Origin: Planctomycetota bacterium
GTDB lineage: Bacteria > Planctomycetota > UBA1135 > UBA2386
Direction: 5' to 3'
Length of the DNA: 64,000 nt
Assembly (NCBI GenBank): GCA_016794425.1
Contig: JAEUHR010000023.1
Location: 62,001-126,000, forward strand
Shown here: positions 1-64,000 of the stretch, piece by piece
Layout: each line of letters begins with the position of its first letter
Numbering within the stretch: the stretch's first letter is position 1
Position numbers and translations under genes: made by a program
The notes under the pieces: generated by a model
What the model was told of the DNA's origin: nothing
The model's input: the letters and a program-made list of their open reading frames with translations, nothing else
The model's database searches: none

Positions 1-184
1 CGAGGCCGTCGATCTCGGGCATCACGACGTCGAGCAGGATCACGTCGAACGACCGCTCGCGGCAGCGCGCCAGCGCCTCCTGGCCGCCCGACGCGACTTC
101 GACCTCGAACTCGGTGCCGCGCAGGTAGAGCTGCACCAGTGCGAGGTTCTGGTCGGTGTCGTCGACGACGAGAATGCGCGCCAT
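1..184 (-). CDS. Response regulator receiver domain protein (N-terminal part, runs off window)
   Basis: The first 61 residues of a CheY-like receiver domain, read leftward from ATG at 184. Visible features are the acidic pair Asp8-Asp9, the hydrophobic strand ILVVDD near the N-terminus, and the phosphoacceptor Asp52 in the motif LLDVVMPEIDG. Such proteins take a phosphoryl group from a histidine kinase in the cytoplasm. The output domain, if any, and the partner kinase lie beyond the window, so it may be a single-domain regulator or the start of a larger one. It is divergent from the S41 protease, whose start codon lies only 24 bp away, so the two promoters must overlap. Confidence 0.93.
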   Translation of the reverse strand, partial: MARILVVDDTDQNLALVQLYLRGTEFEVEVASGGQEALARCRERSFDVILLDVVMPEIDGL

Positions 185-196
185 TGCCGACGACAA

Positions 197-202
197 TACG
201 AT
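197..202 (+). promoter_or_regulatory. Putative -10 element (TACGAT) of the S41 protease gene
   Basis: TACGAT ends 6 nt before the ATG at 209. It fits the TAnnnT pattern seen before many starts in this window and would give an essentially leaderless mRNA. No clear -35 element is visible. Confidence 0.4.
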
Positions 203-208
203 GATCCG

Positions 209-1576
209 ATGCAACAGCAACCGCGGCTGCCGCTCTGGTTCCTGGTCGCGAACTGGGCGCTGGTGGTCGCCGCCTTCGTGCTCGGCGTCGTGCTCGGTGG
301 CCGCCATCGCATCGATCTGCCGGAGCCGCAGTCGACCGCGCTGCAACTGGTGTTCGCCGAGGTCCTGAAGTCGCACGTCGACTCGCACGACGGCAACGAC
401 CTGCTGGACGCGGCGATCGACGGCATGGTCCGCAGCCTCGATCCCTACAGCGACTACGTGCCGCCGCGCGAGGTCCGCGCCTACGACGAACGCAACTCGG
501 GCCACTACGAAGGCGTCGGCCTGTTGATGACGCCGCAGGGCGAGGACGTGGTCGTGCAGTATCCGTTTCCCGGCGGCCCGGCCGCGCGCGCCGGCGTGCT
601 GCCCGGCGACGTGATCCTCGCGGTCGACGGCAAGCTGCTCGCCGACGAGCCCGCGGCGCTGCGCAACGAGGTCGCGCTGAAGCTCGTGCGCGGCGACGCC
701 GGCACCGAGGTGCGGCTGCGGCTGCGCCGCGACGCCGAGACGCTCGAACTGGCGATGCAGCGCGGCGACGTGCAGAAGTCGGCCGTCAAGTGGGTCCACC
801 TCGCCGACGCCGACGCGGGCCTCGGCTACGTCTATCTGAGCGACTTCCATCCCGGCATCGCGGCGCAGGTGACCGCGGCCGTCGACGACCTGCAGCGGCA
901 GCGGCCGCTGCGTGGGCTCGTGCTGGACCTGCGCTTCGACGGCGGCGGCAACCTGGACGAGTGCGTCGCGCTGGCGAACGCGTTCCTGCCTGGCGGCACG
1001 ATCGTGTCGCAACGGCGCCGCGACCGCGTCGTCGTCGAGACGTTCGTCGCCGATCCGGCGAAGTGCCGCTTCCCGGACCTGCCGCTGGTCGTGCTGGTCA
1101 ACGAACACAGCGCCAGTGCCAGCGAGGTGCTGGCCGGCGCGCTGCAGGACCACGACCGCGCCGCGATCGTCGGCGTGCGGACCTACGGCAAGGGCTACGT
1201 CAACACGGTCTACACCTGGAAGAACCTCGACTTCCGGCTGAAGCTGACGACCGCGCACTACTACACGCCGGACGGGCGCAACCTCGACGGCCACCACCAC
1301 GGCGCGGCCGACGCGCCGGCGAACGGCGCCGTGCCGGCGGCACCGACCGGCGGCATCGAGCCCGACGTGGCGGCGCCGGTCACGACCGAACAGTTGCGCG
1401 CGACCGCGCGCACGCTGACCAACCACGAACCGCCGGCGGTCTACCTGCCGGCGTTCCGGACCGTCGCTCTGCGCTACGGCATCGAGGTGCCGGTGCCGCC
1501 GGCCGCCGCGACCGATCCGCAGCTCGCGCAGGCGCTGGCGACCCTGCGCGACCGCATCGCGGCCGCGGGGCGCTAA
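209..1576 (+). CDS. S41 family carboxyl-terminal processing peptidase with PDZ domain
   Basis: 455 residues. A single N-terminal membrane segment (about residues 9-29) places the rest in the periplasm. A PDZ domain (about 95-170) precedes the S41 peptidase core. The serine motif SASASE (Ser301/303/305) and the catalytic lysine Lys328 in YGKGYVN form the Ser/Lys centre of the CtpA/Prc family, which trims the C-termini of exported proteins. Length and order match bacterial CtpA proteins. The C-terminal 110 residues continue past the peptidase core and are poorly conserved. The ATG at 209 was chosen because the membrane anchor follows at once and a TAnnnT element lies 6 nt upstream. The stop TAA overlaps the presumed promoter of tsaD. 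Confidence 0.92.
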   Translation: MQQQPRLPLWFLVANWALVVAAFVLGVVLGGRHRIDLPEPQSTALQLVFAEVLKSHVDSHDGNDLLDAAIDGMVRSLDPYSDYVPPREVRAYDERNSGHYEGVGLLMTPQGEDVVVQYPFPGGPAARAGVLPGDVILAVDGKLLADEPAALRNEVALKLVRGDAGTEVRLRLRRDAETLELAMQRGDVQKSAVKWVHLADADAGLGYVYLSDFHPGIAAQVTAAVDDLQRQRPLRGLVLDLRFDGGGNLDECVALANAFLPGGTIVSQRRRDRVVVETFVADPAKCRFPDLPLVVLVNEHSASASEVLAGALQDHDRAAIVGVRTYGKGYVNTVYTWKNLDFRLKLTTAHYYTPDGRNLDGHHHGAADAPANGAVPAAPTGGIEPDVAAPVTTEQLRATARTLTNHEPPAVYLPAFRTVALRYGIEVPVPPAAATDPQLAQALATLRDRIAAAGR

Positions 1577-1579
1577 CAT
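1574..1579 (+). promoter_or_regulatory. Putative -10 element (TAACAT) of tsaD
   Basis: TAACAT includes the TAA stop of the preceding protease gene and ends 10 nt before the GTG start of tsaD. No Shine-Dalgarno lies between, which fits a leaderless start. Confidence 0.4.
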
Positions 1580-1589
1580 CTTCGCCCCC

Positions 1590-2632
1590 GTGTCCGACCT
1601 GATCCTCGGCATCGAGACCTCCTGTGACGAGACCGCCGCCGCCGTCGTGCGCGACGGCCACGTCGTGCTCGCCAACGTCGTGCACTCCCAGGTCGCGCTG
1701 CATGCGCGCTGGCGCGGGGTCGTGCCCGAAGTCGCCAGCCGTTCGCACACCGAACGCATCCTGCCGATCGTCGAGCAGGCGCTGCAGCAGGCGGGAGTCA
1801 CGCCGGCGGACCTGACCGCGGTCGCGGTCACGCACCGTCCCGGCATGGTCGGCTGCCTGCTGGTCGGCCTCGCCGCCGCGAAGGCGCTGTGCTGGCGCTT
1901 CGACCTGCCGCTGCTCGGCGTCGACCACGTGCAGGCGCACGTGCACACCGGCTTCCTGGCCGATCCGGCGCTGCCGCTGCCGGCGCTGGCGCTGGTCGCG
2001 AGCGGCGGCCACACGGCGCTGTACCTGGTGCACGCACCGGGCCGCACCGAACGCCTCGGCACGACGCGCGACGACGCGGCCGGCGAGGCACTCGACAAGG
2101 GCGCGGCGCTGCTCGGCCTGCCGTACCCCGGCGGACCGTCGATCCAGCAGGCCGCGATCGGCGGCGATCCGCGCGCGTTCGACCTGCCGCGCACGCTGCT
2201 GGGCGCGGACTCGCTCGACTTCTCGTTCTCGGGCCTGAAGACCGCGTTGCTCTACACGCTGCGCCCACAGCAGGGTGGTGCCGACCCGACGCCGCCGACC
2301 GGCACACGGCTGCGCGACCTCGCGTGCTCGTACCAGGAGGCGGTCGTCGACGTGCTGGTCGCGAAGCTGCGCCGCGCCGCCGAACGGCACCCGGTGCGCG
2401 CGCTCTGCATCGGCGGCGGCGTGGCGCGCAACACGCGGCTGCGCGAACGGCTGGCCAGCGACCCGGCGCTGTCGGCGCTGCACCTCGTGCTGCCCGAACT
2501 GTCGCTGTGCGCCGACAACGGCGCGATGATCGCGAGCCTCGGCTCACTGCTGCTGCGCGAAGGCCGCGCCGCCGCGCTCGACCTCGACGCGATCGCGACG
2601 CCGCAGGCCGGCGGCAAGGCGAGGCTGCGGCC

Positions 2633-2636
<4 letters not shown>
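1590..2636 (+). CDS. tsaD: tRNA N6-adenosine threonylcarbamoyltransferase TsaD
   Basis: 348 residues of the Kae1/TsaD ASKHA family, which transfers the threonylcarbamoyl group to A37 of ANN-decoding tRNAs with TsaB and TsaE. The N-terminus has the nucleotide motif GIETSCDETAAAVV, followed by SRSHTERI, and the metal-binding histidines lie in DHVQAHVH. The glycine-rich ASGGHT and FSGLKT motifs and the C-terminal GGGVARN motif are all present. Length is normal. The GTG at 1590 fits the family N-terminus (SDLILGIETS). It heads a run of four overlapping plus-strand genes: its stop shares GTGA with the larB start. tsaB and tsaE are not in the window. Confidence 0.97.
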
Positions 2637-3426
<790 letters not shown>

Positions 3427-3430
<4 letters not shown>

Positions 3431-4572
3431 CCCGACCCGACCGCCCTCCCGCCCGACTCGTGCTCGAGAACGGCACCGTGCTGTGCGGCCGCGGTTTCGG
3501 CGCGGCCACGGACTCGCTGGGCGAGCTGGTGTTCAACACCTCGATGATCGGCTACCAGGAGATCCTGACCGACCCGTCGTACCGCGGCCAGACGGTGCTG
3601 CTGACGCAACCGCACATCGGCAACTACGGCGTCAACAGCGAAGACGAGGAGTCGGCGCGGCTGTGGCTGTCCGGGCTCGTGGTGCGCGAAGCCTGCTCGC
3701 GCGCCAGCAATGCCCGCTCGGGCGCCGAACTGTCGGACTACCTGGCGCAACACGGCGTGCCCGGCATCGAAGGCCTCGACACGCGCATGCTGACGCGGCT
3801 GATCCGCGACCACGGCGAGATGCGCGTGCTGATCACGCGCGACGCGCACAGCAGCGACGCGGCGCTGGTCGAGCGCGTGCGGCAGGCGCCGCGCGTCGCC
3901 GACGTCGACCACGTGTTGAAGGTCACCGCCGCGCAGCCGTACGCGTGGGACCGCGGCTACGAGTCGGCATTCAGCCCGCCGGCGCCGGGGACCGCGCAGG
4001 GCGCACGGCCGCGCATCGTCGCCTACGACTTCGGTGCCAAGCGCAACATCCTGCGCTCGCTGGTCGCCTGCGGCCTCGACGTCACCGTGGTGCCCGCCGC
4101 GACGCCGGCCGAAGCCGTGCTCGAACGCAAGCCGGACGGCGTGTTCCTCAGCAACGGCCCCGGCGACCCGGCGGTGTGCCGCTACGCGATCGCCGCCGCG
4201 CAGGTGCTGGTGCAGAAGGTGCCGGTGTTCGGCATCTGCCTCGGCCACCAGATCCTCGGCCACGTGTTCGGCGGTCGGACCTACAAGATGAAGTTCGGCC
4301 ACCACGGTGGCAACCAGCCGGTGATCGACCTGTCGACCGGCAAGGTCGAGATCACCTCGCAGAACCACAGCTACGCGGTCGATCCGAAGTCGCTGCCCGA
4401 CGCGGTCGAGGTCACGCACAAGAACCTCAACGACGACACCGTCGAAGGCCTGCGCCACAAGGAGCTGCCGGTGTTCTCGGTGCAGTACCACCCCGAAGCC
4501 GCGCCGGGCCCGCACGACGCGCTGTACCTGTTCCGCCGCTTCGTCGAGCTGCTCGAAGCGACGCGGTGCTGA
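3427..4572 (+). CDS. carA: Carbamoyl-phosphate synthase small (glutaminase) subunit
   Basis: 381 residues, normal for CarA. It hydrolyses glutamine and channels ammonia to CarB for carbamoyl phosphate used in pyrimidine and arginine synthesis. The N-terminal CPSase domain shows [17 protein letters not shown] and the C-terminal class I glutamine amidotransferase domain has the nucleophile Cys271 in GICLGHQ, with the His/Glu pair in [10 protein letters not shown]. The GTG start overlaps the larB stop by 4 bp. The partner carB is at 18315-21596, about 14 kb away on the same strand, rather than adjacent as in many bacteria. Confidence 0.97.
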
Positions 4573-5486
4573 CGCGGGTTCCGGTCGCCGACGCGGACGC
4601 CGGCAGCCGGCTCGACGCGCTGCTGGTCGGCGCCGAGTGTCCGGAGCTGGGTCCGTTGTCGCGGCAGAAGGCGCGCGACCTGTGCGACCTCGGTGCGGCC
4701 GCGGTCGGCGGCGTGCGCGGCCACGCAGCGCTGCGGCTCGGCCCAGGCGACGTCGTCACGTGGGCACCCGAACACGCGGCGCTGGCGCTGCGGCTCGGCA
4801 TCGCGGTGGTGTTCGCCGACGCGCAGGCCGTGGTGCTGCACAAGCCGCCGGGCCTCGCCGTGCACGCGGGCCCGCTGGTGGAACGTTCGGTCGCCGACGC
4901 GCTGGCGCGCGCGCTGCCGGGCAGCGGCCTTGCGCACCGGCTCGACCGCGAAGCGTCGGGCCTGCTGCTGGTCGGCCGCGACGCCGACGCGTTGCGCCGG
5001 CTCGGCGCGGCGATGGAATCGGACGCGATCGAGCGCGAGTACCTCGCGGTCGTGGTCGGCCAGGTCGCCGACGCGGAGCGCACGATCGACCTGCCGCTGC
5101 GGGTCACCGACGAACCGCGCGGCGATCGGCCGAAGACGCTGGTCGACCACGAACGTGGCCAGGTCGCGGTCTCGCAGGTGGTGGTCGTGGCCCGCCGCCG
5201 CGAACACACACTGGTGCGGGTCCGGCTGGCGACCGGCCGCACGCACCAGATCCGCGCGCACCTGGCCGCGATCGGCCACCCGCTGCTCGGCGACCCGCGC
5301 TACGGCGATCCGGCCGCCAACGCGGCCGCGCACGCGACGTTCGGCACCACGCGCACGCTGCTGCACGGCGCGCGGCTCGTGTTCCCGGCCGCCGACGGCA
5401 GCCGCGCCGACGTGACCGCCGCCCACGAACCCGACTTCGTGCGCCTGTTCGCGCAGCTGCGCAGCCGCGGTCAGACGAGGCCGTAG
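4566..5486 (+). CDS. RluA-family pseudouridine synthase with S4 domain
   Basis: 306 residues. The N-terminus (about 1-75) is S4-like, with GSRLDALL and the stretch [19 protein letters not shown], and the catalytic domain contains the RluA signature [12 protein letters not shown] whose Asp is the nucleophile, then [23 protein letters not shown] shortened from the family motif. It should isomerise specific uridines in 23S rRNA, as RluC/RluD do; the exact target cannot be told from sequence. The GTG at 4566 overlaps carA by 7 bp and is the only good start after the carA domain ends. The 3' end overlaps the convergent CPBP gene by 16 bp. Confidence 0.92.
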
Positions 5487-6151
5487 ACCTGCAGCACGAT
5501 GTAGCCGTTCCACAAGAAGTGCATCAGCATGCACGGCCACAGCGCACCGGCGAGCAGGCGCAGCACGCCGGCGAGCACGCCGAACACGAAGTGCGGCAGC
5601 AGCATCACCTGGTCGCAGTGCATCAGCGCGAACAGCATCGCCTGCACCGCCAGCGCGAACCACTGCGGCAGCACGCGCGCGAGCCGGGTCAGCAGGAGGC
5701 CACGGTACATCCACTCCTCGAACAGGGCCGGCAGCAGCGCGGTCAGCAGCAGCGACAGCCACCACGGCAGCCCGCTCGCGAATTCGAGTTCGACCGGCGA
5801 CGTCGCACCCCACGGATTCGGGATGCCGCGCTCCCACGCCGACAGCACCAGCGCACCGACGATGCCGACCACGAGGCACGCTTCGACCATGCGCGGCCGC
5901 GGTGGCGCGAACACGCGCCGTGCCTCCGGATCGCGGCGCACGAACCACAGCACCAGGCCGCACACCGCCAGGTAGCCGACCTCGTAGACCGCGAGCCAGG
6001 TGACCGCACTGGCGTCGGCGGCCACCAGCGCCATGCCCTGCGCGTAGGCGCCGTAGGCGAGCTGCGCCAGCAGCCACAGCACCAGCGCCGGCCGCAGGAT
6101 CGCCGCCGGCGACGGCGGCTCGGGCTCGGACGGCTCCGCGGCGGGCTGCAT
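5471..6151 (-). CDS. CPBP family intramembrane glutamic metalloprotease
   Basis: 226 residues with five or more hydrophobic segments. The CPBP (Abi/CAAX-processing-like) motifs are present: EEWMYRG, a histidine in the FALMHCDQ segment, and HFLWNGY near the C-terminus. Members are polytopic membrane proteases related to Rce1; bacterial ones act in prenyl-protein-like processing, bacteriocin immunity or unknown tasks, so no substrate is assigned. The ATG at 6151 gives a short Pro/Glu-rich cytoplasmic tail before the first membrane helix, and TAGGCT ends 7 nt upstream. Its stop lies inside the 3' end of the convergent pseudouridine synthase gene. Confidence 0.88.
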   Translation of the reverse strand: MQPAAEPSEPEPPSPAAILRPALVLWLLAQLAYGAYAQGMALVAADASAVTWLAVYEVGYLAVCGLVLWFVRRDPEARRVFAPPRPRMVEACLVVGIVGALVLSAWERGIPNPWGATSPVELEFASGLPWWLSLLLTALLPALFEEWMYRGLLLTRLARVLPQWFALAVQAMLFALMHCDQVMLLPHFVFGVLAGVLRLLAGALWPCMLMHFLWNGYIVLQVYGLV

Positions 6152-6158
6152 CGGCGGC

Positions 6159-6164
6159 AGCCTA
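6159..6164 (-). promoter_or_regulatory. Putative -10 element (TAGGCT) of the CPBP protease gene
   Basis: TAGGCT on the minus strand, 7 nt from the ATG, followed by GCCGCCG. The same TAGGCTGCCGCCG string precedes the gene starting at 22745. The short spacing points to a leaderless transcript. Confidence 0.4.
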
Positions 6165-6177
6165 CCGCCGCAGCGGA

Positions 6178-8697
6178 TCAGAACGAACCGATCGTCAGCT
6201 GCAGCGCGTTGGTGCTGGTGATCGCCAGGAACGCGCCCGACATGTCGGTCTCGAGGACGACGATCTGGTAGTGGAACTGCACGCCGACGACCGGCGGCGA
6301 GTTCGGCAGGAAGAACCCGGTCTCGAGCGCGCCGGTCGTCGTGTAGCCGGCGTCGAGGATGTCCGGTTCGACGTGCAGGAAGCAGCCGGGCACACCCTGC
6401 GGCAGCACCAGCGAGAACGGCAGCGGCGGCACCAGCGGCGCGAAGCTGACCACGCCGATCGTGAACGCCAACAGCGGCAGGCCGGTCGCCTCGGCGCGGA
6501 ACGTGCCGTCTGCCCACGGCAGACCGGTCGTGACCAGCAGGTTGTTGCCACCCGAGCTCGGGCAGCCGTTCGCGAACGTGCTGGAGGTCGCCGGGCAGGT
6601 CGTCGTCAGCCGCGCGATGAACGCGCACAGGTTGCCGCCGGCGACCACGAACGCGCCGCCGGCGACGATCTCGGCCGACGGCAGCGAGGTCATCGCGTAG
6701 ACGTCGCCGTCCATGCCGGTGCCGAACGTCGTCCAGCCGGTGTCGTCCCAGCGCGCGACGTGTTCGGCCGGCGCACCACCCGCGAAGTTGAACCTGCCGC
6801 CGACGACGAGGTCGCCGTTCGGCAACGCGCTGAACGCCTCGACGTCGCCGTTGGTGCCGAGGCCGAGCGCCGACCAGGCGAGACCGTCCCAGCTCGCCAC
6901 GCGCGACGCCGGTGCGCCACCGGCGTTGGCGAATGCGCCGCCGGCGACGATCGCGCCGGTACTGCGGCGGAACAGCGCCCGCACCTCACCGTCGGTGCCG
7001 AGGCCCAGCGGCGACCACGCCGTGCCGTCCCAGCGCGCGACGTTCGCGGCCGGCGCACCGCCGGCGTTCGCGAACGAACCGCCGGCGATCACGTCGCCGT
7101 TCGGCAGCAGCAGCAGCGCCCGCACCGGTCCGTCGGTGCCGGCGCCGAGCGGCGACCACGCCGTGCCGTTCCAGCGCGCGACGTTCGCGGCCGGCAACCC
7201 GCCGGCGACCGTGAACGAGCCGCCGGCGATCACGTCGCCGCCGGGCAACACGACCAGCGCGTCGACCGGCTGGTTCGTGCCGCTGCCGAGTGGCGACCAG
7301 GTGCTGCCGTTCCAGCGCGCGACGAACGCCGCCGGCGAACCGCCGGCCGCCGTGAACGCGCCGCCGGCGTAGACGTCGTCGTTCGCTGCGACTGCCAGCG
7401 CGCGCACCGGTGCGTCGGTGCCGGTGCCGAGCGGCGCCCACGAGCCGCCGTCCCAACGCGCGATCTGGTTGGCGACCGCACCACCGGCGATCGCGAACTG
7501 GCCGCCCGCGACCAGCCCGCCGTTCGGCTGCACCGCGACGGCGCGCACGGTGTTGTCCATGCCGGAGCCGAGCGGGAACCACTCGACGCCGTTCCAGAAC
7601 GCGACGCGGTTGGCGGCGAGGCCGCCGGCCGCCGAGAAGTTGCCGCCGGCGACCAGGAAGCCGAGGCCGACCGACGTCAGCGAGTAGACGCCGCTGTTCA
7701 TGCCGCCGGCCATCGACGCCCAGGCGACGCCGTTCCAGCGCGCGATGCGATCGGCCTGCTGGCCGCCGGCCTGCGTGAACGTGCCGCCGGCGATCAGGTC
7801 GCCGTTGGGCATCACCGCCAGCGAGCGCACGACGTTGTTGGTGCCGTTGCCGAGCGGCGACCAGGCGGCGCCGTCCCAGCGCGCGATGCGGCTCGCCGGC
7901 GCGCCACCCGCGATCGTGAACGCGCCGGCTGCGACCAGGTCGCCGTTGCCGAGCGTCGCCAGCGCATAGACCGGCGCCGTGACACCGAGGCCCAGCGGCG
8001 ACCAGTTCGAGCCGTCCCAACGCGCGATGCGCTCGGCGGGGTTGCCGCCGGCGAACGAGAAGAACCCGGCCGCGACCAGATCGCCGTTGGTCAGCACCGA
8101 CAGCGCGTAGACGAAGCCGTTGGTACCGCTGCCGAGCGCCGACCAGGCGCTGCCGTCCCAGCGCGCGACGTAGTTGGCCGGCGCGCCGCCGGCGGTGATG
8201 AAGAAGCCACCCGCGATCAGGTCGCCGTTGCCGAGCACGCGCAGCACGCGCACGTCGCCGTTCATGCCGGTGCCGATCGGCGACCACGCGGTGCCGTTCC
8301 AGCGCGCGATGCGGCTCGCCGGGTTGCCGCCCGCGACCGTGAAGCTGCCGCCGGCGACCAGATCGCCGTTGGGCATCACCGCCAGCGTGACGACCGTGCC
8401 GTTGGTGCCGAGGTCGAGCGGCGACCAGGTGCCGGTCAGCGGGTCCCAACTGGCGATGTTGCTGGCAGCAACACCGCCGGCGCTGTTGAACGCGCCGCCG
8501 ACGACCAGCCGCGCGGTCGCGGGGCCGGCGCCGTCCGGATCCCACAGCAGCGACGCGAACACGTCGCCGGAGACGCCGGGCACGATCGGCAGCCACGGTG
8601 TGTCGCACTGCGCCCGTAGCGCGGGCACGCAGCAGAGCAGGAGCGAGAACAACAGACGCGCGTACGCACCGCGAGCGGCGCGGAGGATCGATGGCAT
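6178..8697 (-). CDS. Secreted 14-repeat beta-propeller protein
   Basis: 839 residues with a signal peptide (about 1-29, ending ALRAQ). The body consists of 14 copies of a 47-residue unit with consensus VxALxxLPNGDLxAGGxF, then AGG, ARWDGxxWSPLGxGT; twelve are full and the first and last are degenerate. A unit of this size and pattern resembles a propeller blade, so two seven-bladed propellers are a reasonable inference. The C-terminal ~130 residues form a separate beta-rich domain also seen in the proteins at 15885 and 58968. No catalytic residues are recognised; it could be an extracellular binding or surface protein. A GGAG lies a few bases before ATG 8697. Confidence 0.85.
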   Translation of the reverse strand: MPSILRAARGAYARLLFSLLLCCVPALRAQCDTPWLPIVPGVSGDVFASLLWDPDGAGPATARLVVGGAFNSAGGVAASNIASWDPLTGTWSPLDLGTNGTVVTLAVMPNGDLVAGGSFTVAGGNPASRIARWNGTAWSPIGTGMNGDVRVLRVLGNGDLIAGGFFITAGGAPANYVARWDGSAWSALGSGTNGFVYALSVLTNGDLVAAGFFSFAGGNPAERIARWDGSNWSPLGLGVTAPVYALATLGNGDLVAAGAFTIAGGAPASRIARWDGAAWSPLGNGTNNVVRSLAVMPNGDLIAGGTFTQAGGQQADRIARWNGVAWASMAGGMNSGVYSLTSVGLGFLVAGGNFSAAGGLAANRVAFWNGVEWFPLGSGMDNTVRAVAVQPNGGLVAGGQFAIAGGAVANQIARWDGGSWAPLGTGTDAPVRALAVAANDDVYAGGAFTAAGGSPAAFVARWNGSTWSPLGSGTNQPVDALVVLPGGDVIAGGSFTVAGGLPAANVARWNGTAWSPLGAGTDGPVRALLLLPNGDVIAGGSFANAGGAPAANVARWDGTAWSPLGLGTDGEVRALFRRSTGAIVAGGAFANAGGAPASRVASWDGLAWSALGLGTNGDVEAFSALPNGDLVVGGRFNFAGGAPAEHVARWDDTGWTTFGTGMDGDVYAMTSLPSAEIVAGGAFVVAGGNLCAFIARLTTTCPATSSTFANGCPSSGGNNLLVTTGLPWADGTFRAEATGLPLLAFTIGVVSFAPLVPPLPFSLVLPQGVPGCFLHVEPDILDAGYTTTGALETGFFLPNSPPVVGVQFHYQIVVLETDMSGAFLAITSTNALQLTIGSF
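6602..8575 (-). repeat. Tandem 141-bp coding repeats (14 units)
   Basis: The DNA encoding the 47-residue blades forms an in-frame tandem array. Units differ by many substitutions, mostly not silent, so the array is old rather than recently amplified, but internal recombination and assembly collapse are possible here. Confidence 0.85.
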
Positions 8698-8749
8698 GGT
8701 GAGACTCCGAAACGACGGCGAGCCCCTGGGACGCTCTCCGGGCGCGCGG

Positions 8750-8755
8750 AGTCTA
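8750..8755 (-). promoter_or_regulatory. Putative -10 element (TAGACT) of the 14-repeat propeller gene
   Basis: TAGACT on the minus strand, about 52 nt upstream of the ATG, in the 143-bp gap between this gene and the end of proS. This gene has a GGAG ribosome site, unlike those with very short leaders. Confidence 0.3.
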
Positions 8756-8840
8756 GCGACCCGCACGCAGCCGTCCACACGCGTCGAAGCCGCACTCGCG
8801 GCTGACCGAAATCGACGGTCCGCGCCGGGCTCGCCTCCGG

Positions 8841-10565
<1,725 letters not shown>

Positions 10566-10575
10566 CGGGCCGCGC

Positions 10576-10581
10576 AGCGTA
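10576..10581 (-). promoter_or_regulatory. Putative -10 element (TACGCT) of proS
   Basis: TACGCT on the minus strand ends 10 nt before the proS ATG. There is no Shine-Dalgarno in between. Confidence 0.4.
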
Positions 10582-10611
10582 GCGGCGGGGTGCGGCCGGC
10601 GGAACCGCGGA

Positions 10612-10668
10612 CCGGGCCGGCGCAGCGGCGGCCGGCCGGCGCAGCGGTGACCGGCCGGCGCCGCGGCA
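10612..10668. repeat. Three imperfect ~19-bp tandem units between serA and proS
   Basis: The unit approximates CCGGCCGGCGCAGCGGYG, repeated about three times with small changes in the serA-proS gap. It can fold strongly and could act as an RNA end or stabiliser for serA; this is only inferred. Confidence 0.45.
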
Positions 10669-10669
10669 A

Positions 10670-11920
10670 TCAGTACAGCAGCCGCGTGCGGATCGTGCCG
10701 GCGATCGCGTCGAGTTCGCGCTGCAGCGTGCGCGTGTCGGTGCCGTCCGGATCGACGTCGATGACGACGTAGCCGACGTCGGCGTCGGTCTGCAGATGCT
10801 GCGCCGCGACGTTGACGCGGTGGCGCGAGAACACGTCGTTGATCTGCGACAGCATGCCCGGCCGGTTCTGGTGGATGTGCAGCAGCCGGTGCTTGCCTTG
10901 GTGCTCGGGCAGCGACACCTCGGGGAAGTTCGCGGCGGTCAACGTCGAGCCGTTGTCGCTGTAGCGCAGCAGCTTCTCCGCGACCTCGACGCCGATGTTC
11001 TGCTGCGCCTCGATCGTGCTGCCGCCGACGTGCGGCGTCAGCAGCACGTTGTCGAAGCTGCGCAGCGGCGACTCGAACGGTTCGTCGTTCGATTCGGGCT
11101 CGCGCGGGAACACGTCGATCGCCGCCCCCGCCAGATGGCCGGACTCGAGCGCCTGCGCCAGCGCGTCGATGTCGACCACGGTGCCGCGCGAGGCATTGAT
11201 CAGCGCGCTGCCGCGCTGCATCGCCGCGATCTGCTGCGGGCCGATCATCCACTTGGTCTGCGGCGTCTCCGGCACGTGCAGCGTCACGACGTCGGCCTGC
11301 GCCAGCAGGTCGTCGAGGCTGCGCACCGGCTGCGCGTTGCCGAGCGCCAGCTTCGTGACGATGTCGAAGTACACCACGTGCATGCCCAGCGACTCCGCGA
11401 GCAGGCCCACCTGCGTGCCGATGTGGCCGTAGCCGACGATGCCGAGCGTCTTGCCGCGCGCCTCGCGCGAGCCGGCCGCCGACTTGATCCACTCGCCGCG
11501 GTGCGCCGCCGCGTTGCGCTGCGGGATGCCGCGCAGCAGCAGCACGATCTCGGCCAGCACCAGCTCGGCCACGCTGCGCGTGTTCGAGAACGGCGCGTTG
11601 AACACCGGGATGCCGCGGCGGCGCGCGGTGTCGAGGTCGACCTGGTTGGTGCCGATGCAGAAGCAGCCGATCGCCATCAGCTTCGGCGCCGCGGCCAGCG
11701 CCTCGGCCGTCAGCTGTGTGCGCGACCGGATGCCGACCATGTGCACGCCGGCCAGCGCCTTGTGCAGCCGTTCCGGCGGCAGCGCCTTGGCCTCGATGAC
11801 GATGTTCGTGTAGCCGTCGTCGCGCAGGCGCTGCACCGCGCTGTCGTGGATGCCCTCGAGCAGCAGGATCGAGATGTTGGCGCGGTCGAACGACGTCCGG
11901 AGCCCCGGGGGAGGTGCCAT
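10670..11920 (-). CDS. serA: D-3-phosphoglycerate dehydrogenase with ACT domain
   Basis: 416 residues, closely resembling the Escherichia coli SerA type throughout. It oxidises 3-phosphoglycerate with NAD+ in the first step of serine synthesis. Visible motifs are RSRTQLT, CFCIGTNQVDLD, the Rossmann motif GIVGYGHIGTQ, INASRGTVVD with the catalytic Arg, a catalytic Glu in the REPESND region and the catalytic His in LLTPHVGGST. The C-terminal ACT domain (LLHIHQNRPGMLSQIN to the end LLY) is the site where serine inhibits the E. coli enzyme, so feedback control is likely. ATG 11920 leaves a short leader peptide before the conserved ISILLLEG. It is divergent from the sulfatase gene. Confidence 0.95.
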   Translation of the reverse strand: MAPPPGLRTSFDRANISILLLEGIHDSAVQRLRDDGYTNIVIEAKALPPERLHKALAGVHMVGIRSRTQLTAEALAAAPKLMAIGCFCIGTNQVDLDTARRRGIPVFNAPFSNTRSVAELVLAEIVLLLRGIPQRNAAAHRGEWIKSAAGSREARGKTLGIVGYGHIGTQVGLLAESLGMHVVYFDIVTKLALGNAQPVRSLDDLLAQADVVTLHVPETPQTKWMIGPQQIAAMQRGSALINASRGTVVDIDALAQALESGHLAGAAIDVFPREPESNDEPFESPLRSFDNVLLTPHVGGSTIEAQQNIGVEVAEKLLRYSDNGSTLTAANFPEVSLPEHQGKHRLLHIHQNRPGMLSQINDVFSRHRVNVAAQHLQTDADVGYVVIDVDPDGTDTRTLQRELDAIAGTIRTRLLY

Positions 11921-12085
11921 CCACCGCGACCATGCCGGGCGGGCGGACCGTGGACAAGGGTCCGGTCGCGGTTCAGAGTCGCACGCGCAGCTCGAGCACG
12001 TTGCCGAACCGCCACGTCGCCGGGTCCGGTTCGTGCACACGTCGCGACGGCCATCGGTCCGCACGTCTGGCATCATGGGTCGACC

Positions 12086-13555
12086 ATGCGTGCCGTTGCC
12101 CCAGCCCTCACCGCGGCGCTCGCGGCCGCCGCCACCGCGCAGTCCGAACCGCCCCCGCCGCCGAACCTCGTCGTGATCCTCGTCGACGACCTCGGCTGGG
12201 CCGACATCGGCCCGTTCGGCGGCGAGATCCCGACCCCGAACCTCGATCGGCTGGCGGCGCAGGGCATGAAGTTCACCGACTTCGCGGTCTCGTCGCCGGT
12301 CTGCTCCGCCTCGCGCGCTGCACTGCTGACCGGCTGCTACCACCGCCGCGTCGGCATCGGCGGCGCGCTCGGACCGGACGCCGAGATCGGCCTCGGCGAC
12401 GGCGAACTCACGCTCGCGGAGCTCTGCCGGCAGCGGGGCTACGCGACCGCCTGCTTCGGCAAGTGGCACCTCGGCCACCACCCGCGCTTCCTGCCGCTGC
12501 AGCACGGCTTCGACGAGTACTTCGGCCTGCCCTACTCGAACGACATGTGGCCGCTGCACCCGGCCTACGCGAACCTGCCGGACGCCGCCGCGGCGCGCAA
12601 ACGCGGCTATCCGCCGCTGCCGCTGGTCGAAGGCAACCGCGTCGTCGACGCCGAGGTGACCGCCGCCGACCAGGCGCAGCTGACGCAGTGGTACACCGAC
12701 CGCGCGGTGTCGTTCGTCGAACGCCACCGCGACCGGCCGTTCTTCCTCTACCTGCCGCACTCGATGGTGCACGTGCCGCTGTTCGCGTCGCACGAGTTCC
12801 ACGGCAAGAGCGGGCACGGCCGCTTCGGCGACGTCGTGATGGAGATCGACTGGTCGGTCGGCCGGGTCCTCGACGCGCTGGACCGCCTCGACCTCGCCGA
12901 ACGCACACTGGTCGTGTTCACGTCCGACAACGGACCGTGGCTCGGCTACGGCGAACACGCCGGCTCGGCCGGTCCACTGCGCGAGGGCAAGGGCACCACG
13001 TTCGAAGGCGGCATCCGCGCGCCGACGCTGGTGCGCTGGCCCGGGCACGTGCCGGCCGGCGCGGTCTGCAGCGAGTTCGCGGCGACGATCGACCTGCTGC
13101 CGACGTTCGCGCGGCTGATCGGCGCCGAACTGCCGGCGCACCGGATCGACGGCCGCGACATCACGCCGCTGCTGTTCGGCGCGCCCGACGCGAAGTCGCC
13201 GCACGAGGCCTTCTACTGCTACTACGACGGCGGCCAGCTGCAGGCCGTGCGCGACGCGCGCTGGAAGCTGCACTTCGCGCACCGCTACGCGACGCTCGGC
13301 GACCGTGCCGGTGGCAAGGGCGGCGCGCCGGCACCGTATGCGAACGCGCGCATCGAGCGGTCGCTGTTCGACCTGCACGCGGATCCAGGCGAGACGACCG
13401 ACGTCGCGGCGGAACACCCCGACGTGGTCGCGCGGCTGCAGCGGCTCGCGCAAGCGGCCCGCGAGGACCTCGGCGACACGCTGACGCCGACCGAGGGCAA
13501 GGGCATCCGGCCGGCCGGGCGGCTCGGCGCCAGCGACGAACGGCTGCGTTGGTGA
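12086..13555 (+). CDS. Secreted sulfatase (formylglycine type)
   Basis: 489 residues with a short signal peptide ending about TAQS. The alkaline-phosphatase-fold sulfatase domain begins VVILVDDLGWADIGPFGG with the metal-binding Asp pair. The maturation motif is CSASR with Cys73, which would be oxidised to formylglycine by an FGE or anSME enzyme. FGKWHLGH supplies further active-site Lys and His, and TSDNGPW the second pair of metal ligands. Substrate (a sulfated polysaccharide or small ester) cannot be told. Planctomycetes often carry many such genes. A CATCAT that resembles a weak -10 ends 9 nt upstream of ATG 12086. The maturase gene is not in the window. Confidence 0.93.
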   Translation: MRAVAPALTAALAAAATAQSEPPPPPNLVVILVDDLGWADIGPFGGEIPTPNLDRLAAQGMKFTDFAVSSPVCSASRAALLTGCYHRRVGIGGALGPDAEIGLGDGELTLAELCRQRGYATACFGKWHLGHHPRFLPLQHGFDEYFGLPYSNDMWPLHPAYANLPDAAAARKRGYPPLPLVEGNRVVDAEVTAADQAQLTQWYTDRAVSFVERHRDRPFFLYLPHSMVHVPLFASHEFHGKSGHGRFGDVVMEIDWSVGRVLDALDRLDLAERTLVVFTSDNGPWLGYGEHAGSAGPLREGKGTTFEGGIRAPTLVRWPGHVPAGAVCSEFAATIDLLPTFARLIGAELPAHRIDGRDITPLLFGAPDAKSPHEAFYCYYDGGQLQAVRDARWKLHFAHRYATLGDRAGGKGGAPAPYANARIERSLFDLHADPGETTDVAAEHPDVVARLQRLAQAAREDLGDTLTPTEGKGIRPAGRLGASDERLRW

Positions 13556-13577
13556 CGGTTGCGCGGCTGCGAGCGGC

Positions 13578-13583
13578 TACAGT
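13578..13583 (+). promoter_or_regulatory. Putative -10 element (TACAGT)
   Basis: GGCTACAGTC is 15 nt upstream of ATG 13599, which also has an AAGGA ribosome site. Confidence 0.35.
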
Positions 13584-13598
13584 CGCCGCCGAAGGATC

Positions 13599-15791
13599 AT
13601 GCGCCTCGCTCCGCCTCTCGTCGCGGCGACCCTGCTCGCCGCGGTCTCCCTCTCCTCCGCCGTCGCCGCCCAGGACGACGCACTGCGGTTCGTTCCGCGC
13701 GAGCCGATGATGCGGATCGCGTTCGACGACGTGCCGGCGCTGTTCGCAGCGCTGCCCGGCATGCACCTCGGCCGGCTGTTCGCCGAGCCCGACGTCGCGC
13801 GCGCGATCGGCCTCGGCCGCGACGCGTACGTCGGCAAAGTGCGCCGCTGGAGCGACGCCGTCGACCGGCTGCTCGAACTGCAGCCCGACCGCGCGACGAT
13901 CGAGATGCTGGTCGAACGCGAACTGATGTCGCTCGACTGGCGCGACCTGCAGCACGCCGAGACGATCGGCCGGCGGAACGAAGCCGTCTACGGCGTGCAG
14001 ACGACGATCGCGCTGGCACCGACGCCGGCGGCGGCGGGCCGGCTGACGCAGCGCTTCGAACAACTGCTGGCGCAGCTGCGCCGCCTCGCCACCGCCGACG
14101 CGGCGCAGGCGACCCTGCGCGTGGCCGGCGACAGGGTCTCGGACCATCCCGGTCTGGTGCTGGCGCCGCACGAGACAGCCCAGGACGAGGCGATGTTCGG
14201 CGCTCCGGCAGGCGGCTGGTTCGCGCAGCTGCCCGGCCTGCTGGCAGGCGGTAACGGCACCCACGAGCTGGCCGGCACGTTCGCGCGGCAGGCGCCCCCG
14301 GCACCGGGGATCTCGATCGAGCTCGACATCGGCAAGTACCTGAACCTGATGGGTGGTCCGGGCGAACCGGACCCGCAGGTGCAGGCGGCGCTGAAGGCGC
14401 TCGGCCTCGACGCCTGCTCGACGTTCCGCTGGCAGCTGCGGCCCGATGGCGAACTGGTGCTCGACGAACTGATGCTCGACCTGCGCGGCAAGCCGGGCGG
14501 CGTGCTCGGCGCGCTGCTCGACGGCGTCGCGCCGCCGGTCGCGCAACCGCTGCCCGAACACGCGCTGCTGCAGGTGCGGCTCGCGTTCGACGTCGCCGGT
14601 CTGCTCACCGCGGTCGACGAGCTGCTGGTGCTGTCCGAACTGCCGACGCTGACCGAACTGGGCCTCGCCGACGACCTGAAGCTCGCCTGGACCGGCGGCG
14701 TCGCGCTGGCGCTGACGCGGCCCGCGCCCGGCGGACTGGTGCCGCGCATCTACGCGAGCTTCGGCATCGTCGACGCGGACGCGGTCGCCCGCGTGCTGGC
14801 GCGCATGCAGGAGCTGATCGGCGAGGAGACCAAACAAGTCACCTATGAAGGCAAGCCGTGCGTGCAGCTGCGCCTCGGCGACGTGCCGCCGGCGTTCCAG
14901 CCGAGCTGGTGCGTGCAGGCCGACGCCGTGCACTTCGCCGAGAGCGGCCTGTCGCTGCGCGCCATGCTGAAGGCGCAGGCCGCCGGTGCGCCGCCGCTGC
15001 TCGACACCGGCGATGCGCCGCGCCCCGGCGGCACCGGTGCGATCGTGCCGGGCTGCGAAGTGCGCTTCGACGGCGCCGAGATCCACGCGGCGCTGCACGA
15101 CCTCTGGCTGCCGCTGGCCGAAACCGCGTCGACGTTCGGCGGCATGATGGAGCCGCTCGTGTCCCGTCAGGATCTGCCGGATCACGAGACCGTCGCACCG
15201 CACCTGCGCCGCGGCCGCGGGGTGCTGCGGCGCGCGCCCGACCGCGTGACGCTGGCGATGAGCGGCACTGCCGGCGGCCCCGAACTGCACGCGGTGCTGT
15301 TCGCGTACGGCTCGCTGCTGTCGGGTCCGATGACCGGCAACTGGAAGTGGCAGACCGACTCGACGCTGGGCGAGGTGGCGAAAGTGCAGCTCGAACGCAT
15401 CCACGCCGCGATCCAGGCCCACCGCACGCGGACCGGCAAGGTGCCCGCGTCGCTCGGCGAACTGCTGGCCGGCGGCGACCTGACCGACGCGCGCCTGCTC
15501 GCGTTGCCGGGCGACCCCGCGACCGAGCCCGTCCTGCACGAGGGCAAGGAGGTCGCGCGCACTTCGTTCGAGTACTTCGCCGACGGCCAGAAGATGTCGC
15601 CCGAGGGCACCGAGGTGGTCGTGCGCCTCGCGACCAAGCAGGCACTCGGCTGGCGCAAACTCGTGCTGACCGACGAGGGCGTCGTGATCGAGTCCTGGGA
15701 AGGCATGGTGCAGTTCGCCCCGGCACAGGTGGAGGTGCTCGAAGAGATCGTCGAACCGCCGCCGCCCCCGCCGCCCGAACAACCGAAGTAG
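13599..15791 (+). CDS. Secreted protein of unknown function with pseudopilin-like C-terminal motif
   Basis: 730 residues beginning with a signal peptide (about 1-25, SAVAAQ). The main body (about 30-570) is a repetitive alpha/beta region I do not recognise, with statements such as EPMMRIAFDDVPALFAAL that resemble DUF3352-like surface proteins. Near residues 590-630 the stretch LERIHAAIQAHRTRTGKVP, followed by SLGELL, resembles the C-terminal half of type II secretion pseudopilin GspG, here without the N-terminal prepilin segment. The tail is Pro/Glu rich (VEPPPPPPPEQPK). It lies downstream of the sulfatase by 43 bp with its own promoter-like element, so co-transcription is uncertain. Function unknown. 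Confidence 0.75.
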   Translation: MRLAPPLVAATLLAAVSLSSAVAAQDDALRFVPREPMMRIAFDDVPALFAALPGMHLGRLFAEPDVARAIGLGRDAYVGKVRRWSDAVDRLLELQPDRATIEMLVERELMSLDWRDLQHAETIGRRNEAVYGVQTTIALAPTPAAAGRLTQRFEQLLAQLRRLATADAAQATLRVAGDRVSDHPGLVLAPHETAQDEAMFGAPAGGWFAQLPGLLAGGNGTHELAGTFARQAPPAPGISIELDIGKYLNLMGGPGEPDPQVQAALKALGLDACSTFRWQLRPDGELVLDELMLDLRGKPGGVLGALLDGVAPPVAQPLPEHALLQVRLAFDVAGLLTAVDELLVLSELPTLTELGLADDLKLAWTGGVALALTRPAPGGLVPRIYASFGIVDADAVARVLARMQELIGEETKQVTYEGKPCVQLRLGDVPPAFQPSWCVQADAVHFAESGLSLRAMLKAQAAGAPPLLDTGDAPRPGGTGAIVPGCEVRFDGAEIHAALHDLWLPLAETASTFGGMMEPLVSRQDLPDHETVAPHLRRGRGVLRRAPDRVTLAMSGTAGGPELHAVLFAYGSLLSGPMTGNWKWQTDSTLGEVAKVQLERIHAAIQAHRTRTGKVPASLGELLAGGDLTDARLLALPGDPATEPVLHEGKEVARTSFEYFADGQKMSPEGTEVVVRLATKQALGWRKLVLTDEGVVIESWEGMVQFAPAQVEVLEEIVEPPPPPPPEQPK

Positions 15792-15859
15792 CGCGCGGCA
15801 TCGGCGCGGTGCCATCGGCGCCTGCCACGCACCGCCCGACCGGACACGCGGGCATGGCG

Positions 15860-15865
15860 TAGCCT
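15860..15865 (+). promoter_or_regulatory. Putative -10 element (TAGCCT)
   Basis: TAGCCT ends 19 nt upstream of the ATG at 15885, in the 93-bp gap after the preceding gene. Confidence 0.35.
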
Positions 15866-15884
15866 TCTGGTCGGACCCCCGCCC

Positions 15885-18116
15885 ATGGCCGCCCGCGCAC
15901 ATCGCCGGTTCGTCGCGTGGGCCTGGCTGCTGTGCACCCAGGCCCTGGCGCCTGCCGTCGTGGCGCAGCAGCCGGCGGCGCGACACGTGCGCGAAGCGCC
16001 GCCGGCCGCGCTGGCCAGCGACTTCGCGGCGATCGCCGAGAACAACGGCGCGCTGCTCGGCGCGGCGCGGCGCTACCGCGCGACGTTCGGCGAACGCGAC
16101 GTCGAGTTCCTGCCGGCACTGGGCAAGGACGCACCGCGCGCCGAACCGTGGCGCGTGCGCCTGCTGACGGTGCAGCGCGGCCCGGAGCCACTGCTGGCGG
16201 CCGAGGCGGCGACGCCGGTGCGCAGCCACGACCGCCGTGCGGTGCGCTACGCGTGGCCCGGCGTCGTCGAACAGTACGTGGCGCGCCCGGACGGCCTGAA
16301 GCAGAGCTTCGTGTTCGCCGAACGGCCCGCGGGCCGCGGCGACCTGGTCGTGCAGCTGGCGGTCGAGACCACGCTGCCGCGCGCCGCCGGCCCGGGCCTC
16401 GCGTGGCGCAACGAACACGGCAACGGCGTCCGCCTCGGCGACGTCGTCGGCATCGACGCCGACGGCCGCCGCGCGGCGGGCCGCGCCCGCTTCACGGCGC
16501 TGGGCGTCGAACTGTCGCTGCCGGCCGCGTTCGTCGACGGCGCGCGCTACCCGCTCGAGCTCGACCCGCTGATCGCGACCGCGGTCGAGGCGCTGACGGG
16601 CGCCGACTGCGACTATCCGGACGTCGCGCACGATTCGTGGACCGGCTCGTACTGCGTCGCGTGGACGCAGTTCTTCGGCGGCGGCACGACCGGCATCGTC
16701 GCCGGCGTCTGGCTCGCGGGCACGCTCGGCTACGGCTACGCGTTCGCGATCAACCAGAACGGCGACGAGGACAGCGTGCGCGTCGGCACCATCGCCGGCA
16801 CCGGCCTGTACGTGCTGGTCTGGACCAACTACACCAGCGGCGGCGCGTCGATCTCCGGCCTCGCGTTCGAACCGAGCCAGGCGATCGCGACCAACGTGTT
16901 CGTGATCGACGGGCCCGGCAACGTGTCGTGGCCGGTGGTCAGCAGCGAGGCGACCGTGCAGGACGACGACTGCCTGGTCGCGTGGCTCGACGACACCTAC
17001 GGCCTGCTCGGCTGCTCGGTCGCGATCGACGCCAACCTGCAGGCGAGCGCCACGCCGATCGTGCAGATCGCCGGCGGCAACGTCACCGAACCGGCGATCA
17101 GCAAGCAGGGCGGCAACGCCGGCCTGCACCTGATCACGTGGGTCGACCGGCCGCCGGGCTCACCGGGCTGGGTGCGCGCCCAGGTCGTCGACCACGACAT
17201 GAACCTGCTCGGCCCGGGCGCGTGGATCCAGAACTCGCCGCAGAACGCCGGCTGGCCGGCCGTCGACGGCGACGGCTTCCGCTTCCTGGTCGCCTGGGAG
17301 GAACAGGAACTGGCGAACCCCTCGTCGTCCGACGTGCGCGGTCGCGTCGTCACGATCGGCGGCTCCGGCATCACGAGCCTCGGCAACGTCACCGACCTGG
17401 TCGCCGAGCCGGGCCTGCTCGACTACGCCGCCGACGTGGCCCTGCTCGGCAACAAGTTCGGCCTCGCGTTCATGGGCGAGATCCCGGGGCCGGCGTTCGG
17501 TGACGACGTGTTCTTCAAGGCCGTGGCGCCGACCGGCACGCCGATCGGCGGCGAGCTGCGGCTCGACCTGACGCCCGGCACCGACTACCGCTACGAACAC
17601 CTGCCGCGCATCGTCGGCCGTCGCGACGGCGATCCCGACACCGCCGCCGACGACGGCGTGGTGGTGTTCGCCGACCAGAGCGTGACCACCGCCGACAGCA
17701 ACGTCGCGCTGCAGCTGGTCGAGTCGATGGGCGCTGGCGGCGCGATCGTCGACCTCGGCGGCGGCTGCGGACCGGGCGGCCTCGCGACCTCGCCGGGCCC
17801 GTACGCGTTCGGCAACGACACGTTCTCGTTCGAGCTCTACGGCGCGCAGCCGCTGGCCGTGCCGTTCCTGTTGATCGGCCTGCCGGCTCCGCACCTGCAG
17901 TGTGGGGTCTGCTCGGCGATCCAGTTCGTGCTGAGCTGGTTCGTGCCCAACACGGCCGGCACCGCGCTGACGACGTTCCCGGCCCCGACCGATCCGTCGT
18001 ACCTGGGCTTCGAGATCGAGTTCCAGTTCCTGACCTGGAACGTCAACTACGTCGGCTGTCCGATCCTGCCCGGAGTGGCGGCCAGCAACATCGTGCGCGC
18101 GACGCTGGGCTACTGA
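15885..18116 (+). CDS. Secreted protein with shared planctomycete-type C-terminal domain
   Basis: 743 residues with a signal peptide (about 1-27, ending AVVAQ). Residues 30-225 resemble the N-terminal region of large secreted proteins that carry repeats. The middle (about 225-600) has recurring segments of the form VAWxDxxx and DVRGRVVTIGG, typical of beta-propeller or FG-GAP-like repeats, though degenerate. The last ~120 residues start GGGCGPGGLATSPGP and end SNIVRATLGY, matching the beta-rich domain at the C-terminus of the 14-repeat propeller. It probably acts outside the cell; no enzyme motif is visible. Confidence 0.75.
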   Translation: MAARAHRRFVAWAWLLCTQALAPAVVAQQPAARHVREAPPAALASDFAAIAENNGALLGAARRYRATFGERDVEFLPALGKDAPRAEPWRVRLLTVQRGPEPLLAAEAATPVRSHDRRAVRYAWPGVVEQYVARPDGLKQSFVFAERPAGRGDLVVQLAVETTLPRAAGPGLAWRNEHGNGVRLGDVVGIDADGRRAAGRARFTALGVELSLPAAFVDGARYPLELDPLIATAVEALTGADCDYPDVAHDSWTGSYCVAWTQFFGGGTTGIVAGVWLAGTLGYGYAFAINQNGDEDSVRVGTIAGTGLYVLVWTNYTSGGASISGLAFEPSQAIATNVFVIDGPGNVSWPVVSSEATVQDDDCLVAWLDDTYGLLGCSVAIDANLQASATPIVQIAGGNVTEPAISKQGGNAGLHLITWVDRPPGSPGWVRAQVVDHDMNLLGPGAWIQNSPQNAGWPAVDGDGFRFLVAWEEQELANPSSSDVRGRVVTIGGSGITSLGNVTDLVAEPGLLDYAADVALLGNKFGLAFMGEIPGPAFGDDVFFKAVAPTGTPIGGELRLDLTPGTDYRYEHLPRIVGRRDGDPDTAADDGVVVFADQSVTTADSNVALQLVESMGAGGAIVDLGGGCGPGGLATSPGPYAFGNDTFSFELYGAQPLAVPFLLIGLPAPHLQCGVCSAIQFVLSWFVPNTAGTALTTFPAPTDPSYLGFEIEFQFLTWNVNYVGCPILPGVAASNIVRATLGY

Positions 18117-18140
18117 GCGACCGCGCGCGACCACGCCGCG

Positions 18141-18160
18141 TCTCCACAACCTCTCCACAA
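18141..18160 (+). repeat. Two TCTCCACAA repeats, 11 bp apart, upstream of carB
   Basis: TCTCCACAA occurs at 18141-18149 and 18152-18160, one helical turn apart, in the 198-bp gap before carB. Helical phasing suggests an operator. Each also resembles a DnaA box at about seven of nine positions, but no origin context exists. The rest of the gap holds nothing else I can name. Confidence 0.35.
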
Positions 18161-18297
18161 AGCGAGCGCTGGCACAAGCAGCACGTGCGCGCACACTTGC
18201 GCGACGGACCGCGGCGTCGCCGAAGACCGGCGCGCGGCGCGCCCGAGCGTGCGGCAAGGCGGCCCTTTTTCCGCTCGCGCCGCCGTTCCGCATCGGC

Positions 18298-18303
18298 TGT
18301 AGT
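18298..18303 (+). promoter_or_regulatory. Putative -10 element (TGTAGT) of carB
   Basis: GGCTGTAGTCCTCGCC precedes the ATG at 18315; the hexamer ends 11 nt before the start. It is a variant of the GGCTACAGTCGCC upstream of the gene at 13599. No Shine-Dalgarno is visible. Confidence 0.35.
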
Positions 18304-18314
18304 CCTCGCCCGCG

Positions 18315-21596
<3,282 letters not shown>

Positions 21597-21608
21597 CCGG
21601 CGGCGCGG

Positions 21609-22745
21609 TCAGTTCCGGCGGCGCACGACGAGCCGCACCACGCGACCTTCGGCGTCGAACTCGGCACCGAGCCCAGGCCACGACCAGCGCGCGCTGTCGG
21701 CGCCCCCATCGGTCGGCGCGCCGAGTTTCTGCCGCACCTGGTCGCGGGGCATGCCGTGCGTGACACCCTGCGTCGTGCGGCCGCCGAACGACGCGCGCGT
21801 CATCACCGTGTTCAGCACGCCCAGCCCGTCGAAGTTGCAGGTCAGACCGCCGCGGTACGACAGGTTGCGGCTGCCGGCCGTCGTCGGCACGTCCTCGAGC
21901 GGCGCGCCGAGCACCGCGGCGACCGCGGCGATCGTGCTGACGCCCACCTCGATGCCCTTCGGGCCGACGCCCGGCGCCAGCACGACCGCCTTCGACGCCG
22001 GATCGACCGTGGGTCGCGCCGCCGACGCCTGGAGCTTCTGCTTCGGCACGTCGATGCCGAGCTCGTCGCTGCGGATCGTGTACTTGCCGGTGTCGTCGAA
22101 CGCGACGGTCAGCGTCCACGTCCGCGACGCCGTGAAGCGCACCGCTTCGAACAGCGCCGCGTCCTCGCCGTACGGCTGCAGCATCTCGAACAGGCGGTCG
22201 TCGGCGAACGGCCACGCGACGCCCTCGGCACGGCCCGGCACTTCACCGAAGCCGATCTCGTACTGCTTGACGACCTCGCGCCGGTGCGCCGAGCGCAGCG
22301 CGAAGCTGCCGAAGTGCTGGTCGGCCCCCTTCAGCGTGCCGGCCATCGTCTTGAAGGCCTCGACCTGCCAGGTCTCCTTGACCTCGGGCTCCGCGCCGGG
22401 TTCGGCCCACGTGCGTTCGGTCTTCTTGATGCGCTGCAAGATCCACGGCCGGTCGCCGAACGCCTCCTCGACGACCTTGTAGAACACGTAGAACAGGCGG
22501 TCGTCGCGGCAGGCGGAGACCAGCAGCGGGTGTGCGGGGGCGGCGAGGTCGAGGCCGACCTTGGCGGCTTCCTTGGCGAGCGGTGTCTCGCCGATGCGGC
22601 GCAGGTCGTCGCCCGGCGCGTCGCGCCGCAGGCCGTCCGCCAGCGGGAACAGGCGCAAGCGGGGGCTCGGCTCGGTCTGCGCCGGCAAGCTCGGCGCAAC
22701 AGCGGTCAGCAGGAACGTGATCGCGAAGCAGTGCCCGATGTGCAT
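21609..22745 (-). CDS. Secreted protein with two BamE/SmpA-like motifs
   Basis: 378 residues with an N-terminal signal peptide (about 1-22, LPAQTE). The first 240 residues are not recognised. The C-terminal 120 residues contain two similar segments: one with GVSTIAAVAAVLGAP and CNFDGLGVLNTVM, and one with GMPRDQVRQKLGAP and WPGLGAEFDAEGRVVRLVV. Both follow the BamE/SmpA plan (G-x-S/P-x-x-x-V-x-x-x-LG-x-P, then an aromatic strand and GxV). It is probably periplasmic or outer-membrane associated. Convergent with carB, 12 bp from its end. Confidence 0.7.
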   Translation of the reverse strand: MHIGHCFAITFLLTAVAPSLPAQTEPSPRLRLFPLADGLRRDAPGDDLRRIGETPLAKEAAKVGLDLAAPAHPLLVSACRDDRLFYVFYKVVEEAFGDRPWILQRIKKTERTWAEPGAEPEVKETWQVEAFKTMAGTLKGADQHFGSFALRSAHRREVVKQYEIGFGEVPGRAEGVAWPFADDRLFEMLQPYGEDAALFEAVRFTASRTWTLTVAFDDTGKYTIRSDELGIDVPKQKLQASAARPTVDPASKAVVLAPGVGPKGIEVGVSTIAAVAAVLGAPLEDVPTTAGSRNLSYRGGLTCNFDGLGVLNTVMTRASFGGRTTQGVTHGMPRDQVRQKLGAPTDGGADSARWSWPGLGAEFDAEGRVVRLVVRRRN

Positions 22746-22766
22746 GACAGGAGGTCTGGCGGCGGC

Positions 22767-22772
22767 AGCCTA
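22767..22772 (-). promoter_or_regulatory. Putative -10 element (TAGGCT)
   Basis: TAGGCTGCCGCCG on the minus strand, identical over 13 nt to the sequence before the CPBP gene, here 21 nt from the start at 22745. The bases between include CCTCC, the complement of a ribosome site, and no Shine-Dalgarno. Confidence 0.35.
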
Positions 22773-22847
22773 TCGGACGGCGCTGCCGCGCGCGAATTGC
22801 ACGCTGCGCCACGGCCGTGCGCGTGGCATGATCGCCGGTCGCCACCC

Positions 22848-24110
22848 ATGACCGAGACGCCACGCCACGATTCCCCGTTCGCCAAGCAGGTCGCCGCCTT
22901 CTGCCTGCAGCAGGCCACGCAGTCGCAAGCGAAGCGCGCCGACTTCCCGAGTTCGCCGCTGTGGGCCGGAGTCGCGAAGACCGGCACCGCGCTGTGGCTG
23001 GACACCGGCGACGTCGACGCGGCGCGCGAGCTGTGGGTGCGCGAGTTCACGGCGCTGACGACCAACAACACGCTGCTGAACAAGGAAGTGCAGAAGGGCA
23101 TCTACGACCAGCTGGTGCCGGCCGCGGCGAAGCTGGTGCAACAGGCCGACCCGAAGGCCGACCGCGCGCGCGTCGTGCAGGAGATCGCGTTCGTGCTGAA
23201 CGCCGTGCACGGGCTGAAGCTCGTGCGCACGTTCGACGCCGACGTCTCGGTCGAACTGCACACGGCGGTCGCCGACGATGCCGAGGCGAGCTACCGCTAC
23301 GGCAAGCGCTTCCACGCGATCTGCCCGGACCGCTTCATCGTCAAGGTGCCGCTGACGCCGTCGGGCCTCCTGGCCGCGCGCCGGCTGCACGACGACGGCA
23401 TCCGGATCAACTTCACGCTGGGCTTCTCGGCGCGCCAGAACTGGCTGATCGCCGCGCTGGCGCAGCCGACCTGGTGCAACGTGTTCATGGGCCGCATCAA
23501 CGCGTTCGTCGCCGACAACAAGCTCGGCGACGGCATCAACGCCGGCGAGAAGGCGACGCTGGCCAGCCAGCGTGGGCTGCGGCGCCAGGGCGGCTCGGTG
23601 CGCCAGATCGGTGCGTCGATGCGCAACGGCCAGCAGATCGCCGACCTGCTCGGCCTCGACGTGTTCACGATGCCGACCGCCGCCGCGAAGGAGTTCGTGC
23701 AGAAGAAGCCGGACCCGGCGACGCTGAAGAACCGCACCGCCGACGACCCGAAGGTCACGTTCGCGGCCGGCGTCGATGCCGCCGCCGACCGGCTCGAGGT
23801 GTTCTGGACCGTCACGCCGCAGTTCGAGGCCGCCGCGGCCGCGGCCGGCAAACTCGACCCGAAGACCGCTACGGCGAAGGACGTACTGGCGGTGCTCGCC
23901 AAGCACGGCGCCGGCGACCTGTTCCCGCAGTTCACGGCCGCCGAGGCGCAGAAGGTCACCAAGGAAGGCAAGATCCCGGTCTACGCCAGCTGGAAGGACC
24001 GCGTGCGCGCCGGCACCGCGAGCTGGGACGGCGTGCTGACCGCGGCGGCGCTGGCATCGTTCACGCAGGACCAGCAGGCGCTCGACGACCGCATCGGCAA
24101 GCACCTGTAG
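22848..24110 (+). CDS. Transaldolase family protein
   Basis: 420 residues. The TIM-barrel motifs of transaldolases are present: LDTGDVDAARELW at the first strand, TTNNTLLNKEV, the Schiff-base lysine in DRFIVKVPLTPSG, and INFTLGFSARQN. Typical enzymes move a dihydroxyacetone unit between sugar phosphates in the pentose phosphate pathway. This one has about 100 extra residues compared with E. coli TalB, mainly at the C-terminus, so it belongs to a longer, less-studied subfamily and its substrate is not certain. ATG 22848 lies 15 nt after CATGAT. The start divergent from the BamE-like gene leaves 102 bp for both promoters. Confidence 0.88.
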   Translation: MTETPRHDSPFAKQVAAFCLQQATQSQAKRADFPSSPLWAGVAKTGTALWLDTGDVDAARELWVREFTALTTNNTLLNKEVQKGIYDQLVPAAAKLVQQADPKADRARVVQEIAFVLNAVHGLKLVRTFDADVSVELHTAVADDAEASYRYGKRFHAICPDRFIVKVPLTPSGLLAARRLHDDGIRINFTLGFSARQNWLIAALAQPTWCNVFMGRINAFVADNKLGDGINAGEKATLASQRGLRRQGGSVRQIGASMRNGQQIADLLGLDVFTMPTAAAKEFVQKKPDPATLKNRTADDPKVTFAAGVDAAADRLEVFWTVTPQFEAAAAAAGKLDPKTATAKDVLAVLAKHGAGDLFPQFTAAEAQKVTKEGKIPVYASWKDRVRAGTASWDGVLTAAALASFTQDQQALDDRIGKHL

Positions 24111-24129
24111 CCCCGCGGAACCACTGCGC

Positions 24130-24135
24130 TACGGT
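24130..24135 (+). promoter_or_regulatory. Putative -10 element (TACGGT) of the 2086-residue protein gene
   Basis: GCTACGGTTGCG lies about 119 nt upstream of the ATG at 24255, giving a much longer leader than elsewhere in the window. Confidence 0.25.
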
Positions 24136-24159
24136 TGCGTTCGGCCGCCGCCTGCCACG

Positions 24160-24222
24160 GCGCGCGCCCGCCGCGGACTCGGCCGATCGTCCAGGATCCA
24201 CTGAGCCGCGACGGGCGCGCGC
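24160..24222 (+). repeat. Inverted repeat in the leader of the 2086-residue protein gene
   Basis: GCGCGCGCCCG (24160-24170) is complementary to CGGGCGCGCGC (24212-24222), giving an 11-bp stem with a 41-nt loop. It could stabilise the mRNA 5' end or affect translation. Given the GC content, chance is not excluded. Confidence 0.4.
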
Positions 24223-24254
24223 TCGTTGCCAAGGCTCGCACCGGACCCACCGCC

Positions 24255-27200
24255 ATGAACGCACCGCGCCACCGCGCCGCTTCCCTGCTCGCTCTCGCCG
24301 CCCTCTGCGCCAGCCTCGCCGCCCAGGGCACCCCGATCGGTTTCGAGGAGACCTATGCCCTGGCGCCCGACCGCGCCGCCGCGGTCGCGACGCTGATCCC
24401 GGGCACCGACGACTGGTACTACTACCACTGCCGCGAACGGCTCGATGCGCGCGACTTCGCGACCGTGCGGCAGGTGCTGCCGGCCTGGATCCAGCGGCAC
24501 GGCCGCACGCAGCGCACGATCGAGATCGAGAACCGCGAAGCGCTGCTGTCGTTCGGCGACGACCCCGAGCGCACGTGGACGTTCCTGCGCGACCGACTCG
24601 GCCTGCGCTTCGACCACCAGCGCGTGGTGCCCGGCGAACGCGCCGAACTGCCGTCGCGGCTCGACCCGGCGTTGCTGTCGCACGCGGTGCTGACCGAGCG
24701 CGCGCTGCAGCAGCACCCTTCCGACACCGACGGCTTCACGGCGCGCGCGCTGCCCGCGCTGGCGCAGACCGAACTCGACGGCGACCGGCTGCGCAGCCTG
24801 CTGACGCGCCTGCAGCGGCCCGACGTCGACAACCTGCCGGCGCTGATCGTGCGCGACCTCGACCACCGGCAGAGCGGCGGCTTCGGCTCGCTGCCGATCC
24901 ACGGCGAACTGCGGCTGGCGCAGCTCGAGGAGTGCGTGCGGCTGCGGCCGAGGCTGCTGCAGGACCCGCGCTTCGTCGACGCGTGGCTGCAGCGCATGGA
25001 ACCGACGCAGGACGTCGACTGGCGCCGCGACCCGACCGCGCGGGCCGCGGAACTGCAGCGGCTGTGGCAGTTCGCGCAGCGGCTGTCGCCGGCGTTCAAC
25101 TCGCTGAAGGCGCACGTGCTCTACCACTGGCTGCAGCACGACCTGTCGTCGGGCGCGCCGGACCGCGACCGGTTCCTCGCCTACGTGCGGCTGCCGCGCC
25201 GCGGCGGCCCCGTCGCCGAACAGCACCTGCGCCGGCACCAGAACGCCCCGGAGTTCGTCACGCCGCAGCAGGAGTTCCCGACCGGCCTGCCGCCGATCGG
25301 CGACGACGAGGCGCTGCTGCGCCGGTGCCTGCAGCACTTCTTCGCGGCCGAGGACGGCTACGAGAGCTACGCCGAGTTCCTGCCGGCCGACTGGCTGCAG
25401 CGGCTGTTCGCCGAGACCAAGCTGCTGCTCGGCCAGGGTGACCCGGAACGCTGGTACTCGCTGCTGGCCGACCCGGCCGAAGTGGCGCGCCTGGACCAGC
25501 GCGTCGAACTCGAGTTCGCGGCGACGTCGCGCACCGAGTACGGCGGCAACGAACCGGTGACGCTCGAGCTCGACGTCAAGAACGTGCCGGTGCTGCTGCT
25601 GAAGGTGTTCGCGATCGACGCGTTCCGCTACCACGCCGAGAAGCAGCGCGAGGTCGACGCGTCGATCGAACTCGACGGCGTCGTCGCCAACCACGAACAG
25701 ACGTTCCGCTACGACGCTGCACCGATGCGCCGCATGCGGCGCACGTTCGCGCTGCCGATGCTCGCCGAACCGGGCACCTACGTGGTCGAGTTCGTCGGCA
25801 ACGGCATCAGCAGCCGCGCCGTGATCCACAAGGGTCACCTGCGCTGCGCGGTGCGGCCGGCGGCCGGCGGCCACGTGTTCCGCATCCACGACGAGACCGG
25901 TACACCGCGGCGCCAGGCGTCGATCTGGTTCGGCGGCCGCGACTACGCGCCGGACGCCGCCGGCGACATCCTGCTGCCGTTCACGACCGATCCCGGCCAA
26001 CACGCGGTCGTGCTGCACGAAGGCACGCAGTCGGCGCTGCAGACCTTCGACCACCTCGCCGAGAACTACGCGCTGCACGGCGGCGTGCACGTCGAACGCG
26101 AAGCGCTGGTCGCCGGCCGCACGACGCGCCTCTTGGTGCGCCCGCAGCTGCGGCTCGGTGCGCACCCGGTGTCGGTGCAGCTGCTGCAACAGCCGGTGCT
26201 GACGCTGATCGCGACCGACCTCGACGGCATCGCCACGAAGCAGGAGGTGCGCGACCTGCAGCTCATCGACGGCCAGGAGCTCGTGCACGAGTTCACGGTG
26301 CCCGAGCGCCTCAAAGCGCTGCAGGTGCAGCTGTCGGCGACGGTCCGCGATCTGGCCGGCAAGGACGTGCCGCTGGCGACCACCGCGGTGACCTTCGCGT
26401 GCAACGGCATCGACCGCGGCGCCACGACGACCAGCGTGCAGCTGCTGCGCACGCCGCAGGGCCACGTGCTCGAGGCGCGCGGCAAGAACGGCGAGGTCAA
26501 GGCCGGCTTTCCGTGCCGCCTGCAGCTCGCCCACCGCGACTACGCCGAGCCGATCGAAGTCACGCTGCAGACCGACGCCGACGGCCGCATCGAGCTCGGC
26601 ACGCTGCCGGGCATCGACACCGTGCAGGTGCACGGCACGGGCTTCGCCTGCAGCTTCTCGCTGGCGACCCGCTCCTGCCGCCTGCCGACGGTGCTGCACG
26701 GCCTCGCCGGCGAGACGCTGCGGTTGCCGTACCAGGGCACGGCGCCGCAGCCGACGCGCGCCGAGTTCTCGCTGCTCGGCTGGGAACGCGACGAGTTCGC
26801 CCGGCTGGCGCTCGCCGACGGGTTCGTCGAACTGCGCGGCCTCGAACCGGGCGACTACCAGCTGACGCTGCACGAGACCGGCACGCAGATCCCGGTGCGC
26901 ATCACGCGCGGCGGCCGCGACGGCGGATGGCTGATCGGCCGCGAGCGCGTGCTCGAGGCCGGTTCGGCGTCGCCGCTGCAGCTGCGCTCGCTGGCGCTCG
27001 ACGCGACCGGCCTCTTGATCCGCGTCGCCAACCCGACCGCCGCCACGCGCGTGCACGTCGCGACGACGCGCTTCCTGCCAGCGTTCCCGCTGTTCGACGA
27101 CCTCGGCGGCGCGCCGTCGCGGCCGCCGGTCGCGCTGGACACGGCGCCGATCGAGAGCAGCTTCCACGCCGGCCGCCAGCTCGGCGACGAGTACCGCTAC

Positions 27201-30200
27201 GTGCTCGAGCGCCGCTTCGCGACCAAGTACGCCGGCAACATGCTGCCGCGCCCGAGCCTGTTGCTGAACCCGTGGCAGCTCGACGAGCAGTCGTGGAACT
27301 CCGCGGTCGGCCTCGGTGGTGGCGCGGGCGGCAAGTACGGTGGCCGTGGTCGGCGCCGCGCCGGCGGTCACCCAGGGCCGGCACCGGGCGCGCCGCCGGT
27401 CGACGTCGGCGCCGCCGGCGAGTTCGCGAACCTCGACTGGCTGCCGCGCACGGCGCCGCTGCTGGCCAACCTGCGGCCCGATGCGGACGGCGTCGTGCGC
27501 GTGCCGGCCGCCGAACTCGGCGACGGCCAGATCGTGCACGTGCTGGCGGTCGACGGCGACCAGGCCGTGCACGACACCGCGCTGCGCGCCGAGGCGCCGC
27601 TGCAGCCGCGGCCCCGCCAGTTGCGCGAGGCCCTCGACGCGACGCGCCACTTCGTCGAGCAGAAGCGCATCGAGTTCGTCGCCGCCGGCGAGACCGCCGT
27701 GCTGCCCGACGCGCGCTCGGCGCAGGTCGAGGTCTACGACTCGCTGGCCAGCGTGCACGGGCTCCTGGCGACGCTGTGCAGCGACCCGGCGCTGTCGCGG
27801 TTCGCGTTCGTGCTGCAGTGGCCGCTGCTCGACTCTGCGCAGAAGCGCGCCCGCTACGCCGAGAACGCGTGCCACGAGCTGCACTTCTTCCTCTGGCAGA
27901 AGGACCGCGCGTTCTTCGACGCGGTCGTGCGGCCGCTGCTGGTCGACAAACTCGCGAAGACGTTCCTCGACCACTGGCTGCTCGGCGACGACCTGCAGCG
28001 CTACGTCGAACCGTGGGCGTTCGCGCAGCTGAACCTGATCGAACGCATCCTGCTGGCGCAGCGGCTCGACGAACAGGGCCGCGCCGCGATCGCCCGGTCG
28101 GTGCGCGAGCTGCTCGAACTGCGGCCGGTGCCGCCGTCGACGCTCGACGCGCTGTTCGACCTGGCGCTGAAGGCGCAGCAGCTCGGCACCGAGGGTGACG
28201 CGCAGCTCCTGCTGATGCAGAAGGTCGTCGACCGCGGGCCCGGCGACACGATGCCGCCGCAGCCCACCGCCGCGGCGCCGGCCCCGGCCGAGCGGCAGGC
28301 CTTCGACGACCGCAGCGAGGAGATGGGGAAGGACAAGAAGGCCGACGCCGACGAACCGGCAAGGAAGCCGGAGGCCGAGGCGAACGAGGTCGCCGAGGAG
28401 ATCCAGGCCCTGGGCGACGAGCTGAAGCAGCGCGGCGCGGCCAAGCAGCTCTGGCGCGCGGTCGAGGCCACGCGGCTGCGGATCGAGAGCGACTACTGGC
28501 GCCGCACGCCGCTGCAGACGACGCCGGACGTGGTCGCGCCGAACCGCTTCTGGCGCGACTACGCGACCGCGCCGGCCGGCCGGCCGTTCGCGTCGACCGC
28601 CGTGGTCGAGGCGCACGGCAGCTTCCTCGAGGCGATGTTCGCGCTGGCGGTGCTGGACCTGCCGTTCGCGGCGGGCCGGCACGAGGTGACCGCCGACGGC
28701 GACCGCCGCACGCTGCGCGCCGCGACGCCGCTGCTGCTGGTGCGCAAGGAGGTCACCGCGACCGAAGCCGCCGCCGACGTGCCGCCGCTGCTGGTCGGGC
28801 AGAACCTGTTCCGGCTCGACGAACGCTACCGCTACGAGAACGGCGAGCAGCGCGATGCCTTCGTCACCGACGAGTTCCTGGTCGACACCGGCTACGGCTG
28901 CCAGGTCGTGGTCACCAACCCGACGTCGCAGCGGCGCACGGTCGCGCTGCTGCTGCAGATCCCGGCCGGCGCGCTGCCGCTGAACTCGGGCTTCTGGACC
29001 AAGAGCCGCACCCTCGAGCTGCAGCCGTACGCGACCGCGACCGTCGAGTACGCGTTCTACTTCCCGACAGCCGGCGACTTCGCGCACTACGCGGTGCAGG
29101 CCGCCGAGGCGGGCGCGCTCGCCGCGGCCGCGACCGCGCGCACGCTGCACGTCGTCGCCAGCCCGAGCCGCGTCGACACCGGCTCGTGGGAGCATGTCTC
29201 GCAGCTGGGCAGCGCGGCCGAGGTGCTGGCCCACATCGACGGTGCCAACGTGCAGCGGCTCGACCTGGGCCGCATCGCGTGGCGGCTGCGCGACCGCGGC
29301 TTCTTCGGTGAACTGCTGCCGCGGCTGCGCGCGCGACACGCGTTCGACGCGACGGTCTGGTCGTACGGCGTGCTGCACCGCGACGAAGCCGCCGCGCGCG
29401 AGTTCCTGCAGCACCGCGACGACCTGGTGGCCCAGTGCGGAGCGGTGTTGCAGTCGCCGCTGCTGACGTTCGACGTAGTCGAGCGGAAGCGCTACCAGCA
29501 GCTCGAACTCGACCCGCTGGTGCACGCGCGCGCGCACCGGCTGGGCAGCCGCCGCGGGATCGGCAACGAGCACCTCGCCGCGCAGCACCGCGCCGCGATG
29601 GACCGGATCGGCTACCACGCGCAGCTCGACGCCGACGACTGGATCACGGTCACCTACCTGCTGCTGCTGCAGGACCGGGTCGAGGAAGCGCTGCAGGCCT
29701 ACGCGAAGATCGACGCCGCGCGCGTCACGACGCACCTGCAGTACGACTACCTGACCGCCTACGCGGCGTTCTTCACCGGCGACCTCGATCGCGCGCGCCG
29801 CACCGCCGAACGCCACCGCGACCACCCGGTCGCGCACTGGCAGCAGCGCTTCATCGAGGTGCTGGCGCAGCTCGACGAGGCGCAGGGCCGGCCGAGCCCG
29901 GGCCGCGGCGACCAGGTGCCGACCGACCTCGCGGCCGCGGCACCGTCGCTCGAGCTGGCGCTCGAGGGCCGGCGCGCGACGGTCGCCTGGCGCAACCTGC
30001 CGCAGTGCGAAGTGCGCTTCTACGAGCTCGACGTCGAGTTCGCGTTCTCGGCGCGGCCGTTCGCCAGCGACGACGGCACGTCGGCAGCCTACGTGCAGCC
30101 GATCCTGACCCGGACCCTGGACCTGCCCGCGGACCAGCGCGAACTGACGTTCGACCTGCCGGACCGCTTCGCGCAGAAGAACGTGCTGGTCGAGGTGCGC

Positions 30201-30515
30201 GGCGCCGGCCTCGTGCGGTCGCAGACCTGGTTCGCGAACGCGCTGCAGGTGCGGTTCCTCGAGAGCTGGGGCCAGGTCGCGGTCAGCGAGCCGGGCACCG
30301 GCACGCCGCTGCCGAAGGCCTACGTCAAGGTGTTCGCGAAGCTGCCCTCGGGGCAGGTCCGCTTCCACAAGGACGGCTACACGGACCTGCGCGGCCGCTT
30401 CGACTACGCATCGCTGTCCGACGATCCGAACGCCGGCGCGGTGCGCTACGCGGTGCTGGTGCTCGACGACCAGCGCGGCGCAGTGATCCGCGAACTCGCG
30501 CCGCCCACGCGCTGA
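24255..30515 (+). CDS. Giant secreted multidomain protein of unknown function (2086 residues)
   Basis: A signal peptide (about 1-23, ASLAAQ) starts at ATG 24255; an in-frame TTG at 24135 would bury it. Residues about 30-400 are helical. From about 415 (TEYGGNEPVTLELDVKNVP) come several beta-sandwich-like units that resemble alpha-2-macroglobulin MG domains in general pattern, but no GCGEQ thioester motif is seen. A Gly/Arg-rich linker lies near 1020-1040 and a charged Lys/Glu/Ala-rich linker near 1350-1395. A TPR-like helical part (about 1790-1880) precedes a C-terminal beta region with the conserved-looking HKDGYTDLRGRFDYASLS. It probably works in the periplasm or at the cell surface. I do not recognise a named family. 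Confidence 0.8.
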   Translation: MNAPRHRAASLLALAALCASLAAQGTPIGFEETYALAPDRAAAVATLIPGTDDWYYYHCRERLDARDFATVRQVLPAWIQRHGRTQRTIEIENREALLSFGDDPERTWTFLRDRLGLRFDHQRVVPGERAELPSRLDPALLSHAVLTERALQQHPSDTDGFTARALPALAQTELDGDRLRSLLTRLQRPDVDNLPALIVRDLDHRQSGGFGSLPIHGELRLAQLEECVRLRPRLLQDPRFVDAWLQRMEPTQDVDWRRDPTARAAELQRLWQFAQRLSPAFNSLKAHVLYHWLQHDLSSGAPDRDRFLAYVRLPRRGGPVAEQHLRRHQNAPEFVTPQQEFPTGLPPIGDDEALLRRCLQHFFAAEDGYESYAEFLPADWLQRLFAETKLLLGQGDPERWYSLLADPAEVARLDQRVELEFAATSRTEYGGNEPVTLELDVKNVPVLLLKVFAIDAFRYHAEKQREVDASIELDGVVANHEQTFRYDAAPMRRMRRTFALPMLAEPGTYVVEFVGNGISSRAVIHKGHLRCAVRPAAGGHVFRIHDETGTPRRQASIWFGGRDYAPDAAGDILLPFTTDPGQHAVVLHEGTQSALQTFDHLAENYALHGGVHVEREALVAGRTTRLLVRPQLRLGAHPVSVQLLQQPVLTLIATDLDGIATKQEVRDLQLIDGQELVHEFTVPERLKALQVQLSATVRDLAGKDVPLATTAVTFACNGIDRGATTTSVQLLRTPQGHVLEARGKNGEVKAGFPCRLQLAHRDYAEPIEVTLQTDADGRIELGTLPGIDTVQVHGTGFACSFSLATRSCRLPTVLHGLAGETLRLPYQGTAPQPTRAEFSLLGWERDEFARLALADGFVELRGLEPGDYQLTLHETGTQIPVRITRGGRDGGWLIGRERVLEAGSASPLQLRSLALDATGLLIRVANPTAATRVHVATTRFLPAFPLFDDLGGAPSRPPVALDTAPIESSFHAGRQLGDEYRYVLERRFATKYAGNMLPRPSLLLNPWQLDEQSWNSAVGLGGGAGGKYGGRGRRRAGGHPGPAPGAPPVDVGAAGEFANLDWLPRTAPLLANLRPDADGVVRVPAAELGDGQIVHVLAVDGDQAVHDTALRAEAPLQPRPRQLREALDATRHFVEQKRIEFVAAGETAVLPDARSAQVEVYDSLASVHGLLATLCSDPALSRFAFVLQWPLLDSAQKRARYAENACHELHFFLWQKDRAFFDAVVRPLLVDKLAKTFLDHWLLGDDLQRYVEPWAFAQLNLIERILLAQRLDEQGRAAIARSVRELLELRPVPPSTLDALFDLALKAQQLGTEGDAQLLLMQKVVDRGPGDTMPPQPTAAAPAPAERQAFDDRSEEMGKDKKADADEPARKPEAEANEVAEEIQALGDELKQRGAAKQLWRAVEATRLRIESDYWRRTPLQTTPDVVAPNRFWRDYATAPAGRPFASTAVVEAHGSFLEAMFALAVLDLPFAAGRHEVTADGDRRTLRAATPLLLVRKEVTATEAAADVPPLLVGQNLFRLDERYRYENGEQRDAFVTDEFLVDTGYGCQVVVTNPTSQRRTVALLLQIPAGALPLNSGFWTKSRTLELQPYATATVEYAFYFPTAGDFAHYAVQAAEAGALAAAATARTLHVVASPSRVDTGSWEHVSQLGSAAEVLAHIDGANVQRLDLGRIAWRLRDRGFFGELLPRLRARHAFDATVWSYGVLHRDEAAAREFLQHRDDLVAQCGAVLQSPLLTFDVVERKRYQQLELDPLVHARAHRLGSRRGIGNEHLAAQHRAAMDRIGYHAQLDADDWITVTYLLLLQDRVEEALQAYAKIDAARVTTHLQYDYLTAYAAFFTGDLDRARRTAERHRDHPVAHWQQRFIEVLAQLDEAQGRPSPGRGDQVPTDLAAAAPSLELALEGRRATVAWRNLPQCEVRFYELDVEFAFSARPFASDDGTSAAYVQPILTRTLDLPADQRELTFDLPDRFAQKNVLVEVRGAGLVRSQTWFANALQVRFLESWGQVAVSEPGTGTPLPKAYVKVFAKLPSGQVRFHKDGYTDLRGRFDYASLSDDPNAGAVRYAVLVLDDQRGAVIRELAPPTR

Positions 30516-30524
30516 GGCCGGCGG

Positions 30525-30632
30525 CTACGAGCCGCCGGTGTCGAGCGGGGCACCGTTGCCGGCGCCCTTGCTCTTCTTCTTGCCGGGCTTCGCTCCGGGC
30601 CTGGGCCGACCGGCCCGAGTGCCGCAGCCTTG
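30525..30632 (-). other. In-frame open extension beyond the UGA of the TPR protein gene
   Basis: Directly after the TGA of the gene at 30633-31235 the same frame stays open for 35 codons to a TAG at 30525-30527. The end of this stretch reads PGAKPGKKKSKGAGNGAPL, and third positions of the last ~21 codons are nearly all G or C, as in real genes here. A Lys/Gly/Pro-rich tail is common on Bat-operon TPR proteins. It may be a readthrough extension, a recent stop mutation, a sequencing error, or chance. Confidence 0.4.
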
Positions 30633-31235
30633 TCACTCGCTCGGCAGCGGCAGGCCCTGCAGATCCTCGATCTCGAGCCGCGACAGCCGGATCGCGGCCT
30701 CGAGGTCCTGCTGGTGCGCCGCGGCGACCGCGCCGTCCGCGGCCTGCTCGGCCAACAGCCGGTAGTTCTGCCGCGCGGCTTCGATCTCCGGCTCCCATTG
30801 CTCGCGCGTCAGGCCTTCGAGGCGCATCAGCCACGTCGTGTAGAACTGCGCCCGTGCCAGCTGCTGCCGCGCGTCGGCCAGCAACGTCGGATCGGCGCTC
30901 GGCTGCTGCTCGAGCTCGGCGACCATCGCGCCGAGCTCTTCGCGCGCGGTCGGCAGTCCGCTGGCCAGCATGCGCGCCTTGTTCAGCTCGAGCCGCGTGC
31001 GGTCGAACAGGAACCGCATCGGTCCGTCCGCCAGCGACGCCGGCAGCAGTTGCAGCGCCTCCTCGTAGCGCTTCGCCGCGTCCCGCCAGTCACCGTCCGC
31101 GGCGGCCGCGGCAGCGGCGACCAGCACGGCATCGGCATCCTCGAGCGCGACGAGGTCCTGGCCTGGTCCTTCGTGGAACGCCCACGCGCCGATCGGCAAC
31201 GCGAGCCAGCCCACCAGCAGCAGGTTCCGAATCAT
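30633..31235 (-). CDS. Exported TPR-like protein of the Bat operon (BatC-like)
   Basis: 200 residues. An N-terminal signal or membrane segment (about 1-19) precedes helical repeats; ADGDWRDAAKRYEEALQLLP is a recognisable TPR unit (about 47-66), and the rest forms helices with Ala/Leu/Arg heptads. It is the last gene of the MoxR/vWA cluster, in the place where BatC-type TPR proteins are found. A 101-bp gap and TAGACT at 31281-31286 separate it from the upstream vWA gene, so it may also have its own promoter. See the entry on the open frame after its UGA stop. Confidence 0.7.
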   Translation of the reverse strand: MIRNLLLVGWLALPIGAWAFHEGPGQDLVALEDADAVLVAAAAAAADGDWRDAAKRYEEALQLLPASLADGPMRFLFDRTRLELNKARMLASGLPTAREELGAMVAELEQQPSADPTLLADARQQLARAQFYTTWLMRLEGLTREQWEPEIEAARQNYRLLAEQAADGAVAAAHQQDLEAAIRLSRLEIEDLQGLPLPSE

Positions 31236-31280
31236 GGGGGTCTCCGTGACGGGCGTCCCGGGGTGCCGGGAAGCCCGGGC

Positions 31281-31286
31281 AGTCTA
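31281..31286 (-). promoter_or_regulatory. Putative -10 element (TAGACT) of the BatC-like gene
   Basis: GATAGACTGCCCGGG on the minus strand, 45 nt upstream of ATG 31235, similar to the element before the 14-repeat propeller gene. Confidence 0.3.
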
Positions 31287-31336
31287 TCGGCTCGCAGTCG
31301 CCCGTGGGCGATCCGGTTCGGTTCCGCGGCGGCCGG

Positions 31337-32311
31337 TCACGCCGCCCGCACCTCGACCGGTACCCCCGGCCGCGCCCGGGCGCCGAACCGGTGCAGCAGC
31401 ATCGGCACCAGCGCCAGCACCACGCTGCCCAGCACCACCGCCAGCAGCGCGTATTCGCGCCGGGTCAGCCGTTCGATCAGCGGCTTGCGCGCGTCGGCCG
31501 CCGCGGCGGCGAGCACGTCGCTCGGCACCTGCCGCTTGTTGCCGTTGTGGAACTCACCGCCGAGCCGCACCGCGACCTGGCGCAGCGTGCTGGCGTCCTG
31601 GCGCGACTGGTGGCCGGCGATGAACTTGCCGGTCACGTGGTCGCCGACGCCTACGACCAGCGTGCCGGCGATCGACGGCGGCAGCTCGGGCATGCCGGTG
31701 GCCGGCACCGTGTCGCCGTCGCTGACCACCACGAGCATCGCGCTGCCGACGCGCCAGTGCTTGGCGATGCGCGCCGCTTCGGCGATGCCGTCGAACAACT
31801 TCGTGCTGCCGGTCGGGAACGCAAAGCGCATGTCGACCTGCGCCAGCAGGTGGCGCACCAGCTCGATGTCCTTGGTGTCCTCGACGACCGGCTTGGCGCC
31901 GTTGTAGGTCGCGATCACGGTGATCTTGAACCTGCCGATCGGCACGCGCGCGAACAGCGACTCGATCAGGTCCTGCGCGCGCTCGGCACGCGTCTGGTCG
32001 CCGTTCGGTCCCGCGTCGCGCAGGTGCATGCTCGGCGACACGTCGTAGACCAGCACCAGGTGGCGCCACTCGGCCTCCGGCACCTCGTCGGACTCGTGCA
32101 CGCGCGGCTCGATCAGCAGCAGCGTCGTCAGCCCCCACGCGAGCCCGCCGAACGCGGCCGCGCGCAGCCACGGCACCGCCGCCACCCACGGCGCCGGCCG
32201 CGCGCCCGGACCGAACAGCAGGTGCGCGTAGCGCGCGAGCCGCCGGCGGTGCAGCAGTTCGCCGAGCGCCGCCAGCAGCAGCGCGCCGAGCGCGGCGATC
32301 TCGGCTACCAC
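31337..32311 (-). CDS. Membrane vWA-domain protein (BatB-like)
   Basis: 324 residues. Two hydrophobic segments near the N-terminus (about 1-20 and 48-68) and one near the C-terminus (about 290-310) enclose a von Willebrand factor A domain. The MIDAS metal site is DVSPS (the DxSxS motif) with further ligands in the TGSTKLFDG and VVSDGDT segments. vWA domains of this kind bind partners through a divalent ion. The GTG start overlaps the end of the upstream vWA gene by 7 bp, which implies coupled translation. Role by context: part of an envelope complex served by the MoxR ATPase. Confidence 0.88.
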   Translation of the reverse strand: MVAEIAALGALLLAALGELLHRRRLARYAHLLFGPGARPAPWVAAVPWLRAAAFGGLAWGLTTLLLIEPRVHESDEVPEAEWRHLVLVYDVSPSMHLRDAGPNGDQTRAERAQDLIESLFARVPIGRFKITVIATYNGAKPVVEDTKDIELVRHLLAQVDMRFAFPTGSTKLFDGIAEAARIAKHWRVGSAMLVVVSDGDTVPATGMPELPPSIAGTLVVGVGDHVTGKFIAGHQSRQDASTLRQVAVRLGGEFHNGNKRQVPSDVLAAAAADARKPLIERLTRREYALLAVVLGSVVLALVPMLLHRFGARARPGVPVEVRAA

Positions 32312-33216
32312 GGCGTGTACCTCAGCCCGAGCTGGAACAGGCCGTAGACCGCGAGCAGCACGAGCCCGGCAAGCGCGAACGGCAGGAACCAGTCGACCAG
32401 CTCGGCGATGCCCTGCTCGAGCTTCGCCTTGGTCATCCGGTCGATGTGCTCGAACACCTGCTTCAGCGCGTTCGTGTCGCCCGGGTTGAACACCTCGCCG
32501 CCGGTCAGCCGCGCGAGGTTGACGATCGCCCCGTTCGCCTCCTGCTCCTGGATGTTGACCGCGAACAGCACGATGCCGTCGCCCTTCAACTTCTTCGCGA
32601 TCGTGATGTCGTTGCCGTTGTCGAGGTCGGAGCTGAATCCGTCGGTGACCAGGATCAGCAGGCGGTCGCCTTCGCTGCGTTCGGCCAGCACCTCGCGGCA
32701 GCCGAGCACCGCGCGGCCGATCTCGGTGCCGCCGAACGCCGGCGGCGCGTTCTCGGGCCGCATGAACGGCACCGCGCAGCGGAACGCCGACGGATCGCTG
32801 GTCAGCGGCACCCAGTGCAGGAAGTTGTTGCCGAAGAACGTCAGACCGAACGAGTCGCCGGTGCGGTAGTCGAGGAACTCGTTGATCGCCGCCATCGCGG
32901 CGTCGTAGCGGTTGCCGGCGCCGAACTTCGCGACCATCGAGCGGCTGATGTCGACGCAGAACTGGATGTTGGTCAGCACGCGCTTCTGCTTCGGTGCCGC
33001 GAGTTCCTGCGGCAGCGCCAGCAGCAGCACCGCGACCGCGGCCAGCAGCGCCGGCAGCGACTCGCCGACGCCGAGCAGCCCGCGCACGAGGCGCCCGGCG
33101 CCGCGGCCGCCGTGGTCGAACGGCAGCGCCGTGCGCCGCGCCTGCCGCTGCCAGACCCAGAACAGGTGCAGCAGCGGCAGCACCAGCAGCAGCAAGAGCC
33201 AGGGTCTACCGAACAC
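32305..33216 (-). CDS. Membrane vWA-domain protein (BatA-like)
   Basis: 303 residues. Two N-terminal membrane helices (about 4-22 and 53-72), a vWA domain with the MIDAS motif DISRS, a Thr in FGGTEIG and the VTDGFSSD segment, and a C-terminal membrane helix (about 278-297). The arrangement matches BatA/BatB proteins. The GTG start at 33216 overlaps the end of the upstream gene by 11 bp. The MIDAS is complete, so metal-dependent binding is likely. Paired with the similar protein encoded next to it, as in Bat operons. Confidence 0.88.
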   Translation of the reverse strand: MFGRPWLLLLLVLPLLHLFWVWQRQARRTALPFDHGGRGAGRLVRGLLGVGESLPALLAAVAVLLLALPQELAAPKQKRVLTNIQFCVDISRSMVAKFGAGNRYDAAMAAINEFLDYRTGDSFGLTFFGNNFLHWVPLTSDPSAFRCAVPFMRPENAPPAFGGTEIGRAVLGCREVLAERSEGDRLLILVTDGFSSDLDNGNDITIAKKLKGDGIVLFAVNIQEQEANGAIVNLARLTGGEVFNPGDTNALKQVFEHIDRMTKAKLEQGIAELVDWFLPFALAGLVLLAVYGLFQLGLRYTPW

Positions 33217-34018
33217 GCGCCACCTCTTCGAAGTCGGCCGCGGACACCGAGCGGTACGGCGCCAGCAGCGCCGCCACGTCGAACGACGCCGGCGGCTCGG
33301 GGCGGTGCAGCCACGCCTCCACCTGCCGCAGCAGCGCGCCGGCCTCGGCATGCGCGCGGATCGCGACGATCGCGGCATCGGCGTTGGCGGTGCGCAGGCC
33401 GAGTTTCGCGCGCCAGAACGCCACCAGCAGGCGTTCGAGTTCGGCCTTCCCAGCGTCGTCGGCGGCGCCGGTCGCCACGGCCTGCACCAGCGGTCGCAGC
33501 CGGTCCGCGAGCGTCGGCTGCACCGTCGCGACGGCACGCGCCCGGCGCCAGCGCCGGCCGACGAACAGCACTGCCAGCAGGCCGACCACCCAGAGCACCC
33601 CGGCGACGATCTGCAGCGTCGAGTAGCCGGACAGCCGCGGCAGCGCGCCCGGCGCCGGCGCGGCGGGTTCGAGTTCGCCCGGCGGCAGCACGCTGGTGAC
33701 CGTGACCTCGATCGGCGGCAGGTCGGCGGCAGCGCTGCCGTCCTTGCGCGCGAGCCAGCGCGCGAGGTCGTAGCGCCCCGGCGCGAGGCCGTACCACTCG
33801 AGGTCGTAGCGGAAGCGGTCGCCGTGCGGCCGTGTCGCCAGCAGGCGCACGACGATCGGCGTCGTGTGGTCGACCGCCGCCGGCTCGAGTTCGCCGCCGG
33901 GCAGCACCAGTTCGTCGATGCGCGCCCGCATGCCGACCGAAGCCGAGCGCATGTCGCGCGCCTGCGCCGCCAGCGCACCGGCCAGCAGCAGCGGCACGAG
34001 CCACCGCGAATGCGGCAT
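33206..34018 (-). CDS. Exported single-pass membrane protein (DUF4381/BatD-like)
   Basis: 270 residues. A signal peptide (about 1-20, GALAAQA) leads to a beta-rich periplasmic domain of about 120 residues, a membrane helix (about 147-168, LQIVAGVLWVVGLLAVLFVG) and a cytoplasmic helical tail. This layout and position between DUF58 and vWA genes match the BatD or DUF4381 proteins of MoxR operons, though sequence identity to either family is not evident by eye. ATG 34018 shares its first base with the DUF58 stop codon (TGATG). Confidence 0.7.
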   Translation of the reverse strand: MPHSRWLVPLLLAGALAAQARDMRSASVGMRARIDELVLPGGELEPAAVDHTTPIVVRLLATRPHGDRFRYDLEWYGLAPGRYDLARWLARKDGSAAADLPPIEVTVTSVLPPGELEPAAPAPGALPRLSGYSTLQIVAGVLWVVGLLAVLFVGRRWRRARAVATVQPTLADRLRPLVQAVATGAADDAGKAELERLLVAFWRAKLGLRTANADAAIVAIRAHAEAGALLRQVEAWLHRPEPPASFDVAALLAPYRSVSAADFEEVARVR

Positions 34019-34931
34019 CACCGCGCCCCCCGGCCGGCCAGGCCCCGCGCGCGCAGGAAGTGCCGCAGCCGGTGCGCGAACGGCTGGTCGGTGCGGATCC
34101 GCAGGTGGTCGACGCCGCCGCGGCGCAGTTCGGCGTCGGCGTGCGCCGCGTCCAGCAGGTGGCTGCGGCCGTGCACGACCAGCGCGCGGCCGGTCTCGGC
34201 CTCGCTGGCGCGCACGAAGCCGGCGCCGCGCAGCGTGATCTCGGCCGGATCCTGCAGCTGCAGCACGACGACCTCGTGCTGCTGTGCGAGCAGCGCCGCC
34301 GCGTGCGCGGCACCGGGTTCGTGCAGGTCGGTCAGCAGGAACACCAGCGCGCGGCTGCCGAGCGTCGGCCGCAGTTCGGCGAGCCGCCGCGCCAGCCGCG
34401 TCGACTCCTGGAAGCCGTAGCGGCGCAGCTGCAGCAGCCACTGCAGCACCTGGTCCTTCGCCAGGCTCGGTTCGATGCGCAGGTCGCGCGAACCGGCGCC
34501 GAGCACGCCGACCGGGCTGGTCCGGTCCAGGCACGCGAGCGCGAGACCGCCGGCGATGTGCAGCGCGAGCTCGTACTTGCTGAGCGCGATCGACGACACC
34601 ACCATCGACGCCGAGGTGTCGATCACGAACCACGCCGGGATGCGCCGCTGCGCCTCGTACTGCTTGACGTGCACCTTGCCGCTGCGCGCGGTCACGCGCC
34701 AGTCGATCGACTTGATCGGATCGCCGGGCTGGTAGACCCGCGACTGCACGTAGTCGATGCCCGAGCCGAGGAAGCGCGAGCCGTCGAGGCCGTAGGCGAG
34801 GTCGTCGGCGAGCCGCCGGATCGCGATCACGAACTTGCGCGCGGCCAGCGGTTCGACCTTGCGCAGCAGCCCCGGCAGCTCGCGCTCGTGCGCGAGCCGG
34901 CGGCCGGCCCGTTCGCTTCGCGGCGTCACGG

Positions 34932-34935
<4 letters not shown>
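34018..34935 (-). CDS. DUF58 domain protein of the MoxR operon
   Basis: 305 residues, soluble. The DUF58 signature RVYQPGDPIKSIDWRVTAR lies near residues 66-85, followed by a vWA-like fold with DTSASM in the MIDAS position and LLTDLHEP later. DUF58 proteins nearly always sit next to MoxR ATPases and are thought to be their adaptors or targets. The ATG at 34935 overlaps the moxR stop by 4 bp (ATGA), and the stop overlaps the next gene by one base, so the five central genes appear to be translated as a coupled set. Confidence 0.93.
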
Positions 34936-35933
<998 letters not shown>

Positions 35934-35965
35934 GGCGATGCGGGGCGTTGGTCGGGTCGGGTTCG

Positions 35966-38900
35966 TCAGCCGATGCGGCGGATCCACTCGGCGGCCACGG
36001 CGGCGAGGTCGAGCGTCGGGTCTTCGGCGCGGCCGAAGTGGCACGCCTCGATGCGTTCGATCGCGGCGCGCAGGTCGCGGCGGCCGCCGTCGTCGAGCCG
36101 GCCGTGGCGCTCGGCGCGGTAGAGCACCTCGAGCACCGTGAACGGCGTCACGTGCGCCGGCATGCGCAGCAGCGGCGGCGCGACCGCGGCCGCGGCACCG
36201 TGGCGGCGCGCCAGGAAGAACCAGGCGCCATAGCCGGCCGCGGCGCCGGCGACCAGGAACCAGGCCCAGACCGGATTGCCGGGCCGGTGGCCGCCGGCCA
36301 GCACGACCTCGGCCGCCACCGTCTCGAGGTCGGCGTCGTTGTAGCGCTGGTAGACGACGTCGACGCCGTCGCGCACCGGCTTGCCGAACACGAAGCTGGC
36401 CGGGCGGCTGCCCTCGCTGGCCGGCGTCAGCGACAGCAGCCAGACCCGTTCGGTCTCGACGGTCTGCTGGTCGTCGGCGAACCGCACCACCGACGCGCCC
36501 TGGTCGTCGCGCTTGTCGACGCGGAAGCCCGGTGCGTCGACGCGCAGCAGCGCGTCGAGGTCCGGCACCAGCCCCTTGGCGCTGGCCTTGACCTCGAGCA
36601 CGACCTTGCCCTCGTCGGCGCGCCGTTCGTCGAGCAGCTGCACGACCTTCAGGTCCGAGCACGGCCGCGGCCCGCCGTCGCTGGACGCGTCGATCGCGAC
36701 CGGCGACGAGCCGATCGGCAGCACGACGTAACCGCTGGTGTCGAGGAAGTCGAAGTCGAGCTTCAGCGTCGGGATCCTGTCGACCTGCGGCCCGCGCGCG
36801 CGCAGCAGGAGCCACGCGTACGGCGTCGTGCGCCAGCCGGGCACGCCGCTCGGCCGCGACGTCATCTGGTCGCCGTTGAACGTCACCGACAGCACCTCGA
36901 AGCTCTCCTGCAGCGTCGCGGTGACGGCGTCCTGGAAACGGTCGCGGTAGTCCTCGAGCGGCCGCCCGTAGTTCCAGGCGTAGCTCATGTTGTTCTGGTT
37001 CTGCGCGTACTTGGCGAAACCGCCGCTCTCGCGCTCGATCTCGGCCGTGTGCACGATGTCGAGCCGCACGCCGAACGGCGCGGTGCCGACCGCGGTCGCG
37101 CCCTCGACCACGGCCTCGAGCCGCAGTTCGCGCGTCAGGTCGGCGTAGTAGTCCCAGACCTTCTTCGCCTCGGCGGCCTGCGGGTGGTCGCCGACGATCG
37201 CGAAGCCGGCCTCGAGATAGCGGTGCTTGATCTGCGGCTTGACCGCCGACATGCGCGTGAACAGCGCGTTGGCGAACATGCCCAGGTGCCGTTCGCGGCT
37301 GCCCGCCGGCAGCGCGTCGATCGCCGCGCGGATCCGCGGCAGCTGGCTCTCGGCCAGCACGGTCTCCTCGTCGACGGCACCGAGGTCCGAGGCGCCGAGC
37401 GCGGCGTAGAACCACACGTCGAACGGCCGCAGCGTCTCCTGGTCGAGCCGCAGGTCGCCGGCGGTCTCGGCGTAGTGCTGCGCCGCCTGCGCGAACAGCT
37501 CGAACGCCGCCTTGCGCGCGCCCGCGAAGTCGCTGCTGCGGCCGAGTTCGCGCGCGAAGTTGTTGCGGTCGTGCAGGATCGAGCCGACGACGGTCAGCAG
37601 CGCCCAGTGCCGGCCGCGCTCCTGCAGCGCGCGCTGCGCGATCTCGAGCGCGGTGTCGTAGCCCTGCGCGACCTCGAGCAGCGTCTCGCGCTGCGAGCGC
37701 TTGGTCTTCGCGTCCTCCTGCACGTCGGGCCGGCGCCAGACCGTCGCCAGGTTCGTGCGCATCGTGCCGAGCAGTTCGCCGAGCAGCACCGGGTCGAGCT
37801 CGGCGACGTCGCCGAACACCTTCTCGATCGTCTCCAGCCGATAGACCTCGGCCTTGCTGTGCGCGGCGACGAACGCCTCGGTCAGCAGCGTCTCGTCGAC
37901 ACGGCCGATCGGCAGCTGCCGCAGCCGTTCGACCCAGCTGCCGAGCTCCTGCAGGTTGCGTTCCTGCTTGCTGCGCGTCAGCGGGATGCCGCTCGCGCGC
38001 TGGTCGAACCCGTAGATGAACATGTACGAGTTGGTGCGGCGGCTCGTGTTCGGGTTGTTGTTGCGCGTCCAGACGCGCAGGAACTCGTCGGCCAGCTCCT
38101 TGGCCTTGCGCGCGTTGATCGTCGCCAGCTGCTCGATGAACGGGAACGCGCGCTCGGGCTCCGCGAGCTTCAGGAACAGCTGTGCCGACACGGTCGCGAA
38201 GTGCGGTTCCAGTGCGTCGTCCAGCAGCTCGGCCCATGCCGAGCCGGGCTGCGCCTCGATCAGGTCGACCGGTTCGACCGGCTTCACCGGTCCGCCGCCG
38301 CCGCGGCGGCGACTGGTCCAGAAGATGTTGCCGAACTCGTCGCGCTCCATGACCTGGCCCATCGAGTCCGACTGCGAGTTCGAGCAGCTGTAGACCGCTT
38401 CGCCGATCCAGCCGGCGGCGAGCAGTCCGAGCGTCGGCCGCCACTGGTCGGCGAGCTGCGGCGCGACCCGCAGCAGCGCGTCGACCGCGGTCTTCTGCAG
38501 CTGCAGCGTCTTCGCGCGGTAGTCCGGGTCCTGGGCCCGTTCTTCGAAGCCCTTGGCGACCTGCCCGCCGATCGTCGCGACGATCTCCATGCCGCGTTCG
38601 GGCCGCTGCGTGAAGCTGTCGGCGAGCCACTGCGGGCCGAGCCCCTCACGCACCTTCGGCGCGAGCTCGACGGCGCGCAACAGCGCCTCGGTCTTGGCTT
38701 CGGCCTCGACCTCACCCTTCGCCAGTGCCGCCTGCGTCGCGTTCCACGCCTGCTCGAGCCAGTCGAGGTCCTTGTCCTTCGCGAACCGCGCCATGCTGCA
38801 GCGCGCCAGCAGGTTCAGCCCCTCGCGGTCGTTCGCCGCTTCGGCCTCGGCCAGCGTCGGCAGGAACGGCGTCAGTTCGTCCTCTTCGCCGATCGCGGCC

Positions 38901-39838
38901 AGCAGCAGCGCCGCCTCACGCCGATCGAGCCGCTGCTCGGCCGCCGGCCGCGCGATCTCGGCGGCGAGCAGCCGCAGCAGCTCTTCGTGCACGCTGCCGC
39001 CCTCGATCGCGCGCTGCACGATCGGCGCGAGCTTCGGCGCCTGCTTGCTGCCGAACCCGCCGGGCGCGAGGCCCGCCAGCTCCAGCGCGTCCTGGAACGA
39101 GAAGCGGTTCTTCTCGAGCAGGTTCGGCGGCACCTTCGGGTTCGGCGGCGGCGGCGCGGTCAGCACCGCGGTCAGGAAGTGCTCGTAGGCCGGCGTGCGC
39201 TCCTTCTCCGGCAGCGACTGCAGGAACGCGCCGACCTTGCTCCAGCGGCCCAGCGTGACGTCGCGCTGCAGCATCTCGAGTTCGCGCTGCTGGCGCTTGG
39301 CGGCGAGCTGCTTCTCCTTCGCGGCGGCCGCGGCCTTCGCGGCGGCCGCAGGATCGGGCGCGGGCGCGGCGGCGGGCGCACCGTCCGGCAACGCCGCCGC
39401 GGTCGGCGCGGGCGCCGTCGACGCGGCGGGCGGTGTGGGCTCGGGTTCGGGTTCGCCAGCAGCACCCGGGTCCACCTCGGCCCCGGCACCGGCCGCGACC
39501 TCGGGCTGCCCGGCCGGCGTCGGCGCCGCCGGCTCGCCCTTCTCTTCGGCCGGGTCGTACGGCTTCAGCTCCGGCGCTGCCCAGGCCTGCAGGATCGCGG
39601 ACGGCCGACGGTCGAACTTGAGCTGCTTCCACTGCTGCAGCAGCGCGTTCGCGGCACCGCCAGCGGCCGCCGCGGCGGGATCCTGGCCCGGCGCCGGCTC
39701 GGCTGCCACCGTGATCCCGCGCTGGCGCAGCTTCTCGAGCAGCTCGGGCGGCGGCTCCTGCGCACGCAGCGCTGCACCGACCGCGAGCAGGAGCAGGATG
39801 GCGCGCGAAACGGGCCTGGGGTCGGGGCGAAGGCTCAT
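35966..39838 (-). CDS. Giant exported protein heading the MoxR/vWA operon (1290 residues)
   Basis: A signal peptide (about 1-26, GAALRAQE) is followed by an Ala/Pro-rich low-complexity stretch (about 90-175) and a long Lys/Arg/Glu coiled-coil-like start (AAAAAKEKQLAAKRQQREL). The central ~900 residues are helical with repeat-like spacing. Near the C-terminus a membrane helix (about 1185-1207, VWAWFLVAGAAAGYGAWFF) leaves an ~80-residue cytoplasmic tail, close to where the MoxR/DUF58 partners would be. A strong GAGGAG ribosome site precedes ATG 39838. It is the first gene of the operon; family not recognised. It could be the periplasmic part of the Bat-like complex. Confidence 0.8.
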   Translation of the reverse strand: MSLRPDPRPVSRAILLLLAVGAALRAQEPPPELLEKLRQRGITVAAEPAPGQDPAAAAAGGAANALLQQWKQLKFDRRPSAILQAWAAPELKPYDPAEEKGEPAAPTPAGQPEVAAGAGAEVDPGAAGEPEPEPTPPAASTAPAPTAAALPDGAPAAAPAPDPAAAAKAAAAAKEKQLAAKRQQRELEMLQRDVTLGRWSKVGAFLQSLPEKERTPAYEHFLTAVLTAPPPPNPKVPPNLLEKNRFSFQDALELAGLAPGGFGSKQAPKLAPIVQRAIEGGSVHEELLRLLAAEIARPAAEQRLDRREAALLLAAIGEEDELTPFLPTLAEAEAANDREGLNLLARCSMARFAKDKDLDWLEQAWNATQAALAKGEVEAEAKTEALLRAVELAPKVREGLGPQWLADSFTQRPERGMEIVATIGGQVAKGFEERAQDPDYRAKTLQLQKTAVDALLRVAPQLADQWRPTLGLLAAGWIGEAVYSCSNSQSDSMGQVMERDEFGNIFWTSRRRGGGGPVKPVEPVDLIEAQPGSAWAELLDDALEPHFATVSAQLFLKLAEPERAFPFIEQLATINARKAKELADEFLRVWTRNNNPNTSRRTNSYMFIYGFDQRASGIPLTRSKQERNLQELGSWVERLRQLPIGRVDETLLTEAFVAAHSKAEVYRLETIEKVFGDVAELDPVLLGELLGTMRTNLATVWRRPDVQEDAKTKRSQRETLLEVAQGYDTALEIAQRALQERGRHWALLTVVGSILHDRNNFARELGRSSDFAGARKAAFELFAQAAQHYAETAGDLRLDQETLRPFDVWFYAALGASDLGAVDEETVLAESQLPRIRAAIDALPAGSRERHLGMFANALFTRMSAVKPQIKHRYLEAGFAIVGDHPQAAEAKKVWDYYADLTRELRLEAVVEGATAVGTAPFGVRLDIVHTAEIERESGGFAKYAQNQNNMSYAWNYGRPLEDYRDRFQDAVTATLQESFEVLSVTFNGDQMTSRPSGVPGWRTTPYAWLLLRARGPQVDRIPTLKLDFDFLDTSGYVVLPIGSSPVAIDASSDGGPRPCSDLKVVQLLDERRADEGKVVLEVKASAKGLVPDLDALLRVDAPGFRVDKRDDQGASVVRFADDQQTVETERVWLLSLTPASEGSRPASFVFGKPVRDGVDVVYQRYNDADLETVAAEVVLAGGHRPGNPVWAWFLVAGAAAGYGAWFFLARRHGAAAAVAPPLLRMPAHVTPFTVLEVLYRAERHGRLDDGGRRDLRAAIERIEACHFGRAEDPTLDLAAVAAEWIRRIG

Positions 39839-39858
39839 GGTCTCCTCGGAGGAGCGGC

Positions 39859-39864
39859 AGGGTA
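39859..39864 (-). promoter_or_regulatory. Putative -10 element (TACCCT) of the MoxR/vWA operon
   Basis: TGCTACCCTGCC on the minus strand, ending 20 nt before ATG 39838. Its core GCTACCCTGC is identical to the element 7 nt before udk. Here the extra length makes room for a GAGGAG ribosome site. Confidence 0.4.
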
Positions 39865-39948
39865 GCACAGAGCCGACGGCCGCACAGTTGCGCGTTCGCG
39901 ACGGCGCGCGCGGATGGGACGTGAGCGGGCCGGCCCGCGGATCCGATC

Positions 39949-40668
39949 TCAGTCGGCGACGTCGGGCAGTTCGATCCGCGGCTGCAGTCGGCGCAGCTCG
40001 ACGCGGCGGCCGCGCGCCAGGCCGAGGCGCCGCAGGTACTCGACGCGCGGCACTTCGACCGCGCCGAGCGTCTGCAGGTGCGAGGTCGCGAACTGCACGT
40101 CGAGCAGCTCGATGCCCGCAGCGAACAGCGACCCGACCAGCGCGACCAGCGCGACCTTCGACATGTCGGTGCGGCGGTGGAACTTCGACTCGGCCGCGAA
40201 CAGTGCGCCGACCTGGACGCCGTAGGTACCGCCGACCAGTTCGCCGTCCTGCCAGACCTCGAGGCTGTGTGCATGCCCCAGTTCGTGCAGCCGCGTGTAG
40301 GCCTGCACCATCTCGGGGATCACCCAGGTCCCCTCGCTGCGGCGCTTGCCGCACTCGGCCATCACGCGCGCGAAGCACCGGTTCCAGCTCAGTTCGAAAC
40401 CACCGCGCCGCAGCGTGCGGCGCAGGCTGCGCGCCACGTGCAGCGTCGGCGGCGCCAGCAGCGCGCGCGGGTCCGGGCTCCACCACATCGGCACGTAGCC
40501 CTCGGCGTACCACGGGAAGATGCCGCTGCCGTAGGCCTGCAGCAGCCGCGCCGTGGTCAGGTCGCCGCCGATCGCGACCAGGCCGTCGCGGTCGAAGCCG
40601 GCCGGGTCCGGGAACTCGACCGGCGCGTCGGCGCGCAGGAACACCGGCGGTTTGCGGACCTGCCGCAT
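39949..40668 (-). CDS. aat: Leucyl/phenylalanyl-tRNA--protein transferase
   Basis: 239 residues. Aat attaches Leu or Phe to proteins with N-terminal Lys or Arg, marking them for ClpAP through the N-end rule. Motifs: GLVAIGGDLTTARLLQAYGSGIFPW at the N-terminus (shortened here), MWWSPDPRALL, TWVIPEMVQAYTRLHELGHAHSLE trimmed, and GGTYGVQVGALFAAESKFHRRTDMSK in the catalytic region. Length is normal. The ATG at 40668 overlaps by one base the stop of the upstream coiled-coil/RelE-fold gene, so the two are likely co-translated. Confidence 0.95.
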   Translation of the reverse strand: MRQVRKPPVFLRADAPVEFPDPAGFDRDGLVAIGGDLTTARLLQAYGSGIFPWYAEGYVPMWWSPDPRALLAPPTLHVARSLRRTLRRGGFELSWNRCFARVMAECGKRRSEGTWVIPEMVQAYTRLHELGHAHSLEVWQDGELVGGTYGVQVGALFAAESKFHRRTDMSKVALVALVGSLFAAGIELLDVQFATSHLQTLGAVEVPRVEYLRRLGLARGRRVELRRLQPRIELPDVAD

Positions 40669-41678
40669 CAGCGCTCCTTCAGGCGCCGCAGCGTCGTGTC
40701 CTGTTCCTCGCGGTCGGCGACCTCGAGCACGTCGATGTCGCCGTCGCGGCGCGGCCGGAAGTAGACGCGCAGACCCAGCGACGCGCGCAGGCTCCAGGTG
40801 TCCTGCCCGCCGAGCTGCTTGACCTCGAGGCTCGGGTAGCCGTAGCCCTGCGTGCAGAACAGCAGCACCGCGTGCACGGCCTGCTCGACCGCGCGGCGGT
40901 CCTTGCCGGCCAGCGACTTGTAGAACGACGCCGCGAAGTACGGCAGCCGGAACTCGACCGGCGGAGGCTCCGCCTCGCGTTCGGCCTGCCGCCGCTTGCG
41001 CCGGCTCTTCGGCACCAGCTCCTCGAGCTCGGCGACCAGCTTCTGCAGGTCGCGCAGCTGGGTCTGGTCGTGCGCCAACTGTCGCCGCAGCGCCAGGTCG
41101 GCGGCGACGAAGCCCTCGCGCTCGTCTTCGAGTTCACGCACGCGGCGTTCGAGGTCGCGGTCGGTGCGCGCCGGTTCACCGGCCACCGGCGGGCGCTCGA
41201 GCCGCTGCACCGAGGCGCGCAGCACCGTCGCGTCGCGCTCGGCGAGTTCGAGCCGGCGCGCCAGGTCGGCTTCGCGTTCGCGCGTGCGCAGCGCCGCCTC
41301 GCGCAGCCGTTCGACCTCGTCGCGCAGCCGCTGCAGTTCGGCCTCGCGCAGCGGCAGCAGCGCGAGCGCATCGGCGGCCGCAGCGGCAGCCGCGGCGTCG
41401 GCCGGCGCGACCTTCGGCTCCGGCGACGGCAGCAGCGTCGCCAGCACCTCGTCGAGCCGCGCCGCGTCCTTCTGCTCGGCGAGCAGCGGCGCCAGCACGT
41501 GGGCCGGCGCCCGCTCGATCCGGAAGCCGCCCTTCGGCGACAGGCCGTGGCGGCGCGCCAGTTCGCGCAGCTGCGCGACCGGCACGGCGACCTCGAGCAG
41601 CAGCGCCAGCGGCACCTGGCCGCCGAGCGTCAGGATGCGTTCGGCGAGTTTGCGCTGGGCCGGCGTGGCACCGCTCAT
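40668..41678 (-). CDS. Coiled-coil protein with C-terminal RelE/ParE-fold domain
   Basis: 336 residues. The N-terminal ~65 residues are small-helical (QRKLAERILTLGGQVPLALLL), then a long Ala/Arg/Glu/Leu coiled coil (about 90-215) with heptads, a basic linker SRRKRRQAERE, and a C-terminal domain (about 250-336) that reads like a RelE/ParE toxin fold: FYKSLAGKDRRAVEQAVHAV, then KQLGGQDTWSLRASLGLRVYF and DVLEVADREE. Whether it cleaves RNA is unknown; no antitoxin gene is adjacent. The ATG at 41678 was chosen over an in-frame TTG at 41684. Its stop overlaps the aat start by one base, so it may be functionally tied to translation or proteolysis. Confidence 0.7.
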   Translation of the reverse strand: MSGATPAQRKLAERILTLGGQVPLALLLEVAVPVAQLRELARRHGLSPKGGFRIERAPAHVLAPLLAEQKDAARLDEVLATLLPSPEPKVAPADAAAAAAAADALALLPLREAELQRLRDEVERLREAALRTREREADLARRLELAERDATVLRASVQRLERPPVAGEPARTDRDLERRVRELEDEREGFVAADLALRRQLAHDQTQLRDLQKLVAELEELVPKSRRKRRQAEREAEPPPVEFRLPYFAASFYKSLAGKDRRAVEQAVHAVLLFCTQGYGYPSLEVKQLGGQDTWSLRASLGLRVYFRPRRDGDIDVLEVADREEQDTTLRRLKER

Positions 41679-41733
41679 CGGCAACGTCCGTGGGATCGCA
41701 CGCGCAGAACCTACCGGCGCGAGCGCGGTCCGA

Positions 41734-42198
41734 CTACTGGCCGCCGTCGACGTCGGTCGGCGGCGGATGGATCGGCGTCACCGGATACTCGGTGTACTCC
41801 ATCGCGTCCCAGGCGCGCTCGATGCGCTCGCGGTCTTCCTGCGTGATCGGCGCCTCGGGCTGCCAGGCCCGCCACGCCGCCCACTCGACCGCGTCGAACG
41901 GCGCGCCGAGCAGCAGGCCGAGGCGCCAGAACACGAACGACGGGAACAAGAACACCGACAGCGCATCGCGGGTCTCGCGCGGCTGCATCGTGTACCAGAC
42001 CCAGGCGACCGGCAGCGCGACGACGTCGACCGGCAGCCCGACCGCGAACCCCGTGGTGCCGCCGATCGTCGCCGGCAGCCGCGTGAACCACGTGCGACCG
42101 TGGCGCGGCTCGACCAGCTCGTTGCTGTACTGCACGACCGAGGTGCAACCGCCACAGCACAGCGACGCCGCCAGCAGGATCGCCCCGATCGGTCGCAC
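41734..42198 (-). CDS. Putative lipoprotein of the sigma/secretion cluster
   Basis: 154 residues from a GTG start. The N-terminus has a signal sequence with a Cys-rich lipobox-like end (ASLCCGGC, lipidation probably at Cys18), then a segment GTTGFAVGLPVDVVALPVAW with repeated small and aromatic residues and a Trp-rich middle. It lies 12 bp after the PilO/GspM-like gene on the same strand and is probably its operon partner, in a place where a pilotin-like lipoprotein could fit; that role is inferred only. No family recognised. Confidence 0.6.
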   Translation of the reverse strand: MRPIGAILLAASLCCGGCTSVVQYSNELVEPRHGRTWFTRLPATIGGTTGFAVGLPVDVVALPVAWVWYTMQPRETRDALSVFLFPSFVFWRLGLLLGAPFDAVEWAAWRAWQPEAPITQEDRERIERAWDAMEYTEYPVTPIHPPPTDVDGGQ

Positions 42199-42210
42199 GG
42201 CCGATGCCCG

Positions 42211-42828
42211 TCAGTTGGCCTTGCGCGGCTCGCGCCGGGCGAACTTCATCTCGCGGATCGTCCACTTGTCCGCGAGTTCGGGCGGCGGCGTCTTGTAGCT
42301 GCGCAGCAGGCCTTCGTCGGTCGCGTTGACGAGCTGCAGGTCGCGCAGCTTCCAGATCGACTGGCCGCCGCCGCCGGCGCCGGACTCGCAGTTGAAGAGC
42401 ACCGCGTAGACGAAGTCGAGCTTGACCGGGAAGTCGTTGCGCGGCCAGGTGACGTCGACGACGAAGTCGGAGGCGCGCTGCTTCGAGCCCGGCAGCGACA
42501 CCGGCTCCTCCTTCGGGTCCGACAGGCCGAACACGTCGGTCTTCATGTTGGCGCCGCCGGCCTGCAGGATCTGCCCTTCGAAGTAGCGGCGCGGCATGTT
42601 GATCGTGTCCGACGTGGTCAGCTTGTTCTGCACCACGACGTCGACCTTCTTCTGCAGCGCGACGATCTGTTCGAGCGTGCCGCCGGGCCGCGTGGCCTCG
42701 CGGATCGCCTTCTGGCTGAGGTCGATCTCGCGGTCGTTGGTCACGATCCACCACCCGCCGAGCGGCAGCAGCACCACCGACAGCAGGATCACGACCATGT
42801 AGAGATCCAGGGATCGCAGGAAGTTCAT
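42211..42828 (-). CDS. Single-pass inner-membrane protein, PilO/GspM-like by context
   Basis: 205 residues. A short cytoplasmic N-terminus, one membrane helix (about 10-30, YMVVILLSVVLLPLGGWWIV) and a periplasmic region with a short helical part and a beta-rich domain. This is the PilO/GspM layout, and the gene follows the PilM/GspL-like gene by 13 bp, as in type IV pilus and type II secretion clusters. Sequence similarity to PilO is weak by eye, so the assignment rests on topology and position. Confidence 0.5.
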   Translation of the reverse strand: MNFLRSLDLYMVVILLSVVLLPLGGWWIVTNDREIDLSQKAIREATRPGGTLEQIVALQKKVDVVVQNKLTTSDTINMPRRYFEGQILQAGGANMKTDVFGLSDPKEEPVSLPGSKQRASDFVVDVTWPRNDFPVKLDFVYAVLFNCESGAGGGGQSIWKLRDLQLVNATDEGLLRSYKTPPPELADKWTIREMKFARREPRKAN

Positions 42829-42841
42829 CGTCGTCCCTCGC

Positions 42842-44764
42842 TCACTCGGTCCGGCTCGGCCCGAACGGGGCGAACACGTCCTTCACGTTCAGTGTGAACT
42901 TGTAGTAGGCACCGCTGACACCGGACTCGGTGGAATCGCGGAAGCGCTCCTCCACCGACGCCTGCTCGCGCGACGCGCCCTTGACGAACGGCGTGTCCGG
43001 CTTCGCGTACTCGGCTTCGAGCGCGCTCTCGAGCGCGCTGAGCCGATCGCGGAAGTCGTCGCCGCGGAACGCGATCACGAACTCGAGCCGGCGGCTCGGC
43101 GACTTCATCGACAGGTCGATGCGCGGCACCAGGTAGCGGCCGAGCTGCGGCTCGATCGAGCGCATCAGCTCGCTCCAGCGGACCAGCACCGCGAAGCCCG
43201 ACTCGATCGAGACGTCCTCGTAGACGCCGGACTGCTTCTGCTTCTGGTCGGCGACGCTGCTCAGCCGCTCGCGCACCACGTGCAGGCGCCGGTGCACCGG
43301 CGTCGCGTCGAGCTCGGCGACCAGGTCCTTGAACGTGTAGTCCTTGCCCTTCGACTGCTCGAGCCGGAAGTTCTGCGCGTTCTCGAACCACTTCGACACC
43401 AGCACGGCGTTCAGCATGCCGTGGAACTCGGGGCGCGCGTTCGGCTTGGTCTTGTCGCGCCAGGTCTGGCCGATGTAGAGCTCGAGGTGGCGCAGCTCCT
43501 GCATGCGCTTGTAGCCGAGCACGAACGTGCAGAGCCACGCGACCATGCAGGTGATCGCCAGCGGGAACTTCAGGCGGTCGAAGCCCCGCGTCAGCATCAG
43601 GTCTTCCTGCCGCAGGTCGAAGCCGGCCGGGCCGCCCATGCGGCCGAGGGCCAGGCCGATCGCGACCGCGAGCCGCGGGCCGAGTTCGGCCGCCACTTCG
43701 GGTTCGAGGTCGTGCGGCAGCTTCGCCAGCAGGTCGAGCGGCTGCGGCTCGACGCCGAACACCTCGCGCAGCATCTCGCGGGCGTCGTCGCGCACGCTGG
43801 CGCCGCCGGTGGTCCACAGCGCGCCGATGCGGCCACCGCGCCCGGAGGCGGTCAGGAAGCGCGTCAGTTCGCGCGCCAGCCGCTGCAGGTACGACGTCTG
43901 CGCCGCGTCGACCTCGGCGAACCGCACCGTGACCTTGCGCGGCGGTACCGGCGCCGGCGCCGGCGCGCCTTCGGCCGGCGCGGGCACCTGCACGGCGACT
44001 TCGGCGTGCTGGTCGGCCCCGCTCGCCAGGCTCGCCAGCACCAGCTCCCGTGCGGTCACCGCGTCGAGGCCGTGCAGGCGCGCGATCTCGTCGGCGACCG
44101 CGGCGTCGCCGACGCGCAGCGCGCGCATCTCGACCAGGCGGTCGCCTTCGACCAGCAGCACCTTGACGCTGCGGGCACCGAGATCGACCAGCGCGGTCAC
44201 CGGCAGCGGGGCCGCGGCGGCCGCCGCCGCGTCACCCTCGTCGGCCGCGGACTCGAACACGCCGGCCCAGTGTGCCGCGCGCCACAACGCCATCGTGTCG
44301 AGATCGACCGACTCCGCTTCGAGGCCGAGTTCGGTCAGCGCATCGATCTGCGCGCGCACGCCGGGCTTCGGCACGCTGGCGACCAGCACGCGCGTGCCGC
44401 CGTCGATGCCTTCGCCGATCTCGTGGAAGTCGACGACCATGTCGTCGAGCACGTGGCTGTGGATCTCGCCCTCGACCTCGGCCTTGACGACCTTGCGGAT
44501 CGCCTCGTGGCCCTTGAACGGCAGCTCGATCACGCGCAGCACGGCCTCGCGGCACGGATGGCCGAGCCACAGTTCGCCGCGCATGCCTTCGTCGCGCGCG
44601 GCGGCCACGGCGGCCGCCGTCGCGGCCGCGCGCGCCGCCAGGTCGGTCGCGGCCCCGAACGGTGCGGTGTGCACGCGCACGAGCTTTGCCTTGCGGTAGT
44701 TGCCCTCGAGTTCGACGACTTTCACCGAGTGGTCGCCGGGGTCGATGCCGATGCTCCTCACCAT
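42842..44764 (-). CDS. PilM/GspL-like actin-fold protein fused to a PilN-like membrane segment
   Basis: 640 residues. The N-terminal ~375 residues are a PilM-type actin-like ATPase fold: GIDPGDHSVKVVELEG, ELPFKGHEAIRKVVKAEVEG, VTALVDLGARSVKVLLVEG and TTGGASV. Then GFDLRQEDL (about 381), the PilN/GspL linker motif, leads to a membrane helix (about 398-418) and a ~220-residue periplasmic part. The layout is that of GspL, or of PilM and PilN joined. Such proteins form the inner-membrane assembly platform of type II secretion systems or type IV pili. No secretin, ATPase or pseudopilin gene is adjacent in this window. Confidence 0.75.
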   Translation of the reverse strand: MVRSIGIDPGDHSVKVVELEGNYRKAKLVRVHTAPFGAATDLAARAAATAAAVAAARDEGMRGELWLGHPCREAVLRVIELPFKGHEAIRKVVKAEVEGEIHSHVLDDMVVDFHEIGEGIDGGTRVLVASVPKPGVRAQIDALTELGLEAESVDLDTMALWRAAHWAGVFESAADEGDAAAAAAAPLPVTALVDLGARSVKVLLVEGDRLVEMRALRVGDAAVADEIARLHGLDAVTARELVLASLASGADQHAEVAVQVPAPAEGAPAPAPVPPRKVTVRFAEVDAAQTSYLQRLARELTRFLTASGRGGRIGALWTTGGASVRDDAREMLREVFGVEPQPLDLLAKLPHDLEPEVAAELGPRLAVAIGLALGRMGGPAGFDLRQEDLMLTRGFDRLKFPLAITCMVAWLCTFVLGYKRMQELRHLELYIGQTWRDKTKPNARPEFHGMLNAVLVSKWFENAQNFRLEQSKGKDYTFKDLVAELDATPVHRRLHVVRERLSSVADQKQKQSGVYEDVSIESGFAVLVRWSELMRSIEPQLGRYLVPRIDLSMKSPSRRLEFVIAFRGDDFRDRLSALESALEAEYAKPDTPFVKGASREQASVEERFRDSTESGVSGAYYKFTLNVKDVFAPFGPSRTE

Positions 44765-44779
44765 GCTCTCACCTGGCTC

Positions 44780-45157
44780 CTACTTGACGTCCTGGGGCCG
44801 ACTGTCCACGTCGAACTGCGCGCGCTGACGATCGTCCAGCAGGGCGCGGATGCGCTGTTCGGTCCGGCTGCGCACCACGAGCAGTTCGCGGCGGATGCCG
44901 TCCGGCAGCTGTGCGGTCTCCGCACTGGCGTAGATCGCGAACTCCTCGTCGCGCGCGCTCTGCAGCACGAGCCGCAGCAGGCGCTGCTGTGCCGACGAGA
45001 GTCCGTAGCGCTCGGCCAGCTCGTGCACGTAGGCGTCGTCCGGCGTCGCCACCGACGCTTCGGCACCGAACACCCTGGGAACCACGACGCCGAAGCTCAT
45101 GCCGGCCGCGAAGCTTCCCAGAGCGGCGCCGAGAATCCACAGCCGAACGCGATCCAC
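44780..45157 (-). CDS. Small periplasmic protein, Spy/CpxP-like (heavy-metal-resistance fold)
   Basis: 125 residues from a GTG start. A membrane or signal segment (about 7-27, LWILGAALGSFAAGMSFGVV) is followed by a helical domain with YGLSSAQQRLLRLVLQ and LLDDRQRAQFD, the pattern of Spy/CpxP/CnrX-like periplasmic sensors and chaperones (LTxxQ then LTPEQRxxF-like). It lies 4 bp after the anti-sigma gene, and CnrX-type proteins are known partners of ECF sigma/anti-sigma pairs; the same role here is an inference. Confidence 0.65.
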   Translation of the reverse strand: MDRVRLWILGAALGSFAAGMSFGVVVPRVFGAEASVATPDDAYVHELAERYGLSSAQQRLLRLVLQSARDEEFAIYASAETAQLPDGIRRELLVVRSRTEQRIRALLDDRQRAQFDVDSRPQDVK

Positions 45158-45161
45158 GCGT

Positions 45162-45647
45162 TCAGCGGCGCTCCGCCGGCCGCTCGGATCCGCCCGCGCC
45201 GAGCCCGGCGCGGACCTTCGCGTCGAGGCGCTCCATCTCGCAGCGGATCTCGTCGGGCGCGGCCTCGAGCCGGTCGCTGCGCGAGTCGAACAGACCGCTG
45301 TGCCACACGAGGCCGACGGCGAACAGCGCCGCCGCCGCGACCAGCAGGCGCCGGCACAACCGCACGATGCGGTCGCCCTGTTCCTGCTGGCGTTCGAGCT
45401 GCTCGAGCTGCACGCGGTCCGGCAGCCGGCGCACCGCGGCGAGCACGCCGGCGGCGAAACCGGCCGGCGCGCGCGGCGCGTCGTCGCGCGCCGCCACGAA
45501 GCCGGCGCGCACCTGCTGCGCCTGCGCCAGCCGACGGCGCAGCTCCGGCTCGCCGGCGAGGCGGGCCCGGAAGGCGTTCGCCGCCGTCGCGTCGAGCGCA
45601 CCGTCGAGGAAGCGCTGCAGGGTCAGATCATCGTTCGAACGGCTCAT
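45162..45647 (-). CDS. Putative anti-sigma factor (single-pass membrane protein)
   Basis: 161 residues. The N-terminal cytoplasmic part (LTLQRFLDGALDATAANAFRARLAG) is the short helical segment of many anti-sigma factors but lacks the His-x3-Cys-x2-Cys zinc motif. One membrane helix (about 107-125, LLVAAAALFAVGLVW) and a ~35-residue periplasmic tail follow. The ATG overlaps the sigma-factor stop by 4 bp (ATGA), the classic arrangement for a sigma factor and its inhibitor. It should hold the sigma factor at the membrane until a signal releases it. Confidence 0.75.
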   Translation of the reverse strand: MSRSNDDLTLQRFLDGALDATAANAFRARLAGEPELRRRLAQAQQVRAGFVAARDDAPRAPAGFAAGVLAAVRRLPDRVQLEQLERQQEQGDRIVRLCRRLLVAAAALFAVGLVWHSGLFDSRSDRLEAAPDEIRCEMERLDAKVRAGLGAGGSERPAERR

Positions 45648-46282
45648 CGGACACCTCCGCTGCGCGGGGCGCTGGGCTCGGCATCGGCGCCGGGCACCAG
45701 CTCGGGATGCAGGCGCAGCAGCTGCTCCTTGAAGCGCTGCCGCGCGCGGAACAGGCGCGACTCGACGGTGCCGAGCTGGACCTGCAGCACCGCCGCGATG
45801 TCGGTGTACGACAGGTCCTCGTACTCGCGCAGGATCAGGATCGTGCGGTACTTCTCGGGCAGCCCGTCGACGATGCGGCGCGTGACCTCGGCCAGTTCGG
45901 CCGCCAGCAGCGGCGCGGTCGGCCCACTCTCGCCTTCCTGGTCGCCGTCGCCGTCCAGCACCCGATCGTCCTCGACCAGGCGCAGGCGCCGGTGGCTGGC
46001 GCGGGACAGGTGGTCGGTCGCGGCGTTGACCGCGATCCGGTAGAGCCACGTGTAGAACGCCGAGTTCTGCTGGAAGGTGTGCAGCTTGCGGAAGACCTTC
46101 AGGAACACCTCCTGCGCCAGGTCCTCGCACTCGACCGGATCGCGGCAGTAGCGCGACAGCAGGCGGAACAACCGGTCCTGGTGGCGGTCGACCAGCTGCG
46201 CGAACGCGGCCTCGCTGCCGTCGAGGATGGCGGCGATCAACTCCTGGTCGGAGGCTTCGGGCGAGAGCTTCAAGGCGAACAC
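45644..46282 (-). CDS. ECF-type RNA polymerase sigma factor
   Basis: 212 residues from a GTG start. Region 2 (about 12-95) has SEAAFAQLVDRHQDRLFRL, DLAQEVFLKVFRKL and FYTWLYRIAVNAATDHLSR; region 4 (about 135-190) has LPEKYRTILILREYEDLSY and IAAVLQVQLGTVESRLFRAR. The linker is acidic (EDDRVLDGDGDQEGE). It directs RNA polymerase to a small regulon. AAGGA just before the GTG is a good ribosome site. It is 40 bp after ribBA on the same strand and heads a set of six genes; its control by the overlapping anti-sigma gene is likely. Confidence 0.93.
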   Translation of the reverse strand: MFALKLSPEASDQELIAAILDGSEAAFAQLVDRHQDRLFRLLSRYCRDPVECEDLAQEVFLKVFRKLHTFQQNSAFYTWLYRIAVNAATDHLSRASHRRLRLVEDDRVLDGDGDQEGESGPTAPLLAAELAEVTRRIVDGLPEKYRTILILREYEDLSYTDIAAVLQVQLGTVESRLFRARQRFKEQLLRLHPELVPGADAEPSAPRSGGVR

Positions 46283-46322
46283 GTCGTCCTTGGAGGGCGA
46301 ACGCGGCGGCTTTCTTCCCGCC

Positions 46323-47555
46323 TCATTCCGGTCGCGACAGCAGGTGGCCCATCTTGTCGCGCTTCGTCTCCAAGTATTTGTGATTGTGTGGGTTGTGGCC
46401 TGTCACCAGCGGCAGCTGGGCTGCGATCTCGAGCCCGTAGCCCTGCAGGCCGGCGAGCTTCTTCGGGTTGTTGGTCAGCACCTGCAGCCGGCGCAGGCCG
46501 AGGTCGTGCAGGATCTGCGCACCGGTGCCGAACTCGCGTTCGTCCGGGCGGAAACCGAGGTGCACGTTGGCCTCGACGGTGTCCATGCCCTGGTCCTGCA
46601 GGGCGTAGGCGCGCAGCTTGTTGGCGAGGCCGATGCCGCGGCCTTCCTGGCTGATGTAGAGCACGACGCCGCGGCCGGCGGCCTGCACCCGCTCCATCGC
46701 CGCGTGCAGCTGCGGCCCGCAGTCACAGCGCAGGGAGCCGAACGCGTCGCCGGTCAGGCACTGCGAATGCACGCGCACCAGCACCGGCTCGTCGAGCACG
46801 CGGAACCGGCCGTCCGCACCAGCCCGCTCGATGCCGACCGTCAGCGCCATGTGCGCGCGGCCGTCGGCGAGGCTCTGGTAGGTGTGGCAGTCGAACTCGC
46901 CGAACTGCGTCGGCATCCGGGCGACCGCGACGCGCTCGACCAGCCGTTCGCTCCGGCGCCGGAATTCGACCAGGTCGGCGATGCAGCCCATCTTGAGGCC
47001 GCGCTCACGGCAGAACTGCTCGAGCTCGGGCACGCGCGCCATCTCACCGTCCGATTTCGTGATCTCGCAGATCACGCCGGCCGGCCGCAGACCGGCGAGC
47101 CGGCACAGGTCGACGATGCCCTCGGTCTGGCCAGTGCGGACCAGCACGCCGCCGTCGCGCGCGCGCAGCGGAAAGATGTGGCCGGGCCGCGCCAGGTCGC
47201 TCGGCTTCGCGTCGGGCGCCACCGCGGCCAGGATCGTGCGCGCGCGGTCCTTCGCCGACATGCCGGTGGTCACGCCCTCGGCGGCCTCGATGCTGACCGT
47301 GAACGCGGTGCCGAAGCGCGACTGGTTGTCGGTCACCATCATCGGCAGCTGCAGCTGGTCGCAGATCGCGCCGTCGAGCGCGAGGCAGATCAGGCCGCAG
47401 GCCTCGCGCGACATCTGCGCCACCAGTTCGGGCGTCGCGAACTGCGCGGCGAAGCACAGGTCGCCCTCGTTCTCGCGGTCAGGGTCGTCGACCAGCACGA
47501 TCGGACGACCCGCCTTCAACTCTTCGAGCAGCTCGGGAACCGGGGAGAACGTCAT
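46323..47555 (-). CDS. ribBA: Bifunctional 3,4-dihydroxy-2-butanone-4-phosphate synthase / GTP cyclohydrolase II
   Basis: 410 residues, normal for RibBA. The N-terminal RibB domain (about 1-205) converts ribulose 5-phosphate to dihydroxybutanone phosphate and has DDPDRENEGDL, TGMSAKDRART and the HTEG-equivalent segment RTGQTEGIVDL, in which Gln replaces the usual His. The C-terminal RibA domain (about 206-405) opens GTP and carries the zinc motif HSQCLTGDAFGSLRCDCG, then QEGRGIGL and QDQGMDTVEAN. These are the first steps of riboflavin synthesis. TACACT lies 34 nt upstream of the ATG; no FMN riboswitch is seen. Confidence 0.94.
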   Translation of the reverse strand: MTFSPVPELLEELKAGRPIVLVDDPDRENEGDLCFAAQFATPELVAQMSREACGLICLALDGAICDQLQLPMMVTDNQSRFGTAFTVSIEAAEGVTTGMSAKDRARTILAAVAPDAKPSDLARPGHIFPLRARDGGVLVRTGQTEGIVDLCRLAGLRPAGVICEITKSDGEMARVPELEQFCRERGLKMGCIADLVEFRRRSERLVERVAVARMPTQFGEFDCHTYQSLADGRAHMALTVGIERAGADGRFRVLDEPVLVRVHSQCLTGDAFGSLRCDCGPQLHAAMERVQAAGRGVVLYISQEGRGIGLANKLRAYALQDQGMDTVEANVHLGFRPDEREFGTGAQILHDLGLRRLQVLTNNPKKLAGLQGYGLEIAAQLPLVTGHNPHNHKYLETKRDKMGHLLSRPE

Positions 47556-47883
47556 GGGGCTCGGGGCTGGCGATCGCGGGGGATCGCGGAGTGTACCGGC
47601 ACCGACCGATGCGGTCGCGCTTCACGTTGTGCCGGCGGCGGTTGCGGCCGTCGACCGCGGCCGCTGCCGAAGATCACCACGCTGGCGGCGCGAGTGCCGC
47701 GTCCCGCCGCAGTCGGCACCGCCTCGGCGGCGCCGCGCCGACCCCGAACCGCCGCTGCCATGGACGTCACAAGTCCTTGCCAGGCCAGTAGTTGTTTTTT
47801 CCTTCAGCGCCTTCCCCCGCGACGCCGAATCGGCCTTGCGGCAGGGGGCGCTGTCGCACGCAACCGGGGAGAGAGCAACGGGG
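47556..47883. other. 328-bp divergent gap between ribBA and the trypsin-like protease gene
   Basis: On the ribBA side TACACT (minus strand, 47590-47595) is a probable -10 element. On the protease side there is a local AT-rich tract with six T (47795-47800) and GGGGAGAGAGC as a ribosome site about 9 nt before ATG 47884. I see no tRNA, riboswitch or further ORF with coding character. Confidence 0.5.
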
Positions 47884-49059
47884 ATGAAACGCACGCTGGT
47901 GGAGGTGTTCTGTGGCCTCGCGGCGCTGGTTCTGATGGTGTCGTTCCACCATCAGATCGCGCGCCTCGAGACCCGCCAGAAGGACGTCACCGCGCTCGAG
48001 CGCAAGGTCGAGCAGGTCGCCGCGGCGGCCGACGACGCGCGCGAGCTGCAGAACCTGCGCCAGCAGATTCTCGAACAGACCGAGGACCGCATCCGCGGCC
48101 TCGAGAGCCAGTTCCAGAACGCGGCCGCCGGTTCGACCCGGGCCGCCGAACTCGAACGCGAGCTGCAGAAGGCGCGCACCGAGGTCGAGGTGTTCCGCAG
48201 CCAGATGTCGACCGACTTCGAGCGCACGAAGGAACTCGTCGACGCCTACATCCGCGAAGTCCGCACCAAGGAACAGGACGCCGCGTCGCGGCTGTCCGAG
48301 ACGCAGGTCGCGATCGCGACGCTGGCGAGCCAGATCTACCGCGACCCGTCGGAACTGACCCGCACGATGCTGCTGCCGACCGTGCAGCTGAACGGCGAGG
48401 ACACCGTCGGTTCGGGCACGGTCGTGTTCTCCGGCGAGAACCCGAAGACCAAGGCGGTCGAGACCTACGTGCTGACCGCTCACCACGTGGTCCGCAACAT
48501 CCTGGCCGACTCGCCGAAGGCCGCGCACGAGGGCTTCGACGTGACGCTCTACCTGCCGACCGAGAAGCTGGTCGTGAAGGGCCGCATGGTCGCGAGCCAG
48601 CCGAAGATCGACGCCGCGCTGGTGCGGCTCGAGACCGACCGGCGCGTGCCGTTCGTCGCCAACGTGCTGCCGCGCGGTGAGTCGCAGAACGTCAAGGTCT
48701 GGGATCCGGTCTGCGCCGTCGGCTGCCCGCTCGGCAACGATCCGGTGCCGAGCCACGGTGAGGTCAGCTCGCTGCACAACGAACTCAGCGGCGCCAACTA
48801 CTGGATGGTCAACGCGCCGACCTACTTCGGCAACAGCGGCGGCGGCATCTACCGCGCCGACACCAGGCAGCTGATCGGCGTGTTCTCGAAGATCTACACG
48901 CACGGCAAGGGTGCCCCGGTCGTGGTGCCGCACATGGGCCTGTGCACGCCGATCGAGAGCGTCTACGAGTGGCTGGCGCAGGAGAAGCTCGACCACCTGC
49001 TGCAGAGCAACGCGGTGCCGCGCGTCGACCTGAGCCAGCTGGCGTCGCCGCCGCGCTAG
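47884..49059 (+). CDS. Membrane-anchored trypsin-like serine protease with coiled coil
   Basis: 391 residues. A short N-terminus and one membrane helix (about 6-24, VFCGLAALVLMVSFHHQIA) are followed by a coiled coil (about 27-145, with LERKVEQVAAAADDARELQN) and a chymotrypsin-fold protease domain (about 155-370). The catalytic triad is His201 (TAHHVV), Asp243 (IDAALVRLE) and Ser318 (GNSGGG). There is no PDZ domain, so it is not a standard DegP/DegS. It faces the periplasm. The stop codon shares CTAG with that of the convergent TPR gene. Confidence 0.88.
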   Translation: MKRTLVEVFCGLAALVLMVSFHHQIARLETRQKDVTALERKVEQVAAAADDARELQNLRQQILEQTEDRIRGLESQFQNAAAGSTRAAELERELQKARTEVEVFRSQMSTDFERTKELVDAYIREVRTKEQDAASRLSETQVAIATLASQIYRDPSELTRTMLLPTVQLNGEDTVGSGTVVFSGENPKTKAVETYVLTAHHVVRNILADSPKAAHEGFDVTLYLPTEKLVVKGRMVASQPKIDAALVRLETDRRVPFVANVLPRGESQNVKVWDPVCAVGCPLGNDPVPSHGEVSSLHNELSGANYWMVNAPTYFGNSGGGIYRADTRQLIGVFSKIYTHGKGAPVVVPHMGLCTPIESVYEWLAQEKLDHLLQSNAVPRVDLSQLASPPR

Positions 49060-50858
49060 GCCCGCAGCTGGCGGCCGAGCCGCCGCAGTTCCGGCGAATC
49101 GATGCCGGCGGCGCGCGCGTCCAGCACGCAGCGGCGCGCGGCGTCTAGGCGGCCGAGGTGGCGCAGGTACCGCACCCGCGCGGCGTGGCAGCGCGCATCG
49201 CGCGGCCGTGCTGCCAGCGCGGTCTCGACCAGCTCGAGCGCCCGCTTCGGGTTGCGGCGCCGGTCGAACAACTCGGCCATCTCGACCAGCACGTCGGGCT
49301 GGTCCGGCGCGACTTCGAGTGCGGCCGCGAGCAGGTCGAGCGCTTCGTCGATCGCGCCGATGCGGCGCTTGGCGACGGCCGAGAACAGCAGCGCCGGCCA
49401 GAACTCGGGCTGCAGGTGCAGCCACAGCTGGAACTCCGCCAGCGCCGGCCGCGGGTTGCGCGCCCGCTGCGCGCGGTCGGCGGCCTTGGCGAAGCGGATC
49501 TCGAAGTCGGCGACGTCGAGCTGCAGCAGCGCGCGCACGCCGCGGTCGCGGGTGTCGAGGTCGACGACCGCACGCAGGCCGGCGACGATCTCGATGCGCG
49601 CTTCGCGCCGGCGGCCGCACGCGAGCAGACACAGACCCAGGTGGATCCGCGCCTCCCCCTGCAGCAGCCCGCGCAGCGTGTCGAGCGAGTCGGCGAGCGC
49701 CGGCGGCGCGCGGCGTGACGCGAGCTGCACGTGCAGGCACTCGAGCAGCACGCCGCCGCCGCGGTCGCCGTCGATCCACTCGCTGGCGCGCACCGTGCGT
49801 TCGCGCAGGCGGCGCAGGCCGCGCAGTTCCAGCTCCCAGGCGTCGGCCTCGCGCTGCTCGGCGAAGCTGAGCTGCGCCAGGTGCGAGAAGAAGTCCGGGT
49901 GGCCGTCGACGTCGAGGCCACGCTGCCACAGGCCGCGCGCGGCGCCGTGGTCGCCGCGCCGCGCCATCAGGATGCCGAGGCTCTCGAGCCCGCGCGCCGG
50001 CGGCGGATCGAGGTGCGTCGCGTGCTCGAGCCAGGCGACGGCCCGCTGGTCGTCACCCATGTCGGACAGTTGTTCGGCGATCGCGACGCAGGCGTCGCCG
50101 TCGCCCGGGTGCGCCGAGTAGCAGCGGTCGAGGAAGCGCCGCACGACCTCCTGGTCGAGCCGCGCGCCGTCGAGCGCGATCGCGGTGGTCGCGTTGGCGA
50201 CGCGCAGCGCGAGGCCGAACGTCGGATCGAGGTCGAGCGCGTCGGCGAACGGCCGGATCAGCGCTTCGCGGTCGTCGGGCACCGCGATCTCGAGATCGCC
50301 GCTCAGCAACATCGCGTTGTCGAGGCCCTGCAGGAAGTGGCGGAACGCGGCGCCGTTGCCGGTCAGCAGGCCGCGCGGCGGCGGATGGAACGGCAGGCCG
50401 AGCTGCCGCGCGAGGTGGCGGGTCAGCGTCAGCAGGCCCGGCACCGGATCCTGCAGCTGCACGACACCGCCGATCTTCTCGGTGACGAGTTCGTCGCCGT
50501 CCTCGTCGCGATAGACGTGGAACTCGATGCGCAGCGCGTCCTCGAGCGGCAGCACCTCGCCGGTGACCACGGCGCGCACGTCGAGGTCGTCGGGCAGCAG
50601 TTCGAAGGCTTCGTCGCGGTCGGGCGGCGCCTCGAGCTGCACCCAGCGCACCGGCCCCTGCTCGGCCGCGGTCTGCAGCTCCAGCATCGCGGTCGGTCCG
50701 ACCTGGCCCTGGTTCAGCACCTGGTGCACGAAGTCCGGGATCCGGCGCGCGAACACGCCGGCGTCGAGGTCGCGCCACGCCTCACCGGGCGCTGCGGCCA
50801 GCGGCAGGAACATCACCTCGGGATCGAAGTCGTCGGTCGGTTCGGGTCGGTCGGCCAT
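49056..50858 (-). CDS. TPR-rich cytoplasmic protein
   Basis: 600 residues, no signal peptide. The N-terminal ~190 residues form an alpha/beta region (DRDEAFELLPDDLDVRAVVTG, VQLQDPVPGLLTLTRHLARQ) that resembles nucleotide- or sugar-independent sensor regions but is not recognised. The rest is tetratricopeptide-like: LDPTFGLALRVANATTAI, AVAWLEHATHLDPPPARGLE and AIDEALDLLAAALEVAPDQP are clear units. TPR arrays bind other proteins; the partner is unknown. The gene starts 16 bp after the HIT protein gene on the same strand, so they may be co-transcribed. Confidence 0.8.
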   Translation of the reverse strand: MADRPEPTDDFDPEVMFLPLAAAPGEAWRDLDAGVFARRIPDFVHQVLNQGQVGPTAMLELQTAAEQGPVRWVQLEAPPDRDEAFELLPDDLDVRAVVTGEVLPLEDALRIEFHVYRDEDGDELVTEKIGGVVQLQDPVPGLLTLTRHLARQLGLPFHPPPRGLLTGNGAAFRHFLQGLDNAMLLSGDLEIAVPDDREALIRPFADALDLDPTFGLALRVANATTAIALDGARLDQEVVRRFLDRCYSAHPGDGDACVAIAEQLSDMGDDQRAVAWLEHATHLDPPPARGLESLGILMARRGDHGAARGLWQRGLDVDGHPDFFSHLAQLSFAEQREADAWELELRGLRRLRERTVRASEWIDGDRGGGVLLECLHVQLASRRAPPALADSLDTLRGLLQGEARIHLGLCLLACGRRREARIEIVAGLRAVVDLDTRDRGVRALLQLDVADFEIRFAKAADRAQRARNPRPALAEFQLWLHLQPEFWPALLFSAVAKRRIGAIDEALDLLAAALEVAPDQPDVLVEMAELFDRRRNPKRALELVETALAARPRDARCHAARVRYLRHLGRLDAARRCVLDARAAGIDSPELRRLGRQLRA

Positions 50859-50874
50859 GGACGCGGCGCGGCCC

Positions 50875-51225
50875 CTAACCCGGCGGCCAGGCCAGGGGCC
50901 TGCCCGCGAGCACGTGGACGTGGAGGTGGAACACGGTCTGGCCGGCGCCGGCGCCGCTGTTGAGCACGGTGCGGAACGCGTCGCCGAAACCCTGCTGCCG
51001 CGCGACCGCGGCGGCGGTCAGCAGCAGGTGGCCCAGCACGGCGCCGTCGTCGCCCCCGGCATCGGCGAGTCGCGCCAGCGGGCGCTTCGGGATCACCAGG
51101 AAGTGCAGCGGCGCCTGCGGCGCCACGTCCCGGAACGCGAGGCAGTGCTCGTCCTCGTGCAGGACCTGGGCCGGGATCTCCCGGCGCAGGATGCGCGCGA
51201 ACACGTTGGACGGGTCGTAGGTCAA
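50875..51225 (-). CDS. HIT (histidine triad) family nucleotide-binding protein
   Basis: 116 residues. The HIT signature HLHVHVLAGRPL is near the C-terminus and the N-terminus reads YDPSNVFARILRREIPAQVL, typical of the HinT branch, which hydrolyses adenosine phosphoramidates and acyl-adenylates. The start is inferred as TTG at 51225 because it places the conserved N-terminus at residue 3 and gives the family length of about 115; a longer reading upstream would add about 60 low-complexity residues. TACTCT lies 41 nt upstream. Confidence 0.88.
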   Translation of the reverse strand: MTYDPSNVFARILRREIPAQVLHEDEHCLAFRDVAPQAPLHFLVIPKRPLARLADAGGDDGAVLGHLLLTAAAVARQQGFGDAFRTVLNSGAGAGQTVFHLHVHVLAGRPLAWPPG

Positions 51226-51342
51226 CGCTGCAGGGCTCGGCCGGCGGGACGCGCCGACGGAGGCCGAGAGTAGGGCCGAACGGCCGCGGCTCAAGCCCTT
51301 CCCGCCGGCGGACGCACCATCGCGCGGCGACCCGGGCAGGGC

Positions 51343-51348
51343 TACCCT
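51343..51348 (+). promoter_or_regulatory. Putative -10 element (TACCCT) of udk
   Basis: GGGCTACCCTGC; the hexamer ends 7 nt before the udk ATG, so the transcript should begin at or next to the A of the start codon. No Shine-Dalgarno. Confidence 0.42.
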
Positions 51349-51355
51349 GCACCGC

Positions 51356-51997
51356 ATGCCCCTGCGCGTCCGTCCGTTCACCGTCGCCATCGCCGGCGGC
51401 TCCGGCAGCGGCAAGACGTCGTTGACCCGGGCGCTGGTCCAGACGCTCGGCGAGGACCACTGCGCGGTGCTGGACCACGACTCCTACTACCGCGACCTCG
51501 GGCACCTGACCCTCGACCAGCGCACCGGCGTCAACTTCGACCACCCGGAGAGCCTCGAGAACGGTCTGCTGGCCGAACACCTGGCGCAGCTGCGCGCCGG
51601 CCACGCCGTGGCGCGGCCGATCTACGACTTCGCGACCCACACGCGGCTGCCGGCGACGACGCGCGTCGAGCCGCGGCCGATCGTGCTGTGCGAGGGCATC
51701 CTGCTGCTGGCGGTGCCGGAACTGCGTTCGGCCTTCGACCTGCGCGTCTACGTCGACACACCGGCCGACGTGCGCGCGCTGCGGCGAGTGCAGCGCGACA
51801 TCGTCGAGCGCGGCCGCACCGTCGAATCGGTCGTGCGCCAGTACCTGCAGTCGGTGCGGCCGATGCACGAACGCTTCGTCGAACCGGCGCGCACCACCGC
51901 CGACGTCGTGCTCGGCTGGCAGCACACGCCGGCGCAGTGGGCCGCGACCGTGGTCGCGACGATGCGCGGCCGCCTCGCGGCCACGGCCGGCAACTGA
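51356..51997 (+). CDS. udk: Uridine kinase
   Basis: 213 residues, normal size. It phosphorylates uridine (and often cytidine) with ATP or GTP in pyrimidine salvage. P-loop GGSGSGKT (residues 14-21), LDHDSYYRDLG and NFDHPESLENGLL for substrate binding, PIYDFATHTR, and EGILLL are family motifs, and RRVQRDIVERGRTVESVV is the lid region. It stands alone between divergent HIT and convergent sppA, with a leaderless-type promoter motif. Confidence 0.95.
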   Translation: MPLRVRPFTVAIAGGSGSGKTSLTRALVQTLGEDHCAVLDHDSYYRDLGHLTLDQRTGVNFDHPESLENGLLAEHLAQLRAGHAVARPIYDFATHTRLPATTRVEPRPIVLCEGILLLAVPELRSAFDLRVYVDTPADVRALRRVQRDIVERGRTVESVVRQYLQSVRPMHERFVEPARTTADVVLGWQHTPAQWAATVVATMRGRLAATAGN

Positions 51998-52009
51998 CCG
52001 GCGCGTTGC

Positions 52010-53821
52010 TCAGCGGAGGCGCAGCCCGTCCGGCAGCAGCGCGTAGACGCGCGGCGTGCCGGACGCGGTCAGCGCGTCGCGCACGACGCCGAGCAGCGCG
52101 CCGAAGCTCTCGCACTCGGTCAGCAGCCCGGCCAGCGCCGCCGCGCCGCCGGCGGCCTGCACCTGCGCCTCGAACAGCGAGCTGAACAGCGAGTCGGCGA
52201 CGTTCTTCGGCTCCGGCACGTGCCGCACCTCGACGTCGTCGCCGAGCTTCGCCGCCGCGCGCACGCGCGCGACCGCGTCGTCGATGCCGCCGATCGCGTC
52301 GACCAGACCGTTCTCGACCGCCTGGCGGCCCGACCACACGCGGCCGCCGGCGATCGCGTCGACCTCGGCGGTGGTCTTGCGCCGCGACGCGGCGACGTTG
52401 GCCAGGAAGCGGTCGTAGATCTCGTCGACGAACGACTGCATGCGGCCGCGCGCGGCCTCGCTCCACGGCCGGTCGGTCGCGTCCATCAGCGGGCCGTCGT
52501 CGAGCCGCACGATGTCGGTGTGCACGCCGAGCCGGCGCATCAGCGCGCCCGGCTGGAACCGCATGCCGAACACGCCGATCGAGCCGGTGATCGTGCCGAC
52601 TTCGGCCAGGATCGGCTGGCCGATCGTCGTGATCCAGTAGCCGCCCGAGGCCGCGAGGTCGCCCATCGAGAACACGACCGGCTTCGCGGCCGCCAGCCGC
52701 TGCAGCGCCAGCCGGATCGCCTCGCTCGCGGTGGCCGAACCACCCGGCGAGTTGATGCGCACGACGACGCCCTTGACCAGTTCGTTGGCCGCCAGTTCGT
52801 CGAGCTTCGCGACCGCGGGACCGCTGACCATGCTGCCCGGCATCGCCCGGTCACCGTCGACGATCTGGCCCGACAGGTGCATCACGACCACCTGCGGATC
52901 CTCGATCTCCTCTTCCTTCTCCTGCCGCAGCAGGCTCGACACGATCGCCATCAGGTCGCGGCTCTGGCGCTTCTTCGCCGGCCCCGCGTCGTCGAGTTCG
53001 AACGCATCGTCGCCGCGCAGCGTGGCCACCGCGCGTTCGGCGCCGGACCACGGCACCAGCTGGTCGACGAGCTTCGCCGCCAGCGCTTCCTTGGCCGTCC
53101 ACAGCCGCTGCGCCTGCGCCGCGCGCACGGTCGCCTCGGGCAGCTTGCGGCCGGCGGCGATGCGCCGCACGACGTCGTCCTGGATCGAGCGCAGCATCGC
53201 CTCGTAGTGCGAGCGCAGGTGGTCGGACATCTGCGGCAGCATGTAGGGCTCGACCGCGCCCTTGAACTCGCCGACGCGCGTCACCTCGACCTGGATGCCG
53301 AGCAGGTCCAGCGCGTCCTTCATGTGCATCACCGACATCGCCGGCGAACGCAGGTCCAGCGCGCCCATGTCGGCCATCAGCACGCGGTCGCACTGGGCCG
53401 CGATCTGGTAGCCGACCGTGTCGGCGTTCTCGAGGTAGCAGACGATCTGCTTGCCGGCCGCGCGCACGCGCGCCAGCGCGCGCTCAAGCTCGCTGAGCTG
53501 CGGCATGTTGAACGCGGCATCGCCGCTGAGGTCGAGCAGCACCATCGTCTCCTCGACCTTCGCCAGCGCGTCGACCGATTCGAGGAAGCGGAAGAACGGC
53601 TTCGGCATCGCACCACCGCCGCCGCCGAGCAGGCTCAGCGGCGAGAAGCCCATCTCCGGCAGGTCGGCGTACGACCCCTGCGGCTTCAGGAACGGCACGC
53701 GTTGCTTCGCCGCCGCGGGCGTCGCTTCGTCCTTCTTCTCGTCCTGCGCGCGGAGCGGCACGACGGCGGTGAACAGCAGGGCGAACGAGAACGTCAGCAG
53801 CGGTCGGAACGGCATGCGCAT
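52010..53821 (-). CDS. sppA: Signal peptide peptidase SppA (67K type)
   Basis: 603 residues with an N-terminal signal or membrane segment (about 6-24). Like E. coli SppA it is a tandem of two ClpP-fold halves: the first supplies the catalytic lysine Lys187 in VGEFKGAVEP, the second the nucleophile Ser392 in DLAASGGYW, with INSPGGSATASE and GTITGSIGVFG nearby. It degrades signal-peptide remnants in the inner membrane and periplasm. Two ATGs (53821 and 53815) are usable; 53821 is given because TATCCT ends 8 nt upstream. Convergent with udk, 12 bp from its end. Confidence 0.93.
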   Translation of the reverse strand: MRMPFRPLLTFSFALLFTAVVPLRAQDEKKDEATPAAAKQRVPFLKPQGSYADLPEMGFSPLSLLGGGGGAMPKPFFRFLESVDALAKVEETMVLLDLSGDAAFNMPQLSELERALARVRAAGKQIVCYLENADTVGYQIAAQCDRVLMADMGALDLRSPAMSVMHMKDALDLLGIQVEVTRVGEFKGAVEPYMLPQMSDHLRSHYEAMLRSIQDDVVRRIAAGRKLPEATVRAAQAQRLWTAKEALAAKLVDQLVPWSGAERAVATLRGDDAFELDDAGPAKKRQSRDLMAIVSSLLRQEKEEEIEDPQVVVMHLSGQIVDGDRAMPGSMVSGPAVAKLDELAANELVKGVVVRINSPGGSATASEAIRLALQRLAAAKPVVFSMGDLAASGGYWITTIGQPILAEVGTITGSIGVFGMRFQPGALMRRLGVHTDIVRLDDGPLMDATDRPWSEAARGRMQSFVDEIYDRFLANVAASRRKTTAEVDAIAGGRVWSGRQAVENGLVDAIGGIDDAVARVRAAAKLGDDVEVRHVPEPKNVADSLFSSLFEAQVQAAGGAAALAGLLTECESFGALLGVVRDALTASGTPRVYALLPDGLRLR

Positions 53822-53829
53822 GCGGGGCA

Positions 53830-53835
53830 AGGATA
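53830..53835 (-). promoter_or_regulatory. Putative -10 element (TATCCT) of sppA
   Basis: GACTATCCTTGCC on the minus strand, ending 8 nt before ATG 53821. Confidence 0.42.
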
Positions 53836-53900
53836 GTCGGTGGGACGAGCGCCGTCCGTGGCCGATCGCCGGCGCGACCTGTCGGGCGCCGCGCGTTCGC

Positions 53901-53928
53901 TTGTGCGGTCCGCCGAGCCCGCTAGAGT
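53901..53928 (+). promoter_or_regulatory. Promoter of tRNA-Arg (TTGTGC ... TAGAGT)
   Basis: A -35-like TTGTGC (53901-53906) and a -10-like TAGAGT (53923-53928) are separated by 16 bp, and the -10 ends 10 nt before the mature tRNA. Because a tRNA has no ribosome site or coding constraint, this supports the view that TAnnnT is the -10 element in this genome. Confidence 0.5.
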
Positions 53929-53938
53929 CGCGCGGCGG

Positions 53939-54015
53939 GCGCCCGTAGCTCAGTTGGATAGAGCACCGCTTTCCTAAAGCGGGGGTCGCAGGTTCGACTC
54001 CTGCCGGGCGTACCA
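53939..54015 (+). tRNA. tRNA-Arg (anticodon CCU), CCA encoded
   Basis: 77 nt cloverleaf. Acceptor GCGCCCG pairs with CGGGCGU (first pair G-U), D arm GCUC/GAGC, anticodon stem CCGCU/AGCGG with loop UUCCUAA (anticodon CCU at 53973-53975), variable loop GGGUC, T arm GCAGG-UUCGACU-CCUGC, discriminator A, and an encoded CCA. It reads AGG codons, rare in this GC-rich genome. Two 90-bp direct repeats begin 13 bp after its end. Confidence 0.96.
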
Positions 54016-54028
54016 GCTGCCGCGCCTC

Positions 54029-54118
54029 GCGGCGCGGCGAGCTGGTAGCCCGTTGGCGTCGGGCATGACCTTCACCGGCGCCGCCGGCGCCGGGGAAGGG
54101 CAGCGGCGACTCCTCGCC
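54029..54118. repeat. 90-bp direct repeat, copy 1
   Basis: Begins GCGGCGCGGCGAGCTGG and ends GGCGACTCCTCGCC; it differs from copy 2 by a single base (GCCGCCGGC versus GCCGCTGGC). It contains the self-complementary core GGCGCCGCCGGCGCC. It does not include the tRNA 3' end, so it is not an attachment-site duplication. Confidence 0.9.
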
Positions 54119-54150
54119 TGCGGGCGAACTCGGCAACCTCAGCTGGCACA

Positions 54151-54240
54151 GCGGCGCGGCGAGCTGGTAGCCCGTTGGCGTCGGGCATGACCTTCACCGG
54201 CGCCGCTGGCGCCGGGGAAGGGCAGCGGCGACTCCTCGCC
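54151..54240. repeat. 90-bp direct repeat, copy 2
   Basis: 89 of 90 bases match copy 1, with a start-to-start distance of 122 bp and a 32-bp unique spacer. It ends 20 bp before the stop of the sulfotransferase gene. Near-identity outside any gene suggests recent copying or a dispersed intergenic element. Confidence 0.9.
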
Positions 54241-54260
54241 GCCCACCGCAGCCCTCCGCC

Positions 54261-55346
54261 TCACTCGACCAGGTAGCCCCAGTGCACCGGGTCCCAGGCG
54301 ACCAGCGTCCGCAGCTCGCGGTTGTCGGCGGCGAAGCGCGACTCGAGGTGGCGGCGGCCGGCTGCGGGCAGGTGCGCGAACAGGTCGCGGCGGCGGTCGA
54401 GCGCTTTGAGGCCGAGGCGGTCGCAGCGCGGCAGCAGGCGCTTGGCGAGCCAGCGCTGGGCTATGTCGCCGATGCGCGCCCGTTCGTACCAGGGGTTCTG
54501 CAGCAGCGGGTCGGCGTCGGCGCGCCGCGGACGGCACCACTGCAGCAGGCGCGCGATCGGCTTGCAGCCGTAGCGCACGTGCTGCCGCGTGTGGAACAGG
54601 TGGTTGGCGACGCGCAGCAGCGCCAGGGCCGGACCCGACAGCTGCGCGTTGGCCTGCTGCGGTGCCGGCTGCCATTCGTCGACGCCGAGCCAGCGGCACA
54701 GCTCGCGCGTGAACGCGGCCGGTTCGCGCTGCAGGTGTTCCATCGCCATCACGCGCACGCGGTCGGCGCCGAACGCGTCCTGCCAGGCGCGCACCAGCGG
54801 CGCGTAGAGCACACAGCCGAGCACCGCGGTCTCGAACGGGTGCACCAGCGGCGCACCGCCGGCAGCCGGATCCCACAGGAAGCGCGGCAGCGCCAGCGTG
54901 CCGCCCATGCGCACGTACTCGCGCCACGCCGACACCAGCGCCGAACGCTGTTCGCGCACGACGATCAGCACCTTGGCGGCGGGGAACGCGCGCGCCAGCG
55001 TGTCGGCGAGGAACCGCGAGTTGCGCGGCGCCGGCCATTCGCCGAGCAGGCCCTCGTGCGACAGGCCCAGCAGCTGCGCACCGGGCCGGCGCGCCGCCAG
55101 TTCGCGCGCCAGCGCCGCCAATTCGGCCGTCACCGGCGCCGGGTCCTGCAGGTCCGAGCCGAACGTCAGCCGCGCGACCAGCGCCAGGAAGCGCCGCGAC
55201 AGATCGCGGTGCGCGTCTTCGGGCCCGAGCACCGCGAGCTGCGGATGGCCGGCGAAGAACACGTTCTGCAGCCAGGTCGACGCCGCCTTCGGCATGCCGG
55301 GATGCAGCAGCTGCACGTCATGACCCGCGACCGCCGGCACATCCAT
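54261..55346 (-). CDS. Sulfotransferase family protein
   Basis: 361 residues, no signal peptide. The 5'-phosphosulfate-binding loop is in GMPKAASTWLQNVFF (about 17-31), and the 3'-phosphate-binding region probably lies at VLIVVREQRSALVSAWREYVR (split here for length) where Arg and Ser are conserved in the family. Such enzymes move sulfate from PAPS to carbohydrates or other acceptors. The acceptor is not predictable. With the sulfatase at 12086 it hints at sulfated glycans, though the genes are far apart. TAGCCT ends 9 nt before the ATG. Confidence 0.85.
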   Translation of the reverse strand: MDVPAVAGHDVQLLHPGMPKAASTWLQNVFFAGHPQLAVLGPEDAHRDLSRRFLALVARLTFGSDLQDPAPVTAELAALARELAARRPGAQLLGLSHEGLLGEWPAPRNSRFLADTLARAFPAAKVLIVVREQRSALVSAWREYVRMGGTLALPRFLWDPAAGGAPLVHPFETAVLGCVLYAPLVRAWQDAFGADRVRVMAMEHLQREPAAFTRELCRWLGVDEWQPAPQQANAQLSGPALALLRVANHLFHTRQHVRYGCKPIARLLQWCRPRRADADPLLQNPWYERARIGDIAQRWLAKRLLPRCDRLGLKALDRRRDLFAHLPAAGRRHLESRFAADNRELRTLVAWDPVHWGYLVE

Positions 55347-55355
55347 CTCGGCCGC

Positions 55356-55361
55356 AGGCTA
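55356..55361 (-). promoter_or_regulatory. Putative -10 element (TAGCCT) of the sulfotransferase gene
   Basis: GCTAGCCTGCGG on the minus strand, ending 9 nt before ATG 55346. No Shine-Dalgarno. Confidence 0.4.
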
Positions 55362-55399
55362 GCGCCGCCGGGCCACGAAGGGAACGTGATGCCGGCGCG

Positions 55400-56269
55400 T
55401 TACAGGTGGCGGCGCAGGAACGCGAGCGCCAGCGGCCACGCGAACTGCACGGCCGTGCGGTTCGCGCCGCCGGCGGCGGCCTGGTTGCGCGTGAAGCCGT
55501 GGCCGGCGCCTTCGAAGCTGTGGAACTCGAACGGCTTGCCGTGCTCGAGCATCGCCGCGATCGTCGGCCCGAGCGTCGCGTTGATGCGCGCGTCGTTGCC
55601 ACCGTAGCAGCCGAGCACCGGCGCCGCGATCCGCGCGATGCGTTCGCCCGGCACCGTGGTCGCGGTCGCGCCCGGCGCGCTGCCGTAGAACACCACGGCA
55701 GCCTGCAGGTCCTGCAGTTCGATCGCACACAGGAAACTCTGTGTGCCGCCCCAGCAGAAACCGAGCACGGCGCCCTTGCCGTTCGCGTTCGGCAGCGCGC
55801 GGCCCCACGCCAGCGCCGCCGCCACGCGCGCCGTGATCTCCGCTTCGGTCAGCTTGCGGATCGCCTGGCCGGCATCGCCACCGAGCGACGCGGTGCCGCC
55901 ACCGTCCGGGCCCTTGCCGGACAGGAAGTCCGGCACGACCACCAGGAACCCGTCTTGCGCCAGCTGGTCGCCGACCGCCCGGGCCCAGTCGGAGAGCCCG
56001 CGGATGTCGTGGATCAACACCACGACCGGTGCCTTGTCGGCGCGTTCGGGGTGCACGACCCAGCAGTTCAGCTGCTGGCCGTCGCCCAGCGCGACATCGA
56101 CATACTCACCGTGCCGCGTCGACTCGGCGAGCGCGCGGGCGACGTGGGCGTCGGTGCCCGGCGGCAGTGCGTCGTCCCACGGCACCTCGACCGGATCGGG
56201 ACGCTGCGCCACCAGCGCGGCGGTCAGCAGGAACCACGGCAGGACGAAGGCGGTGCGGCGGGTGGGCAT
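55400..56269 (-). CDS. Exported dienelactone hydrolase family protein
   Basis: 289 residues with a signal peptide (about 1-21, AALVAQ). The alpha/beta-hydrolase fold has the catalytic triad of the dienelactone hydrolase family: Cys172 in GFCWGG, Asp in GGNDARIN, and His in EGAGHGF. The oxyanion region is VVLIHDIRGLSDW. DLH enzymes open lactone rings, but exported relatives act on unknown esters. The signal peptide sets this one apart from cytoplasmic ClcD. TATCGT ends 8 nt upstream of the ATG. Confidence 0.9.
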   Translation of the reverse strand: MPTRRTAFVLPWFLLTAALVAQRPDPVEVPWDDALPPGTDAHVARALAESTRHGEYVDVALGDGQQLNCWVVHPERADKAPVVVLIHDIRGLSDWARAVGDQLAQDGFLVVVPDFLSGKGPDGGGTASLGGDAGQAIRKLTEAEITARVAAALAWGRALPNANGKGAVLGFCWGGTQSFLCAIELQDLQAAVVFYGSAPGATATTVPGERIARIAAPVLGCYGGNDARINATLGPTIAAMLEHGKPFEFHSFEGAGHGFTRNQAAAGGANRTAVQFAWPLALAFLRRHL

Positions 56270-56277
56270 GCCGCACC

Positions 56278-56283
56278 ACGATA
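56278..56283 (-). promoter_or_regulatory. Putative -10 element (TATCGT) of the hydrolase gene
   Basis: GGCTATCGTGG on the minus strand, ending 8 nt before ATG 56269; it falls in the 18-bp gap after the photolyase gene, so it would allow expression apart from photolyase. Confidence 0.4.
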
Positions 56284-56287
56284 GCCG

Positions 56288-57763
<1,476 letters not shown>

Positions 57764-57817
57764 GGGCGGGCGTTCGTCGACGGAACCGGTCGGGATGCAG
57801 CGTGGCCGCGGTTGCCG

Positions 57818-57823
57818 TATCGT
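57818..57823 (+). promoter_or_regulatory. Putative -10 element (TATCGT) of the GroES-like gene
   Basis: GCCGTATCGTGCC; ends 11 nt before ATG 57835. It supports that ATG over an upstream in-frame GTG. Confidence 0.4.
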
Positions 57824-57834
57824 GCCGCACGCGC

Positions 57835-58224
57835 ATGAAACGAGGCAACAAGCAGCTGCTGGTCGTCGGCGATCGCGTGCTGGTCGAACCCGAACGCGGC
57901 GAGACCACGACCAAGGTCGGGCTCTACCTGCCCGCCGGCGTGCGCGAGAAGGAAGAGGTGCGCGGCGGCATCGTCAGGGCGGTCGGCCCCGGCACACCGC
58001 TGCCGCCGCCGCACGACGAACACGAACCGTGGAAGGAGGGCTACCGCGCGCCGCGCTTCCTGCCGCTGCAGGTGGCGATCGGCGACTACGCGCTGTTCTT
58101 CCGCAAGGCGGCGATCGAGATCACGTTCGAGGACGAACAGTTCCTGGTCGTGCCGTACGGCGCGATCCTCGTGCTGGTGCGGTCCGACCGCGCGGTGCCG
58201 GACCAGCTGCCGAGCGACCTCTGA
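57835..58224 (+). CDS. GroES-like co-chaperonin family protein (divergent, solitary)
   Basis: 129 residues. The Cpn10 fold is seen in VVGDRVLVEPERGETTTKVG, a mobile-loop-like stretch GLYLPAGVREKEEVRGG, IVRAVGPG, and the late strands FEDEQFLVVPYGAILVLV. A ~30-residue insertion (PPPHDEHEPWKEGYRAPRF) falls where GroES has its roof hairpin. No groEL is next to it, so it is unlikely to be the main GroES; it may cap a second chaperonin or serve another role. It ends 3 bp from the convergent HTH-shikimate kinase gene. Confidence 0.82.
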   Translation: MKRGNKQLLVVGDRVLVEPERGETTTKVGLYLPAGVREKEEVRGGIVRAVGPGTPLPPPHDEHEPWKEGYRAPRFLPLQVAIGDYALFFRKAAIEITFEDEQFLVVPYGAILVLVRSDRAVPDQLPSDL

Positions 58225-58227
58225 CAC

Positions 58228-58983
58228 TCAGGCCTCGGCCAGTGCCAGCTGCACCGCGTCGACGACCGCGGCGACACCCTGGGCCGACGTGTCGACGACG
58301 ACGTCGGCCTCGCGGTAGAACGGCTCGCGCTCGCCGAGGATGCGCCGCAGGTCGCCGAACGCCTGTTCGTTGTCGGCCATCGGCCGCAGATCGCCCTGCT
58401 GCAGCACGCGCTGCCAGTGGTCCTCCGGCGTCGCGCGCAGCCAGACCGTGCGGGCCGCGCGGCGCAGCAGTGCGAAGCTCTGCGGGTCGGTGACGATGCC
58501 GCCCGACGCCGCGATCACGCTCGGCGCGCCGGCGAGCTGGCGCAGCAGCGCCTGCCGCTCGGTGCTGCGGTAGTAGGCCTCGCCGTGCAGCTGGAAGATC
58601 TCGCCGAGCCGCATGCCCGACACCGCCTCGATGCAGGCGTCGAGTTCGACGAACGGGCGGCCGAGCCGTTCGGCCAGCAGCGGCCCGATCGTGCTCTTGC
58701 CGGCGCCACGCAGACCGAGCAGGGCTACGTGCCGCCGGCCGGGTGCCGCGGCGTCGCCGGCGAGCAGTTCGGTCAGTTCGAGTTCGAACGCCTGCGCCAG
58801 GGTCCACAGCCGCAGCAGCGACGGGTTGGCGGCGCCGGTCTCGACGTCGGCGAGGAAGCGTTCGCTGATCCCGGTGCGCCGCGCCAGATCGCGGCGGCTC
58901 CAGCCGCGGTCCTTGCGCAGCGTACGGACCCGGGCCCCGAGCCGCGCCAGCAACGGGTGCGCGTGGCTCAGAAGAAGTACCAC
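58228..58983 (-). CDS. XRE-type HTH domain fused to shikimate kinase-like domain (BoxR-like)
   Basis: 251 residues. An XRE helix-turn-helix (about 13-72: VRTLRKDRGWSRRDLARRTG then LADVETGAANPS) precedes a shikimate-kinase fold with P-loop GLRGAGKS (90-97), FVELDACIE and ASGGIVTD. This fusion is known from BoxR/BenR-type regulators, where the kinase fold senses benzoyl-CoA, but no such catabolic genes are nearby. It may be a regulator, an active AroK, or both. The GTG at 58983 overlaps the kelch gene by 16 bp; a later start is possible. Confidence 0.85.
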   Translation of the reverse strand: MVLLLSHAHPLLARLGARVRTLRKDRGWSRRDLARRTGISERFLADVETGAANPSLLRLWTLAQAFELELTELLAGDAAAPGRRHVALLGLRGAGKSTIGPLLAERLGRPFVELDACIEAVSGMRLGEIFQLHGEAYYRSTERQALLRQLAGAPSVIAASGGIVTDPQSFALLRRAARTVWLRATPEDHWQRVLQQGDLRPMADNEQAFGDLRRILGEREPFYREADVVVDTSAQGVAAVVDAVQLALAEA

Positions 58984-60512
58984 TCCGTGCTGTTGGTGAT
59001 CTGGCCGCCGAGCGACGAGCCGCCGAACAACTGGATCTGGCCCTGCGGCGTCGCGAACGCCGCGGCGCCGGCGCGCGGGAACACCATCGGCGGCCCGGCC
59101 GAGAAGGTGTTGCTCACGGTCGAGAACACTTCGGTCGACTGCAGCGGCGTCGGGAACAGGATCGAACCGGCGGCGCCGCCCGCGACCAGGAACGTGTTCG
59201 GGCCGAGCCGCCACGCCTTGTGGTTGCCGCGCGCGGCGGCCATCGGGCCGACCGTGGTCCAGGTGTTGGCGACCGCGTCGTAGATCTCGGCGGTCGCCGT
59301 CGGCGTGCCGAGGTTGGCCAGCGTCAGCGAACCGATGCCGCCGGCCAGCAGCCAGCGGTCGTTGCCGAGCGGCAGCGCGTCGATCATCGACCGCGCGTTG
59401 GCCATCGTCGGGCCCGGCGCCATCGTGTTGGTCACCGGGTCGTAGAGGTTCGTCGACGCCCGCACGGCCGGCAGCCAGCCGATCACGATCACCGGGTCCC
59501 AGCTGATGCCACCGGCGAGCAGCACCTTGCCGTCGGGCCGCGGGATCGCGATGTGGCCCGCGCGCGGCGTCGACAGCACCGGCCCCGGCGACCACGTGTC
59601 GGTGGCCGGGTCGTAGAGCTCGGTCAGGTTGGTCGCATCGCGCACCGCCGACAGCTGCGTCGGCGTGACCGTCAGCGCGACCAGGCCGCCGGTGACCAGC
59701 ACCTTGCCGTTGCCGAGCAGCGTCGCCGTGTGCCCCATGCGCGGCGACAGCATCGGCGTGACCGCCGTCATCGTGTCGGCGACCGGATCGTAGATCTCGC
59801 ACGCGGCCTGCGGGTCGTTGTTGGTGCCGACGCCGCCGGCCAGCAGCCAGGTGCCGTTCGGCAATCGCGTGGCCGTGTGCAGCGAGCGTTGCACGGTCAT
59901 CGACGGCCCGGCCGTGAACTGGTCCGTGGCGGGGTCGTAGATCTCGGTCGACTGCAGCGCGATCTGCGACAGCAGGCCGCCGCCACCACCGCCGGCCAGC
60001 AGCCAGCGACGGTCGGCGCGCGGCAGCACGGTGCCGAACGCGCGGCCGGCCATCGATCCGGTGCCGCGGTCGCGGAACGCCGCCGCCGGCGCGAACCAGA
60101 CCACGTTCGGGTTGCTGACGCGATCGAACAGGGTCGGCGTGAACTGCAACGTCAGGGCCTGCAGGTGCAGTTTGGTGTCGTTCAGCGAGGGATCGAGTCC
60201 CAGCGGCACGTCGATGCGGCAGTGGCCGTCGGCGCCGGTGACGCCGAAGAACAGCAGATCGAGCAGGTCGATGCCGACGTCGAGCACGCGCGTGTCGAGC
60301 GGATCGATCCAGGCCAGCGGCGTCGGCCCCGTGTTGCCCGACGGCACCACCAGCACGATGTCGAACGGGTGCGCCTCCGGCCAGACGTCGAACGACAGCA
60401 CGCCGGGCATCGACGCCCCGGTCGCATCGAGTTGCAGGGCCTGGGCCGTGACGGGAGCGGCAACGGACACGATGGCGCACGCGGCGGCGCGCAGCGGGTG
60501 GATGGCGAACAT
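58968..60512 (-). CDS. Secreted kelch-repeat beta-propeller protein
   Basis: 514 residues with a signal peptide (about 1-24, APVTAQ). Residues 25-150 form the beta-rich domain shared with two other secreted proteins in the window, here at the N-terminus. Kelch units follow: STEIYDPATDQFTAGPSM, ACEIYDPVADTM, LTELYDPATDTWSPGP, STNLYDPVTNTM, TAEIYDAVANTWTTVGPM and STEVFSTVSNTF, each ending in a LLAGG-like strand. The final residues NSTEWYFF match the first strand of a unit, suggesting a closed seven-bladed ring. A GGAGG ribosome site precedes the ATG. Function: probably glycan or surface binding; no galactose-oxidase Tyr-Cys site was identified. Confidence 0.85.
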   Translation of the reverse strand: MFAIHPLRAAACAIVSVAAPVTAQALQLDATGASMPGVLSFDVWPEAHPFDIVLVVPSGNTGPTPLAWIDPLDTRVLDVGIDLLDLLFFGVTGADGHCRIDVPLGLDPSLNDTKLHLQALTLQFTPTLFDRVSNPNVVWFAPAAAFRDRGTGSMAGRAFGTVLPRADRRWLLAGGGGGGLLSQIALQSTEIYDPATDQFTAGPSMTVQRSLHTATRLPNGTWLLAGGVGTNNDPQAACEIYDPVADTMTAVTPMLSPRMGHTATLLGNGKVLVTGGLVALTVTPTQLSAVRDATNLTELYDPATDTWSPGPVLSTPRAGHIAIPRPDGKVLLAGGISWDPVIVIGWLPAVRASTNLYDPVTNTMAPGPTMANARSMIDALPLGNDRWLLAGGIGSLTLANLGTPTATAEIYDAVANTWTTVGPMAAARGNHKAWRLGPNTFLVAGGAAGSILFPTPLQSTEVFSTVSNTFSAGPPMVFPRAGAAAFATPQGQIQLFGGSSLGGQITNSTEWYFF

Positions 60513-60615
60513 GAGGAACCTCCGGGGGCCGCAGTATCCGCCATGGGCGCGCTTCGCGCAGCCGCGCAGCATTGCGCCGCGCGGAATTCGCCGGCCACCG
60601 CCGCCAAGACAGGGG

Positions 60616-60644
60616 TTGCCTCGAAGCGGGCGGCACAGTCTACT
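60616..60644 (+). promoter_or_regulatory. Putative promoter of the structured leader (TTGCCT-17-TCTACT)
   Basis: TTGCCT (60616-60621) and TCTACT (60639-60644) with a 17-bp spacer; each matches four of six consensus bases. Transcription would begin near 60651. The reverse strand of the same site reads TAGACT, so it may serve the kelch gene instead. Confidence 0.35.
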
Positions 60645-60650
60645 CCTCCG

Positions 60651-60852
60651 CCTCCCGCGCCGACCTCGGCGCGGACGTCGTACAGCTCTCTGCTCTGCGC
60701 TGGACCGAGACCTGGGCGGCTGGCGGCGCCTTTCGCCAGGCGTCGTCGAGCCAACGGTCCTGGCCAGGTTCCTCTCCATGCCCGCAAGGGCGCCTGGCCG
60801 AGGTGTAGAACCAGAGGTCCGGTCGGTGGCTTCGGCCACCGGCCGGATTTTT
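60651..60852 (+). ncRNA. Candidate structured leader / attenuator RNA upstream of pduO
   Basis: The 379-bp gap between the kelch and adenosyltransferase genes holds no coding-like ORF but several helices on the plus strand: CTGGCG/CGCCAG (60720-60725 with 60734-60739), GGCCAGG/CCTGGCC (60762-60768 with 60793-60799) enclosing GCCC-GCAA-GGGC (60780-60791), and a long-range ACCTCGGC/GCCGAGGT (60663-60670 with 60797-60804). CTGGACC (60700-60706) can pair with GGTCCGG (60816-60822), which would break the base of the terminator stem. This is the pattern of an antiterminator and terminator. No known riboswitch consensus fits. Confidence 0.4.
60819..60852 (+). terminator. Intrinsic terminator with UUCG tetraloop
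   Basis: CCGGTCGGTGGC (60819-60830), loop TTCG, GCCACCGGCCGG (60835-60846), then ATTTTT. The 12-bp stem has one G-U pair. It lies 39 nt upstream of the adenosyltransferase start, so it would stop transcripts entering that gene unless it is melted. Confidence 0.8.
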
Positions 60853-60891
60853 CTCCGCGCGACGGCGAACGGATGCACCCCACGGCAGCTG

Positions 60892-61446
60892 ATGCCCATC
60901 TACACCGGAACCGGTGACGACGGCGAGACCGGCCTGTTCGGCAACCGCCGCGTGCCGAAGGACCACGAACGCATCGAGGCCTACGGCACGATCGACGAGT
61001 TGAACTCGCTGGTCGGCCTGCTGCGCGCCGAACCGATCGACGCCGGCTGGGACGCGGAGCTGAAGACGGTCCAGGACGAGCTGTTCGAACTCGGCGCCGA
61101 CCTGGCCACCGAAGGCGGCGCGGCGTCTTTGCCGCGCATCGAACCGGCGGTCGAGCGCCTCGAGCGCTGGATCGACGCCTCCGAGCGCGAATTGCCGCCG
61201 CTGCACTCGTTCGTGCTGCCCGGCGGCTGCCGCGCCGCCGCGCTGCTGCACGTGCTGCGCACCGTGGCGCGGCGTGCCGAGCGGCGGTTCTGGCACCTGT
61301 CGCGCGCCGTCGGCGACGCGCCCGGCCAACGCGTGCCGCCCGTGATCGGCATCTACCTGAACCGCCTGTCCGACCTGCTGTTCAGCTGGGCGCGCCGCGC
61401 CAACCGCCGCGCCGGCGTCGCCGACGTGCCCTGGTCACGCCAGTGA
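60892..61446 (+). CDS. pduO: PduO-type ATP:cob(I)alamin adenosyltransferase
   Basis: 184 residues. The enzyme makes adenosylcobalamin from cob(I)alamin and ATP. Family motifs: YTGTGDDGETGLFGNRRVPK at the ATP-binding N-terminus, ERIEAYGTIDELNS, LPGGCRAAALLHVLRTVARRAER split in the middle helices, and the C-terminal YLNRLSDLLFSWARRANR. Length and motifs match the PduO/MMAB trimeric type. ATG 60892 begins the conserved MPIYTGTGD. A hairpin terminator sits just upstream, so expression may be controlled by attenuation. Confidence 0.94.
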   Translation: MPIYTGTGDDGETGLFGNRRVPKDHERIEAYGTIDELNSLVGLLRAEPIDAGWDAELKTVQDELFELGADLATEGGAASLPRIEPAVERLERWIDASERELPPLHSFVLPGGCRAAALLHVLRTVARRAERRFWHLSRAVGDAPGQRVPPVIGIYLNRLSDLLFSWARRANRRAGVADVPWSRQ

Positions 61447-61481
61447 TTGGCGACGAGCGTACGACCGCAGTGCCCTAGGTA

Positions 61482-61505
61482 GGGGTCGGGTCGGATCGGG
61501 TCGGG
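61482..61505 (+). other. Potential G-quadruplex motif downstream of pduO
   Basis: GGGG-TC-GGG-TCGGATC-GGG-TC-GGG fits the four-run G3 pattern with loops of 2, 7 and 2 nt. It is followed by CGGGTAAACCCG, a short palindrome. It lies in the 164-bp gap between pduO and the yjbR-like gene, which otherwise holds only the inverted repeat listed next. Confidence 0.45.
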
Positions 61506-61581
61506 TAAACCCGGCCGCACCTCGCCCTTCGGCCCGTGGCCAGGGCGTCGCCGCGGCGCAGCCGCGGCGCTCCAGCAACTT

Positions 61582-61618
61582 CCGTCTGATCGGCTCGCGC
61601 AGCGAGCCGATCAGACGG
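61582..61618. terminator. Perfect 17-bp inverted repeat overlapping the yjbR-like stop codon
   Basis: CCGTCTGATCGGCTCGC (61582-61598) and its exact complement GCGAGCCGATCAGACGG (61602-61618) flank a GCA loop. It lies between convergent genes and includes the TGA of the minus-strand gene. There is no T-run on either side, so it may be a bidirectional terminator lacking a U-tract, an mRNA 3' stabiliser, or a protein-binding site. Confidence 0.6.
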
Positions 61619-61934
61619 GCCCGGCGGCCGTGCGGCCGAGGCGGCACGCGCGGCGCAGCCACATCATCGCCCGCTCGACTTCCCGCGGGCCGGTGACCGG
61701 GATCTCGACGAACTCGCGCGAGTGCGGGTCGCCGTCGTCGGGCATGCGCTTGGCGCCCAGGATCTTCAGGGCTTCGGTGACCTGCGGCGGCGCGAGCTTG
61801 ACGACCACGCCCTTCTTGCCCAGGTACGCAAACACCTGCCCGCGCACGAAGAAGCTGTCCTTGCCGTCCTTCTTCTCGCGGTTGACGTCCTTCCAGGCGC
61901 AAAGGCGCTCGACAATGGTGGCAAGTGGATCCAT
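61611..61934 (-). CDS. MmcQ/YjbR or TfoX-N-like small protein
   Basis: 107 residues. A compact alpha/beta protein with FFVRGQVFAYLGKKGVVVKL in the middle, then PDDGDPHSREFVEIPV and a C-terminal helix ERAMMWLRRACRLG. This fits the MmcQ/YjbR or TfoX N-terminal fold, thought to bind DNA through a CyaY-like surface, but the similarity is modest. In-frame starts exist upstream (61948, 61982); 61934 is preferred because TATGCT ends 10 nt before it, as for other genes here. The last codons lie in a perfect inverted repeat. Confidence 0.7.
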   Translation of the reverse strand: MDPLATIVERLCAWKDVNREKKDGKDSFFVRGQVFAYLGKKGVVVKLAPPQVTEALKILGAKRMPDDGDPHSREFVEIPVTGPREVERAMMWLRRACRLGRTAAGPV

Positions 61935-61944
61935 GGGGGCAAAC

Positions 61945-61950
61945 AGCATA
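61945..61950 (-). promoter_or_regulatory. Putative -10 element (TATGCT) of the yjbR-like gene
   Basis: TTGGTATGCTGTTTG on the minus strand, ending 10 nt before ATG 61934. An alternative ATG (61948) lies inside the element itself. Confidence 0.4.
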
Positions 61951-62012
61951 CCAAGAACGGGGAACGGCCGCCACAGGGGCAACGCCGATTGCCCGTTCCG
62001 GCACGCCCGGTC

Positions 62013-62936
62013 CTACTGCCGCTGGAACAGGTTCTTGGTGACGAGCCAGACCATCGCCGGGTACTCGTCGAGCCGCCGTCGCAGGTACTCGATCGCCATG
62101 TCCCAGCCGAGCGCGAACGGCACGTAGAGCCGCGCGCGGATGCCCTGGCGCCGCAGGTCGGCCAGGAAACGGTCGCGCGGCACCCCGTAGAGCATCTGCA
62201 CCTCGAAGCGGTCCGGGCCGACAGCGGCCTTCGGCACCACCTGTTCGACGAACCGGCGCACATAGGCGTCGTCGTGGGTCGCGAACTCGACGTAGTGGCC
62301 GCGGCGGAGCAGACGGTCGGCGTAGTCGAGCAGCCGCTCCTTCATCGCCGGCTTGTCGACCAGCGCGATGTCGGCCGGCTCGCGGTAGATGCCGATCACG
62401 AGCCGCACGCGGCAGCCGGCCGGCAGCGCGTCGAGGTCGCGTTCGGTGCGGTGCAGCCGGGTCTGCAGCACCGCGCCGACGTGGCGGTGGCCCGCCTGGT
62501 GCAGTCGGCGCAGCGCGTCGAGCGTGAAGTCGGTCCAGTGCCGCCCCTCCATGTCGATGCTGACCCCGACGCCGCGTTCGCCGGCACGGGCGCAGATGCG
62601 CTCGATCGCCGCCAGCGAGCCGGCCGCGTCGCCACCTTCGTGCAGTGGCCGCGCGGTGTAGGACGACGGCTTCAGCGACAGGGTCGGCCGTGCCTCCGGC
62701 GGCAGCCCGAGACCGGCGACCGCGTCGGCCATCTGCAGGTAGGTCTCGAGGTTGCGCTGCGCCTGCGCGTCGGTCCGGATGTCCTCGGCCAGCAGGTCCA
62801 GCGTCGCCAGCAGACCACGGTCGCGGAACAGCTTCTGCACCACCGCCAACGCCTGGTCGAGGGCGTCGCCAGCGACGTAGGGCTTGGCGAAGAACCGCAC
62901 CAGGAAGGCCGGGATGACGCGGATCAGGGGGTTCAC
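62013..62936 (-). CDS. Proline dehydrogenase (monofunctional PRODH)
   Basis: 307 residues, the length of bacterial monofunctional PRODH. It oxidises proline to pyrroline-5-carboxylate with FAD. Barrel motifs: LSLKPSSYT, GVGVSIDMEGRHWTDFTLD (FAD and substrate strands), VGAVLQTRLHRTERDL, LVIGIYREPADIAL, EFATHDD, FEVQMLYGVPRD and YVPFALGWDMAIEYLRRR at the C-terminus with the Tyr/Arg pair that binds proline. GTG 62936 gives the family N-terminus; an in-frame GTG at 62978 would add 14 residues. P5C dehydrogenase is not adjacent. Confidence 0.9.
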   Translation of the reverse strand: MNPLIRVIPAFLVRFFAKPYVAGDALDQALAVVQKLFRDRGLLATLDLLAEDIRTDAQAQRNLETYLQMADAVAGLGLPPEARPTLSLKPSSYTARPLHEGGDAAGSLAAIERICARAGERGVGVSIDMEGRHWTDFTLDALRRLHQAGHRHVGAVLQTRLHRTERDLDALPAGCRVRLVIGIYREPADIALVDKPAMKERLLDYADRLLRRGHYVEFATHDDAYVRRFVEQVVPKAAVGPDRFEVQMLYGVPRDRFLADLRRQGIRARLYVPFALGWDMAIEYLRRRLDEYPAMVWLVTKNLFQRQ

Positions 62937-63050
62937 GGCGGGCCGAGGATCATGCCCGCGCCGGATGCCGAAAGCCACGCGGCACAGCGCGCCTCAAGTC
63001 CGCCCATGGCACCGCGCCGATAGCTCCGCGAAGGAAGGATCGGGATCGTC

Positions 63051-64000
63051 ATGCGGATCACGTGGTTGCTGGAGAACACCGAGCAGATCTGGGGCGGCGT
63101 CAAGGTCGCGCTCGAAGACGCCAACCGGCTGCAGCGCCGCGGCCACCAGGTCACGGTGCTGAGCCGATCGGGCCCACCGCGCTGGATGCGCATCGAATGC
63201 GCGTTCCGCCAGGTGCAGGACTTCCGGTCCGAGCACCTGCCCGACGCCGACGTGACGATCGCGACCTTCTGGACCACGCTGCCGTGGGCCGCGAGCGCCG
63301 GCGCCGGCAAGGGCGTGCCGGTGCACTTCTGCCAGGGCTACGAAGGCGACGCGCCCGAGCATGGTGCACTGCGCGAACGCATCGAGGCCGCCTACCGCCT
63401 GCCCGGCGTGCAGCACGTGACGATCGCGCCGCACCTGACGCGGCTGCTGCAGCAGCGCTTCGGCATCACGGCGCACGAGGTGCCGTACGTGGTCGACCAC
63501 GACGTGCACCGGCCCGGCGCCGAACGACCGGCGGGCTCGCCGCTGCGGGTCGGCCTGGTCGGCCCCTACCAGATCGCCTGGAAGGACCTCGCGACCGGCT
63601 TCGCGGCGTGCCGGCTGGCGCACGCAGCCGGCCAGAAGCTCGTGCTGGTGCGCGCGACCAACACCGCACCCGCCGCGGCCGAACGCGACACGCCGTTCGC
63701 GGTCGAGTGGCACCACCAGGTGCCGCCGGCGCGCATGGGCGAGTTCTACCGGTCGCTGGACCTGTTCCTCGGCACCAGCAACGGCGCCGACGAGGGCTTC
63801 TTCCTGCCCGCGGTCGAGGCGATGGCCAACGGCGTGCCGACGATCCTGACCGACGTGCCGTGCTTCCGCGACCACGCCGCGGCGGTCGGCGACGCCAACT
63901 ACGCGCTGTTCGTGCCGCCCGGTGATCCGGCCGCGATGGCCGAGGCGCTGGTCGTCGCCGGCGGCATGCCGGACGTGCGCGGCACGCTGCGCGAACGGGG
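63051..64000 (+). CDS. GT4-type glycosyltransferase (C-terminus beyond the window)
   Basis: 316 residues are visible and the frame is open at the right edge. The first Rossmann half has MRITWLLENTEQIWGGVKVA with the Gly-Gly loop near residues 15-17 typical of GT-B enzymes; the second begins about LRVGLVGPYQIAWKDLATGF and has the donor-binding signature GADEGFFLPAVEAMANGVPT with the two Glu of the EX7E motif, then LTDVPCFRDHA. It probably moves a sugar from a nucleotide donor in the cytoplasm for an exopolysaccharide or glycolipid. GGAAGGA lies 12-18 nt upstream of the ATG. The neighbouring genes to the right are unseen. Confidence 0.9.
   Translation, partial: MRITWLLENTEQIWGGVKVALEDANRLQRRGHQVTVLSRSGPPRWMRIECAFRQVQDFRSEHLPDADVTIATFWTTLPWAASAGAGKGVPVHFCQGYEGDAPEHGALRERIEAAYRLPGVQHVTIAPHLTRLLQQRFGITAHEVPYVVDHDVHRPGAERPAGSPLRVGLVGPYQIAWKDLATGFAACRLAHAAGQKLVLVRATNTAPAAAERDTPFAVEWHHQVPPARMGEFYRSLDLFLGTSNGADEGFFLPAVEAMANGVPTILTDVPCFRDHAAAVGDANYALFVPPGDPAAMAEALVVAGGMPDVRGTLRER

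Follow-up and report, generated by a model that had tools for sequence, protein, structure and literature searches.

A probable CAGE family protein, likely secreted, from a Planctomycetota bacterium and its profile-level link to alpha-2-macroglobulins

The gene at positions 24255 to 30515 of the window (viz. the entire 64,000-nucleotide stretch of DNA that was analysed) probably encodes, at a rough probability of 0.7, a bacterial CAGE protein, i.e. a secreted hollow container which would hold proteins non-covalently. CAGE has been described in a preprint (PMC12485934) as a hollow homotetramer of ~1 MDa, formed by large subunits without Pfam domains and found in protists and Planctomycetota; its architecture is presented there as novel and its function as unresolved. 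What is new here is the tie, at the level of sequence profiles, between this family and the planctomycete TPR-flanked alpha-2-macroglobulins (TPR-A2M). Through this tie, CAGE acquires a possible ancestry as well as a mechanism that can be tested, and as some of the TPR-A2M relatives have an intact thioester motif, thioester-bearing relatives become available for comparison with CAGE. The words "thioester" and "TPR" are absent from the main text of the preprint, and a literature search by title and abstract start found no further paper on the CAGE complex.

The gene and its features

The frame begins with ATG at 24255, ends with the stop codon at 30513-30515 and is uninterrupted over 2086 aa, which makes it the longest ORF listed for the window. 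Its GC content at codon positions 1, 2 and 3 is 0.76, 0.48 and 0.95. It is a real gene, as the preliminary description of this DNA had stated, because it is conserved: 19 other homologues of 43-70% identity align to it, and the rows of the homologue search have no internal stops. The antisense ORF at 24129-30368 (2079 aa) failed the codon-position filter. The features of the gene are as follows.

24255..30515, + strand: whole gene, 2086 aa, CAGE-like protein (open frame, GC3 0.95, homologues)
24255..24320, + strand: residues 1-22, probably a Sec signal peptide (by inspection of the sequence; many homologues also have the hydrophobic N-terminus and the AQG site)
24324..25493, + strand: residues 24-413, helical region at the N-terminus, corresponding in layout to CAGE1 domains 1-2 (low-confidence AF2 model with strands only from residue 416; no profile match of its own)
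25497..26114, + strand: residues 415-620, beta region of macroglobulin type, corresponding in layout to CAGE1 domains 3-4 (hhalign to TPR-A2M proteins)
25773..26684, + strand: residues 507-810, beta-sandwiches in tandem, corresponding in layout to CAGE1 domains 4-6 (VIA-align and Foldseek, low-confidence model)
27177..27275, + strand: residues 975-1007, preceding the linker, with the conserved segment GDEYRY..RR..GN..RP.LLLNPW (columns conserved in both A1 and A8)
27276..27419, + strand: Gly/Arg-rich linker, residues 1008-1055 (GGGAGGKYGGR module at 27315-27347, aligned to the module of the TPR-A2M protein L075)
27420..27737, + strand: mostly beta segment, residues 1056-1161, at the MG7/CUB position by collinearity only (low-confidence model; by itself not significant in the profile comparison)
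27744..28652, + strand: helical region split by a linker, residues 1164-1466, at the thioester-domain position (low-confidence model; likewise not significant by itself in the profile comparison)
27870..27881, + strand: residues 1206-1209, the conserved motif CHEL (54/54 homologues have the H and the E, and 49/54 the C)
28242..28439, + strand: second low-complexity linker, Pro/Ala/Glu/Lys-rich, residues 1330-1395 (sequence; lowest conservation in alignment A1)
28767..29174, + strand: beta domain, residues 1505-1640, CAGE1 domain 12, at an MG10/Transglut_C-like position (the collinear hhalign path starts here; no match alone)
29184..29924, + strand: residues 1644-1890, helical region towards the C-terminus, corresponding in layout to CAGE1 domains 13-14 (low-confidence model; collinear with the TPR of TPR-A2M, not significant alone)
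29922..30512, + strand: residues 1890-2086, the macroglobulin-like region at the C-terminus that contains KDGYTDLRGRFDY (hhalign to the TPR-A2M C-terminus)

The N-terminus has an Arg-containing N-region followed by a hydrophobic core and a site between SLA and AQG, and a signal peptide of 22 residues, cut after residue 22, is likely from this reading. Besides the signal peptide, the preliminary description had noted two low-complexity linkers and a C-terminal motif, and all of these are upheld; the linkers lie at about residues 1008-1055 and 1330-1395, and the motif, at residues 2039-2051 (30369-30407), falls within the most conserved stretch of the C-terminus. The CHEL motif should not be interpreted as a degenerate thioester motif, as it is not aligned to CVEQ in the profile comparison, the spacing differs and the Cys is replaced by S or G in 5/54 homologues. 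A metalloprotease HExxH motif was also considered for it and rejected, since the residues following HE do not fit.

Relationship to the alpha-2-macroglobulins

The statement that no family is recognised for this protein holds for Pfam and NCBIfam, where the 2086-aa protein has no match above the cut-off, but not for the literature, where the protein fits CAGE by description (PMC12485934). When 43 members were scanned against Pfam, the best match was CarboxypepD_reg (E 2.6e-4), and none of the A2M-family domains (viz. MG2, A2M, BRD and TED) was matched, 20 members being scanned to E 1 and 23 to E 0.5; a single member gave bMG3 at E 0.043. Transglut_C at residues 1505-1640 was below the cut-off (E 0.028).

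The preliminary description had proposed a profile-profile search by segments, structure prediction and a survey by the C-terminus, and the first of these connects the protein to TPR-A2M. In hhalign, the profile of 54 homologues matched that of 10 TPR-A2M proteins, three of them Pfam-verified, with a score of 138.2, compared to 29.7 for the reversed control and 22.4-23.8 for five block shuffles. Residues 415-620 matched the N-terminal side of the TPR-A2M proteins at E 5.2e-8 and their C-terminal side at E 1.3e-9 (reversed control 0.21), the best pairing of this segment thus being the C-terminal, non-collinear one, and residues 1890-2086 matched the TPR-A2M C-terminus at E 2.5e-15 (reversed 0.23). 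No other segment was significant alone against TPR-A2M in hhalign, nor did the middle segments reach significance when their profiles were tested against tiles of TPR-A2M. These results support homology to A2M proteins for the macroglobulin-type beta domains in residues 415-620 and 1890-2086, and a common origin of the family with A2M domains is very probable. Since homology to the beta domains of TPR-A2M is seen close to either end, with collinear parts, the family looks, on these profiles, like a thioester-less branch of the macroglobulin superfamily or a sister to it.

Structure prediction, although the two AF2 models are of low quality (mean pLDDT 41.9 for one and 34.8 for the other), points in the same direction. 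For the low-confidence N-half model, the top rows in VIA-align were TEP1, E. coli A2M and C5 (Z up to 9.8), and all of the top five in Foldseek belonged to the A2M superfamily. At the place of CAGE1 domain 6, residues 723-803 aligned to NIE-MG1 of E. coli A2M (Z 9.2, 2.5 A, 74 residues) and residues 721-808 to MG4 of C5 (Z 8.4, 2.7 A, 86 residues), the multi-domain A2M rows having an rmsd of 8-18 A. With the C-terminal model, the best E was 0.31, weak TPR-type rows being mixed with unrelated ones. The macroglobulin-like beta-sandwiches without a thioester that had been suggested from the sequence are thus supported, as CxEQ is absent from the entire 2086-aa protein, and in the TED-like region it is found in 0/54 homologues (elsewhere in 4/54).

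The TPR-A2M proteins (e.g. L075, 2683 aa) share with the 2086-aa protein a collinear arrangement of the helical and beta blocks, the two profile matches and, in 4/10 of them, the Gly-rich module. They differ in their MG2, BRD and A2M Pfam domains (3/3 scanned; TED in 1/3), in their CVEQ (6/10), in frame lengths of 2618-2911 aa and in recognisable TPRs. The Gly/Arg-rich linker, characterised by its position and composition, lies where macroglobulins have the bait region, and it is variable, the full Gly-rich module being kept in 15/54 homologues. E. coli ECAM/YfhM (a Type I A2M; 4ziq, 5a42) has, by fold search, the same macroglobulin-type beta-sandwiches, whereas it differs in carrying, according to PMC3328433, a CLEQ thioester motif and TED. 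MagD of Pseudomonas aeruginosa (a Type II A2M) is likewise a thioester-less protein of the envelope that contains macroglobulin domains, and it traps a protease non-covalently; however, it has about 1,500 aa and is found in complexes with MagA, MagB and MagF, which belong to the same operon (PMC5764988).

Correspondence to the CAGE family

That the 2086-aa protein belongs to the CAGE family is highly probable, as judged by layout and description rather than by the CAGE1 or AbpF sequences. The protein fits the description of CAGE because it is a large chain without a Pfam match, comes from Planctomycetota and has a likely signal peptide of 22 residues; bacterial CAGE copies are secreted, most of them having a signal peptide of 21-22 residues (PMC12485934). 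In common with CAGE1 (I7MLD7_TETTS, ~2,300 aa) and Dictyostelium AbpF, it shows alternating helical and beta blocks at equal relative positions and A2M-like beta domains, A2M being the top structural match of CAGE1 domains 4 and 6 (PMC12485934). The blocks start at 0.190/0.553/0.703/0.786/0.919 of the mature chain, compared to 0.200/0.562/0.707/0.791/0.909 in CAGE1; this difference of at most 0.010 of chain length, which rests on breakpoints set by hand on low-confidence models after reading of the preprint, was equalled by 0/2,000,000 random break sets, and for TPR-A2M it reaches 0.048. The eukaryotic members differ in generally lacking secretion signals, and the tetramer has been observed there, viz. 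in Tetrahymena and Dictyostelium (PMC12485934), whereas the protein described here is known from its sequence. Our confidence in the membership is set slightly lower than it would otherwise be for want of a matching PDB chain, deposition of CAGE coordinates being stated in the preprint (PMC12485934): searches with the protein and with profiles A1 and A8 gave only chance matches, at E 1.9 or worse. This counts against membership if the searched PDB includes the CAGE entries, which are assumed to be unreleased. A literature search with a peptide from the C-terminal motif had no match.

Proposed role and alternative explanations

As a CAGE protein, the gene product would be exported to the cell envelope by means of its signal peptide, and there four copies would form a hollow cage of ~1 MDa, as they do in Tetrahymena and Dictyostelium. 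The cage would enclose protein cargo and contain the protein substrate non-covalently, the containment perhaps being triggered at the Gly/Arg-rich linker. The handling of large substrates suggested in the preliminary description is compatible with such a cage, putative as it is. The CAGE authors, who saw no obvious enzyme motif, speculate about a chaperone, a container or a protease trap (PMC12485934). A protease trap in particular is a tentative choice, and we hold equally tentatively that the shell serves as a secreted chaperone or storage container with no protease-related role. The latter would be in accordance with the lack of an enzyme motif and with the finding that, one locus with weak matches excepted, only the nearest relatives share the window neighbours; however, it leaves the A2M homology and the position of the linker unexplained, and cargo density was not seen in the cavity in the published maps (PMC12485934).

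If the protein were instead a divergent bacterial A2M of the thioester-less, MagD-like Type II and not CAGE, it would be a periplasmic protease trap acting by cleavage of the bait. The collinear profile match to TPR-A2M, the A2M-superfamily structures at the head of the two fold lists obtained with the N-half model, and the lack of CxEQ at the thioester position in 4/10 of the TPR-A2M proteins themselves are all in keeping with this, but the 43 members lack the four A2M-family Pfam domains (apart from the one bMG3) and the layout lies closer to CAGE1 than that of TPR-A2M (0.010 versus up to 0.048), which makes this explanation unlikely. An adhesion scaffold at the cell surface, made of beta-sandwiches and helical repeats without a closed shell, is less likely still: the tandem Ig-like arrays do match FnIII receptors and an ice-binding adhesin in the fold lists; however, adhesins usually differ in repeat number, whereas length and block order are constant here across the phylum, and helical blocks flank the beta blocks at both ends in the low-confidence models. 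Returning to CAGE, the shell of both protists and bacteria may, somewhat short of even odds, descend from a TPR-flanked A2M of the Planctomycetota type, by loss of the thioester and change of the TPR ends into helical walls and of the bait region into the variable linker; eukaryotic CAGE, including the actin-binding AbpF, would then be a macroglobulin moved into the cytosol.

Distribution and genomic neighbourhood

Homologues are present in 50 of 101 genomes (the source genome and its relatives; some copies end at contig edges), and the survey by the C-terminus found them in 46 of 246 genomes sampled across the phylum Planctomycetota, with chain length and block order maintained. Searches of plasmids and viral contigs found no relatives. 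Among the 101 genomes, A7-profile (TPR-A2M) genes occur in 54, both kinds of gene in 20 and neither in 17; the Fisher p of 0.0096 for this distribution is given no weight, because it ignores kinship and some A7 matches are shorter A2M frames of ~2,000 aa. In 21 loci (L033 and L189-L208) checked for the genes of the window, the transaldolase and the 200-aa gene adjoin the homologue in six (L033 and L189-L193), and in all of these except L192 VWA and DUF58 are also nearby. The other 15 loci, including two from the same family (G012 and G016), lack the window genes, with the exception of L207, where there are weak matches to DUF58 and to the frame at 34932, which is supposed to be a MoxR-type gene.

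The query protein as a probable bacterial CAGE member

The features considered here are as follows:

13599-15791 and 15885-18116: a pair of neighbouring long frames, of 730 and 743 aa, 5' of the carbamoyl-phosphate synthase large-chain gene
22980-34935: transaldolase, the CAGE-like gene, a 200-aa gene, VWA, DUF58 and a further frame (in 34932-38630)
24255-30515 (+): the CAGE-like gene (query), coding for a probably secreted protein of 2086 residues
27276-27361: Gly-rich module, common form WNSAVGLGGGAGG[KR][YF]GGRGGGR

The query gene, whose GC content at the third codon position is 0.95, is from a genome of 5.4 Mb in 64 contigs, and searches of Pfam and NCBIfam with its protein gave no match above cut-off. 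The CAGE particle, as described in PMC12485934, is a hollow homotetramer of ~1 MDa whose subunit has 15 domains, reported there as without Pfam matches, with A2M as the top fold match of domains 4 and 6; bacteria account for more than two thirds of its homologues, these being commonest in Pseudomonadati and especially in the PVC lineages, and most of the bacterial members carry signal peptides of 21-22 residues. In CAGE1, the Tetrahymena subunit, blocks start at 444, 1244, 1565, 1751 and 2014 and the last domain ends at 2215 (PMC12485934, domain list); the matching query blocks start at 416, 1164, 1474, 1644 and 1919 of 2086, and after removal of 23 query residues the block-start fractions of the two proteins differ by no more than 0.010. 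None of 2,000,000 random break sets was as close, the breakpoints having been set by hand after the preprint was known, and the layout of L075, one of the planctomycete TPR-flanked alpha-2-macroglobulins (TPR-A2M), differs from CAGE1 by 0.048, again with hand-set breakpoints. Further, CAGE1 residues 1021-1151 and 1414-1519 fill gaps within domains 8 and 11, and their relative positions in the chain roughly agree with those of the two low-complexity stretches of the query. Compared in this manner with eukaryotic CAGE, by description and block layout, the query protein is taken as a probable bacterial CAGE member.

The CAGE coordinates are deposited and, since BLASTP matches of CAGE in bacteria reach 1e-50 (PMC12485934), a CAGE chain in PDB is expected to match the query. 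No CAGE chain was matched in PDB searches with the query protein and the family profiles, and we assume that the PDB set searched was without the deposited entries; if these entries were among the chains searched, then the CAGE membership of the query falls.

Distribution of the query family

A scan of named genomes, which is the one search extending beyond the genomes of the same phylum and relatives to which all other homologue counts refer, gave two relatives, viz. L033 from a Planctomycetota MAG (70% identity) and L034 from a contig labelled Candidatus Kuenenia (61%). Among the source genome and 100 relatives, 58 of 101 showed a query match at E 1e-5 or better, eight of them (G037, G065, G067, G071, G073, G077, G083 and G097) in the Gly-rich stretch only; with Gly-rich-only matches left out, homologues are present in 50 of the 101 genomes, several as pieces at contig ends. 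When 246 genomes across the phylum were searched with the C-terminal alignment (A2), 61 matched at E 0.001; of these, 46 were strong, with a best E of 3.1e-34 or lower, and the remaining 15 were weak matches to other proteins (E 4.8e-9 to 9.5e-4). Each of 36 additional homologue regions contains a frame of at least ~1,980 aa whose match to the query has an E of 7.3e-137 or lower. The CHEL motif at query residue 1206 retains H and E in 54/54 homologues and C in 49/54. Some genomes contain two or more CAGE-like copies (G119:C27, G116:C39, G203:C1 and G034:C52), side by side in G034 and more widely spaced elsewhere.

Relationship to the alpha-2-macroglobulins

Ten of the 15 weak matches were fetched and each is a frame of 2618-2911 aa. 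In the three scanned against Pfam, MG2, A2M, A2M_BRD and TPR were all above cut-off, one also having TED and bMG10 above cut-off and another bMG10 just below it. The profile of all ten (A6) has matches to known A2M structures, at best with E 9.1e-55; the ten are here termed TPR-A2M. C-V-E-Q is found in the TED of 6 of the 10. The other four (L079, L080, L083 and L084) are without CxEQ at the thioester position, and the thioester may thus have been lost more than once. In the query family, CxEQ is absent in 54/54 members from the region corresponding to the TED and occurs elsewhere in the chain in four. The source genome also has a 1836-aa frame at G000:C62:40380-42818 (L072) in which MG2 and A2M both score above cut-off; therefore an ordinary macroglobulin coexists in it with the CAGE-like protein.

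By hhalign, the 20-member query-family alignment (A1) and A6 are joined by a single collinear path that spans residues 1501-2051 (E 1.8e-11); residues 415-620 separately match the N-terminal side of TPR-A2M (E 5.2e-8) and the C-terminal block its C-terminus (E 5.3e-14), while blocks 1060-1320 and 1500-1640 gave no match to TPR-A2M. With the 54-row alignment A8 (the query, 17 of the 19 other A1 rows, without L005 and L011, and the 36 additional homologues) the top path extends from one end to the other, with a middle of low confidence (score 138.2, E 3.5e-13; reversed control 29.7, five block shuffles 22.4-23.8), and within it the linker module GGGAGGKYGGR aligns with the L075 module. Only segments 415-620 (E 1.3e-9) and 1890-2086 (E 2.5e-15) are significant alone against TPR-A2M; query segments 24-415, 600-760, 720-1010, 1056-1330, 1110-1510, 1056-1510, 1500-1645 and 1640-1895 are not, nor are the tiles of a tiled comparison. 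Two results count against strict collinearity: segment 415-620 matches best the C-terminal TPR-A2M pair and not the N-terminal one, and an alternative path pairs query 186-672 with TPR-A2M 2246-2813. Because of these pairings, we read the profiles as pointing to a probable internal repeat, a helical part with a beta pair at both ends.

The fold evidence is of low confidence. Models of query residues 24-1012 and 1056-2086 have mean pLDDT of 41.9 and 34.8, because their alignments had only 3 and 4 rows. For the N-half model, the top five Foldseek matches are all of the A2M superfamily (best E 6.1e-6), as are 32 of the 50 listed, the others including FnIII arrays; the first 30 of 50 VIA-align matches listed are A2M, TEP and complement chains (best Z 9.8), where Z under 8 possibly reflects a mere common arrangement and most multi-domain matches have rmsd of 10-18 A. 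In VIA-align, 74 residues of query segment 723-803 superpose on NIE-MG1 of E. coli A2M with an rmsd of 2.5 A. The C-half model found nothing below E 0.31.

In A2M, the bait region interrupts MG6 and the TED is inserted in the CUB domain. In CAGE, a linker interrupts domain 8 and the helical domain 11 sits within the beta domain 10 (PMC12485934). By analogy, we infer that domain 8 may correspond to MG6 with its bait region, and domain 11 in 10 to the TED in CUB. Type I A2M anatomy is treated in PMC3328433. CAGE was described as a novel architecture (PMC12485934); however, the profile link of the query family to TPR-A2M suggests that CAGE and macroglobulins may instead share ancestry. MagD, a macroglobulin without the thioester, is still able to hold protease (PMC5764988). 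Any function of the query is inferred, its identity being the strongest part of this interpretation and a trap mechanism the weakest.

The Gly-rich module and the gene neighbourhood

The module is also found in unrelated planctomycete proteins (loci L121-L150 and L159-L188). A search for the exact pattern gave 44 occurrences, spread over 27 of 41 genomes, and a single one for its reverse. Sorted by eye, 18 of 30 carriers have a membrane-anchored N-terminus and a cyclase-type toroid (SQHop_cyclase_C at E ~2e-5, just under cut-off, in the two scanned), the others being CAGE-like (5), TPR-A2M (3), YfbK-type VWA (2, both scanned) and of no class (2). A wider pattern matched in 20 of 119 genomes (32 rows, 30 of which had loci and were inspected; one match for the reversed pattern), a VIT-VWA carrier (L182) among them; three of the 32 rows (L159, L171 and L173) resemble Gly-rich proteins of the ordinary kind, which lack the context of the module.

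The frames at 13599-15791 and 15885-18116, for which Pfam at E 0.01 gave no match, are both also present in L033. The gene set of 22980-34935 is kept together in 5 of 21 neighbourhoods (L033, L189, L190, L191 and L193), all from near relatives.

Follow-up and report, generated by a model that had tools for sequence, protein, structure and literature searches.

A conserved structured RNA upstream of pduO in one Planctomycetota family, probably a new lineage-specific small RNA

The described systems that come closest to the RNA reported here are 6S RNA, the cobalamin riboswitch, and terminator-controlled riboswitches. 6S RNA resembles it in being a small RNA of ~200 nt that precedes a gene of cofactor metabolism, as in Escherichia coli, where ssrS lies before ygfA. 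However, 6S RNA is rod-shaped, and its central bubble mimics an open promoter, while the RNA described here is branched, with two arms. The cobalamin riboswitch is likewise a structured RNA upstream of a cobalamin-metabolism gene, but our RNA has no match to its model and no conserved switch involving the terminator. With terminator-controlled riboswitches in general, it shares a promoter, a structured domain with invariant unpaired nucleotides, an intrinsic terminator, and a gene. In contrast to these, it has no antiterminator, its closing stem (P1) coexists with the terminator, and it was once found without the gene.

The RNA lies in the window, i.e., the whole 64-kb stretch of planctomycetal DNA that was analyzed, directly before a gene on the plus strand (60892..61446). 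The first-pass annotation had correctly recognized this gene as pduO, encoding a PduO-type cob(I)alamin adenosyltransferase (PF01923, E 5e-58; TIGR00636). Upstream of the RNA, a gene for a kelch-repeat protein (58971-60512) is on the minus strand, divergent from the RNA. This protein is probably secreted, and in the compared genomes its gene is a conserved neighbor of pduO or of the RNA. Also next to pduO is a gene on the minus strand (61614-61982) for a 123-aa protein, which has no match in Pfam or NCBIfam and is 86-98% identical across genera, compared to 64-74% for pduO.

Both ends of the putative transcript can be read from the sequence. The promoter proposed by the first-pass annotation, TTGCCT (60616-60621) and TCTACT (60639-60644) with a 17-nt spacer, is present on the plus strand at 60616..60644; a strict consensus scan does not flag it. 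Most other copies have promoter-like TTG... and -10-like hexamers at a similar place, such as TTGACT-16-AATACT in G027 and TTGACT-16-GATACT in G030. Just after the inferred transcription start, a possible 5' hairpin, P0 (CCGCGCCG-ACCT-CGGCGCGG; 60655..60674, plus strand), can be drawn in most relatives. Its fold has a z of -2.9 in the window and a mean z of -1.0 over 16 copies, which is suggestive, if weakly so, of a conserved element. At the 3' end, the intrinsic terminator (60819..60852, plus strand) is as annotated. It consists of a 12-bp hairpin, one pair of which is G-U, formed by stem CCGGTCGGTGGC (60819-60830), a TTCG (UUCG) loop (60831-60834), and arm GCCACCGGCCGG (60835-60846), and it is followed by ATTTTT (60847-60852), 39 nt before the pduO ATG (60892). 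Nearly all copies show a strong hairpin immediately 3' of P1, most of them with a T-run, which is weak in G008 and G021 and, in G008, degenerate. Since only 39 nt separate the RNA from the co-directional pduO in the window, the terminator must influence pduO.

As for the intervening sequence, the nested helices and GNRA-capped hairpin proposed earlier are present, and compensatory changes in relatives support the fold. Segment 60640-60860 has a folding energy of -124 kcal/mol; 200 dinucleotide shuffles give -99.3 +/- 4.4 kcal/mol, and not one of them folds as low (z -5.67). A first structural alignment of 12 copies, made by hand, yielded five helices with 43 pairs, and the final alignment comprises 14 copies, the diverged G019 and G024 having been added. 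Surplus bases in inserts were removed and absent ones were entered as N. Automatic alignments were dropped because unoriented loci were misleading and MAFFT misplaced P4, hence the alignment by hand. Since such a hand-fitted alignment leans towards structure, slid and shuffled controls matter. In the five-helix model, 95.3% of the cells are paired over the 14 copies, compared to 36-43% in slid controls. Double changes occur in 23 of the 43 pairs, vs 11.0 +/- 2.3 in shuffles, and the covariation score is 0.42, vs 0.19 in shuffles (none as high) and 0.05-0.09 in slid registers. In addition, the first model retrieved copies outside its training set in G008, G019, G021, and G024, each directly upstream of pduO, which is independent support for the RNA family.

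The core of the RNA (60682..60817, plus strand) is a closing stem, P1, bearing two arms, P2/P3 and P4/P5. It is matched by covariance model R2 (131 positions, five helices, 43 pairs) with 106 bits and an E of 1.5e-25, the window being part of the training set. In P1, a 5' strand (TCTCTG, CT, CTGCGC; 60687..60700) pairs with a 3' strand (GTGTAG, AAC, CAGAGG; 60803..60817), giving 12 pairs in the alignment, 4 of which show double changes, with 95% of cells paired. The 5' strand of P2 (TGGACCG, 60701..60707) has its partner at 60755-60761, with double changes in three pairs. P3 (60718..60752) is a hairpin of 14 pairs, 8 with double changes, and has a conserved YTCGCC loop. The second arm (60762..60799) comprises P4 (GGCCAGG/CCTGGCC) and P5, a GNRA hairpin that reads GCCC-GCAA-GGGC in the window (60780-60791); double changes affect five of the six pairs in P4 and three of the four in P5, with 96-99% of cells paired. 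All these elements are on the plus strand. An alternative pairing of CCTGGGCG with CGCCAGG, which would join J2/3 to the P3 loop, was rejected because its middle pair is U-U in G011 and G017, where the P3 pair is kept (U-A to A-U).

The RNA was found only in the family of the window. A DNA search of 100 relatives returned copies 73-80% identical over ~180 nt. A covariance-model search of relatives, as proposed in the first-pass annotation, revealed the RNA in 16 of the 34 genomes of the family, each with a single copy (model R2), and two further pieces cut by contig ends (G028 and G033). No convincing copy was found outside the family, in 154 order- and class-level genomes in all or in a 392-genome sample of the phylum. 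Weak matches in G074 and G484 (E 0.004-0.01) were attributed to chance, the G074 region (L048) resembling coding sequence. The RNA is conserved and covarying in relatives, and it matches no Rfam family: Rfam 15 gave no match to it in the window (gathering and relaxed thresholds, E<=10) or in eight relatives (E<=1), the only results in the window being a tRNA elsewhere and chance-level matches. We found no report of the RNA in the literature. This is, almost certainly, a real and previously undescribed RNA family.

Could it nevertheless be a divergent member of a known family, whether 6S RNA, the cobalamin riboswitch, or another in Rfam? Its size of ~200 nt and its own promoter and terminator are reminiscent of 6S RNA, while the pduO neighborhood points to cobalamin. 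However, the 6S model (RF00013) leaves it unmatched in the window and in eight relatives, and its branched fold is unlike the rod of 6S RNA. The cobalamin riboswitch model (RF00174), whose consensus the first-pass annotation had already judged a misfit, does not match it either, in the window (gathering threshold or E<=10) or in eight relatives (E<=1). The same genomes have matches to both models at other loci, which argues that the RNA is neither. Canonical cobalamin riboswitches are found elsewhere in these genomes, including three copies at other loci of the window's own genome. We therefore consider membership of a known family very improbable and largely refuted. The 6S matches are full-length candidates scoring 30-42 bits (Rfam cut-off 46.4) at other loci in half of the family genomes (17 of 34; e.g., L127 and L129); they are possibly a lineage-specific form of 6S RNA missed by Rfam.

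Among the best-conserved positions of the RNA are unpaired ones, in ACCUGGGC (between P2 and P3), in the YUCGCC loop of P3, and in CCUCUCCA (within P4). In the window, junction J2/3 reads AGACCTGGGC (60708..60717, plus strand); it is nearly invariant, and its CTGGGC is the same in all 14 aligned copies. The C/U-rich segment within P4, CCTCTCCA (60771..60778, plus strand), is kept in most copies, even in the diverged G024 and G019, is partly changed in G002, and is absent in G001. Such segments call for more than passive structure, and this speaks against a structured leader that would only lower or protect the pduO transcript through partial termination and would neither sense anything nor act in trans. 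That reading would fit with the loss of the RNA in several relatives that keep pduO and with the lack of a demonstrated partner, but it also has to face the retention of the RNA in G017 after separation from pduO (see below), and we regard it as improbable.

Invariant unpaired nucleotides are also what would be expected of an aptamer. This brings in a second alternative, a cis-acting attenuator of a new class, in which the core would bind a metabolite (cobalamin or other) or a protein and thereby set read-through of the terminator into pduO. The first-pass annotation had seen here the layout of a metabolite-sensing leader, with CTGGACC as antiterminator. This segment (60700-60706) can indeed pair in 7 of 7 positions with GGTCCGG (60816-60822), at the base of the terminator, in the window. 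However, only 3-5 of the 7 pairs can form in this register in relatives, and other registers, with up to 6 of 7 pairs in certain copies, are not common to all. CTGGACC is mostly the 5' strand of P2 and covaries with CGGTCC further down; P2 keeps 6-7 of its 7 pairs in nearly all copies (4 in G011; G021 was not scored). Moreover, when each transcript was refolded with the 3' arm of the terminator removed, no alternative partner common to the copies appeared, and the core was unchanged in about half of them. Since P1 ends where the terminator begins, both can form together. Refolding and the comparison of pairings across copies thus revealed no conserved structure competing with the terminator. 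On the sequences compared, the antiterminator pairing is due to chance, or is at least particular to the window, and the proposed terminator/antiterminator switch was not borne out. It is possible that the terminator is controlled otherwise, e.g., by a bound protein.

The relationship with pduO gives evidence on both sides. In favor of a cis attenuator, the RNA is located directly before pduO, and in the same direction, in 15 of the 16 complete copies, the upstream gene being divergent. There is little room in most genomes for a separate pduO promoter 3' of the terminator, and none is visible. Four genomes (G003, G010, G018, and G022) have kept pduO and the kelch gene and are missing the RNA. 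Two of these, G010 and G022, have a promoter-like TTGACT-16-GATACT (or CATACT), of the kind that precedes the RNA, directly before pduO, so that, judging from these promoters, the RNA looks as if it were an insert in the pduO leader. The pduO promoter would thus be kept in genomes without the RNA, which fits with control in cis, but the presence of pduO without the RNA in several relatives does not. Among copies, the T-run and the pduO ATG are 35 to 219 nt apart.

The exception among the 16 copies is G017, the only one of these genomes in which the RNA stands apart from pduO. Here groES, the shikimate kinase gene, the kelch gene, and the RNA still follow one another in this order, and the RNA is complete, with all its conserved parts (110 bits) and seven Ts in its T-run. 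The gene behind it is in convergent orientation, the sole pduO is on another contig, and there is no convincing co-directional gene within about 350 nt of the RNA in this one draft genome. A rearrangement break (L137) lies between the RNA and the position of pduO in relatives. Since this convergent gene is typical of the lineage, with homologues in 20 of the 34 family genomes, and the GC content is even across the break, foreign contamination is unlikely to explain this arrangement. Misassembly is possible, G017 being a single draft metagenome bin with 6% contamination.

Retention of the RNA without pduO behind it, together with a P1 that does not exclude the terminator and the lack of a conserved antiterminator, weighs against a cis attenuator, as do the canonical cobalamin riboswitches of the same genomes and the lack of a second target gene in any genome, which follows from there being one copy per genome. 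We therefore see this alternative as tentative and rather doubtful. Less probable still, in our view, is that the RNA represents a new class of riboswitch or protein-sensing leader restricted to one Planctomycetota family, which would control cobalamin adenosylation through a terminator with no classical antiterminator and whose short product may also serve as a small RNA. Cobalamin sensing, for which the neighboring gene is the sole evidence, is not supported.

The explanation that we favor, with some confidence, is a new lineage-specific small RNA of ~200 nt that heads the pduO transcription unit and acts mainly independently. Of the options raised by the first-pass annotation, a real structured RNA is upheld and an independent small RNA is preferred, while a metabolite-sensing switch layout is not supported. 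The z of the fold, the covariation, the distribution in 16 of 34 genomes, the promoter hexamers, and the terminator hairpin all support a small RNA; its independence is supported by its retention in G017, the variable spacing, and the lack of a conserved competitor of the terminator. Several points count against it: the co-directional position before pduO, the promoters in G010 and G022, the draft status of G017, and the absence of Hfq (PF17209), which has no match in any of the 34 family genomes, so that one would not expect a classical base-pairing RNA of the Hfq type. With the fold, its conservation, the promoter and terminator features, and the uncoupling from pduO in one genome as a starting point, we propose that a discrete RNA (roughly 60651-60852), with a sigma-70-type promoter and an intrinsic terminator of its own, would be transcribed. 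Its conserved unpaired segments ACCUGGGC, YUCGCC, and CCUCUCCA would be the likely contacts with a partner acted upon in trans, which may be a protein or else mRNA, whose purine-rich sites would pair with the C/U-rich patch. Because most genomes leave little space between the terminator and pduO for a separate promoter, pduO mRNA would be supplied by read-through of the terminator.

With this RNA, a phylum in which few small RNAs have been described gains a covariation-supported RNA family new to Rfam 15. Should the RNA act in trans, this would take place in a lineage lacking Hfq; should it act in cis, it would be a new control of adenosylcobalamin synthesis, alongside the canonical cobalamin riboswitches that these cells also have. 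Natural controls for both exist among the relatives, with the RNA uncoupled from pduO in one genome and pduO without the RNA in several.

Finally, G030 has a spacer of 215 nt between the terminator and pduO (L009 1677-1886), in which CTCTCCA occurs twice more, one of these within a short hairpin, and CCAAGACCTGGGC once, all of them repeating conserved unpaired segments of the RNA. Since CCTCTCCA is found only twice in the 64-kb window (chance expectation 1.4), one of these being within the RNA itself, the additional segments in G030 look as if the contact modules had been duplicated and the duplicate had then decayed or been reused.
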